38,456 nucleotides of DNA from Phenylobacterium sp. (lineage in GTDB: Bacteria > Pseudomonadota > Alphaproteobacteria > Caulobacterales > Caulobacteraceae): contig NZ_JAEUMO010000069.1 in the NCBI RefSeq assembly GCF_016793285.1, forward strand, positions 1 through 38,456. Reading direction: 5' to 3'. The notes beneath the pieces were generated by a model. It worked only from the letters and a program-made list of their open reading frames with translations. It ran no database searches and was not told the DNA's origin. Position numbers and translations under genes: made by a program. This document shows positions 1 through 38,456 of this stretch, piece by piece. Numbering within the stretch: the stretch's first letter is position 1; each line of letters begins with the position of its first letter.

Positions 1-1386
1 GGCGGCGTCGCGGCCGTCGCGGATGGCCCAGACGACGAGGCTCGCGCCGCGCACGACGTCGCCGCCGGCGAAGACGCCCGGGATCGAGGTCATCTGCGTG
101 CGCAGGTCGGCCTTCAGCGTGCCCCAGCGGGTGACGGCCAGTTCCGGCGCGGCGAAGGCGGCGGGGAGGTCCTCGGGATCGAAACCCAGGGCCTTGATGA
201 CGAGATCCGCGCTGAGGTCGAAGGCGCCGTCCTCGACCTCCTCCGGGGCCTGGCGGCCGGAGGCGTCCGGCGGGCCGAGGCGCATGCGCGCGGCGACGAC
301 GCCGGCCGCCTTCAGCGCCTCGCCCGTGACCGCCTTCGGCGCGGCCAGCCATTCGAAGATCACGCCCTCCTCGATGGCGTGGGAGACCTCCCGGTCCGAG
401 CCCGGCATGTTCGCCCGGTCGCGGCGGTAGAGGCAGGTGACCGAGGTCGCGCCCTGGCGGATGGCGGTGCGCACGCAGTCCATCGCCGTGTCGCCGCCGC
501 CGACCACCACGACGGCCTTGCCCGCCGCGTCCAGCCGGCCGGAGTCGAAGTCGGGCACGGCGTCGCCCAGGCCCTTGCGGTTGGACGCGACGAGGTAGTC
601 GAGCGCGGCGACCACGCCCTGCGAGCCCACGCCCGGCACGGCCATGTCGCGCGCCCGGTAGACGCCCGTGGCGACGAAGACCGCCTGGTGCCTGGCCCGC
701 AGGTCGGCCAGCGTCGCGTCGCGGCCGACCTCGAAGTTCAGCGCATATTCGACGCCGCCCTCGGCCAGCCGGCGCGTGCGGCGCTCCACGACCTCCTTCT
801 CGAGCTTGAAGCCGGGGATGCCGTAGACCAGCAGGCCGCCCGGCCGGTCGTGGCGGTCGTAGACGGTGACGCCGTAGCCCAGTTCGCGCAGCCGCTCGGC
901 GGCGGCGAGGCCCGCCGGGCCGGCGCCCACGATCCCCACCGACTGCCCGCGGTCGGCGCCGACCGCGACCGGCTTCACCCAGCCCTCGGCCCAGGCCTTG
1001 TCGGTCAGGTAGCGTTCGACGGCCCCGATGGTCACCGTGCCGTGGCCCGACTGCTCGATGACGCAGTTCCCCTCGCAGAGGCGGTCCTGCGGGCAGATGC
1101 GGCCGCAGACCTCGGGCATCGGATTGGTCGCCTGGGAGAGCTGGTAGGCCTCCTCGAACCGCCCCTCGGCGGTCATCCGCAGCCAGTCGGGGATGTTGTT
1201 GTGGAGCGGACAATGCGTCTGGCAGAACGGCACGCCGCACTGGCTGCACCGCGACGCCTGCTCGCGGGCCTTCGCGTCGATGAAGTCGCGGTAGATCTCG
1301 TGGAAATCCTGCGCGCGCGCCTGCGCCCCACGCTTCTCGGGCGTGGTGCGGGGCGTGACGGTGAACTTCAGCATGCGCTCGGCCAT
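1..1386 (-). CDS. gltD: Glutamate synthase (NADPH) small subunit, C-terminus cut by window edge
   Basis: Encodes the beta subunit that takes electrons from NADPH and passes them through FAD and Fe-S clusters to the large subunit for glutamate synthesis from glutamine and 2-oxoglutarate. Visible are 462 residues. The N-terminal Fe-S region has C47, C50, C55, C59 and a second cysteine set C94, C98, C104, C108 (CGRICPQDRLCEGNC). It is followed by an FAD-binding GAGPAGLAAAERL near residue 153 and the NAD(P)-binding GGGDTAMDC. The frame is still open at base 1 just after GDVVRGASLVVWAIRDGR, the usual C-terminal FAD-contacting region, so probably only about 15-25 residues are missing. The ATG at 1386 is preceded by AGAGGG. 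The large subunit gltB is not in the window and may lie to the left. Family assignment is secure; gltD-like subunits of other oxidoreductases are the only realistic alternative. Confidence 0.93.
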   Translation of the reverse strand, partial: MAERMLKFTVTPRTTPEKRGAQARAQDFHEIYRDFIDAKAREQASRCSQCGVPFCQTHCPLHNNIPDWLRMTAEGRFEEAYQLSQATNPMPEVCGRICPQDRLCEGNCVIEQSGHGTVTIGAVERYLTDKAWAEGWVKPVAVGADRGQSVGIVGAGPAGLAAAERLRELGYGVTVYDRHDRPGGLLVYGIPGFKLEKEVVERRTRRLAEGGVEYALNFEVGRDATLADLRARHQAVFVATGVYRARDMAVPGVGSQGVVAALDYLVASNRKGLGDAVPDFDSGRLDAAGKAVVVVGGGDTAMDCVRTAIRQGATSVTCLYRRDRANMPGSDREVSHAIEEGVIFEWLAAPKAVTGEALKAAGVVAARMRLGPPDASGRQAPEEVEDGAFDLSADLVIKALGFDPEDLPAAFAAPELAVTRWGTLKADLRTQMTSIPGVFAGGDVVRGASLVVWAIRDGRDAA

Positions 1387-1439
1387 GCGCGCCCTCTAGA
1401 CGCCGGAGCGGCGGCCGGGAAGCCGATGATACCGTTATA

Positions 1440-1506
1440 GGACTATATGAACGGGCCAGTCGGTCATGTGCGGCCTTCGGAAGCGCATCGGCGCTCCATA
1501 TAGTCC
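1440..1506. repeat. 10-bp inverted repeat in the gltD-uppP intergenic region
   Basis: GGACTATATG at 1440-1449 is repeated inverted as CATATAGTCC at 1497-1506, with 47 bp between. It lies between the divergent gltD and uppP starts and just upstream of a likely uppP promoter. AT-rich arms stand out in this GC-rich sequence. It could be a regulator site or a remnant of a hairpin; function unknown. Confidence 0.5.
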
Positions 1507-1510
1507 AATT

Positions 1511-1539
1511 TTGAGATCATTAGATTCGGGCCCTATGGT
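1511..1539 (+). promoter_or_regulatory. Putative sigma-70-type promoter of uppP
   Basis: TTGAGA at 1511-1516 matches the -35 consensus at five of six positions. After 17 bp, TATGGT at 1534-1539 matches the -10 at four of six. This would start transcription near 1546 and give a leader of about 20 bases before the GTG start at 1569. Inferred by eye only. Confidence 0.42.
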
Positions 1540-1568
1540 CCCCGCCTCGAAACGCGGAGTTGAGCCTC

Positions 1569-2372
1569 GTGCTGCCGGACTGGGTCTATGCGATCATCCT
1601 TGGCGTCATCGAGGGCCTGACGGAGTTCATCCCGGTCTCCTCGACCGGCATGATGCTGCTGGCCAAGAAGGCGATGGGCCTGCCCGACGGCTTCTGGGAC
1701 ACCTTCGCGGTGATGATCCAGCTCGGCGCGATCCTGGCCGTGGTCGTCCTCTACTTCGGGAAGCTCTGGAAGCAGGTGATCTCGCTGCCCAGCGACCCCG
1801 AGGCGCGCAAGTTCGCGCTGACTGTCATCGTGGCCTTCCTGCCGTCGGTGGTGCTCGGCCTCCTGCTGCACGACTTCATCAAGGCGGTGCTGTTCGAGAC
1901 GCCCGAGGTGCAGTGCATCTCGCTGATCCTGGGCGGCGTCGTGCTGCTGTTCATCGACCGGATGGCGCCGCGGCCGACCGCGCACGACCCGTTCAAGCTG
2001 CCGCTGACCAAGGCGCTGGCGATCGGCCTCTTCCAGGTGCTGGCGATGATGCCCGGCGTCTCGCGCTCGGGCGCCACGATCGTCGGCGGGATGCTGTTCG
2101 GGGTAGAGAAGCGGGCCGCGGCCGAGTTCACCTTCTTCCTGGCGATCCCGACCATGCTGGGCGCCTTCGTGCTGGACGCCTGGCAGAGCCGCGACCAACT
2201 GACCGGCGACACCCTGCCGCTGATCGCCATCGGCTTCGTGGTGGCCTTCCTGGTGGCGATCGTGGTGATCCGCACGATGCTGGCGGTGGTCACCAGCCGC
2301 GGGCTCGCGCCCTTCGGCTGGCTGCGCATCGCGATCGGCGGGATCGGCCTGGCGCTCCTGACCTTCGCCTGA
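1569..2372 (+). CDS. uppP: Undecaprenyl-diphosphatase UppP (BacA family)
   Basis: Integral membrane phosphatase that recycles undecaprenyl pyrophosphate to the monophosphate lipid carrier for peptidoglycan and other surface polymers; loss or gain affects bacitracin tolerance. The protein has the two family signatures, EGLTEFIPVSSTG at residues 15-27 and PGVSRSGATIVGGM in the middle, and several hydrophobic membrane spans. The length of 267 residues is typical. I chose GTG at 1569 because GGAG at 1556-1559 lies 9 bases upstream; an in-frame TTG at 1560 abuts that GGAG and is unlikely. Odd: the residue directly after SSTG is Met (SSTGMMLL), whereas E. coli UppP has His30 there (SSTGHMI), a residue proposed to be catalytic. 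The gene is divergent from gltD and convergent with the sulfotransferase, with a 3-base gap. Confidence 0.95.
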   Translation: MLPDWVYAIILGVIEGLTEFIPVSSTGMMLLAKKAMGLPDGFWDTFAVMIQLGAILAVVVLYFGKLWKQVISLPSDPEARKFALTVIVAFLPSVVLGLLLHDFIKAVLFETPEVQCISLILGGVVLLFIDRMAPRPTAHDPFKLPLTKALAIGLFQVLAMMPGVSRSGATIVGGMLFGVEKRAAAEFTFFLAIPTMLGAFVLDAWQSRDQLTGDTLPLIAIGFVVAFLVAIVVIRTMLAVVTSRGLAPFGWLRIAIGGIGLALLTFA

Positions 2373-2375
2373 GCC

Positions 2376-3281
2376 TCAGGCGCCTTCGCCGGTCGCGACC
2401 CAGCGGGCGCACGCCGGCCCCAGCATCTCGACGGCCTTCTGCTCGTAGGCCAGGCTTTCCGCCGGGCTCAGCACGTCCCGCCAGCGGCCGTTCACACCCT
2501 TGTTGATGAAGTGGCCGGCGCCGGCCTCCCAGGGATCGCCGCCCAGCGGCGCGATCCGCGGCGCATTGGCCTTCATCCAGTCGAAGGTGGAGTGCCTGAC
2601 GGCGCGGGCGAAGTCGGCCTCCGAGATCCCGATGTCGAGGAACGCGGCGATCCCACGCATCTCTCCCGCGAGGTCGGCCTTCAGGTTGGCGAAGTGGACC
2701 AGCTTCACGTTCGGCAGGCGGCGCAGCGCCCACCAGGTCGAGGTGTTCTCCCAGAACGACCAGAACGGCCGGCCGTCCTCCTCGAGCCAGGTGTGGAAGT
2801 AGCGCCGCACGTCCGGCTCGGCCGGGCCGAACCTCTCGCCGACCAGCGGCCGCGGCGCATTGTTGAACAGGTCGAACACGTCGGGCCGGAAGCCGGTGTG
2901 GTGGTGGTGCAGGCTCCACACCACGTCGCGGCCGTCGCGCCCGACGTAGAGGTACTTGGCTCTCGGCGAGATCTCCAACGCGTCGGCGGGCAGGTGGGTC
3001 TTCACGACGCGGCGGTGGGTCTGGGCGTCGACCATGTCGCGGACCGCGTCCGGCACGATGCGCATGTCCCACCAGGGCGAGATCTCGGCGACCGAGACGT
3101 CGGGGTCGCCGGCGAAGATCAACTGGGCGACGATCTGCTGGGTCCAGGTGGTGCCGGACTTGGCGTAGGTGGAGACGATGACGTCGTCGTCGCGGAAGGC
3201 GAACCCGTCCCAGTAGGTCGAGTCCATATGGTGGTTGGCGAAGTCGCGGGTCTTGTGGGGCAGGCCTGGTCCGGCGGGCAA
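2376..3281 (-). CDS. Sulfotransferase domain protein (PAPS-dependent)
   Basis: Likely cytosolic sulfotransferase that moves a sulfuryl group from PAPS to an alcohol or amine acceptor. The 5'-phosphosulfate loop is seen as YAKSGTTWTQQ at residues 39-49. The 3'-phosphate-binding region appears as YLYVGRDGRDVVWS near residue 110. The C-terminal GxWR-like PAPS region is weaker (FINKGVNGRWRDVLSP) but recognisable. Length of 301 residues fits the family. The start is TTG at 3281, supported by AGGAG six bases upstream; there is no ATG nearby giving the full N-terminus. The substrate cannot be told from sequence. The neighbours uppP (convergent) and the NDUFA9-like gene (same strand, about 80 bp away) give no clear pathway. 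Confidence 0.88.
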   Translation of the reverse strand: MPAGPGLPHKTRDFANHHMDSTYWDGFAFRDDDVIVSTYAKSGTTWTQQIVAQLIFAGDPDVSVAEISPWWDMRIVPDAVRDMVDAQTHRRVVKTHLPADALEISPRAKYLYVGRDGRDVVWSLHHHHTGFRPDVFDLFNNAPRPLVGERFGPAEPDVRRYFHTWLEEDGRPFWSFWENTSTWWALRRLPNVKLVHFANLKADLAGEMRGIAAFLDIGISEADFARAVRHSTFDWMKANAPRIAPLGGDPWEAGAGHFINKGVNGRWRDVLSPAESLAYEQKAVEMLGPACARWVATGEGA

Positions 3282-3360
3282 TTCAGGCTCCTGTCATCGA
3301 GCTCGGGTCACCCCCGCCGCGCCGCCCTGGATGCCTGCGCGAATGCAGACCGATCCTGCG

Positions 3361-4332
3361 TCAGAGTCCAGCCAACGCCCGTTGCTCCTGGTCCGCGTAC
3401 TGCCCGCCCTTGCGATACCGGTAGAGGTAGGTCGGCAGCACCGCCTCGAGCGTCGTCGGCGTGACGCAGAGGTCAGCGAGGCCCGGGTGGCCGCCGCCGG
3501 CCACGTTGTCGGTCCGCAGCGCCTCCACCTGGTCGGCGGTGACCGGCGGCGGGACCAGGAACGCGCCCAGGTCGAACAGGCCGCCCAGCACCCGGGCCGC
3601 GGGCCAGGGGACGGGAACCAGCAGGCGGCGCTGCTGCGTCTCGGCCATCATGGCCTCCATCAGCTCGCGGAAGCTGTAGGTGGCGGGGCCGGCGAGCTCG
3701 AAGGTCTGCCCGGCCGACGCCGGGTCCACGACGATCTTCGCCAGCGCCCGGCCCACGTCGCCCACGAACACCGGCTGGAAACGGGTGTGGCCGCCGCCGA
3801 TCAGGGGCAGGGCCGGGGCGAACTGCGCCATCGCCGCGAACTTGTTGAAGAACCGGTCGCCGACGCCGAACACGACGCTCGGCCGCGCGATCGCGGCGTC
3901 GGGATGGACCGCGCGCACCGCCGCCTCGCCCTCGGCCTTGGTGCGGGCGTACTTCGAGGGCGACTGCGGGTCGGCCCCGATCGCCGAGACGTGGACCACG
4001 CGTTCCACGCCCTGGGCCTTCGCGGCGACGGCGACGTTCTCGGCGCCCTTCACCTGGACGGCCTGGAAGCCCTGGCGGCCGGTCTCGTAGAGCACGCCCA
4101 CGAGGTTCAGCGCCGCCGTGGCGCCCGCCAGCGCCCGCTCCACCGAGGGCAGGTCGCGGACGTTGGCCTGGACGACGTCCACCTGGCCCACGTCGCCCAG
4201 CAGGCGCATCGTGTGCGCGAGGCTGGGGTTGCGGACCGCGACCCGCACGCGCCAGCCGGCCTTGGCGAGGTAGCGGACGGCCTGGGAGCCCACGAAGCCG
4301 GAGCCGCCGAACACGGTGACGAGGTTCTGCAT
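3361..4332 (-). CDS. Complex I NDUFA9-like NAD(P)-binding SDR protein
   Basis: Atypical short-chain dehydrogenase/reductase of the NDUFA9 (SDR_a5/a10-like) group, which in eukaryotes and some alphaproteobacteria is an accessory subunit of or associated with respiratory complex I. The Rossmann dinucleotide motif GGSGFVG is at residues 9-15. VSAIGADPQSPSKYARTKAEGE carries the Y-x3-K pair. A long C-terminal substrate-type domain ends in LPTYLYRYRKGGQY, a tail I associate with alphaproteobacterial NDUFA9 homologues. Length 323 residues. Start ATG at 4332; a divergent promoter region of about 97 bp separates it from the tRNA-Leu gene. Whether it works in complex I or as a stand-alone enzyme is inference. 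Confidence 0.85.
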   Translation of the reverse strand: MQNLVTVFGGSGFVGSQAVRYLAKAGWRVRVAVRNPSLAHTMRLLGDVGQVDVVQANVRDLPSVERALAGATAALNLVGVLYETGRQGFQAVQVKGAENVAVAAKAQGVERVVHVSAIGADPQSPSKYARTKAEGEAAVRAVHPDAAIARPSVVFGVGDRFFNKFAAMAQFAPALPLIGGGHTRFQPVFVGDVGRALAKIVVDPASAGQTFELAGPATYSFRELMEAMMAETQQRRLLVPVPWPAARVLGGLFDLGAFLVPPPVTADQVEALRTDNVAGGGHPGLADLCVTPTTLEAVLPTYLYRYRKGGQYADQEQRALAGL

Positions 4333-4375
4333 GGCCGCGGATTAGACGATGCTGCGTCCCCTCGCAATCGGGCCG

Positions 4376-4404
4376 TTGACCCCACCGGGGCGTTGCCATA
4401 TGTA
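4376..4404 (+). promoter_or_regulatory. Putative promoter of tRNA-Leu
   Basis: TTGACC at 4376-4381 is followed after 17 bp by TATGTA at 4399-4404. The predicted start lies about 20 bases before the mature tRNA 5' end. The -35 is good (TTGAC) and the -10 is weak. Confidence 0.4.
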
Positions 4405-4429
4405 GCCGCCTCCCGATCCGACGGACGGG

Positions 4430-4516
<87 letters not shown>

Positions 4517-4606
4517 CCGTCCGATAGGTGATTGATGTAGTTGAGTTTCCTCGCGTTTTTGAGAGCCCCGGTACACATCGTTGGTACACATGGGGCAGCA
4601 CGCGAG

Positions 4607-6319
4607 ATGAAGAACACCCAGTATCTGGTTCAGGTCGGCGGCCGTTGGTACTGCCGTGTGAGGTGGCCCAAGGAGATTTGGGGCGCGCTCGGGGACGGCA
4701 GTTTCAAGCGTTCGCTGCGGACGGACAGCCGTTCCGAGGCGCTTCTCAGGCTGCCGGGAGCCCTCCAAGAGTTCCAGAACGCCGTCGCGGTGGCCAAGGC
4801 GCGACAGTTGGAGGCCGCGCCCCGGCCGCTCGGCGCTGGTGAGATCACGCTGCTGGTGGCGCGGTGGTACGAGGCCGCGCAGGGCGCGTTCGAGCCGAAC
4901 CCTCGGCCCCAGCAGCGCGACGCAGTGGAGCGCGAGGAGCGGCGTCGGTTCATCGAGACGCAGGAGGAGGGGCTGGTCCGCAAGCGCCGCCAGCTCGGCG
5001 AGGCGGACTACTCGACCCTCTATCCGCTGGTGGACGGCCTCCTCTCGCGCACGGGCCTCAACGTGGACCGGGAGGACGCCTCGTTCGGGCTCCTGTGCCA
5101 GACCCTCATGCGCGCCTGGATCGCCCTGGAGGAGACGGCGCTCGCGAAGATGCGCGGCGAGTTCGGCCACCGGCCGGCGGACCCGATCCTCCAGGAGCTA
5201 GAGGCGGCCGAGCCGTCCGTCGCGGCGGCGCCGACATCGCGGACGCTGGACGGGCTCATCGGCGCCTATGAGGCAGACAACGCCGCGCGGTGGTCGCAGT
5301 CGACCGTGAACGCCTACAGGCCCGTCTTCAGGGTCCTCAGGGACACCCTGGGGGCAAACCGCGAGGTGCGCTCGGTGGACCGCGAGGCGGCCCGCGAGGT
5401 GTTCGAGGTGGTGAAGGGCCTACCGCGGAACCTAGGCAAGAACCGGGAACTGGCGGCGCTGCCCGTCCCTGCGGCCGTCGCCGCGGCCCAGTCGCTCGGC
5501 CTGCCGACGATCAGCCCGAAGTCCATAAACGACAGCTACATGGCCCTCAGCGTCGCTCTTTTCGGCTGGGGCCTGCGCGAGCGTTGGACGGAGTACAATC
5601 CCTTCGTGGGGCTCCGCGTGGTGGAGGCGGTCGCGCCGCAGGACAAGCGGGACGCCTTCACGCCCGACCAGCTCGCCGCCGTGTTCGGCGGTGCGCCCTG
5701 GTCCACTGGCGATACGGCGCCCGGGGGTAAGCCGTCGCTCTACTGGGCGCCATTGCTGTCGCTCTACCACGGCCTGCGAATCGGCGAGCCGTGCGGGCTG
5801 CTGACCGAGGAGATCGTGGAGCGGGACGGCGTCGCGGCCATCGACGTCAAGCCGAACGACCTTCGGCGACTGAAGAACCGCCACACCAAGCGGTTCCTGC
5901 CCATCCATCCCGAGCTGATCCGGCTGGGCTTCCTCGACTACGTGGAGGCGCGGCGGCGCGCCGGGGACCGGCAGCTCTTCCCGGAGGCGCGGCAGGACGC
6001 CAACGGCCACTACGGGGACCACGTGACCGACTGGTTCCGCCGTCTCCTGGAGGCGCGCGGCCTGCGCGGGCAGGGCGTCAACAGCGGGAACCTCACGCTG
6101 CACTCCCTGCGCCACAGCTTCCAGGACGCGCTGCGCGACGCCGGCATAGAGGAGACGCTGGAGGGCAAGGTGCTGGCGGGCCGGCAGCGCGGGGCGGACC
6201 CGGTGGCCGCGGCTTACGGGAACGGGCGGAACATGGAGCAACTCGCAGCGCAGCTTGGCAAGGTCGCTTATCCGGCGGTCGGCATCCCGGTCGCCGGTGG
6301 CGTCGAGGCGGCGGCATGA
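4607..6319 (+). CDS. Tyrosine site-specific integrase of the island
   Basis: Catalyses recombination between the element and the tRNA-Leu attachment site. The protein has 570 residues from the ATG at 4607; the frame runs further upstream into the attL region but that extension is unlikely to be coding. The N-terminus (YLVQVGGRWYCRVRWPKEIW) resembles the short basic N-terminal domain I know from many proteobacterial phage-type integrases (DUF6538-like, from memory). A core-binding region follows at about 210-330. Catalytic residues visible are R391 (HGLRIGEPCGLL), K428 (NRHTKRFLPIH), H499-x2-R502-H503 (LHSLRHSFQ) and nucleophile Y537 (AAAYGNG). All are present, so it should be active. It begins 86 bases after attL and reads away from the tRNA. 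Confidence 0.93.
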   Translation: MKNTQYLVQVGGRWYCRVRWPKEIWGALGDGSFKRSLRTDSRSEALLRLPGALQEFQNAVAVAKARQLEAAPRPLGAGEITLLVARWYEAAQGAFEPNPRPQQRDAVEREERRRFIETQEEGLVRKRRQLGEADYSTLYPLVDGLLSRTGLNVDREDASFGLLCQTLMRAWIALEETALAKMRGEFGHRPADPILQELEAAEPSVAAAPTSRTLDGLIGAYEADNAARWSQSTVNAYRPVFRVLRDTLGANREVRSVDREAAREVFEVVKGLPRNLGKNRELAALPVPAAVAAAQSLGLPTISPKSINDSYMALSVALFGWGLRERWTEYNPFVGLRVVEAVAPQDKRDAFTPDQLAAVFGGAPWSTGDTAPGGKPSLYWAPLLSLYHGLRIGEPCGLLTEEIVERDGVAAIDVKPNDLRRLKNRHTKRFLPIHPELIRLGFLDYVEARRRAGDRQLFPEARQDANGHYGDHVTDWFRRLLEARGLRGQGVNSGNLTLHSLRHSFQDALRDAGIEETLEGKVLAGRQRGADPVAAAYGNGRNMEQLAAQLGKVAYPAVGIPVAGGVEAAA

Positions 6320-6411
6320 CGCTGAAAGACATCCCATGGATGTTCGCGAATAGGTCAGCGGCGACGGGCAAAAGGGTCTAGTTGCGACGCCTTCACCAAC
6401 GAAGGCTCCTC

Positions 6412-6606
6412 ATGAAGACCGGAAACCACCCCTCGCGCGACGCCTTGCGACGCGCCGTCCTCATCGACATGGCGGACGCACGATCCGAACCCGAGATCAT
6501 GCGCCGCCACGCCATCTCCAGGTACGTCCTCAACCGCCTCCGAGGCGAGTTCTCGGTCAGCGAGTGGGGAGAGCTGATGGACCGATGCAGGGCCAACCCC
6601 TTCTGA
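6412..6606 (+). CDS. Small basic hypothetical protein between int and hsdR
   Basis: The ORF encodes 64 residues from the ATG at 6412, with AAGG six bases upstream; an in-frame TTG at 6382 would add 10 residues. The segment EPEIMRRHAISRYVLNRLRGEF reads like a helix-turn-helix (a helix, a short turn around HAIS, then a basic recognition helix), so a DNA-binding role is possible. I do not recognise the family. It lies 92 bases after the integrase stop and 45 bases before hsdR on the same strand, so it could be a regulator of either gene or an island accessory protein. Moderately confident it is real because of the start signal and position. Confidence 0.55.
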   Translation: MKTGNHPSRDALRRAVLIDMADARSEPEIMRRHAISRYVLNRLRGEFSVSEWGELMDRCRANPF

Positions 6607-6651
6607 CGAGCGCCCGTTGCCACGGCGGCGCATGCAACCCAAAGTGCCCTC

Positions 6652-9390
6652 GTGGCGACGCCGGAACAGAAAGCGCGCCAGCTCATCGACGCTCAGCTTG
6701 AGGGGGCGGGCTGGATCGTACAGGACCGCGACGAGATGAACCTCGGCGCTGGGCTGGGCGTGGCCGTGCGGGAGTACCCGCTGGCGGCCGGGCCGTGCGA
6801 CTACCTGCTCTTCGTGGATCGTAGGGCATGCGGGGTCATCGAGGCCAAGCCGGAAGGGGTGACGCTGTCCGGCGTGGCCGACCAAGCGTCCGGCTATCAG
6901 GACAAGCTCCCCGGCCACCTGGGCAACTGGGGCGATCCCCTGCGGTTCGACTACGAGGCCAGCGGGTCGGAGATACTCTTCAGCGACCGAGCCGATCACG
7001 AGCAGCGGTCGCGCTACCTCTTCGGCTTCCACCAGCCCGCCACGCTGCTGGAGTGGCTGAAGGCCGGGACGTCCCTTAGGGGCCGCCTGCAGGGGCTCCC
7101 GCCGCTCGACGTCACGGGCCTCCGCGACTGCCAGACGGAAGCCATCACTGCCCTGGAGGCCTCCCTGGCGGGCGGCAAGCCGCGCGCCCTTGTCCAGATG
7201 ACCATGGGGGCCGGAAAGACCTTCACGGCAGCCACGCTGGCGTACCGTCTCCTGGCCCACGCCGACGCCAAGCGCGTCCTCTTCCTCGTCGACCGCAACA
7301 ACCTCGGCCGCCAGACCCTCAAGGAGTTCCAGGCGTATCGCCCACCGGGCACGGGGCGGCTGTTCACCGAGCTGTACAACGTCCAGCGCCTGGGCACCGC
7401 GGGGCTCGACCGGGACGCCAAGGTGGTCATCTCGACCATCCAGCGGGTGTTCGCGCAGCTCTCGGGCCAGGAGTTGAGCGAGGAGGACGAAGAGGTCAGC
7501 GCCTACGAGGGGGAGACCCGAGGGTCGCCTAGGGCCGTCGCCTATAGCGCCGACATGCCGCCCGAGACCTTCGACGTGGTCATCGTCGATGAGTGCCACC
7601 GTTCGATCTATGGCACCTGGCGGCAGGTGCTGGAGTACTTCGACGCCTTCACCATCGGCCTCACCGCGACGCCCTCGGCGCACACCCTGGGCTACTTCCA
7701 GAAGAACCTCGTGGCCGAGTACCCCTACGAGCGCGCCGTCATCGACGGCGTCAACGTGCCCTTCGAGGTGTTCCGCATCCGCACGGAGATCGGCGAGCGG
7801 GGCGGCAGGGTGCCTGCCGGGTTCACCGTGCCCCGTCGCGACCGCCACACCCGCCGCCAGCGGTACGAGGAGCTGACCGACGACCTGATCTACGCGCCCA
7901 GCGAACTGGACCGCTCGGTCATCGCGCCCAACCAGATCAGGACGGTCCTGGAGACCTACAGGGACACTCTGTCGACGGAGCTGTTCCCCGGCCGCGACGA
8001 GGTCCCGAAGACCCTGATCTTTGCCAAGGATGACCACCACGCCGAGGAGGTGGTCCACATCGCCCGCGAGGTGTTCGGCAAGGGCAACGAGTTCGCCAAG
8101 AAGATTACCTACAACACCGGCAACGTGGACCCGGAGACGCTGATTGCGGCGTTCCGCAACAGCTACAACCCGCGCATCGCGGTAACGGTCGACATGATCG
8201 CCACGGGCACCGACATCAAGCCGGTAGAGGTGCTGGTCTTCCTGCGGGACGTGAAGTCGGCGCTCTACTTCGAGCAGATGAAGGGCCGGGGCGTGCGCAC
8301 CGTGGCGGACGCCGACCTCGCCAAGGTGACGCCCGACGCCCGCACCAAGGACCGCTTCGTCATCATCGACGCGGTGGGCGTGACCGAGAGCGCCAAGACC
8401 ATCTCCGCGCCGATGGAGCGGGAGCGGGTGGTCGCGTTCGACAAGCTGCTGGAACAGGTCGCCAGCGGGCGCAGCGACCCCGACGTGGTCTCCACCCTGG
8501 CCGCGCGGCTGGCCGCCCTGGACCGCAAGCTGACCGACGAGGACCGGGCGCGGGTGGCGGCCGTCACCGGCGGGCGCACGCCCAAGGACATCGCTGCCGG
8601 GCTCCTGGAGTCGCTGGACAACGACCGCATCGAGGCCGCCGCCCAGGAGGCGACGCCGGGCGCGGTCTTAGCTGCCCGGTTCGACGAGACGGCGGCACGG
8701 CTGAGGCAGGAGGCGCTGCGGGTGTTCGACGACCCCAGGCTGCGCAAGGTGCTCATCGAGCTGAAGTCTCAGAGCGAGGTGGTGATCGACGAGTTCACGC
8801 CCGACGCGGTGATCTCGACGGGGTTCGACGCCGGCGCGGCCGAGGCGATGACCGGGAAGTTCCGGCAGTTCCTGGACGAGAACCAGGACGAGCTGACGGC
8901 GCTCAGCATCCTCTACGGCAAGCCCTACGCGGCCCGTCGGCTGACCTACGAGAGCCTGGAGGAGCTGCGGAGCGCGTTGGCGCGGCCCCCCTGGCTGCTG
9001 GAGCCCGCGGCCGTGTGGCACGCCTACAAGCGGCTCTCGAACGGCGCCCTGCGGGCCGATCCGGCGCGGGTGCTAACCGACGTGGTGGCGCTGGTGCGCT
9101 ATGCGCTGGGCCAGGCCGAGACGCTCGCCCCGCTGTCGTCCGAGGTGGCCGGCCGCTTCAACCTGTGGATCGGCCGCGAGGAGCGGGCGGGGCGTGCCTA
9201 CACGGCCGAGCAGCGGGCCTGGCTGGAGGCGATCCGCGACCATCTGGCCGCCAACGTTGACCTGCACCTCCGCGACCTTCAGGAACTCCCCCAGTTCGCC
9301 GAGCGGGGCGGCGTGATCGCCGCACGTCAGGCGTTCGGATCGCGGTTGGACGGGCTCATCGAAGACCTGTCGGACGCGCTGGTGGCGTAG
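6652..9390 (+). CDS. hsdR: Type I restriction enzyme, R subunit (EcoEI-like HsdR)
   Basis: Restriction and ATP-driven translocation subunit of a type I system that cleaves incoming DNA lacking the host methylation pattern. The N-terminal PD-(D/E)xK nuclease shows D50 and E64-A-K66 (GVIEAKPEG). The helicase motor follows: Walker A TMGAGKT at 184-190, Walker B DECH at 303-306, motif III LTATPS near 327, motif V MIATGTDIKPVE and motif VI QMKGRGVRT. The C-terminal third (from about residue 640) matches the EcoEI-type C-terminal domain in character. Length of 912 residues is typical for this subgroup. Start is GTG at 6652 without a strong Shine-Dalgarno. First gene of an hsdR-hsdS-hsdM operon, 9 bases before hsdS. 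All catalytic motifs are intact. Confidence 0.95.
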   Translation: MATPEQKARQLIDAQLEGAGWIVQDRDEMNLGAGLGVAVREYPLAAGPCDYLLFVDRRACGVIEAKPEGVTLSGVADQASGYQDKLPGHLGNWGDPLRFDYEASGSEILFSDRADHEQRSRYLFGFHQPATLLEWLKAGTSLRGRLQGLPPLDVTGLRDCQTEAITALEASLAGGKPRALVQMTMGAGKTFTAATLAYRLLAHADAKRVLFLVDRNNLGRQTLKEFQAYRPPGTGRLFTELYNVQRLGTAGLDRDAKVVISTIQRVFAQLSGQELSEEDEEVSAYEGETRGSPRAVAYSADMPPETFDVVIVDECHRSIYGTWRQVLEYFDAFTIGLTATPSAHTLGYFQKNLVAEYPYERAVIDGVNVPFEVFRIRTEIGERGGRVPAGFTVPRRDRHTRRQRYEELTDDLIYAPSELDRSVIAPNQIRTVLETYRDTLSTELFPGRDEVPKTLIFAKDDHHAEEVVHIAREVFGKGNEFAKKITYNTGNVDPETLIAAFRNSYNPRIAVTVDMIATGTDIKPVEVLVFLRDVKSALYFEQMKGRGVRTVADADLAKVTPDARTKDRFVIIDAVGVTESAKTISAPMERERVVAFDKLLEQVASGRSDPDVVSTLAARLAALDRKLTDEDRARVAAVTGGRTPKDIAAGLLESLDNDRIEAAAQEATPGAVLAARFDETAARLRQEALRVFDDPRLRKVLIELKSQSEVVIDEFTPDAVISTGFDAGAAEAMTGKFRQFLDENQDELTALSILYGKPYAARRLTYESLEELRSALARPPWLLEPAAVWHAYKRLSNGALRADPARVLTDVVALVRYALGQAETLAPLSSEVAGRFNLWIGREERAGRAYTAEQRAWLEAIRDHLAANVDLHLRDLQELPQFAERGGVIAARQAFGSRLDGLIEDLSDALVA

Positions 9391-9399
9391 GGGGAGTTG

Positions 9400-10824
9400 G
9401 TGTCGAGGGGGAATCGCGCGGCGGTGGAGGCCGGGCCCGTGGACGGCCCGTGGAAGCTGCCCGACGGCTGGCGCTGGGAGCTGCTAGGTAGCCTCGGGGA
9501 CTGGTACGGCGGCGGGACGCCGTCCAAAGCTAACCCCGCGTTCTGGACTGGCGGGAGCGTGCCCTGGGTCTCGGCGAAGGACATGAAGGCCGACTACATC
9601 GACGATGCCGAGGACAAGATCACAGACGAGGCGATCCGGAACTCGGCCGCGAAACGCATACCGTCAGGGTCAGTTGTTTGCGTAATGCGGTCGGGCATCC
9701 TGAAGCACAGCTTTCCCGTAGCGGTGACACGTCGGGATGTGACGATCAACCAGGACCTCCGCGCACTCCATCCGCGGCCGGATGTGGACCCGAGGTTCCT
9801 CGCTTACTACCTGCGCCGAACGGCTGATGATGTCCTTGGCGAGTGCTCCAAGAACGGCACAACAGTGAACAGCATCGAAGCGGGCCGGCTGATGCGACGC
9901 CCTGTTCCGCTTCCTGCTCCCGGGACCCAACGGCGGATCGTCGACCGGATCGAAGAACTCTTCACTGAGATTGGCGAAGGTCGGCGATCCTACGCACGTG
10001 CTTGCATGCAGTTTGATGCCTATCGCCGAAGCGTGCTCCAGGCCGCAGTCATGGGTGACCTAACCTCTGACTGGCGGCGTGGGCGATCCGTGAGCGAGAC
10101 GGGCGGGCAACTTGTGGAGCGGATCGCTCAGCTGCGGAAGGAGCAAGGGGTCAGCCGGCCCGGCAGGAGCGAGAACGGAAGCTCACCCAATGAGGCAGAA
10201 CGTTCGCCGCTGCCCGCTGACTGGACATGGGCCACCTGGGATCAAGTTGGGTCCTCGCAGAACGGACGGGCGTTCCCCAGCACAGACTACAGCTCAGAAG
10301 GGGTGAAGCTCCTTCGACCCGGCAATCTGAGTGCAAGCGGGGCCTTAGCCTGGACGCCCGACAACACGCGTCGACTCCCAGAGCGGTACGCGGCTGAGAA
10401 CGACGACCTTTTGGTTCGCGGGGGCGAGCTGATTATGAACCTCACGGCCCAGTCTCTAAGGGACGATTTTCTCGGCAGGGTGTGCCGAACCGGTTCCGAC
10501 GACCGGTGTCTCCTAAACCAGCGACTGGCGCGTCTCACGCCTAGCCTTGTGGACCCGGAGTTCCTCCTTCGTGTCTTCCAATCTCCAATCTTCAGGCGAT
10601 TTGTCGGCGACCTGAACACTGGCAGTCTCATCCAACACATGTACACGAGGCAGCTTGCCGGCTTCGCATTCCCCATTCCGCCTCTAGATGAGCAAGCGGA
10701 GATTGCGAGGCGAGTTCGCACCTCGCTTTCAGTCGCGCCAGACGACTGGATTGACGTCTCAACCGTCGACGCGCTTCGCGCTGGTGTCCTCGCCGCCGCC
10801 TTCCGGGGAGACCTCGTCGCGTGA
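9400..10824 (+). CDS. hsdS: Type I restriction-modification specificity subunit
   Basis: Recognises the bipartite target sequence for both methylation and restriction. Two target-recognition domains are visible. TRD1 runs from about residue 17 (LPDGWRWELLGSLGDWYGGG) to about 160. A conserved helical spacer follows (PLPAPGTQRRIVDRIEELF, then RRSYARACMQFDAYRRSVLQ). TRD2 begins at LPADWTWATWDQVGS near 268, and a second spacer starts at IPPLDEQAEIARRVR. Length is about 474 residues. The start is uncertain: GTG at 9400 lies 3 bases from GGGGAG, a TTG at 9397 abuts it, and a GTG at 9424 has GAGGGGG upstream. The region is less GC-rich than hsdR and hsdM, as often seen for horizontally exchanged specificity genes. 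The stop overlaps the hsdM start by 4 bases. Confidence 0.93.
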   Translation: MSRGNRAAVEAGPVDGPWKLPDGWRWELLGSLGDWYGGGTPSKANPAFWTGGSVPWVSAKDMKADYIDDAEDKITDEAIRNSAAKRIPSGSVVCVMRSGILKHSFPVAVTRRDVTINQDLRALHPRPDVDPRFLAYYLRRTADDVLGECSKNGTTVNSIEAGRLMRRPVPLPAPGTQRRIVDRIEELFTEIGEGRRSYARACMQFDAYRRSVLQAAVMGDLTSDWRRGRSVSETGGQLVERIAQLRKEQGVSRPGRSENGSSPNEAERSPLPADWTWATWDQVGSSQNGRAFPSTDYSSEGVKLLRPGNLSASGALAWTPDNTRRLPERYAAENDDLLVRGGELIMNLTAQSLRDDFLGRVCRTGSDDRCLLNQRLARLTPSLVDPEFLLRVFQSPIFRRFVGDLNTGSLIQHMYTRQLAGFAFPIPPLDEQAEIARRVRTSLSVAPDDWIDVSTVDALRAGVLAAAFRGDLVA

Positions 10825-12278
10825 ACGAACAGACGCTCATCAGCAAAGTCTGGAACTACGCCCACGTGCTGCGCGACGAGGGCGTCAGCTACGGTGAATA
10901 CGTCGGCCAGATCAGCTTCCTCCTGTTCTTGAAGATGGACGACGAGCGGACCAAGCTGCTCGGCGAGCCCTCGCTGATCCCCCCGGAGTTCCAGTGGGAG
11001 ACCCTGCGGTCGAAGTCCGGGGAGGCGCTCGACGCCCACTACAAGGACGCGCTGGCCAAGCTCTCGAAACGCACCGACTTCGTCGGCACGCTGTTCCTCA
11101 AGGCCGAGAGCAAGATCGACGATCCCGCCAAGCTCCAGCGCCTGGTCAGCCTGATCGACGGCGAGACCTGGATGGGCGTGAACGTGGACGTAAAGGGCAC
11201 AATCTACGAGGGCCTGCTGGAGCGGAACGCCGGCGAGGTGAAGAGTGGGGCGGGCCAGTACTTCACCCCGCGGGCGCTCATCCAGGCCATGGTCGAGGTG
11301 GTCGACCCGCAACCCACGGAGACCATCTGCGACCCTGCCTGTGGGACCGGTGGGTTCCTGCTGGCCGCCTACGAGCACATGAAGGCCAAGCCCGCGGCGC
11401 GGGACCGCAAGGTCAACGAACGGCTGCGGCGCGAGACCTTCCGCGGCTACGACATCGTGCCCGAGGTGGTGCGGCTGTGCGCCATGAACCTCTACCTGCA
11501 CGGGATCGGCGGCGACGCGTCGCCGGTGGTCGCGGCGGACGCCCTGCTGACCAAGCCGGCCGAGAGCTGGGACATTATCCTGGCCAACCCGCCGTTCGGG
11601 AAGCGCCAGTCGTTCCGCATCGTCAACGACGGGGGCGGGATCGACACCGAGCGGCAGGACTATGTCCGCGAGGACTTCACGGTCACCACGGGCAACAAAC
11701 AACTGAACTTCTTGCAGCACATCATGTCGGTGATGGGCCCGCAGGGGACCGCTGCGGTGGTGCTGCCCGACAACGTGCTGTTCGAGGGCGGGGCTGGCGA
11801 GACGCTGCGGAAGAGGCTGCTCACCGAGTTCCGGTTCCACACCCTGCTGCGGCTGCCCACCGGGATCTTCTACAAGCAGGGCGTGAAGGCCAACGTGCTG
11901 TTCTTCGACCGCGCCCCGGCGGGCGAGGGCGTCGCGACCGAGGCGCTGTGGGTCTACGACTTCCGCACCAACCAGCGGTTCACGCTGCGCGAGCGGCCTC
12001 TGAAGCGCGCTGACCTGGACGACTTCGTGGCGGCCTTCAAGACCGGCCGCCAGCATGAGCGGCAGGAGAGCGAGCGGTTCCGGCGATTCGCCTATGACGA
12101 CGTGAAGGGCCGCGACAAGCTCAACCTCGACATCTTCTGGCGCAAGGACGACGGCCACATCGACCCCGACAGCCTCCCGCCGCCCGACGAGGTCGCCGCG
12201 GAGATCGTCGAGAACCTGGAGCTGGCGCTGGAGAAGTTCCGCAAGGTGGCGGCGGCGCTGGCCAAGGCGGACGCCTGA
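10821..12278 (+). CDS. hsdM: Type I DNA N6-adenine methyltransferase subunit
   Basis: Transfers a methyl group from S-adenosylmethionine to adenine in the HsdS target, protecting host DNA. The N-terminal helical HsdM_N domain spans about residues 1-125. The SAM-binding region has GQYFTPRALI at 145-154 and motif I DPACGTGGF at 171-179. The catalytic motif IV NPPF is at 256-259. Length of 485 residues is typical. Start GTG at 10821 overlaps the hsdS stop (GTGA), implying translational coupling. Its own TGA overlaps the ATG of the next small membrane-protein gene. The gene order R-S-M differs from the common R-M-S order. Confidence 0.96.
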   Translation: MNEQTLISKVWNYAHVLRDEGVSYGEYVGQISFLLFLKMDDERTKLLGEPSLIPPEFQWETLRSKSGEALDAHYKDALAKLSKRTDFVGTLFLKAESKIDDPAKLQRLVSLIDGETWMGVNVDVKGTIYEGLLERNAGEVKSGAGQYFTPRALIQAMVEVVDPQPTETICDPACGTGGFLLAAYEHMKAKPAARDRKVNERLRRETFRGYDIVPEVVRLCAMNLYLHGIGGDASPVVAADALLTKPAESWDIILANPPFGKRQSFRIVNDGGGIDTERQDYVREDFTVTTGNKQLNFLQHIMSVMGPQGTAAVVLPDNVLFEGGAGETLRKRLLTEFRFHTLLRLPTGIFYKQGVKANVLFFDRAPAGEGVATEALWVYDFRTNQRFTLRERPLKRADLDDFVAAFKTGRQHERQESERFRRFAYDDVKGRDKLNLDIFWRKDDGHIDPDSLPPPDEVAAEIVENLELALEKFRKVAAALAKADA

Positions 12279-12610
12279 TGGCCGCGGACGGCGACCTCCA
12301 GGCCCGGCTTCCGGCGCCCGTCTGGGCCGTGCCCCTGGCGCTGCTGGTCGTGGCCGTCGCGCCGTGGTGGCCGTACGGGTTCTACACGCTTCTGCGCCTG
12401 ATGGTGTGCGGGGCCTCCGTCTACACGGCCTATGCCCTGCTGTCGGCCGGCCAGAGGTCGTGGCTGGGCTGGCTCTTCGTCGGGCTGGCGATCCTCTACA
12501 ACCCGGTGTTCCGGGTCCACTTCGACCGCGACACCTGGAGCGTCCTCAACCTTGTCTCGGCGTTTCCGTTCGCGGTCCTGGGATGGACCCTGAGGAGGCC
12601 CGCCGCTTGA
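12278..12610 (+). CDS. Small multi-span membrane protein coupled to hsdM (DUF6804-like)
   Basis: A 110-residue hydrophobic protein with about four membrane spans: around residues 15-36 (VWAVPLALLVVAVAPWWPY), 38-57, 63-77 (WLGWLFVGLAILYNPVF) and 88-105. The pattern of a PYGFYTLLR segment, then AILYNPVF, then a D-R-x-x-W before the last span fits a small bacterial family I remember as DUF6804, which I cannot verify here. The ATG at 12278 shares one base with the hsdM stop (TGATG), so it is almost certainly translated with the R-M operon. Function unknown; it may be a passenger or an accessory of the restriction system. Confidence 0.75.
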   Translation: MAADGDLQARLPAPVWAVPLALLVVAVAPWWPYGFYTLLRLMVCGASVYTAYALLSAGQRSWLGWLFVGLAILYNPVFRVHFDRDTWSVLNLVSAFPFAVLGWTLRRPAA

Positions 12611-12627
12611 CCACCAGAGAGTACCCC

Positions 12628-13215
12628 ATGCGGTTCGAGAACAGGCTTGCGAGCAGTTCGGATGATCTCGAAGTCTGGATCGACTGCCTCTTCCATCGCG
12701 AGCTCGCCGAGTACGGTTTCACCCTGGACTTGCCCGCGTTGGCGTCGGAAGAGCGGGCTTCTGAGATGGAGCAGTTTGGGTGCGCGATGACGCGGGGCGT
12801 TGCTGCGCTGGTGCGTGTCCCATCCTGGTTGTCGACGCCCAAGTCGACCTTCTACCGGGCGATGCTAAGCGTGTGGCAGAACCAGGACGAGGGACTGTCA
12901 GCGACGGGGCGGCTCATTGCCCCTGAGCAGAACCTGTTCCTGCAGCTCAATGTCACCCCTAGCATCTTTCGGCGCTGCGTCGAGGCCACTGAAAAGGCCG
13001 ACGCATGGTTCCACGAGCCCACTTGGGGCGACCTGAGAGACCTCGGGGACGTGACCGCTCTGGAGAGGCTTGGCGTCGCGTTGGAGGACGTTGAGGCGCA
13101 GTGTTTTCACCTTCGTGCGCACGGCAGCATTGTCGCGACAGAGCAGCAGGGCGGGCTCGACAGCATGACACTGACGCTGGATCGCATCTCATTCGGGTCG
13201 CCGGCGGTCGGATAG
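12628..13215 (+). CDS. Hypothetical protein downstream of the R-M operon
   Basis: A 195-residue soluble, acidic protein from the ATG at 12628, supported by AGAGAG about 7 bases upstream. The open frame extends upstream but overlaps the previous gene and is not needed. Nothing is recognisable as a catalytic motif. The sequence reads as mixed alpha/beta with the conserved-looking stretches LFLQLNVTPSIFRRCVEATEKADAW and a beta-like C-terminus (GLDSMTLTLDRISF). Base composition is less GC-rich than the chromosome, in keeping with island cargo. It lies 17 bases after the small membrane protein and may belong to the same transcript. No function proposed. Confidence 0.7.
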   Translation: MRFENRLASSSDDLEVWIDCLFHRELAEYGFTLDLPALASEERASEMEQFGCAMTRGVAALVRVPSWLSTPKSTFYRAMLSVWQNQDEGLSATGRLIAPEQNLFLQLNVTPSIFRRCVEATEKADAWFHEPTWGDLRDLGDVTALERLGVALEDVEAQCFHLRAHGSIVATEQQGGLDSMTLTLDRISFGSPAVG

Positions 13216-13348
13216 CGATGACTGGCGCCTGTTCGGGTCGAACCCGGAAACAAAGCAGGGGCGGGCAAGCGGGAGCGGGCGTGCGACGGCGCCGGTGCGT
13301 CAGGCTGCGCGTTGCGGGCCGGGGCGGCGGGCGGTAGTCGCGGTCCTA

Positions 13349-14761
13349 GTGCGCGTATCACCCTCCAGCGACGCGGCGGCCGTCGCGCCCTTCCCCGACC
13401 GCCCTCATCTGAGGAACAGCCGGCCCCTGTCGTGGGACCGGGCGCCCGCCACGCCGGCGGCAAGGGCGGCGCTGGCCGAACTGCTCGTGCAGATGGAAGC
13501 CTGGGAGCCTCGCCGGCGGGCGCGGCGTGCGGACGACCGGGCGCGCCTGGAGGCCACGCTGGGGGCCATTGCGCTGGACCTGTTCGCGGCGGCCGGCGAG
13601 GACGCGGAGCGGTGGCTGGCGTATTCACGCCGCAACGCCGACTACGAGGCCCTGCAGCGGCGGTATGTCCATCCCGAGGCGACGCGAACGACCGTCGAGG
13701 CGGTGGTGGGGTTCCTGGAGGCGGGCAGCTACGCCGAGACGAGGGCGGGCAGCTACCGGCGCCAGGCGCTGGGCGGCGGGGGTTACCGCTCACGACTGCG
13801 GGCGACGGATCGGCTGGTAGCGTACTTCGCAGGCCGCGGCATCGGGCTGGACGACATCGGGGTGCGCGAGGCCGCGGAACTGGTGGTCCTCAAAGGCCCC
13901 GCGGCGACGCGCGGCGGCACGAAGCCACTGCTCGGCTACGACGACACCGGCGAGACCTGCCGGATGCGCGAGGAGCTGAGGGCCTGGTCGGCGGTCGCCC
14001 AGCGCCACGACATCCGCCCCGGGGGAGACCGATGGGACCCGATGACCCGGCCGCTGGAGGACGCGGACGAGGGCGCTGGGGAGGCTGTGGAGCTGCACCG
14101 GGCCCGCCTCTACCGGGTCTTCAACAACGGCTCCTGGAGGGCCGGCGGGCGGTTCTACGGCGGCTGGTGGATGACCATGCCGTCGGCTGACCGGAAGCGG
14201 CTGACCATCGACGGCGAGCCGGTGGTGGAGCTGGACTTCAAGGCGCTCCATCCCCGCATGGCCTACCACCTGGCGGGGTGGCCGCTGGACCTGGAGGACG
14301 ACCCCTATGACCTCGGCGGGGCGTGGGCGCCCGTGGACCGGGGCGCCGTCAAGGTGGCCTTCAACCAGCTCCTCGCGGTCGGTCCCGGCGCCGGGATCAG
14401 GAGGCCGGCCGACCTCGTGCTTCCCCGGGGGCGCAGCTATGGGGACCTGCTGGCGGCCCTGGAGGCGAAGCACGAGGCCATCCGGCCCTGGCTGCGCTCG
14501 GCCAGGGCGCTGGAGCTGCAGAACCTCGACAGCCGGATTGCCGCGGGCGTGCTGGCTTACTTCACGGCGAGGGGCCGGCCGGTGCTGCCGGTGCATGACA
14601 GCTTCGTGGTCGCAGCGCGGGATGAGTACAAGCTCGGAGAGACGATGTTCCTCGCCTATCGGGCCGTGCTGTCGGATCGCGGCGGCGTCGCGGCCTGGCC
14701 GGTGGTGAAGGGATGGAGCGGCACCGGCGTGGAGGAGAGGGTGCGGGGCGTCCTCTGCTGA
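13349..14761 (+). CDS. Single-subunit polymerase-like protein (family A / T7-type motifs A, B, C)
   Basis: Numbering here is from an alternative GTG at 13295 (488 residues); the GTG at 13349 gives 470 residues and neither start has a clear Shine-Dalgarno. The C-terminal half aligns by eye with the polymerase palm. Motif A is V-E-L-D314-F-K-A-L-H-P-R-M-A-Y-H-L-A-G, against D-Y-S-Q-I-E-L-R...H-L-S-G in DNA polymerase I. The motif B start is R349-x3-K353-V-A-F-N. Motif C is P-V-H434-D435-S-F, the HDSF form seen in T7 RNA polymerase. A signature FNNGSWRAGGRFYGGWW (277-292) precedes motif A. No 3'-5' or 5'-3' exonuclease motifs are seen, and the N-terminal half is a helical, Arg/Ala-rich region without a recognised domain. 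The spacings (A to B 39, A to C 121 residues) are shorter than in PolA. Possible roles: island replication, repair or defence. Function unproven. Confidence 0.72.
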   Translation: MRVSPSSDAAAVAPFPDRPHLRNSRPLSWDRAPATPAARAALAELLVQMEAWEPRRRARRADDRARLEATLGAIALDLFAAAGEDAERWLAYSRRNADYEALQRRYVHPEATRTTVEAVVGFLEAGSYAETRAGSYRRQALGGGGYRSRLRATDRLVAYFAGRGIGLDDIGVREAAELVVLKGPAATRGGTKPLLGYDDTGETCRMREELRAWSAVAQRHDIRPGGDRWDPMTRPLEDADEGAGEAVELHRARLYRVFNNGSWRAGGRFYGGWWMTMPSADRKRLTIDGEPVVELDFKALHPRMAYHLAGWPLDLEDDPYDLGGAWAPVDRGAVKVAFNQLLAVGPGAGIRRPADLVLPRGRSYGDLLAALEAKHEAIRPWLRSARALELQNLDSRIAAGVLAYFTARGRPVLPVHDSFVVAARDEYKLGETMFLAYRAVLSDRGGVAAWPVVKGWSGTGVEERVRGVLC

Positions 14762-14897
14762 GGCATGGGGTGATGATCCCCTTCCCCGGCTCTCACTGGG
14801 GGGCCATCCCCTCGGGGGGGGCCTCGAGGTCCATACTGGGGGCCGTAAGGACGTGCCCGATCCGGCTCCATAGTAGGGGCGACACCCCCCTCGGAAC
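14762..14897. other. G-run-rich intergenic region with a short repeated motif
   Basis: This 136-bp region between convergent genes has several G-runs and a repeated ACTGGGGG(G)CC motif (near 14796 and 14836), plus an AGTAGGGGCG near 14872. I see no gene, no clear terminator with a T-run and no strong hairpin. Confidence 0.35.
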
Positions 14898-15200
14898 TCA
14901 GTCCGGCGCGGGCGCGCGATACCCCTTCGGTTTGGACGCCGCCCAGGCGTCGAGGTCGTCGAGGTAGTAGGCGGCGTAGCCGTAGCGTTTGTGGTGGGCG
15001 GGACCCGTTCCCCGGGCGCGGCGGCTCTCCAGCGCCTTCTTGCTGAGGCCTAGCATCCGCGCGGCCTCGGCCTCCATGACCCAGTGGCGCGGGTCGGCGC
15101 TCGGCGCAGGCTTGATCTCCAGGGGGTCGAACGTGGGGACCACATCCTGGAGTGCGAGCTGGTAGCTCGTGCGGTCCTTGCCGCTGGGACGCTTGGGCAC
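14898..15200 (-). CDS. Excisionase-like HTH DNA-binding protein
   Basis: A 100-residue basic protein starting at GTG 15200. Residues about 40-90 (WVMEAEAARMLGLSKKALESRRARG, then YYLDDLDAWAAS) form a MerR/AlpA-type winged helix-turn-helix, the fold of phage excisionases and many island directionality factors. The D-D-L-D-A-W end is the usual final helix of this fold. In an element with a tyrosine integrase this is the best candidate for a recombination directionality factor, although AlpA-like proteins can also be transcription regulators. It is transcribed opposite to the 86-aa gene with about 150 bp between their starts. Function is inferred from fold and context. Confidence 0.75.
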   Translation of the reverse strand: MPKRPSGKDRTSYQLALQDVVPTFDPLEIKPAPSADPRHWVMEAEAARMLGLSKKALESRRARGTGPAHHKRYGYAAYYLDDLDAWAASKPKGYRAPAPD

Positions 15201-15352
15201 TGTTACGCTCGCACTCGGAGGGCCGCAGATGGCCCCATCAGAGGTTCACTTAGTACCCCACCGGCGACCTCGTGGGCAGCCCGCCAGAGCGTCGCAGGAG
15301 TCGTCTAGGGCCACCCGCATGGACTAGTGTCGGCGCTCAGAGGGAGGCGATC

Positions 15353-15613
15353 ATGAGCAGGGTACTGGAGATGCTCGAACTGGAGCGTCAGTCCTTCGAG
15401 CGGCACGGTGTAGAGGTCCGGGCGGTGCTGCTGACTGCGGCGGGCCTCAGAGACATCCTCGCTCACGCCGCACCGGACGATCCTCGGTTGGAGCGACTGC
15501 CCGATGGCAAGCTCCGCGTCTTTGGCCTGTCGCCGATCTACGACGACACCCGCGGGCCGATGTTGATGGACGAGATCGAACTCGGAAACTACCGCCGAAC
15601 GGCGGGCCGCTAG
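15353..15613 (+). CDS. Hypothetical protein, 86 aa
   Basis: The start is ATG at 15353, preceded by an excellent AGGGAGG at 15341-15347. The frame is open further upstream to 15272, but that part includes only a non-coding leader. The protein MSRVLEMLELERQSFERHG... has a helical N-terminus followed by a probable beta region with PDGKLRVFGLSPIYDD. No family recognised. Its 3' end overlaps the 3' end of the convergent serine resolvase by 4 bases. The strong ribosome-binding site makes it likely real. Confidence 0.65.
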   Translation: MSRVLEMLELERQSFERHGVEVRAVLLTAAGLRDILAHAAPDDPRLERLPDGKLRVFGLSPIYDDTRGPMLMDEIELGNYRRTAGR

Positions 15614-16164
15614 TCGGCTGCGAGCAGGCGGTAGGCCGAGGCGCGGCTGATCCCGAGCCGGCGCGCGATCTCCACGGGACGCAGACCCTCGGCGGCGAGC
15701 CGGCGGGCGTCGCCTTCCTGAGCCCGGGCGGTCGGCTTGCGGCCCCGGTACTTGCCGGCAGCCTTGGCCTTGGCGATCCCCTCGCGCTGGCGCTCCAGCA
15801 TGATCGAGCGCTCGAACTGGGCGATGGCGCCCACCATGGTGAGCAGCAGCTCGCCCGTGGCCGTGGAGGTGTCGATGGCGAGGTCGAGGATACGCAGGTG
15901 CGCGCCCTTGGCCTTGATGCGCCCGCTGATCTCAAGGAGGTGAGCCACGGAGCGCGCCAGTCGGTCGAGCTTGGTGACAACCAGGGTGTCGCCCTCGCGG
16001 ATGAAGTCGAGCGCCTGGGCAAGCTGCTCGCGCGCCACCACGTCCACCGACGACACCTGCTCGATGAAGAGGCGCTCACATCCGGCGGCCTTCAGGTCGC
16101 GCTCCTGGGCCTCCAGGCCGGCCGTCTGGTCTGTCGTGGAAGTCCGTGCGTAACCGACGATCAT
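15610..16164 (-). CDS. Serine recombinase (resolvase/invertase family)
   Basis: A 184-residue small serine recombinase of the Tn3-resolvase/Hin type, which makes double-strand breaks through a 5'-phosphoserine and rotates subunits. The nucleophile S9 lies in VGYARTSTTDQ, and the active-site set D67-R68 and R71 is in TKLDRLARS. The long E helix region follows (GAIAQFERSIMLERQREGIAKAKAAGKYRGRKP), then a C-terminal HTH (GLRPVEIARRLGISRASAYRLL). Start ATG at 16164 with GGAGG 5-6 bases upstream. It may resolve dimers or invert or excise a segment of the island. The upstream 130 bp carry five TGAGAC motifs that could be its binding sites. All key residues are intact. Confidence 0.93.
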   Translation of the reverse strand: MIVGYARTSTTDQTAGLEAQERDLKAAGCERLFIEQVSSVDVVAREQLAQALDFIREGDTLVVTKLDRLARSVAHLLEISGRIKAKGAHLRILDLAIDTSTATGELLLTMVGAIAQFERSIMLERQREGIAKAKAAGKYRGRKPTARAQEGDARRLAAEGLRPVEIARRLGISRASAYRLLAAD

Positions 16165-16174
16165 GTTCGCCTCC

Positions 16175-16290
16175 GTCTCAATGAACTCTTAGATGTTGTG
16201 GCGGAGTTGTCTCAGATTGTCAAATCGACTTCTGTGAGACGACACAGTAGGGGTGGTGAGACGTCTCGCTGGGCCACGGTCGTGTGAGAC
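16175..16290. promoter_or_regulatory. Cluster of five TGAGAC motifs upstream of the resolvase (res-like site or operator)
   Basis: TGAGAC occurs at 16235-16240, 16257-16262 and 16285-16290 on the plus strand and at 16175-16180 and 16209-16214 on the minus strand. One copy lies within a perfect 10-bp palindrome GAGACGTCTC (16258-16267). Successive motifs are 34, 26, 22 and 28 bp apart. Two copies point one way and three the other, as expected for paired recombinase or repressor sites. No gene lies in this interval. The role is inferred. Confidence 0.5.
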
Positions 16291-16295
16291 GGCCG

Positions 16296-17042
16296 CTACG
16301 AAGTGGCCTTCATCGTTGCAACGATGCGCTTAGCGATAAAACGCTGCGCCGCCGGAAGGATGAGCGCAGACGCTTCGTCGATGGTCATTGGCTTGCGTGG
16401 TGGCTGATAACCCAAGTCGCCGTGACGGCCGGCAGGCCCGATGGCCGCGAAGTTGTTTGCCGTGTGCGTGAACCGCTTGAGTTCGGCTTTGGTGGACCCC
16501 GCCGCGGCCACAATGTCGTCCTCGCTCATGCCGTGCGTCTTCAAGAAGTCCATCAACTGATAGAGGGACGCGTAGGTAAGGCCGTGAGTGCCGAGAACCG
16601 TCAGCATGCCTCGCACAGCAAGGTCGCTGCGAGCCAAGTAGATGGCACCTTCCAGCATCTGGTCGGAGACCAACCTCCGCGCGTCCTTGTCGAGCGGGCG
16701 CCTGACGATGGTTGAGGAGAAGGGGTCGCCGCCGGCCGCAACCTCATAGGCGGACACCCGCTTATCACTCCGCATGTCGTACAGATCGCCCAGCCGGTCG
16801 GGTCGGTAGCTGCTCGTAAGCAGGTACAGGGCTCCGTCGAAGACCACCTTGAGGGCGGCAGCGCGTGCGAACAGCTCGGGTCCCGGCGTAAGCTCATCGA
16901 GGTGCACGGACGACCAGAAGTAGACCGGCGGGCGGTCATCCTCCTCGTAGCGCAGGATGGCTATGTCGGGACCATGAAGCGACCAGCTCAGGCCGGCGAT
17001 CAGGTTGCTGCCGAAGAGATCAAATCCCCAGCGGTAGCTCAT
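16296..17042 (-). CDS. Hypothetical protein next to attR, 248 aa
   Basis: I chose the ATG at 17042, behind a purine-rich AGAGAGGGGGG stretch; the frame is open upstream to 17279 but that part looks non-coding. The N-terminal half (MSYRWGFDLFGSNLIAGLSWSL, then AAALKVVFDGALYLLTSSY) looks like a beta-rich domain. The C-terminal half is helical with ASLYQLMDFLKTHGMSEDDI and FTHTANNFAAIGPAGRHGDLGY. The TANNxxxxGxxxRHG pattern seems like a conserved signature found in uncharacterised island proteins, from memory only. No membrane segment or enzyme motif. Last gene of the element, with about 290 bp of apparently non-coding DNA before attR. Confidence 0.7.
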   Translation of the reverse strand: MSYRWGFDLFGSNLIAGLSWSLHGPDIAILRYEEDDRPPVYFWSSVHLDELTPGPELFARAAALKVVFDGALYLLTSSYRPDRLGDLYDMRSDKRVSAYEVAAGGDPFSSTIVRRPLDKDARRLVSDQMLEGAIYLARSDLAVRGMLTVLGTHGLTYASLYQLMDFLKTHGMSEDDIVAAAGSTKAELKRFTHTANNFAAIGPAGRHGDLGYQPPRKPMTIDEASALILPAAQRFIAKRIVATMKATS

Positions 17043-17329
17043 GCGGACAGTCCCCCCTCTCTTTTGTAGGTGTTGCCATGTAGGAGCCAGCGGCAGCGAT
17101 TGCACCCCCATGGGGGGAAGCGCGCACGGCCCGCCTGGAACATGGGGCCTCAGATAAGCGATGCTGAAACCATCGAGCCTGGAGGCGAGGCTGGCGGCCG
17201 GCCCGTTGTGTATGACGGGTTCCCCGTGTAGGAACGCCTTGAGCGTCACGGGCCACAAGCCTAGGACACACAGGTGCACACGGGGTTGGCAAAACCCAGG
17301 AAAATCAACAAGCTCCGGGACGGCCGCCT
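17043..17329. other. Non-coding end of the island
   Basis: No convincing gene. It contains a perfect 12-bp palindrome CCCCCATGGGGG at 17105-17116. Near the end is CCCAGGAAA (17295-17303), which is inverted relative to TTTCCTGGG (17335-17343) inside attR, a possible integrase arm or core element. Confidence 0.4.
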
Positions 17330-17352
17330 AGTCCTTTCCTGGGCACCACCGT
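17330..17352 (+). repeat. attR direct repeat (copy of tRNA-Leu 3' end)
   Basis: Perfect second copy of the 23-bp attL repeat. It contains only the T-arm remainder, acceptor strand and CCA of the tRNA, without the rest of the gene, so it is a tRNA fragment and not a tRNA gene. It sits 21 bases from the P450 stop codon and marks the right border of the element. Confidence 0.93.
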
Positions 17353-17373
17353 TGGCGGTGGCTCCGGTCTTCA

Positions 17374-18645
17374 TCAGTGCATTTTGAAGCGGATCGGTAC
17401 GGACTTGGGGCCGCAGACGAAGCTGGCCTCCATGCGGCGCGGCTCGCCGTCCAGTTCGACGGACTGGAGGCGCGGCAGCAGTTCCTCCCAAAGGATCCGC
17501 ATCTCCATCCGCGCCAGGTGCTGGCCCAGGCAGACGTGGGCGCCGTAGCCGAAGGCGACGTGGCGGTTCGCCGCGCGGGCGACGTCGAAGTCGAAGGGCC
17601 GCTCGAAGACGCTCTCGTCACGGTTGCCGGAGGCGTAGCTCAGCATCAGCCAGTCGCCCTTGGCGATCTTCTGCCCGGCGAGTTCGGCGTCGGCGGTGGC
17701 CGTGCGCATGAAGTGCTTCACGGGCGTCTCCCAGCGGATCGACTCCTCGATCAGGCCGCGGATCAGGGCGGGGTCGGCCTTGACGGCGGCGAACTGCGCG
17801 GGCCGCTCGGCCAGCGCCCATAGCGCGCCGGCCGTGGTGGCGGAGGTGGTGTCGTGCCCGGCGGTCGCGGCGATGATGTAGTAGGACATCGCCTCCAGGT
17901 GGCCGAGCGGCTGGCCGTCGATCCGGCCGTTGGCGATGACGCTGGCGAGGTCCGCCCGCGGGCTTCGCCGCCGGTCCTCCGTCATCTCGTTGAAGTAGAC
18001 GATGAAGTCGGCGATCGTCGCCTGAAGGCTGGCGAGGGCGGCCTCGGTGCTCTCGCTCTTGCCCCGGCTGCGGCTCAGGTCCGGATCGGCGCTGCCGAAC
18101 AGTTCCTGGGTGAGAGTGAGCATCCGCGGCTCGTCGGCCTCGGGCACGCCCAGCACCTCCATCACCACATGCAGCGGATAGAGGAAGGCGACATCGCGCG
18201 CGAAGTCGCAGCGTTCGCCGTGGGCGGCCATCCGGTCGACGAAGCCCCGCGCGATCTCGCGGATGCGCGCCTCCAGCGCCCGCAGGTTCTGCGGCGCGAA
18301 CGAGGGCTGGGTCAGGCGGCGGTAGTTGGCATGGTCGGGATTGTCCATCTGCACCAGCGAGCGCACCAGGTGCGGCGAGCCGCCCATCATCTCGCGCACC
18401 CGCCGGTCGGCCTCGACGGTGGTGAGCACGGTCGAGCGGTCGCCGTTGTGGAACAGCTCGTTCTTGAGCTCGACCTCGCGGATGTCGTCCTGCCGGGTGA
18501 CCACCCAGAAGGGATCGAAGCCTTCCGGCTGGGCCACGGCCAGCGGGGCCTCGCGGCGCAGCCGCGTGAAGGCCTCGTCGCTGCGGCTTCGGTCGGCGTA
18601 GGCCTTCGGGTCGACGATGGTGTCGGCGATGTCCCTGGCGATCAT
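17374..18645 (-). CDS. Cytochrome P450
   Basis: Soluble bacterial class I-type cytochrome P450 monooxygenase of 423 residues. The I-helix oxygen-binding motif AGHDTT is at 262-267, the K-helix E301-S-I-R304 is present, and the heme loop FGYGAHVCLGQHLA carries the axial Cys372. I chose the ATG at 18645, with GAGG about 8 bases upstream; the frame is open to 18804 but the added residues overlap the divergent promoter region. No membrane anchor. The substrate cannot be assigned from sequence. The divergent rubredoxin gene (122 bp between starts) may share regulation or supply electrons, though most P450s use ferredoxin. Its 3' end lies 21 bases from attR, so before island entry it was next to tRNA-Leu. 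Confidence 0.94.
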   Translation of the reverse strand: MIARDIADTIVDPKAYADRSRSDEAFTRLRREAPLAVAQPEGFDPFWVVTRQDDIREVELKNELFHNGDRSTVLTTVEADRRVREMMGGSPHLVRSLVQMDNPDHANYRRLTQPSFAPQNLRALEARIREIARGFVDRMAAHGERCDFARDVAFLYPLHVVMEVLGVPEADEPRMLTLTQELFGSADPDLSRSRGKSESTEAALASLQATIADFIVYFNEMTEDRRRSPRADLASVIANGRIDGQPLGHLEAMSYYIIAATAGHDTTSATTAGALWALAERPAQFAAVKADPALIRGLIEESIRWETPVKHFMRTATADAELAGQKIAKGDWLMLSYASGNRDESVFERPFDFDVARAANRHVAFGYGAHVCLGQHLARMEMRILWEELLPRLQSVELDGEPRRMEASFVCGPKSVPIRFKMH

Positions 18646-18766
18646 GGCGGCGATCCTCGTTTCGGCGGCGTCCGCCCCAGCCAAACCGCGCCGCGCGCGG
18701 CGGGAAATGATCACGATCAAGGCGGCGCGCCGCCGGGCGCCTGAATCTGCCGCCCCGGGGAGCCCG

Positions 18767-18946
18767 ATGACCGACGCGCCGTACAAGACCTGGCAGTGCC
18801 GCACCTGCGGCTACCTCTACGACGAGGCGGCCGGCGATCCGGCCGAAGGCCTGGCGCCCGGCACGCGCTGGCGCGACCTGCCCGACGACTGGGTCTGCCC
18901 GCTCTGCGGCACGCCCAAGGCCGACTTCGACATGGCGGAACTGTAG
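18767..18946 (+). CDS. Rubredoxin
   Basis: Small one-electron carrier with a single iron bound by four cysteines. The protein of 59 residues from the ATG at 18767 has C11-R-T-C14-G-Y and C44-P-L-C47-G, the classic pair of CxxC knuckles. Y6, W9, Y16, G23, P25 and the D-x-W-V-C-P segment match the family. GGGGAG about 6 bases upstream supports this start; a longer frame from 18617 is unlikely. It is divergent from the P450, and rubredoxins often serve alkane hydroxylases or oxidative-stress reduction. Pairing with the P450 is inference. Confidence 0.95.
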   Translation: MTDAPYKTWQCRTCGYLYDEAAGDPAEGLAPGTRWRDLPDDWVCPLCGTPKADFDMAEL

Positions 18947-19080
18947 CCGGGACGCCATCGCCGGGCGCGGAGCGCCCCCTTTCGGGCCGCGGGCGTATCA
19001 TCTAAACAAGCCGGACGACCGCCCCGGGACCTCCCTGCCGGGCGGCGTCAGCCGTGTTCGAAGCCGGGGCGGCGCCGGCG

Positions 19081-19731
19081 ATGGAGTGTGTTGGCGACGT
19101 GGCGACGCCCGCGAATCAGACGTTCGTCCATGCAGGCGACCTTCCCGACGGCGCGCTGGCCGGCGCGACGGCGGTGGCGATCGATTCGGAGACCATGGGC
19201 CTGCGGCTCGGGCGCGATCCCCTCTGCGTCGTGCAGTTGTCGGACGGGAACGGCGACGCCCACGTCGTGCAGCTCGACCGCGCCACCTACGACTGCCCGA
19301 ACCTGAAGCGGCTGCTGACCGATCCGGCGGTGACGAAGATCTTCCACTTCGGCCGCTTCGATATCGCCATGTTCCGGCTGCATCTGGGGGTCGTGACCAC
19401 GCCCGTCTACTGCACCAAGATCGCCTCCAAGCTCGCCCGCACCTACACCGACCGGCACGGGCTGAAGGACGTGTCGCGCGAGCTCCTGGGCATCGACATG
19501 TCGAAGGCCCAGCAGTCCAGCGACTGGGGCGCCGCGCGGCTCAGCGAGGACCAGGTGGCCTACGCCGCGTCCGACGTGCTTCACCTTCACGCGCTGAAGG
19601 CGCGGCTCGACGAGATGCTGGTGCGCGAAGGCCGCGACCACCTCGCCCGGGCCTGCTTCGAGTTCCTCCCCCACCGCGCCGTGCTCGACGTGGCCGGGTG
19701 GGAGGACGTCGACATCTTCGCCCACGCCTGA
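19081..19731 (+). CDS. rnd: Ribonuclease D-like DEDD 3'-5' exonuclease
   Basis: 3'-5' exoribonuclease of the DnaQ-like DEDDy group, acting in 3' trimming of tRNA or other small RNAs. Exo I is AIDSETMGL, Exo II is FHFGRFDIAMF and Exo III is YAASDVLHLHAL, so all four acidic residues and the tyrosine are present. With about 216 residues it has only the exonuclease domain and lacks the C-terminal HRDC domains of E. coli RNase D, as is normal for the short alphaproteobacterial form. The start is uncertain: GTG at 19054, ATG at 19081 or GTG at 19099. The last would begin nearest the conserved part. It lies 20 bases upstream of lptC on the same strand. Confidence 0.9.
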   Translation: MECVGDVATPANQTFVHAGDLPDGALAGATAVAIDSETMGLRLGRDPLCVVQLSDGNGDAHVVQLDRATYDCPNLKRLLTDPAVTKIFHFGRFDIAMFRLHLGVVTTPVYCTKIASKLARTYTDRHGLKDVSRELLGIDMSKAQQSSDWGAARLSEDQVAYAASDVLHLHALKARLDEMLVREGRDHLARACFEFLPHRAVLDVAGWEDVDIFAHA

Positions 19732-19751
19732 ACCCCGCGCGAGACGCCCCC

Positions 19752-20390
19752 ATGACCGCGGCCACCGACACGGGCCTTCCCGAACCGCCCTTCCCCGAGC
19801 ACCGGCGCGCCGACTTCGAGCGCTGGCGCCGGCGCTCGCGGCTGATCCGGATGCTGCGGATCGCGCTGCCGTCGCTCATCGCGCTGATCTTCGCGGGACT
19901 GGTCGGCAGCGTCGCCTGGTCCACCTTCAACGCCCAGCCCAAGACCGCCCGCGGCGGCGACGAGCCGATCCGGCTGGTGAACCCGCGCTTCGTCGGCCGC
20001 GACGACAAGGGCCGCGCCTTCGTGCTCACCGCCGACAGCGCCATCCGCGACCGCCTCGACTACAGCCGCGTGATCCTGAGGAAGCCCGCCCTGGTGCTCG
20101 ACGAGAACGGCCCCGAGCAGATGCGCATCAACGGCGCCGAGGGCGTGTTCCACGAGCAGAGCGGCAAGCTCGAGCTCAGCGGCGGGGTGCGGATGGAGGA
20201 CGCCAAGAACGCCTTCAACACCGCCTCTTCGCTGTTCGACACCAAGACCGGCGAAGTGGTCGGTTCAGGCCCCATTCAGGGCGCCGGGGGCCTTGGAGAA
20301 ATCCGTGCAGAGTCCTATGGCGTGTACGGCAAAGGCGAGACCATGGTCTTCAAGGGCGGCGTGAAGACGCGCCTGGAGAGCAAGAAGTAA
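19752..20390 (+). CDS. lptC: LPS export system protein LptC
   Basis: Bitopic inner-membrane protein that receives lipopolysaccharide from LptB2FG and hands it to LptA. A short cytoplasmic N-terminus of about 35 residues is followed by a single membrane span (about 36-58, LRIALPSLIALIFAGLVGSVAW) and a periplasmic beta-jellyroll (NPRFVGRDDKGRAFVLTADSA, then VFKGGVKTRLESK). 212 residues. It is followed 8 bases later by lptA and then lptB, the common order in alphaproteobacteria. The assignment rests on topology, the OstA-like repeats and context. Confidence 0.93.
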   Translation: MTAATDTGLPEPPFPEHRRADFERWRRRSRLIRMLRIALPSLIALIFAGLVGSVAWSTFNAQPKTARGGDEPIRLVNPRFVGRDDKGRAFVLTADSAIRDRLDYSRVILRKPALVLDENGPEQMRINGAEGVFHEQSGKLELSGGVRMEDAKNAFNTASSLFDTKTGEVVGSGPIQGAGGLGEIRAESYGVYGKGETMVFKGGVKTRLESKK

Positions 20391-20398
20391 GGGCCATC

Positions 20399-20949
20399 AT
20401 GAAGGCGTCCACCTCCGCACTGTTCTTCGGCCTCGGCCTCCTCGCGACGCCGCTGCTGGCCCATGCCCAGGGCCTGGGGCCCGACAGCGAGGGCAAGCCG
20501 ATCGACATCACGGCCGACGAGCTCGAGGTGCAGAACAAGGCCTGCGTCTCCACCTGGCGCGGCAAGGCCGAGGCGCTGCAGGGCTCGTCGCGGCTGCGCG
20601 CCGACATGATCCGCGCCACCATGGCCCCCAAGGGCGGCGGCGGCGCCACCGGCACGGGCGCCTGCGGCGACCTCGTCAAGATCGACGCCGAGGGCAACGT
20701 CTACTACGTGACCACCAAGGACCAGCGGGTGCGCGGCGACGCGGGGACCTACGACGCCCAGAACGAGACGGTCACCCTCACCGGCGACGTGGTGGCCGTC
20801 CAGGGCCAGAACGTGATGCGCGGCACGCGCATGGTGTTCAACACCAAGACCGGCGAGGGCCGCATGGTCGGCGCAGCCGCCGGCGCGGGCGCCAAGGGCC
20901 GGCCGCGCGGCGTCTTCTATCCGTCGAAGAAGCAGGAAACGGCGTCCAA

Positions 20950-20953
<4 letters not shown>
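20399..20953 (+). CDS. lptA: LPS transport periplasmic protein LptA
   Basis: Periplasmic beta-jellyroll protein that forms the LPS bridge between LptC and outer-membrane LptD. A signal peptide is visible (FFGLGLLATPLLAHAQ, cleavage near residue 24). The OstA domain begins at PIDITADELEVQNKACVSTWRGKAE, with later repeats YVTTKDQRVRGDAGTYDA and VVAVQGQNVMRGTRMVFNTKTGEGRM. 184 residues. The TGA overlaps the GTG start of lptB by 4 bases, so the two are translationally coupled. Confidence 0.94.
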
Positions 20954-21744
<791 letters not shown>

Positions 21745-21781
21745 GGCGCTCGGCGCCGCGAACCGACACCGGCCAGGGCTC

Positions 21782-22471
21782 CTAGCCCATCCAGCGGTAG
21801 CCGACGCCGGGTTCGGTGAGGATGAGGGCCGGGGCGGACGGGGCGGGTTCGATCTTCTGGCGGAGCTGGCCCACGAAGACGCGCAGGTACTGGACGTCGT
21901 GCTCGTGGGCCGGCCCCCAGACGGCGGTCAGGAGCTGGCGGTGGGTGACGACCTTGCCGGCGCCGCGGACGAGCTGGGCGAGCAGGTCGTACTCGCGGGG
22001 CGACAGGCGGACGGCCTCGCCGCCGCGGGTGACCAGGCGCTTCACGAGGTCGATGGTGAGGTCGCCGGCGGTGACGACGGGCTCGGCGCCCTGGTCGCGC
22101 AGCCGGTGGCGCAGCGCCACCCGCAGCCGGGCCAGCAGTTCGCCCACGCCGAACGGCTTTTCCACGTAGTCGTCGGCGCCGAGGTCCAGCGCGTCGATCT
22201 TCTCGGTCTCCCGATCACGGGCCGACAGGATGACGATCGGGCCTTCGTAGAAGGCGCGGGCCTTGGCGAGCGCGTCCTTGCCGTCGAGGTCGGGGAGGCC
22301 GAGGTCGAGCACGACGGCGTCGGGCGCCTTGCGTGCGATCTCGCGCAGGCCCTCGGCGGCGGTGTCGGCGCGCACCGGCTCGTAGCCCGCCGCGTCGAGC
22401 GCCGGCCCCAGGAACCGGTGGATCTGGGGCTCGTCGTCGATGACCAGGATGCGGGGACGGTAGTCGGTCAC
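21782..22471 (-). CDS. kdpE: Potassium-responsive response regulator KdpE
   Basis: OmpR-type transcription factor that activates the kdp operon when phosphorylated by KdpD. The receiver domain covers residues 1-120, with acidic pocket D12-D13, phospho-acceptor D56 (VVLDLGLPDLDG) and K105 (VEKPFG). The winged-helix DNA-binding domain runs from about 130, with LSPREYDLLAQLVR and the end LRVFVGQLRQKIE. 229 residues. GTG start at 22471 overlaps the kdpD stop (GTGA). A longer minus-strand open frame runs through this gene in phase but its upstream portion is a shadow of kdpD. Last gene of the kdpFABCDE operon. Confidence 0.95.
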   Translation of the reverse strand: MTDYRPRILVIDDEPQIHRFLGPALDAAGYEPVRADTAAEGLREIARKAPDAVVLDLGLPDLDGKDALAKARAFYEGPIVILSARDRETEKIDALDLGADDYVEKPFGVGELLARLRVALRHRLRDQGAEPVVTAGDLTIDLVKRLVTRGGEAVRLSPREYDLLAQLVRGAGKVVTHRQLLTAVWGPAHEHDVQYLRVFVGQLRQKIEPAPSAPALILTEPGVGYRWMG

Positions 22472-25143
22472 ATCAGGCCTATGGGCGTGGCGCGTTCCTT
22501 GGGCAAGCTGATCAGTATGCGCGTGCCGCGGCCGTCGTGGATGGGGCTGGCCGCGGCGATGCGGCCGCCCATGGCCTCGACGAACCCCCTGGCGATGGCA
22601 AGGCCCAGCCCGGCGCCCTTGCCGCGGTCGGTGGCCTCGTCCATGCGGCGGAACTTCTCGAACACCCGCTCCAGTTCGGGCGTGGGGATGCCGCGGCCCT
22701 CGTCCTCGATCGAGATGACGACGTTGTTGCGGTCCTCGTAGGCGGCGACCTCGATGGCGGTCGCGTCGGGGCTGTAGGCGATCGCGTTCTCCAGGATGTT
22801 GACCAGCGCCTGCTCCAGCAGCGAGGCGTCGGCCATGACGAGGGTGACCTGGTCGGGGAAGTCCCAGGCGACCCTGCGCGCCTCGAGCCGGCGGCGCACG
22901 CGCTCGACCGCGGCGCGCAGGACGTCGCGGACGTCGGTCCACTCGCGGCGGGTGACGAGCGCGCCGCCCTCCAGCCGGGTCATGTCCAGCAGGTCGCCGA
23001 CGTAGCGGTTGAGCCGCTCGGCCTCTTCGCGGATCGAGAGCAGGAGGTCGTCGCGGACCTTGGCGCTGAGCGACTTGCCGTAGTCGATGAGCGTGGTCGC
23101 CGAGCCCAGCACGGCCGAGAGCGGCGTGCGCAGGTCGTGGCTGACGGAGTTGAGCAGCGCCGAGCGCAGGGTGTCCGTGCGCCGCAGCGCCTCCGCGTCG
23201 GCGGCGACCGCGGCGAACTCGGCGCGTTCCAGCGCGACGGCGCCCTGGTCCAGCAGGGCGGCGACGAAGCGCTCGCCGTCCTCGGTGGCGACGGCCTGCG
23301 GCTCGATGGCGGCGACGCCGGCGCGGGCCTTGACGCCCTGCAGCGGCCGGAAGGTCCAGCCGGCGTTGGGCAGCGTGCCGGTGCCGGCGCCGGCGGCCTC
23401 GCCCTTCTCCCAGGCCCACCGGGCGGCGGCCATGTCGCCCGGCGAGAGCGCCTCCAGCGGCGGCGCGGCGGCGGCGAGCGAGAGGTCCTCGCCGGCGGGG
23501 GTCAGCACCGCGGCCTTGCAGCCGGTGGCGGCGGCGAGCTGTTCGGCGAGCACGGTGGCGGCGTCCTCGGCCTTGGCGGCGGCGGAGAGGCGGCGCGTGG
23601 CCGCCAGCACGGCGGAGACCGCCGAGGCCCGCCGCGCGACCGCCCGCGCCTGGTCGCGCACGCGGCCCGCGAGCCAGCCGGTGGTCATGGCGACGGCGAA
23701 GAAGACGCCGAAGGTCAGCACGTCGGCGGGGTGGCCGATGTTCATCGTCAGGCGCGGCTCGAGGAAGAGGAAGTTGTAGGCCGCCGCGGACGCCGCCGCC
23801 GCCAGCACCGCGGGCCAGAGGCCGAACGCCAGGCCGGCGACCAGCACGCTCAGCATGAAGACCATCGCGAGGTTGGCGCTCTCGACGTAGCGGTCGATCG
23901 GCATGGCGACCAGGCCGGCCAGGCCCACCAGGGCGAGCGCGCCGAGATGCCCGCGCCAGGGCGCGGCCCGCAGCGAGGGCGCGCGGCGCGGCTCCGCGCT
24001 CGCCGGCTCGGCCGTCTCGGTGACGACGTGCAGGGCCGCGCCGCTCGACTCGTCCAGCAGGGCCTGGAACAGCGAGCGGCGGAATGGCCGCCGCCGCCGG
24101 CCGCTCTTGCCCAGCACGATCTGGGTCAGGTTGTTGCGCCGGGCGAAGTCGACGACGGCGGCCACGAGATCGTCGCCGGTGAGGGTCACGGTCTTGCCGC
24201 CGAGCTGTTCGGCGAGCTTCAGCGCCTCGCGCAGCTTCTGGGCGGCGGCGGGCGAGGCCGGCGGCGCGTTCGGCCGCTCGACGTGCGCCACCGTCCACGG
24301 CGCGTCCATCATCATGTCGGAGAGCCGGCGGCCGGCGCGGACCAGGGAGGCGGCCATGGCGTCGGGCCCGACCAGGACCAGGATGCGCTCGCCCGCCGCC
24401 CACGGCCCCTCGACGCCGGCGCGCTTCATGGCGCCGATGAGCTGGTCGTCCACCGCCTGGGCCGCGCGCCGCAGCGCCAGTTCGCGCAGGGCCGTCAGGT
24501 TCTCGACCTTGAAGAAGCGGTCGGCGGCCACCCGCGCGGTCTCGGGGACGTAGACCTTGCCGTCGGCCATCCGCTCGCGCAGTTCGGCCGGGGTGATGTC
24601 GATGAGTTCGATCTCGTCGGCGCGGGAGAGGGCGAGGTCGGGCACCGTCTCGCGCTGGCGCACGCCGGTGATCTTCCAGACCACGTCGACCAGGCTCTCG
24701 ATGTGCTGGACGTTCAGCGTGGTCCAGACGTCGATACCGGCGGCCAGCAGTTCGTCCACGTCCTGCCAGCGCTTGGGATGGCGCGAGCTGGGGGCGTTGG
24801 AGTGGGCGTACTCGTCGACCAGCAGCAGGTCGGGGCGCCGCGCCAGCGCGCCGTCGAGATCGAACTCCATCAGGGTCCGGCCGCGGTGCTCGATGGGGGC
24901 GCGGGCCATCACCTCCAGGCCACGCAGCAGGGACTGCGTCTCCTTGCGCCCGTGCGTTTCGACCACGCCCACCACGACGTCGGCGCCCTCGGCCTTCCGG
25001 CGGCGGGCGGCGCGCAGCATCTCGTAGGTCTTGCCGACCCCCGGCGACATGCCGAGGAACACCTTCAGGCGACCGCGGCCGGGCTGGGCGGTGGCCGCCA
25101 GCAGGGCGTCCGGATCGGGCCGCAGCGGCTCCTCGGCGTTCAT
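22468..25143 (-). CDS. kdpD: Osmosensitive K+ channel sensor histidine kinase KdpD
   Basis: Membrane sensor kinase that detects low potassium or envelope stress and controls KdpE. The N-terminal KdpD domain has Walker A-like GMSPGVGKT at 31-39. A universal-stress-protein-like domain covers about 252-375. Four membrane spans (DUF4118 type) lie at about 400-495, a GAF-like region at about 510-640, HisKA with phospho-His669 in SVSHDLRTPL, and an ATPase domain with NILENAIAYS and GLGLAIARGF. 891 residues, the usual size. ATG at 25143 overlaps the kdpC stop. Confidence 0.97.
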   Translation of the reverse strand: MNAEEPLRPDPDALLAATAQPGRGRLKVFLGMSPGVGKTYEMLRAARRRKAEGADVVVGVVETHGRKETQSLLRGLEVMARAPIEHRGRTLMEFDLDGALARRPDLLLVDEYAHSNAPSSRHPKRWQDVDELLAAGIDVWTTLNVQHIESLVDVVWKITGVRQRETVPDLALSRADEIELIDITPAELRERMADGKVYVPETARVAADRFFKVENLTALRELALRRAAQAVDDQLIGAMKRAGVEGPWAAGERILVLVGPDAMAASLVRAGRRLSDMMMDAPWTVAHVERPNAPPASPAAAQKLREALKLAEQLGGKTVTLTGDDLVAAVVDFARRNNLTQIVLGKSGRRRRPFRRSLFQALLDESSGAALHVVTETAEPASAEPRRAPSLRAAPWRGHLGALALVGLAGLVAMPIDRYVESANLAMVFMLSVLVAGLAFGLWPAVLAAAASAAAYNFLFLEPRLTMNIGHPADVLTFGVFFAVAMTTGWLAGRVRDQARAVARRASAVSAVLAATRRLSAAAKAEDAATVLAEQLAAATGCKAAVLTPAGEDLSLAAAAPPLEALSPGDMAAARWAWEKGEAAGAGTGTLPNAGWTFRPLQGVKARAGVAAIEPQAVATEDGERFVAALLDQGAVALERAEFAAVAADAEALRRTDTLRSALLNSVSHDLRTPLSAVLGSATTLIDYGKSLSAKVRDDLLLSIREEAERLNRYVGDLLDMTRLEGGALVTRREWTDVRDVLRAAVERVRRRLEARRVAWDFPDQVTLVMADASLLEQALVNILENAIAYSPDATAIEVAAYEDRNNVVISIEDEGRGIPTPELERVFEKFRRMDEATDRGKGAGLGLAIARGFVEAMGGRIAAASPIHDGRGTRILISLPKERATPIGLM

Positions 25144-25730
25144 CGCGGCGGAGGGTGCGCCCGCGGGAAGCGGGCGTCGAGTGCGAGGTTCACGGCCAGC
25201 ACGTTCACCGCCGGCTGCCCCAGGATGCCGAGCGCGGGCTGGCGGGTGTGGGCGGCGATCACCCGCTGCACCTCGCCCACCGCAACGCCGCGGGCGGCGG
25301 CGATGCGCGGGGCCTGGCGGGCGGCGTTGGCGGGCGAGACGTCGGGGTCGAGGCCGGAGCCGGAGGCGGTGACCGCGTCCGCCGGGATCGGCGCCGGGCC
25401 GTCGGCCCGCAGCCCGGCGGCGGTCCTGCCGATGCGCGCGGCGAGCGCCGGGTTCAGCGGGCCGAGGTTCGAGCCCGACGAGCCCGAGGCGTCGTAGCCG
25501 TCGGCGCCGGCCGCCGAGGGGCGCGGGTGCAGGTAGCGCGCTTCGGCGAACGGCTGGGCGATCAGGCGCGAGCCGATCACCCGGCCGGCGGCGTCGCGCA
25601 CCAGGCTGCCGCCGGCCTGGTCGGGGAAGGCGAGCTGGGCGACGCCGGTGACCGCCAGCGGGTAGGCGACCCCGAGCAGAAGGGTGAAGAAGACGGTGGC
25701 GAACAGGGCCGCGCGGGCTTGGGCGAACAT
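25140..25730 (-). CDS. kdpC: Potassium-transporting ATPase subunit KdpC
   Basis: Small single-span subunit that stabilises the KdpFABC complex and raises the ATP affinity of KdpB. One N-terminal membrane segment (LFATVFFTLLLGVAYPLAVTG) is followed by a periplasmic domain with SGSNLGPLNPAL, TASGSGLDPDVSPANAARQ and a C-terminal VNVLAVNLALDA. 196 residues. ATG at 25730 overlaps the kdpB stop by one base (reading TGATG-like on the minus strand), and its own stop overlaps kdpD ATG, so translation is coupled throughout. Confidence 0.96.
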   Translation of the reverse strand: MFAQARAALFATVFFTLLLGVAYPLAVTGVAQLAFPDQAGGSLVRDAAGRVIGSRLIAQPFAEARYLHPRPSAAGADGYDASGSSGSNLGPLNPALAARIGRTAAGLRADGPAPIPADAVTASGSGLDPDVSPANAARQAPRIAAARGVAVGEVQRVIAAHTRQPALGILGQPAVNVLAVNLALDARFPRAHPPPR

Positions 25731-27796
25731 CAGGCCAGTCCCAGGTTGGAGACGATCAGGTCGATCAGCTTGATCCCGGCGAACGGCGCCACGAGGCCGC
25801 CCAGCCCGTAGACCAGCAGGTTGCGTTGCAGGAGACGGCCTGCGCCGATCGCGCGATACGTCACGCCCCGCAGCGCCAGCGGGATCAGCGCCACGATGAT
25901 GAGCGCGTTGAAGATCACCGCCGAGAGGATCGCGCTCTTCGGGCTGGCGAGCCCCATCACGTTCAGCGCGCCGAGCGCCGGCAGCGCGGTCACGAAGATC
26001 GCCGGAATGATGGCGAAGTACTTGGCCACGTCGTTGGCGATGGAGAAGGTGGTCAGCGCGCCGCGCGTGATCAGCATCTGTTTCCCGGTCTCGACGATCT
26101 CGATGACCTTGGTGGGGTCGCTGTCGAGGTCGACCATGTTGCCGGCCTCGCGGGCCGCCTGGGCGCCGGTCTGCATGGCGACGCCGACGTCGGACTGGGC
26201 CAGCGCCGGGGCGTCGTTGGCGCCGTCGCCGCACATGGCCACGAGGCGGCCCCTGGCCTGCTCGGTGCGGATGAGGCGCAGCTTGTCCTCGGGGGTGGCC
26301 TCGGCGAGGAAGTCGTCGACGCCGGACTCCGAGGCGATGGCGGCGGCGGTCACCGGATTGTCGCCGGTGATCATGACGGTCCGCAGGCCCATGCGGCGCA
26401 GGTCGGCGAACCGCTCCTTCACGCCGGGCTTCACGACGTCCTTCAGGTGGATCGCGCCGACCAGGGCGCCGTTCTCGGCGACGGCCAGGGGCGTGCCGCC
26501 CCCCCGCGCGATGCGGTCGACCGCGGCGGTGAACTCCGGCGGCGCCTGGTGGGCTTCGAGGCCGACCGCCTTCAGGACCGCGTCGACCGCGCCCTTGCGC
26601 CAGGTCTGGCCGCCGGCGTCGAGGCCCGACTGGCGGGTGGCGGCGCTGAACGGGATGATGGCGGCGTCGGCGGGCCTGTCGATCTCGACGCCCTGGCCGC
26701 GGATCAGCTCCAGGATGGAGCGGCCTTCCGGCGTCTCGTCGCCCAGCGAGGCGAGGTAGGCGACGCGGGCGATGGCGTCGGGCCGCACCCCCGGGACGGG
26801 GATCAGCTCGGTCGCCATGCGGTTCCCGAACGTGATGGTGCCGGTCTTGTCGAGCAGCAGCGTGTCGCAGTCGCCGGCGGCCTCGACGGCGCGGCCCGAC
26901 GTGGCGAGCACATTGACCTTCAGCAGCCGGTCCATGCCGGCGATGCCCACCGCCGAGAGCAGGCCGCCGATGGTGGTCGGGATCAGGCAGACGAAGAGCG
27001 CGCCCAGCACCAGCGGCGACAGCGTCACGCCCGAATAGGCGCCGAGGCCGAGCAGGGTGACCGCCGCGATCAGGAACACCAGGGTCAGGCCGGCCAGCAG
27101 GACCGCCAGCGCGACCTCGTTCGGAGTCCTGCGGCGGTCGGCGCCTTCGACCATGGCGATCATGCGGTCGAGGAAGGTGTTCCCGGCCTCCGACGTGATG
27201 CGGATCTTCAGCCAGTCGGAGACGACGGTGGTGCCGCCGGTGACCGCGCTGCGGTCGCCGCCGCTCTCGCGGATCACGGGCGCGGACTCGCCGGTGACGG
27301 CGGCCTCGTTGACCGAGGCCACCCCCTCGACGATCTCGCCGTCGGCGGGGATCACGTCGCCGGCCTCGACCAGCACCACCTCGCCGACGCCCAGCTTGTG
27401 GGCAGGGGTGGGCACGATCGTGCCGCGGTCGTCGATCAGCAGCTTGGCTTTCGTGGTCACGCGGCTGGCGCGCAGGCTGTCGGCGGCGGCCTTGCCGCGC
27501 CCCTCGGCGATGCTCTCGGCGAAATTCGCGAACAGCACGGTCGCCCAGAGCCAGATCGCCATCTGCACGGCGAAGCTCCAGTCGCCGCCGCGACCGATCT
27601 CCAGCGCGGCCGAGAGCGTGGCCAGGATGGCCACGATCTCGGTGGCGAAGATCACCGGGTTGCCCATGAGCTTGCGCGGGTCGAGCTTGACGGCGGCGTC
27701 GAGGGCGGCGCGGCCCAGCATCGGGGCGGAGAAGCTCGAGACCAGGGCGGAGGCCTTGCGGCGGCGGTCGCCGAGCGGGCGGGGGGTCGGGGTCAT
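25730..27796 (-). CDS. kdpB: Potassium-transporting ATPase ATP-binding subunit KdpB
   Basis: P-type ATPase subunit that hydrolyses ATP to energise K+ uptake through KdpA. The actuator motif TGES is at 168-171, the phosphorylated aspartate D316 is in DKTGT, and the hinge motif [12 protein letters not shown] is present. Several membrane helices lie near the N-terminus, in the middle and at the end. 688 residues from ATG 27796. Open frame continues upstream but overlaps kdpA in another phase. It is 20 bases after kdpA. Confidence 0.97.
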
Positions 27797-27816
27797 GTGC
27801 GTGGGGTCCGGAGAGG

Positions 27817-29529
27817 TCAGCGCGCCGCCGCGACCGCCTGGAGCGCCTGGACGTGCTCGACGATCGGGGCCAGCGCGAGGGCCGGGAAGAACTGCAGGCC
27901 GCCCATGATGAGGATCACCCCGATCAGGAGGCCGACGAAGAGCGGGCCGTCGGTGGGAAAGGTCCCGGCGCTGGCCGAGAGCTTCGGCCTGGCCGCCAGC
28001 GCGCCGGCGATCGCCAGCACCGGGACCGCGTAGGCGAACCGGCCCAGCAGCATCGCGATGGCGAGCGTCGTGTTCCACCAGGGCGTATTGGCGGTCAGGC
28101 CCGCGAAGGCCGAGCCGTTGTTCGCCGCGGCCGACGTGTAGGCGTAGAGGATCTCCGACAGGCCGTGCGGGCCGCCGTTCGCCAGGCCCTTCAGCGCGAC
28201 CGGCAGCACGGCGGCGGCGGCCGAGAAGCCGAGGATCGCCGCCGGCAGGATCAGCACCGCCAGCATGGCGAACTTGATCTCGCGCGCCTCGACCTTCTTG
28301 CCCAGGTACTCGGGCGTGCGGCCGACCATGAGGCCCGCGACGAAGACGGCGATCAGCGCCATGACGACCATGCCGTAGAGGCCGGAGCCCACGCCGCCGG
28401 GCGCGATCTCGCCCAACTGCATCAGGAACATCGCCACGCCGCCGCCCAGCGGCATCAGGCTGTCGTGCATGGCGTTGACGCCGCCGTCCGACGCGCCGGT
28501 GGTGGCCGCGGCCCAGGCGGCGGTGGAGGGCGCGCCGAAGCGGACCTCCTTGCCTTCCATGTTGACGGACGCATCGACGCCGTGGGCGACGAGGGCGGGG
28601 GGCGCCTGCGTCTCGGCGGCGTAGATCGCGCCGGCGCCGGCGGCGACCAGGATCACCATGACGGCGGCGAGCGCCCGGGCTTCCCTGCGGGCCAGCACGA
28701 CCCGGCCGAAGGCGACGACGCAGGCCAGCGAGAGCGCGTTCATCGAGACGATCTCGATGAGGTTGGTCCAGGCGTTGGGGTTCTCGAACGGGTGCGCCGA
28801 GTTGGCGTTGAAGACGCCGCCGCCGTTGGTGCCGAGCTGCTTGATCGCCTCCTGGCTCGCGGTGGGGAAGAGCGCGATGGTCTGCCGGCCGCCCTCGACG
28901 GTGGTGGCGCTGACGTTCGCCAGCAGGGTCTGCGGCTCGCCCAGCGCGACGTAGACGACGGCGATCGCCAGCGAGATCGGCAGCAGGACGTAGAGGCTGA
29001 TCCGGGTCAGATCGACCCAGAAGTTGCCGAGCCCCTCGGCCCGGTCCGCCGCGAAGGCGCGCGCGACGACGGCCGCGAGCGCCATGCCGGCGGCGGCCGA
29101 CAGGAAGTTGTGCGAGGTCAGCCCGGCCATCTGCGAGAAGGTCGAGACCGTCTGCTCGGGGACGTAGGACTGCCAGTTGGTGTTGGAGACGAAGCTGACG
29201 GCGGTGTTGAACGCCAGGTGCGGCGACAGGCCCGCGAACCCCTGCGGGTTCAGCGGCAGGACATCCTGGAACCGCAGGATCAGGTAGAGCGTCACGAAGC
29301 CCGCGCCCGAGAACGCCAGGAAGCTCAGGGCGTAGGCCAGCCAGCCCTGGCTCCGGCCGGCGCCGGGCCCGCAGCCGGCGCAGACCAGCCGCTCGACGGG
29401 CCGCAGCACCGGATCGAGCCAGGTCGTCCCGCCCTGCCAGACGCGCGCCAGATAGGCGCCCAGCGGGACCGCGAGGGCCACGACGAGCGCGAGAGTGAGG
29501 GCGATCTCCGCCCAGCCGGAGGCGTTCAT
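27817..29529 (-). CDS. kdpA: Potassium-transporting ATPase potassium-binding subunit KdpA
   Basis: Channel-like membrane subunit, related to Trk/Ktr transporters, that selects and binds K+ on the periplasmic side. Ten or so hydrophobic spans are visible. Selectivity-filter type segments include [10 protein letters not shown] (first pore region), [19 protein letters not shown] and NNGSAFAGL. 570 residues, typical. The ATG at 29529 shares one base with the kdpF stop. Confidence 0.97.
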
Positions 29530-29615
29530 CAGAACTTCTCCGGCTTCACGAGCGCGGCCAGCATGTAGCCGCCGATGACGAGCGCGCCTACGCCCCAGAT
29601 CAGCATCTCGAGCAT
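29529..29615 (-). CDS. kdpF: Potassium-transporting ATPase small subunit KdpF
   Basis: A 28-residue single-span peptide beginning [18 protein letters not shown] and ending ALVKPEKF. The G-G-Y-M-L-x-x-A-L-x-x-P-E-x-F tail is the KdpF signature; the peptide sits beside KdpA and stabilises the complex. It directly follows the upstream 27-aa micro-ORF (TAG then ATG without any gap) and overlaps kdpA, so all three are likely translated together. Confidence 0.93.
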
Positions 29616-29699
29616 CTAGAGCCGCCTCAGCAGCGCGGCGTAGACGCCGGCCAGCGCAAGCGCGCCGAGCCCCAGCGCGAGGAAGACGATATCGAGCAT
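29616..29699 (-). CDS. 27-aa membrane micro-ORF leading the kdp operon
   Basis: Encodes [18 protein letters not shown] followed by VYAALLRRL, a single hydrophobic span with a basic end, preceded by GAGGG at 4 bases from the ATG at 29699. Its TAG abuts the kdpF ATG. I recall similar tiny proteins ahead of kdpF in other proteobacteria, unverified. It could be an extra small subunit, a diverged KdpF duplicate or a translational leader. Confidence 0.65.
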
Positions 29700-29786
29700 T
29701 CGGCCCTCAGGTCCGTGGTGGGAAGCGAGGCCGGGTAGATCGCGCCGAACGCCATCAGGGTGCGAGATGGCCCTGGGGCGGCGGTC

Positions 29787-29804
29787 ATAAGGGCGGCGTA
29801 AAGG
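29787..29804 (-). promoter_or_regulatory. Possible KdpE-binding tandem half-sites
   Basis: On the minus strand CTTTAC and CCTTAT occur 11 bp apart (one helical turn) within the 170-bp region between the divergent kdp and aldo/keto reductase starts. Tandem T-rich half-sites fit what is known of KdpE operators in E. coli, but the match is weak. Confidence 0.25.
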
Positions 29805-29869
29805 TCGGCGCCTCGCGTCCGGCGCCGTAGGGGCGCTATGCTGCCGTCCCACGTTCCGCGGAGGATGCG

Positions 29870-30823
29870 ATGCAGTACCGTCAGCTCGGCGCGAGCGATC
29901 TCAATGTGTCGGCGATCTCGCTGGGGTCGTGGCTGACCTATGGCGTCGGCGTCGAGGCCGACAGCACCCGGGCCTGCCTGGACCGTGCGTTCGACCTCGG
30001 GATCAACTTCATCGACACCGCCAACGTCTACGGCCGCGGCGCCGCCGAGACGGTGCTGGGCGAGATGCTGAAGGACCGGCCGCGCGAGAGCTACATCCTG
30101 GCGACCAAGGTGTTCTTCCCGATGAGCGACACCGACCGCGGCCTGTCGCGCGCCCAGATCGAAAAGCAGATCGACGCCTCGCTGACGCGGCTGCGGACCG
30201 GGTACGTCGACCTCTACCAGTGCCATCGCTACGACCCGGAGACGCCGCTGGAGGAGACGATGCAGGCGCTGAGCGACGTCGTCCGCTCCGGAAAGGCCCG
30301 CTGGATCGGCTTCAGCGAATGGTCGCCGGACCAGATCGAGGCCGCGTTCGCGATCCCCGGCGTCGAGCGGTTCGTCTCCAGCCAGCCGCAGTATTCGCTG
30401 CTGCACCGCCGGCCCGAGGCGAAGGTGATCCCGCTCAGCGCGGCCCACGGGGTGTCGCAGATCGTCTGGTCGCCGCTGGCGCAGGGCGTGCTCTCGGGCA
30501 AGTACGCGCCGGGCGCCCGGCCGCCGGCCGACTCGCGCGCCGCCAGCGACAGCATGGGGAACATGATGGGCGGCTGGCTGAAGCCCGACGTCCTGGAGGC
30601 GGTGCAGAAGCTGAAGCCGCTGGCGGCGGAAGCCGGCTGCACGATGTCGCAGTTCGCGCTGGCCTGGGTCCTGCGCGAGCCCAACGTGGCCTCGGCCATC
30701 GTCGGCGCGAGCCGCCCCGGGCAGCTCGACGACAACGCCGCCGCCGCCGACCTCAGGATCGACCCGGCGCTGTTCGCGCAGGCCGAGGCGGTTGTCGCCG
30801 GCGTGGAGCGCGGCCCGCGCTAG
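29870..30823 (+). CDS. Aldo/keto reductase
   Basis: NADPH-dependent oxidoreductase with a TIM-barrel, of the Kv-beta/YghZ-like branch. The catalytic tetrad is D49 (INFIDTANVYG), Y54, K80 (LATKVF) and H119 (LYQCHRYD). The cofactor segment near the end, AIVGASRPGQLDDN, is typical. 317 residues from ATG at 29870, with GGAGG about 5 bases upstream. It is divergent from the kdp operon. The physiological substrate is unknown. Confidence 0.93.
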   Translation: MQYRQLGASDLNVSAISLGSWLTYGVGVEADSTRACLDRAFDLGINFIDTANVYGRGAAETVLGEMLKDRPRESYILATKVFFPMSDTDRGLSRAQIEKQIDASLTRLRTGYVDLYQCHRYDPETPLEETMQALSDVVRSGKARWIGFSEWSPDQIEAAFAIPGVERFVSSQPQYSLLHRRPEAKVIPLSAAHGVSQIVWSPLAQGVLSGKYAPGARPPADSRAASDSMGNMMGGWLKPDVLEAVQKLKPLAAEAGCTMSQFALAWVLREPNVASAIVGASRPGQLDDNAAAADLRIDPALFAQAEAVVAGVERGPR

Positions 30824-30849
30824 CCCCATCCGGCAGGCTCAGCGCGCCA

Positions 30850-30873
30850 CCTTCTCCCCGCAAGGGGAGAAGG
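30850..30873. repeat. Perfect 10-bp hairpin with GCAA tetraloop
   Basis: CCTTCTCCCC (30850-30859) pairs with GGGGAGAAGG (30864-30873) around loop GCAA. It lies between the convergent aldo/keto reductase and cytochrome c genes. There is no T-run, so it is not a classic terminator. It looks like a dispersed intergenic palindrome common in alphaproteobacteria (memory only) and may end both transcripts. Confidence 0.6.
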
Positions 30874-30915
30874 ACGACCCGGGCGGCTGACCTGCGGCTC
30901 GATTCCGATTGGTCG

Positions 30916-31206
30916 CTAGTGGCCGGTGAGGAAGGCGGCGACGGCCTGTTTGTCTTCCGGCGTCAGGCCCTCGGCCATGGGGGTCATCGGGCCGCCGGTC
31001 ATGGCCGCGACGATCTCGGCCGGGGTCTTCCTGGCCAGGGTGTCGCGTTGCGGGACGCGTTCGTCGCCGGACTCGTGGCACTCCTTGCAGCGCGCCGCGT
31101 AGACCTCCTCGCCGCGGGAGACGGGGGCGTCGGCGGCGCCGGTCCCGGGGGCCGCGAGGGCCAGACCCAGCAGGCCCGCGCCGATCCAGGTCGATCTCAT
31201 ACGCAT
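30916..31206 (-). CDS. Small secreted c-type cytochrome
   Basis: Periplasmic monoheme class I cytochrome c of 96 residues. A signal peptide (STWIGAGLLGLALAAPGTGAA) is followed by the heme site C40-K-E-C43-H44. The segment GGPMTPMAEGLTPEDKQAVAAFL supplies a likely Met axial ligand and the last helix. Similar to cytochrome c5-type proteins. Start ATG at 31206 has GGAG about 9 bases upstream; an ATG at 31200 is the alternative. It is divergent from the PEBP-like gene and could accept electrons from the PQQ-type dehydrogenase two genes away, which is inference. Confidence 0.9.
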   Translation of the reverse strand: MRMRSTWIGAGLLGLALAAPGTGAADAPVSRGEEVYAARCKECHESGDERVPQRDTLARKTPAEIVAAMTGGPMTPMAEGLTPEDKQAVAAFLTGH

Positions 31207-31298
31207 CTTTGCAAACTCCGGCGCACCGCGGCGCCTTCCCGATGGCGGGCTGGCGCGTTAGGTAGCGTGACTACATAACGAGAGGGAAGGAAGCGACC

Positions 31299-31946
31299 AT
31301 GCGCGGCGGAGTTTCGGCCATGCTCGGCGCGGCGGCGTTGGCGCTGACGGTCGCGGGCGCTGCGGAGGGCCAGGTGTCGCGCTCGACGCCCGGCCAGCCC
31401 GAGGCGCGCACGGCGGTCGAGCTGATGCCGGCGAAGGGCAAGCTGACGGTGACCAGCCCGGCCTTCAAGGACGGCGGCGACATCCCGTTCGCCAACACCC
31501 AGTACCGCGGCAATCACTTCCCGGGCCTGAACTGGACGAAGGGGCCGGCGGCGACGAAATCGTACGTCATCGTCATGCAGGACAGCTCCCTTCTCCTGCG
31601 CAACGCCCCGATCCTGCACTGGACGATGTTCAACATCCCCGCGACCGTGACCTCGCTGCCCGCCGACATGGCGCCCGATGCGAAACCCGCGGGCTCGGCC
31701 TACGGTCCGAACTACATGGGCGCGGCCAGGCCGTACACCGGCCCGCGCACGCCCCCGGGCCCGAAGGACCACTACCACTTCGCGGTGTTCGCGCTGGACA
31801 CGACCGTGCCGCCCGAAGCCGCCGCGAGCTACGAGGCGCTCGCCGCGGCGATGAAAGACCATATCCTCGCGAGCGGCGAGGTCGTAGGGCTGGGCGAGAA
31901 GGACCCGGAAGCGCCGCCACCGGCGCCGCGCCCAGCGGCTCAGTAG
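31299..31946 (+). CDS. YbhB/YbcL-type PEBP (Raf kinase inhibitor-like) protein, exported
   Basis: Member of the phosphatidylethanolamine-binding protein family; the bacterial members' function is mostly unknown. A signal peptide is visible ([19 protein letters not shown]). Family landmarks are [58 protein letters not shown] and the C-terminal [12 protein letters not shown]. 215 residues with a Pro/Ala-rich tail. It is 31 bases upstream of the sugar dehydrogenase and probably co-transcribed. Confidence 0.92.
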
Positions 31947-31977
31947 CCGCGCCCGACGGCCCCGTAGGAGATTGCCC

Positions 31978-33213
31978 ATGCCCCCGATGCGCCCGGCCCT
32001 GATCGCCGCCGCGACCCTCGCCGTCGTCGCCGGCCCGGCCTGCGGCCAGGTCGAGAGCCGCCCGCCGATCACGTCGTACAAGCCCGCCTTCGCCGGCCAG
32101 ACCCGCGCGCCGGAGCAGAAGCTGGGCGTGGCGTTCGAGGCGTCCGTGGTGACGCCGGGGCTGCAGTATCCCTGGGCGCTGGCCTTCCTGCCCGACGGCC
32201 GGATGCTGGTGACCGAGCGGCGCGCGGGCAAGCTGCGCATCGTGGGCAAGGACGGCAAGCTGACCGAGGCCGCGGTCGAGGGTGTGCCGGCGGTGATGTC
32301 GGGCGGCCAGGGCGGCCTGCTGGACGTGGCGCTGGACCCGGCCTTCAGGACCAACCGGCTGGTCTATCTGAGCTACGCCGAGCCCAACGCCGACAACACC
32401 AACAACACCGCCGTCGCGCGCGGCAGGCTGACGGACGGGCCCACGCCGAAGCTGGAGGGCCTGACGGTGATCTACCGCCAGCGGCCGTCGCTGAACTCGC
32501 CGCTGCACTTCGGCTCGCGGCTGGTGTTCGCGCGCGACGGCAAGCTGTTCGTGACGCAGGGCGAACGCTCGATCCTGGCCGGCCAGAAGCAGGCGCAGGA
32601 CCTCGCGAGCGGCCTGGGCAAGGTGGTGCGGATCAATCCCGACGGCTCGATCCCGAAGGACAACCCCTTCGTCGGCAAGGACGGCGCGCGGCCCGAGATC
32701 TGGAGCTACGGCAACCGGAACATCCAGGCCGCGGCCCTGCACCCGCAGACCGGCGAGCTCTGGGAGGTCGAGTTCGGCCCGCAGGGCGGCGACGAGGTCA
32801 ACGTCATCCGCAAGGGCAGGGACTACGGCTGGCCCACCATCAGCTACGGCGTGAACTACGGCCCGGCGAAGCAGCCGATCACGGGCGGCGAGACGCAACG
32901 GCCCGGCATGGAGCAGCCGCTCTATTACTGGGACCCGGTGATCGCGCCCGCGGGGATGATCTTCTACACCGGCAAGCTGTTCCCCAGGTGGCAGGGCAGC
33001 ATGCTGATCGCCGGCAGGCAGCCGCAGGGCCTGTCCGGCGGCTTCGTCACCCGCCTGACCTGGAAGGGCGAGAAGGTGGTCGGCGAGGAGCGGATCGACG
33101 TGCCCGGCGGCCCCTACAACTGGCGCGACATCCGCCAGGGCCCGGACGGCGCGGTCTACCTCCTGAAGGACGGCCCGGCCGGCGCCATCGTCAGGCTGAC
33201 GCCGAAGGGCTAG
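31978..33213 (+). CDS. PQQ-dependent sugar (aldose) dehydrogenase, soluble Asd type
   Basis: Periplasmic quinoprotein with a six-bladed beta-propeller that oxidises aldoses, passing electrons to a carrier. A signal peptide ([17 protein letters not shown]) is followed by the GSDH domain: [78 protein letters not shown] and GPDGAVYLL. 411 residues. I chose ATG at 31978 because TAGGAG ends 7 bases upstream; a TTG at 31972 is too close. Electron acceptor may be the nearby small cytochrome c (inference). Confidence 0.92.
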
Positions 33214-33231
33214 GCCCGTTCAAGAATGCAG

Positions 33232-33248
33232 TTGCGAATTAGTCGCAA
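33232..33248. promoter_or_regulatory. Fur-like inverted repeat upstream of the siderophore-interacting protein gene
   Basis: TTGCGA-ATTAG-TCGCAA at 33232-33248 is a perfect 6-bp dyad. Read as 7-1-7 (TGCGAAT-T-AGTCGCA) it differs by one base from a symmetric Fur-type box. It lies 10 bases before the GTG and 19 before the ATG candidate start of a gene whose family is usually iron-regulated. Confidence 0.5.
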
Positions 33249-33257
33249 CAACGTACC

Positions 33258-34163
33258 GTGGCGCTCATGGCTGCGGACGCGACCCCCTATCGCCTGTTCG
33301 ATCTGACGCTGGTGCGGCGCGAGGCGCTGAGCCCCTGCCTCACGCGCTTCAGCTTCACCGGGCCCGACATGGCGCGGATGACCACCCTCGCGCCGGACCA
33401 GAGGATCAAGGTGTTCTTCCCCGATGCGCAGGGCCGCCCGGCCGCCGTCCCGGCCCGCCCCGACTGGTATGCGTGGTGGAAGGCGCAACCCGAGGCCGAT
33501 CGCGCGCCGATGCGCACCTACACCATCCGCGCGCTGCGCCCCGACGCCGCCGAGGTGGACATCGACTTCGTGCTGCACGGCGAGACGGGGCCGGCGTCGC
33601 GCTGGGCGATGCGGGCGCAGCCGGGCTACGCCCTGCAGATCACGGCACCGGACCGCGCCTTCACAGGCCAGGGCGGCGGCTACGAATGGAAGCCGCCGCG
33701 CGACGTGCGCGACGTCCTGCTGATCGCCGACGAGACGGCCCTGCCGGCGCTGGCGGGCATCCTCGAGGAACTGGCGGCGTGGCCGGCGCCACCCACCGTC
33801 CAGGCGTTCATCGAGACTCCGGAGGCCGACGATCGCGTGCCGCTGCCGGCGTGGTCGCGCCTCAGCGTGAACTGGCTGCACCGCAAGGGCTGGGAGGATG
33901 CCGAGCCGCCGATGGTCGCCGCCGCGCGCCGCGCGCGCCTGCCGCAGCCTAACGCGGTGGGCCAGACCCTGCCCGACGTCGACGTGGACGCCGAGATCCT
34001 GTGGGACCGCGCCGAGGCGCACCGGCACGGATTCTACGCCTGGGTGGCCGGCGAGGCGGGCTCGGTGCTGGCCATCCGCCAGCACCTGGTGAAGGAGCGC
34101 GGCCTCGACCGCAGAGCGCTCAACCTGATGGGTTATTGGCGCCGGGGCCGGATACTGGACTGA
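33258..34163 (+). CDS. Siderophore-interacting protein (FAD/NAD(P)H ferric-siderophore reductase)
   Basis: Cytoplasmic flavoprotein that reduces iron in imported ferric siderophores, releasing Fe2+. The FAD-binding signature RTYTIRALR is near residue 86, followed by DIDFVLHGETGPASRWA. The NAD(P)-binding SIP domain has VLLIADETALPALAGILEEL and the C-terminal YAWVAGEAGSVLAIRQHL and LNLMGYWRRG, the ViuB-family ending. 301 residues. The start is GTG at 33258 or ATG at 33267; neither has a Shine-Dalgarno. A Fur-like dyad lies just upstream. The last 44 bases overlap the 3' end of the convergent MFS gene. Confidence 0.93.
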   Translation: MALMAADATPYRLFDLTLVRREALSPCLTRFSFTGPDMARMTTLAPDQRIKVFFPDAQGRPAAVPARPDWYAWWKAQPEADRAPMRTYTIRALRPDAAEVDIDFVLHGETGPASRWAMRAQPGYALQITAPDRAFTGQGGGYEWKPPRDVRDVLLIADETALPALAGILEELAAWPAPPTVQAFIETPEADDRVPLPAWSRLSVNWLHRKGWEDAEPPMVAAARRARLPQPNAVGQTLPDVDVDAEILWDRAEAHRHGFYAWVAGEAGSVLAIRQHLVKERGLDRRALNLMGYWRRGRILD

Positions 34164-35352
34164 CCTTCGCAGCCCTGGCCAGCGCCAGCAGGATGACCGC
34201 GGCGGCGAGGCCGGCGGGGGCGATGGCGAGGAAGACCTGGCCGGGGGTCGCGCCGGCGTTGCGCAGCTCGCCGGCGATCAGCGGGCCGAAGATCGAGCCC
34301 AGACGGCCCACGCCGACGGCGCAGCCGGCTCCGGCGGCGCGCAGGTGGGCCGGATAGAGCGCCGGCGCGACGGCGTAGAGCGAGAACTGCGCGCCCATGA
34401 CGAGGAAGCCGGCCGCAGCGCTCAGCGCGAAGATGGCCATCGGCGTGTCGGCGTCGGCCAGGGCGGCCATGGCGGTCGCCAGTCCCACATAGGCGAGCGC
34501 GAGCGGCCAGCGCCAGCCGAAGCGGTCGGTGACCGCGCCCATCAGCAGGCTGCCCACGACGCCGGCGATGTTGAAGGCCATGGCCGCGGCGAAGCCCTCG
34601 GACGGCGGATGGCCCTTGTCGACGACCAGGGTCGGGAGCCAGTTCAGCGCCAGGTACAGCACCACCAGCGTCAGCATGAAGGCCGCCCAGACCAGCACGG
34701 TCGCCGCGGCGCGGCCCTCGCCGAACAGCGCGCGGGTGAGGCTCCTGTCGGCCGTCGCGTCGGGCTCGGGCCGGGTCTCGGGCAGGAGGAAGACCAGCAG
34801 CGGGACCAGCGCCAGGGGCGCCACGCCGCCGGCCAGGAAGATGGCGCGCCACTCGAGTTCGGGCCCGGAGAGACGCGCGATGAGGGCCGCGGTGGCCCCG
34901 CCCACGGGCATGCCGCAGAACATGGCCGCGACGGTGGCGGCGCGACGCTCGGGCCGGCTGATCTCGACGGCGACGGCGATCAGGTTGGGCATGGCGCCGC
35001 CGAAGCCGAGGCCGGTGGCGAAGCGGGCCAGGAGCAGCGTCTCGTAGGAATGGCTCCAGGCGGTGGCGAGCGAGAAGAGGCCGAAGGCGGCGACCGAGCC
35101 GATCAGGACCGGCTTGCGCCCGGTGCGGTCGGCGAGCCAGCCGCCGGCGAGGGCTCCGACCACGAGCCCGATCATGGCGGCGCTGCCCGCCCAGCCCATC
35201 TGCGCGGGGTTCAGGCCGAGTTCGGGGACCATCGTCGGCGCGGCCACGCCGAACGCCTGGATGTCGTAGCCCTCGACCGCGGCGATCAGGAAACAGACGA
35301 GGACCACGAGCCCCGCGCCCCTGCGCGCGGCGGCGCCTGCAGCGGCCGTCAT
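34120..35352 (-). CDS. MFS transporter, aromatic acid:H+ symporter (AAHS)-like
   Basis: Twelve-span inner-membrane transporter of the major facilitator superfamily. The loop 2-3 motif is GWLADRTGRKPVLIG, repeated more weakly as MGAVTDRFGWRWPLA in the second half. The first span has FLIAAVEGYDIQAFGVAAP, where the E-x-Y/F-D pattern matches the DGxD-like motif of AAHS carriers for benzoate, 4-hydroxybenzoate and relatives. 410 residues from ATG 35352, preceded by GGGGAG 7 bases upstream; the upstream frame extension to 35409 is unlikely. The substrate is inferred from the family only. Confidence 0.9.
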   Translation of the reverse strand: MTAAAGAAARRGAGLVVLVCFLIAAVEGYDIQAFGVAAPTMVPELGLNPAQMGWAGSAAMIGLVVGALAGGWLADRTGRKPVLIGSVAAFGLFSLATAWSHSYETLLLARFATGLGFGGAMPNLIAVAVEISRPERRAATVAAMFCGMPVGGATAALIARLSGPELEWRAIFLAGGVAPLALVPLLVFLLPETRPEPDATADRSLTRALFGEGRAAATVLVWAAFMLTLVVLYLALNWLPTLVVDKGHPPSEGFAAAMAFNIAGVVGSLLMGAVTDRFGWRWPLALAYVGLATAMAALADADTPMAIFALSAAAGFLVMGAQFSLYAVAPALYPAHLRAAGAGCAVGVGRLGSIFGPLIAGELRNAGATPGQVFLAIAPAGLAAAVILLALARAAKVSPVSGPGANNPSG

Positions 35353-35495
35353 GCGAATTCTCCCCGACTCGTCGAGCGCAACATGCGTCAGCTTCCGCGC
35401 CTTCGCCACACCCTCGCCGGAAACCCGGCACAGCCTCGCGTGTTTAGGGACCCGGCGTGTCGCCGACGAATGGGACGCTTCAAGGAGAGACGCAT

Positions 35496-35792
35496 ATGCG
35501 CAACCGACTGATCGCCGCGGCCGTGTTCGGCGTGGCCAGCCTTTCGCTGGTGGCGGTTCCCGCGCCGGCCGAGGCCGCCAAGCGGGTCCTGGTCTGCAAG
35601 AACATCAAGAAGAAGGCCAACAACGGCACCGTCATCGGCGCGGTCGCCGGCGGGGTGCTGGGCAACCAGATCGCGGGCCACGGCTCGCGCACCGAAGGCA
35701 CCCTGATCGGCGCCGGCGTCGGCGCGGTGGCCGGCCACCAGATCGCCAAGTCCAACGCCAAGAAGAAGCGCTGCCACTACGAGTACCGGTGA
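35496..35792 (+). CDS. Glycine-zipper 2TM domain protein, exported
   Basis: A 98-residue protein with a signal peptide (LIAAAVFGVASLSLVAVPAPAEA) and a glycine-zipper: GTVIGAVAGGVLGNQIAGHG followed by GTLIGAGVGAVAGHQIAKS. Family members sit in the outer membrane or periplasm, with roles mostly unknown. Start ATG at 35496 with AAGGAGAG 5-6 bases upstream. Cysteines at the mature N-terminal part (LVCKN) and the C-terminus (RCHYEYR) could form a disulfide. Confidence 0.9.
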   Translation: MRNRLIAAAVFGVASLSLVAVPAPAEAAKRVLVCKNIKKKANNGTVIGAVAGGVLGNQIAGHGSRTEGTLIGAGVGAVAGHQIAKSNAKKKRCHYEYR

Positions 35793-35847
35793 ACGCGTTC
35801 CGCTCCCGGCGCGGCGCGCGCGGTTCGGGACTCTACGGGGCGCGGCT

Positions 35848-37029
35848 CTAGATGAGTTCCGGGTCCGGTCCGACGTAGCGCGCGCGGGGGCGGATCAGGC
35901 GGTCCTGCTGGCCCTGCTCGATGGCGTGGGCGATCCAGCCGGCGCAGCGGGCGACGGAGAACAGGGCGAAGGGCGCGTCCTCGGGCAGCCTCAGCGCCTC
36001 GCAGGCGGCCATCAGCGCGAAGTCGACGTTGGGCGGGTGGCCCGTGATGGCCGCGACCATGGCCTCCAGCCGCGCCAGTTCCTGCGGCGGCGTGAAGCGC
36101 TCCAGCAGCGCCGCCGCCCGCGGATCGCCGTCCGGGTAGAGGTTGTGGCCGAAGCCCGGAAGCGCCCGGTCGTCGGTCAGGCGGGCCTGGATCGCCTCAC
36201 GCGGCCCCAGTTCGACCGCCTCGGCGGCAAAGCGGCGGACGGCGGCGGTGGCGCCGCCGTGGCGCGGCCCGGAGAGTGTCGCGAGCCCCGCCAGCGCCGC
36301 AGCCGCCAGGGACGCGCCCGTCGAAGCTGCCACCCGCGCCGCGAACGCCGAGGCGTTCAGCTCGTGGTCGGCCACCAGCACGAGCATGCGGCGGATCAGG
36401 TCCGCGCCCGGTCCGCCCGGGCCCTGCCCCCAGGCCAGCGCCAGCCGGTTGTGGATCGGCCCGCTGCCGACGTCGGCGGTCACCGCGTCGGTCAGCACGT
36501 CCAGCAGGGTCGCGGCCTCGACCGCCAGCGCCAGCGGCGCGCGGCCCCGGGCGGGCGGATCGGCGGCGGCGCGGGTCGCGAGCGCCAGGTAGGCGCGGGC
36601 GCGCATGTCGGCGGCCTGCGGCGGTTTCGGCCGGTCGGTGCGCTTGAGCGCCGCGCCGTGGCCGCCGCGCAGGAGGCGCGCGACCGCCTCCAGCGTCTCG
36701 GTCCCGGCGAGACGGATGGCGTCGCGGCCACGGTAGTAGAGCCGGCCGCCCTGCACGGTGGTGATCTCGGACGAGAGCACCGGCTCGCCCCAGTTGATGG
36801 CGCCCGCGGCCACCTCGGAGATCTTGCGGCTGCGCGACTTGCGCTCGGCGAGCGCGGCGATGTCGGCGGCGCGATAGAGGCTGCGGCGCGGGTCGCCCGG
36901 ATCGGGGCGCACGCTGACCCGGCCGCGGCTCACGTAGGCGTACAGCGTCTGCGGACGCACCCCCAGGCGGTCGCGGGCTTCCTCGGCGGCGATCCAGTCG
37001 GTCTGCGGCATCTCGCCCGGGGGTTTCAT
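35848..37029 (-). CDS. Citrate synthase-like protein with N-terminal HTH domain
   Basis: A citrate/methylcitrate synthase-fold protein fused to an N-terminal DNA-binding domain. The MerR/excisionase-like HTH (IAAEEARDRLGVRPQTLYAY, then RRSLYRAADIAALAE) covers about residues 12-65. The synthase part keeps ADHELNASAFAAR, the GPRHGGA histidine, GFGH in LPGFGHNLYPDGDPR and the catalytic Asp in NVDFALMA. Odd: the usual GFGHR is GFGHN here. Start ATG at 37029 (MKPPGEMPQ), or at 37011 with GGGCGAG upstream; 393 or 387 residues. It is divergent from a second synthase gene with a perfect palindrome between them, so it may repress its own region in addition to, or instead of, catalysis. Confidence 0.9.
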   Translation of the reverse strand: MKPPGEMPQTDWIAAEEARDRLGVRPQTLYAYVSRGRVSVRPDPGDPRRSLYRAADIAALAERKSRSRKISEVAAGAINWGEPVLSSEITTVQGGRLYYRGRDAIRLAGTETLEAVARLLRGGHGAALKRTDRPKPPQAADMRARAYLALATRAAADPPARGRAPLALAVEAATLLDVLTDAVTADVGSGPIHNRLALAWGQGPGGPGADLIRRMLVLVADHELNASAFAARVAASTGASLAAAALAGLATLSGPRHGGATAAVRRFAAEAVELGPREAIQARLTDDRALPGFGHNLYPDGDPRAAALLERFTPPQELARLEAMVAAITGHPPNVDFALMAACEALRLPEDAPFALFSVARCAGWIAHAIEQGQQDRLIRPRARYVGPDPELI

Positions 37030-37030
37030 A

Positions 37031-37047
37031 TTGATCATATTGATCAA
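37031..37047. promoter_or_regulatory. Perfect palindrome TTGATCA-TAT-TGATCAA between divergent citrate synthase genes
   Basis: Two 7-bp arms are perfectly inverted around a TAT spacer. The site starts 2 bases from the 37029 ATG of the HTH-synthase gene and 62 bases before the other synthase start. Its AT-rich symmetry stands out in this GC-rich DNA and fits an operator for a dimeric HTH protein. Confidence 0.65.
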
Positions 37048-37108
37048 GATTGACGACGACATGTTGCCGGCGAATTTGTCTCCACACAAGAGAGACGGAG
37101 ACCCTTCC

Positions 37109-38200
37109 ATGACCCACCTGACCGACGGCTCCGACGGCCTCGAGACCGTCATCGCCGCGCGCACCGTGCTGAGCGAGGTGGACGGCGCGGCCGGCCGCCT
37201 CATCATCCGCGGCCACTCGCTGGACGAGCTTGCCGGGCGCACCGCCTTCGAGGGGGTCGTGGGCCTGCTGTTCGACGGCTTCTACGACGACCTGCCGGGC
37301 GACGTCCGCGCCGCCCTGGGCCAGGCGCGCGCCGAGGTGTTCGCCGAGGTGGCGGCGCTCGACACGGGCCTGCTGGACCGCACGCCCGTCGAGGCCATGC
37401 GGGCCCTGACCGCGCGCCTGGCCGACGGCGACGATGCCGAGACGGCGTTCCGGCTGCTGGCCGCGCCGGCGGTGTTCGCCGCGGCGGTGGTCCGCGCCCA
37501 GGCGGGCGAGGCCCCGGTGGCGCCCGACCCGGCGCTGCGCCACGCCGCCGATGTCCTGCGGATGCTGCGCGGCCAGCCGGCGAGCGACGCCGAGGCCGAC
37601 GCGCTCGACACCTACCTCGTGACGGTGAGCGACCACGGCCTGAACGCCTCGACCTTCGCGGCGCGGGTCGTGGCCTCGACGCGGGCCGGCCTGGGCTCGG
37701 CGGTGCTGGCCGGGATCAGCGCGCTGAAGGGTCCGCTGCACGGCGGCGCGCCGGGGCCGATCATCGATATGCTGGACGAGATCGGCGAGCCCGCGAACGC
37801 ACGGGCCTGGATTGAGGCGGCGCTCGGCCGCGGCGACCGGCTGATGGGTTTCGGCCACCGCGTCTACAAGGTGCGCGACCCGCGGGCCGACGCGCTGAAG
37901 CAGGCGGTGCGCTGGCTGGACGCGCGGCAGGGCCGGCTGGAGTTCGCCGAGGCGGTCGAGGCGGCGGTCCTGGACATCCTGCGCGAGCACAAGCCGAACC
38001 GGCCGCTGCAGACCAACGTCGAGTTCTACACCGCGCTGCTGCTTGAGGCGCTGGCCTTCCCGCCCAGCGCCTTCACCTGCGTCTTCGCCATGGGCCGCGT
38101 CGCCGGCTGGCTCGCGCACGCGCGCGAGCAGTTGCTCGGCGGCCGCCTGATCCGCCCGGCGTCGCTCTACATCGGACCGATGCCCAGGAAGGCCGCCTAG
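37109..38200 (+). CDS. Citrate synthase / methylcitrate synthase family protein
   Basis: Condenses acetyl-CoA (or propionyl-CoA) with oxaloacetate. Active-site regions are TVSDHGLNASTFAARV, GPLHGGAPGP and GFGHRVYKVRDPRADAL. The usual catalytic Asp segment reads NVEFYTALLLE, with Glu in place of Asp, as I recall for several CitA-type paralogues. 363 residues from ATG 37109, with GGAG 8 bases upstream; the frame is open to 37031 but that covers the operator. It has no HTH domain. It shares the divergent promoter with the HTH-synthase gene. Probably an accessory synthase, not the long type II housekeeping enzyme. Confidence 0.93.
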   Translation: MTHLTDGSDGLETVIAARTVLSEVDGAAGRLIIRGHSLDELAGRTAFEGVVGLLFDGFYDDLPGDVRAALGQARAEVFAEVAALDTGLLDRTPVEAMRALTARLADGDDAETAFRLLAAPAVFAAAVVRAQAGEAPVAPDPALRHAADVLRMLRGQPASDAEADALDTYLVTVSDHGLNASTFAARVVASTRAGLGSAVLAGISALKGPLHGGAPGPIIDMLDEIGEPANARAWIEAALGRGDRLMGFGHRVYKVRDPRADALKQAVRWLDARQGRLEFAEAVEAAVLDILREHKPNRPLQTNVEFYTALLLEALAFPPSAFTCVFAMGRVAGWLAHAREQLLGGRLIRPASLYIGPMPRKAA

Positions 38201-38225
38201 CGCCGGGCCGGGTCCCGGCGAGGCG

Positions 38226-38456
38226 TCAGAACTTCAGCGCGCGCGCTTCCTTCACGTGCGGCAGGGCCTGGATCTTGGCCAGCAGCGCGGGCGTCGGCTC
38301 CTGGTCGACGCCCACCAGCGCGATGGCGTCGTCGCCCGCGTCGATGCGGCCCAGGTTGAAGGTGGCGATGTTGACGCCCGCTTCGCCCAGCAGACCGCCC
38401 AGCGCGCCGATGAAGCCCGGCTTGTCCAGGTTGTTCACGTAGAGCATCCGCGGCGC
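38226..38456 (-). CDS. serA: D-3-phosphoglycerate dehydrogenase, C-terminal ACT domain (partial)
   Basis: Only the last 76 residues are inside the window. They form an ACT domain: MLYVNNLDKPGFIGALGGLL, GVNIATFNLGR, AIALVGVDQEP and the end LPHVKEARALKF. This is the serine-binding regulatory end of SerA, the first enzyme of serine synthesis. The rest of the gene continues beyond the right edge. The serA call over other ACT-domain proteins rests on the N-L-D-K-P-G-F-I-G and N-I-x-x-F-N-L-G-R patterns. Confidence 0.9.
   Translation of the reverse strand, partial: APRMLYVNNLDKPGFIGALGGLLGEAGVNIATFNLGRIDAGDDAIALVGVDQEPTPALLAKIQALPHVKEARALKF

Follow-up and report, generated by a model that had tools for sequence, protein, structure and literature searches.

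The relatives of a polymerase-like gene of Phenylobacterium sp. have their main home in tRNA-integrated mobile elements, mostly of Alphaproteobacteria. The window, by which we mean the whole stretch of 38,456 bp that was analysed, holds one such element, and the gene in question (POL) encodes what its predicted models describe as a compact family-A-type polymerase with no exonuclease and no recognisable classical thumb. The protein family was known before, from phages and without a function; what is new is that it serves as a signature gene for elements integrated in tRNA genes, that it probably has a winged helix and that residues at its nucleotide gate are altered. In the literature searched, mostly outside subscription journals, we recognised no paper describing these tRNA-integrated POL elements, and PMC12324425, in the part of it available, concerns other elements than this class.

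POL lies in an element of 12.85 kb that is bounded by a perfect 23-bp repeat of the 3' end of a tRNA-Leu gene and has the following features:

4430–4516, plus strand: tRNA-Leu (CAG), the attachment gene (ARAGORN)
4498–4520, plus strand: attL, the 23-bp repeat, made up of the final 19 bases of tRNA-Leu plus another 4
4541–6319, plus strand: tyrosine integrase (DUF6538 + Phage_integrase; Pfam DUF6538 2.4e-9, over the cut-off; Phage_integrase 6.1e-5, 23.3 bits, under the cut-off of 27.1)
6652–9390, plus strand: HsdR, type I restriction subunit, cargo (Pfam ResIII 1e-35, EcoEI_R_C 1.9e-32)
9397–10824, plus strand: HsdS, specificity subunit, cargo (Pfam Methylase_S 4e-18)
10821–12278, plus strand: HsdM, methyltransferase subunit, cargo (Pfam N6_Mtase 5e-63)
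12278–12610, plus strand: DUF6804 protein, cargo (Pfam 1.7e-18)
13295–14761, plus strand: POL, family-A-like polymerase of the divPolA2 kind, GTG start, 488 aa
14898–15200, minus strand: AlpA/excisionase-like HTH_17 protein, 100 aa (PF12728 3.3e-5, 24.5 bits, under the cut-off of 27; homologue in the G575 island)
15610–16164, minus strand: serine resolvase, 184 aa (PF00239 3.5e-41)
16165–16295, no strand: probable res site, with 5 of the window's 9 GTCTCA/TGAGAC motifs in 131 bp, largely conserved in the G575 island
16296–17279, minus strand: ORF of 327 aa, the last long ORF before attR, no Pfam match
17330–17352, plus strand: attR, the second perfect 23-bp copy, which marks the element's right border (no insert in G525, G723 and G733)

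The probable res stretch lies upstream of the resolvase gene, as expected of a res site. Further ORFs between attL and attR have no Pfam match, and the host lpt genes begin at 19086, beyond attR. Among the island ORFs scanned, we found neither relaxase or transfer genes nor a Pfam match to a primase. Empty sites could be observed in three congeneric genomes: 48 bp in G525 and 61 bp in G733 separate the tRNA flank from the lptC region, and in G723, 172 bp lie between the tRNA flank and the sequence found right of attR in the window. A fourth congeneric genome (G575) has another island at the same tRNA, with an integrase, POL, an AlpA-like gene and a 22-bp repeat. With repeats of the tRNA 3' end, an integrase next to the border and empty sites in its kin, the POL locus is a tRNA-integrated mobile element. 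Directly right of attR, the segment 17374–18649 has several long copies (71–83% similar) elsewhere, in genomes belonging to the genus and the family; judged by these copies, it is a repeated gene family or a mobile sequence outside the island.

An earlier reading made from the sequence alone had proposed a compact polymerase with motifs A, B and C of the family A or T7 type. The motif residues are indeed present in the ORF at 13295–14761, namely E312-L-D314-F-K-A-L-H319-P-R-M-A-Y-H-L-A-G, R349-x3-K353 and H434-D435-S-F; position 13349, where the span given in that reading begins, is in-frame codon 19. The parts of the gene discussed below are:

13427–13909, plus strand: residues 45–205, N-terminal domain, probable winged helix (predicted order of elements)
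13910–14680, plus strand: residues 206–462, palm/fingers core (predicted models and fold matches)
14147–14152, plus strand: G285-R286, at the 'TGR' position of PolA, invariant in both family alignments, A1 and A6
14234–14251, plus strand: motif A, from D314 (96/96) to H319 at the steric-gate position (His in 87/96), in the hhalign register
14339–14377, plus strand: motif B, from R349-x3-K353 to residue 361 (Asn in 89/96, Ala in the window)
14594–14599, plus strand: motif C, H434-D435 (conservation in homologues)

Six residues (D314, K353, D435, G285, R286 and R300) do not vary among 20 diverse homologues, and three others (R349, E312 and H434) are conserved to at least 90%. Residues were also counted in 96 non-redundant sequences, window included, after removal of identical sequences and of those below 390 aa (alignment A1 omits L007, which has an internal TGA, the near-identical L022 and second matches of the same locus). 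D314, R286 and R300 are found in all 96, K353 in 95, E312 in 94, R349 and D435 in 93 and H434 in 92. This conservation indicates that the motifs are more than chance, and D314, K353 and D435, on which the polymerase proposal had been staked, are thus kept in 93–96 of 96 sequences. Between the window POL and a homologue of the same genus (321/488 aa identical), dN is 0.26 and dS 0.96; the resulting ratio of about 0.27, from this single pair, points to purifying selection.

At the nucleotide-binding site, the family departs from PolA. The position of the PolA steric-gate Glu, in the register given by hhalign, is His in 87 of the 96 sequences, the position of the motif-B Tyr is Asn in 89, and that of the motif-B Phe is mostly Leu. 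The window POL has Ala at the Tyr position, a departure from its own family's Asn. We take the two PolA residues to be E710 and Y766 in E. coli numbering. As judged from the aligned sequences, the replacement of the steric-gate Glu and the motif-B Tyr, mostly by His and Asn, is a new observation. Motifs A and C are 121 residues apart in POL, compared with a distance in E. coli Pol I that we assume to be 177 residues.

Sequence searches gave no known family for the window POL. It had no match in Pfam, NCBIfam or PADLOC; in particular, Pfam DNA_pol_A (PF00476) was not matched, and no exonuclease Pfam match was found in its 488 aa. Both phmmer and profile searches of PDB sequences with POL yielded no polymerase. 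The sole PHROG match was phrog_4756 (2.3e-36), which is listed with unknown function. When a profile of the family core was compared with 22 alphaproteobacterial PolA sequences, the motifs came into register with an hhalign score of 29.9 over 187 columns: D314 falls on the motif A Asp, G285-R286 on the TGR segment, R349/K353 on motif B and H434-D435 on motif C. None of 120 shuffled PolA alignments (60 block-shuffled, 60 column-shuffled) reached this score, the best having 27.2, and the reversed alignment gave 24.8; hhalign's own probability for the link is only 10%, though the score is above all shuffles. The assignment as a polymerase therefore rests on the predicted fold together with the motifs. 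The host genome has one copy of POL and an ordinary PolA elsewhere, so that POL is not the repair polymerase of the host.

A model of the window POL was built with 20 sequences (pLDDT 77.5, pTM 0.73; ten-residue blocks from 271 to 460 at 84–97). Every one of its best 50 Foldseek matches in the PDB was either a DNA polymerase of family A or a single-subunit RNA polymerase, the mitochondrial and T7 RNAPs among them, with a best E of 0.012 and no match at E ≤ 0.001. The model of the compact homologue L009, built with 69 sequences including the window's (pLDDT 91.4, pTM 0.90), had 22 matches at E ≤ 0.001, and its best 50 were all family A DNA polymerases (probability 0.82–1.00). TM-scores on the query were low (0.26–0.39), because just part of the protein matches. 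In the window model, a strand at 308–314 carrying D314 is followed by helices at 318–326, 349–361 (with R349/K353) and 405–425 and by a hairpin at 431–440 (with D435). Polymerases thus fill the best 50 fold matches of both models, as would be expected of a protein with a palm, and the predicted fold and the conservation together support the proposed compact polymerase without exonuclease, similar to family A or to single-subunit RNAPs. The N-terminal part (79–170) is arranged as helix-strand-helix-helix-strand-strand in both models, which we take to be the winged-helix order. From these models the N-terminal domain is likely, though not proven, to be a winged helix; profile matches of this part to Orc2 (E 1.8) and DP-2 (E 0.2) were not significant, and designed proteins outscored DP-2.

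Relatives of the window POL were found by tblastn in 29 phage records and 3 plasmid records (E ≤ 1e-5). An even, class-wide genome sample had a match in 18 of 289 genomes, its own included. With profile A6, 24 of 398 genomes matched in the phylum sample (23 of the same class, own included, and 1 outside) and 7 of 100, again own included, in the order sample. Named genomes, when scanned, yielded 215 relatives, and 79 loci were retained. Almost all of these are labelled alphaproteobacterial (Rhodobacterales, SAR116 and others); three, all from metagenome bins, are labelled Comamonadaceae, Cyclobacteriaceae and Desulfovibrio. Such a patchy distribution is that of a mobile gene. A search of viral contigs with the window protein found no relative, and one with alignment A3 found only 5. 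These five IMG/VR 'viral' contigs (L106–L110) carry POL, accompanied within 7 kb by an integrase in three of them (L106, L107 and L109), and they may be POL elements filed as viruses. In L007 the POL gene is interrupted by a stop, and in L051, L054, L063, L072, L074, L090 and L098 it seems to lie in adjacent pieces, as expected of decaying islands.

Repeats of a tRNA end are a frequent feature of POL loci. Among 84 database loci, many of which end at contig ends, 28 had such a repeat (at least 15 bp), and in 27 of the 28 it brackets POL. The class sample had repeats in 9 of 20 loci, bracketing POL in 9/9, and 13 of its stretches, which measure up to 20 kb, contain an integrase; 11 loci thus were without a tRNA repeat and 7 without an integrase. 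For the order and phylum samples, 20 regions were taken as a selection of the matched places; repeats were present in 10, with POL bracketed in 10/10, and an integrase in 18 of the 20. Repeats had to be at least 300 bp apart in the database loci and 1000 bp apart in the class and order/phylum samples. Twenty polA control loci, several of them shorter than 20 kb owing to contig ends, had 0 repeats and 0 integrases. The database-locus and class samples overlap in part (L142, L144, L158 and L159 seem to be the same contigs as L027, L028, L058 and L100), and L239 was removed as a duplicate of L035. After de-duplication there were 45 distinct tRNA-bounded POL elements, including the window's, which range from 2.5 to 17.3 kb (median 10.3 kb) and are nearly all alphaproteobacterial. 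They occupy 11 tRNA types (Leu 12, Gln 7, Val 7, Ser 5, Gly 5, and others). POL is present in all 45 by selection, a tyrosine integrase in 43 and a serine resolvase in 14. Beyond integrase and POL, nothing is common to the small elements, roughly one in three of which also has a resolvase.

Besides the integrase, no gene cluster near POL recurs widely. Cargo was examined in two selections, 104 of 164 ORFs of at least 150 aa and 133 of 163 small ORFs, all called greedily with no gene finder. In the larger proteins, the commonest Pfam matches were resolvases (7), followed by DNA methylases, Sel1 and trypsin-like proteins with 2–3 each; PADLOC found methyltransferases and two Cas9 matches. Almost nothing recurs in the small ORFs, one of which matches a PIF1-like helicase. 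Capsid, terminase and relaxase families are absent from those shown for the larger proteins (the first 25 of 97, so that single cases may be hidden), as is any recurrent helicase; nor do the families shown for the cargo of POL elements include a second shared replication gene, and no shared origin was found among them. Iterative searches for the AlpA-like gene detected it nowhere but in the window and in the island of G575, and the small ORFs, for which 25 of 26 families are shown, have no HTH_17 among these 25. A rule of integrase, AlpA and POL for all elements was tested and not upheld, the AlpA-like gene not being general.

The sequence-only reading had also linked POL with the type I restriction-modification (R-M) system beside it. 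This link was not borne out: the neighbourhoods of homologues show no constant pairing with R-M genes, and both neighbours and cargo vary. Since cargo differs among POL elements, the type I R-M genes of the window are best seen as one kind of variable cargo, and an R-M-linked or defence role of POL was set aside. Cargo of another kind is seen in a Desulfovibrio sp. UBA6079 contig (L105), where a POL element at 5981–18136 has a 47-bp tRNA-Leu repeat. It contains a CRISPR-like array of 25 repeats with 65–66 bp spacing (16175–17802), adjoining ORFs of 1058, 297 and 113 aa. Cas9 (2 of the 104) and Cas2 (1 of the 133) were matched in the cargo sets that include the ORFs of this contig, with the source ORF not given; the array and its ORFs are probably a type II CRISPR-Cas system carried as island cargo.

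POL also occurs in a contig of a different make. The first 20,000 of the 21,261 bp of contig 14 of genome G105 (L161) consist of a tandem 8.9-kb unit whose copies are 99–100% identical. The unit encodes RepA_C, a ParA-like ATPase, a resolvase, a D12 methyltransferase, a Sel1 protein and a POL that bears a C-terminal HTH_3, just under the cut-off. The contig probably represents either a circular plasmid that the assembly rendered as a concatemer or an array of tandem copies.

The phage branch of the family has been published as divPolA2, a name that occurs in the searched literature in a preprint and its apparent journal version. According to the part of that account available (Yutin et al. 2024, PMC11348598), divPolA2 is found in barbaviruses and other phages and has an active-looking palm, no homologous thumb, no exonuclease, an N-terminal domain 'without detectable similarity' and a variable neighbourhood; repair or RNA synthesis was suggested as its function. 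The window POL matches protein AUR93476 of phage 1.187.O, from which Barba35A gp034 is annotated, and the bacterial homologue L009 matches 246 phage records (E ≤ 1e-3), 115 of them Rheinheimera phages. By these matches, POL and phage divPolA2 are one sequence family. In a tree of 60 sequences, which has long branches, several weak forks and a midpoint root, the nine phage proteins included group as a single clade (99/98), with greater diversity on the bacterial side. POL resembles the divPolA2 of Caudoviricetes in its palm, in having neither an exonuclease nor a classical thumb, in its separate N-terminal domain and in its paralogues and variable neighbourhood; the predicted N-terminal part, which stands where a thumb would be, has its elements in a different order. 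In contrast, the bacterial POL genes lie largely in tRNA-integrated elements, which are absent from the available part of PMC11348598, and the N-terminal domain described there as having no detectable similarity looks winged-helix-like in our models. In three phage loci, a HigA/Cro-like HTH gene lies about 92–107 bp upstream of POL on the same strand (L184, 5036–5317; L185, 5027–5290; L187, 5150–5422), and some phages have POL at two or three places per record.

POL shares with the family A DNA polymerases (PolA, PF00476) the palm/fingers fold, motifs A, B and C, the TGR-like Arg and the linear order, but it has no Pfam match and no exonuclease, and Glu of the steric gate and Phe and Tyr of motif B have mostly given way to His, Leu and Asn. 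With the T7-like and mitochondrial single-subunit RNAPs it shares the fold class, the HDS motif C and the GR-x-Y segment. We assume that T7 RNAP itself has motif C in the form HDS-F, a GR-x-Y segment, a steric-gate Gly and a motif-B Tyr; at the latter two positions, however, POL has mostly His and Asn, and no T7-type N-terminal domain was recognised in it (by fold class; the structures were not superposed). PICMI and P4-like satellites are likewise small integrative elements with an integrase, an AlpA-like gene (in POL elements, that of the window) and one replication-type enzyme. In POL elements, however, this enzyme is a family A core and not a DUF3987/DUF5906 primase, AlpA is not general, and the site is a tRNA gene, whereas PICMI uses fis.

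The reading that we find best, though our confidence in it is a little short of even, is that POL is the element's own priming or replication polymerase. Replication of the island had already been considered in the sequence-only reading; it stays the best reading and gains its context from the tRNA-integrated elements. A resolvase with its own res-like site suggests that the element replicates as a circle. PICMI satellites, which are about as large, depend on an integrase, AlpA and a primase to be excised and replicated (PMC10803314, in the part available), and by analogy POL may take the place of the primase or initiator. The integrase, aided in the window element by the AlpA-like protein, would excise the island as a circle. 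The winged helix would set POL at a site on the element, where the palm would make a primer or short DNA, and the machinery of the host (or of a helper) would then copy the circle. The resolvase would reduce multimers of the circle, which would re-integrate or reach a new cell via some vehicle.

There is also evidence against an initiator role. On the plasmid-like contig L161, POL is accompanied by a standard RepA as well as by a ParA-like ATPase and a resolvase, which weakens the idea of POL as sole initiator. Further points against it are the POL loci that lie in no recognisable element, the AlpA-like gene that is not general and the lack of a recurrent helicase in the families shown and of a shared origin. 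The phage members lie in variable neighbourhoods, and barbaviruses encode their own PolB (PMC11348598, in the part available). The RepA contig and the barbavirus PolB fit an auxiliary part in priming or repair nearly as well, and our confidence is kept below even for this reason. In a more far-reaching form, possible but somewhat less likely, the priming polymerase would be a new kind of initiator for a large class of alphaproteobacterial elements in tRNA genes, in which an origin-recognising winged helix is joined to a reduced family A polymerase that makes the first primer. The His/Asn pair may then admit both ribo- and deoxynucleotides, and phage divPolA2 would be a captured branch. To our knowledge, no family A primase-polymerase initiator has been known so far.

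The strongest alternative, in our view rather unlikely, is a repair or gap-filling polymerase that mends gaps, lesions or restriction breaks in element or phage DNA as this enters, is excised or integrates, but has no part in starting replication. It was proposed for phage divPolA2 by Yutin et al. (PMC11348598, in the part available), agrees with the presence of POL in PolB-encoding barbaviruses and on the RepA plasmid-like contig, and fits the lack of a widely recurrent neighbour cluster beyond the integrase. However, apart from the integrase, POL is the only gene that the small elements have in common, though these were chosen for POL, and its probable winged helix suggests action directed to a site. 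A single-subunit RNA polymerase, transcribing element genes or producing an RNA at a promoter of the element to which the winged helix binds, is less probable still. The mitochondrial and T7 RNAPs among the fold matches of the window model, the HDS-F motif C that we take T7 RNAP to share and the missing steric-gate Glu of DNA polymerases are in line with it, but DNA polymerases fill the best 50 matches of the better model (L009), and the Tyr and Gly that we assume for T7 RNAP are mostly Asn and His in POL. The N-terminal domain also looks unlike that of T7 RNAP by fold class, without superposition. Synthesis of RNA was likewise raised by Yutin et al. (PMC11348598, in the part available).

Improbable, and slightly more so than an RNA polymerase, is a conflict gene, that is, a toxin, defence or counter-defence enzyme under control of an HTH partner that helps elements and phages to compete. 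The HTH gene directly upstream in three of nine phage loci, the two or three POL places of some phage records and the R-M cargo adjoining POL in the window could be explained in this way. The other six phage loci, however, have no HTH gene annotated directly upstream of POL, HTH_3 was matched by just 1 of the 133 small element ORFs, and PADLOC did not match POL; the defence role entertained in the sequence-only reading also finds no support in cargo that varies from element to element. That POL is a dead polymerase core acting as a DNA-binding regulator would accord with the replaced Glu and Tyr of the nucleotide-binding site, but is very improbable given that both metal-binding Asp and the Lys and Arg of motif B are kept in 93–96 of 96 divergent sequences and that dN/dS is about 0.27 in the one pair compared.

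Compared with what the sequence alone had suggested, the analysis adds the exact borders of the element, the role of the integrase, the AlpA-like and resolvase genes, the winged-helix-like N-terminal half and the published divPolA2 phage branch. The puzzling divPolA2 protein of phages thereby gains a main home and a testable role, and POL could serve as a marker gene for recognising many small integrative elements of Alphaproteobacteria that have no annotation. Because the steric gate is altered, the nucleotide choice of POL can be tested directly in vitro. Should POL prime or start replication, a role as initiators would be added to those that family A polymerases have in repair, replication and transcription.
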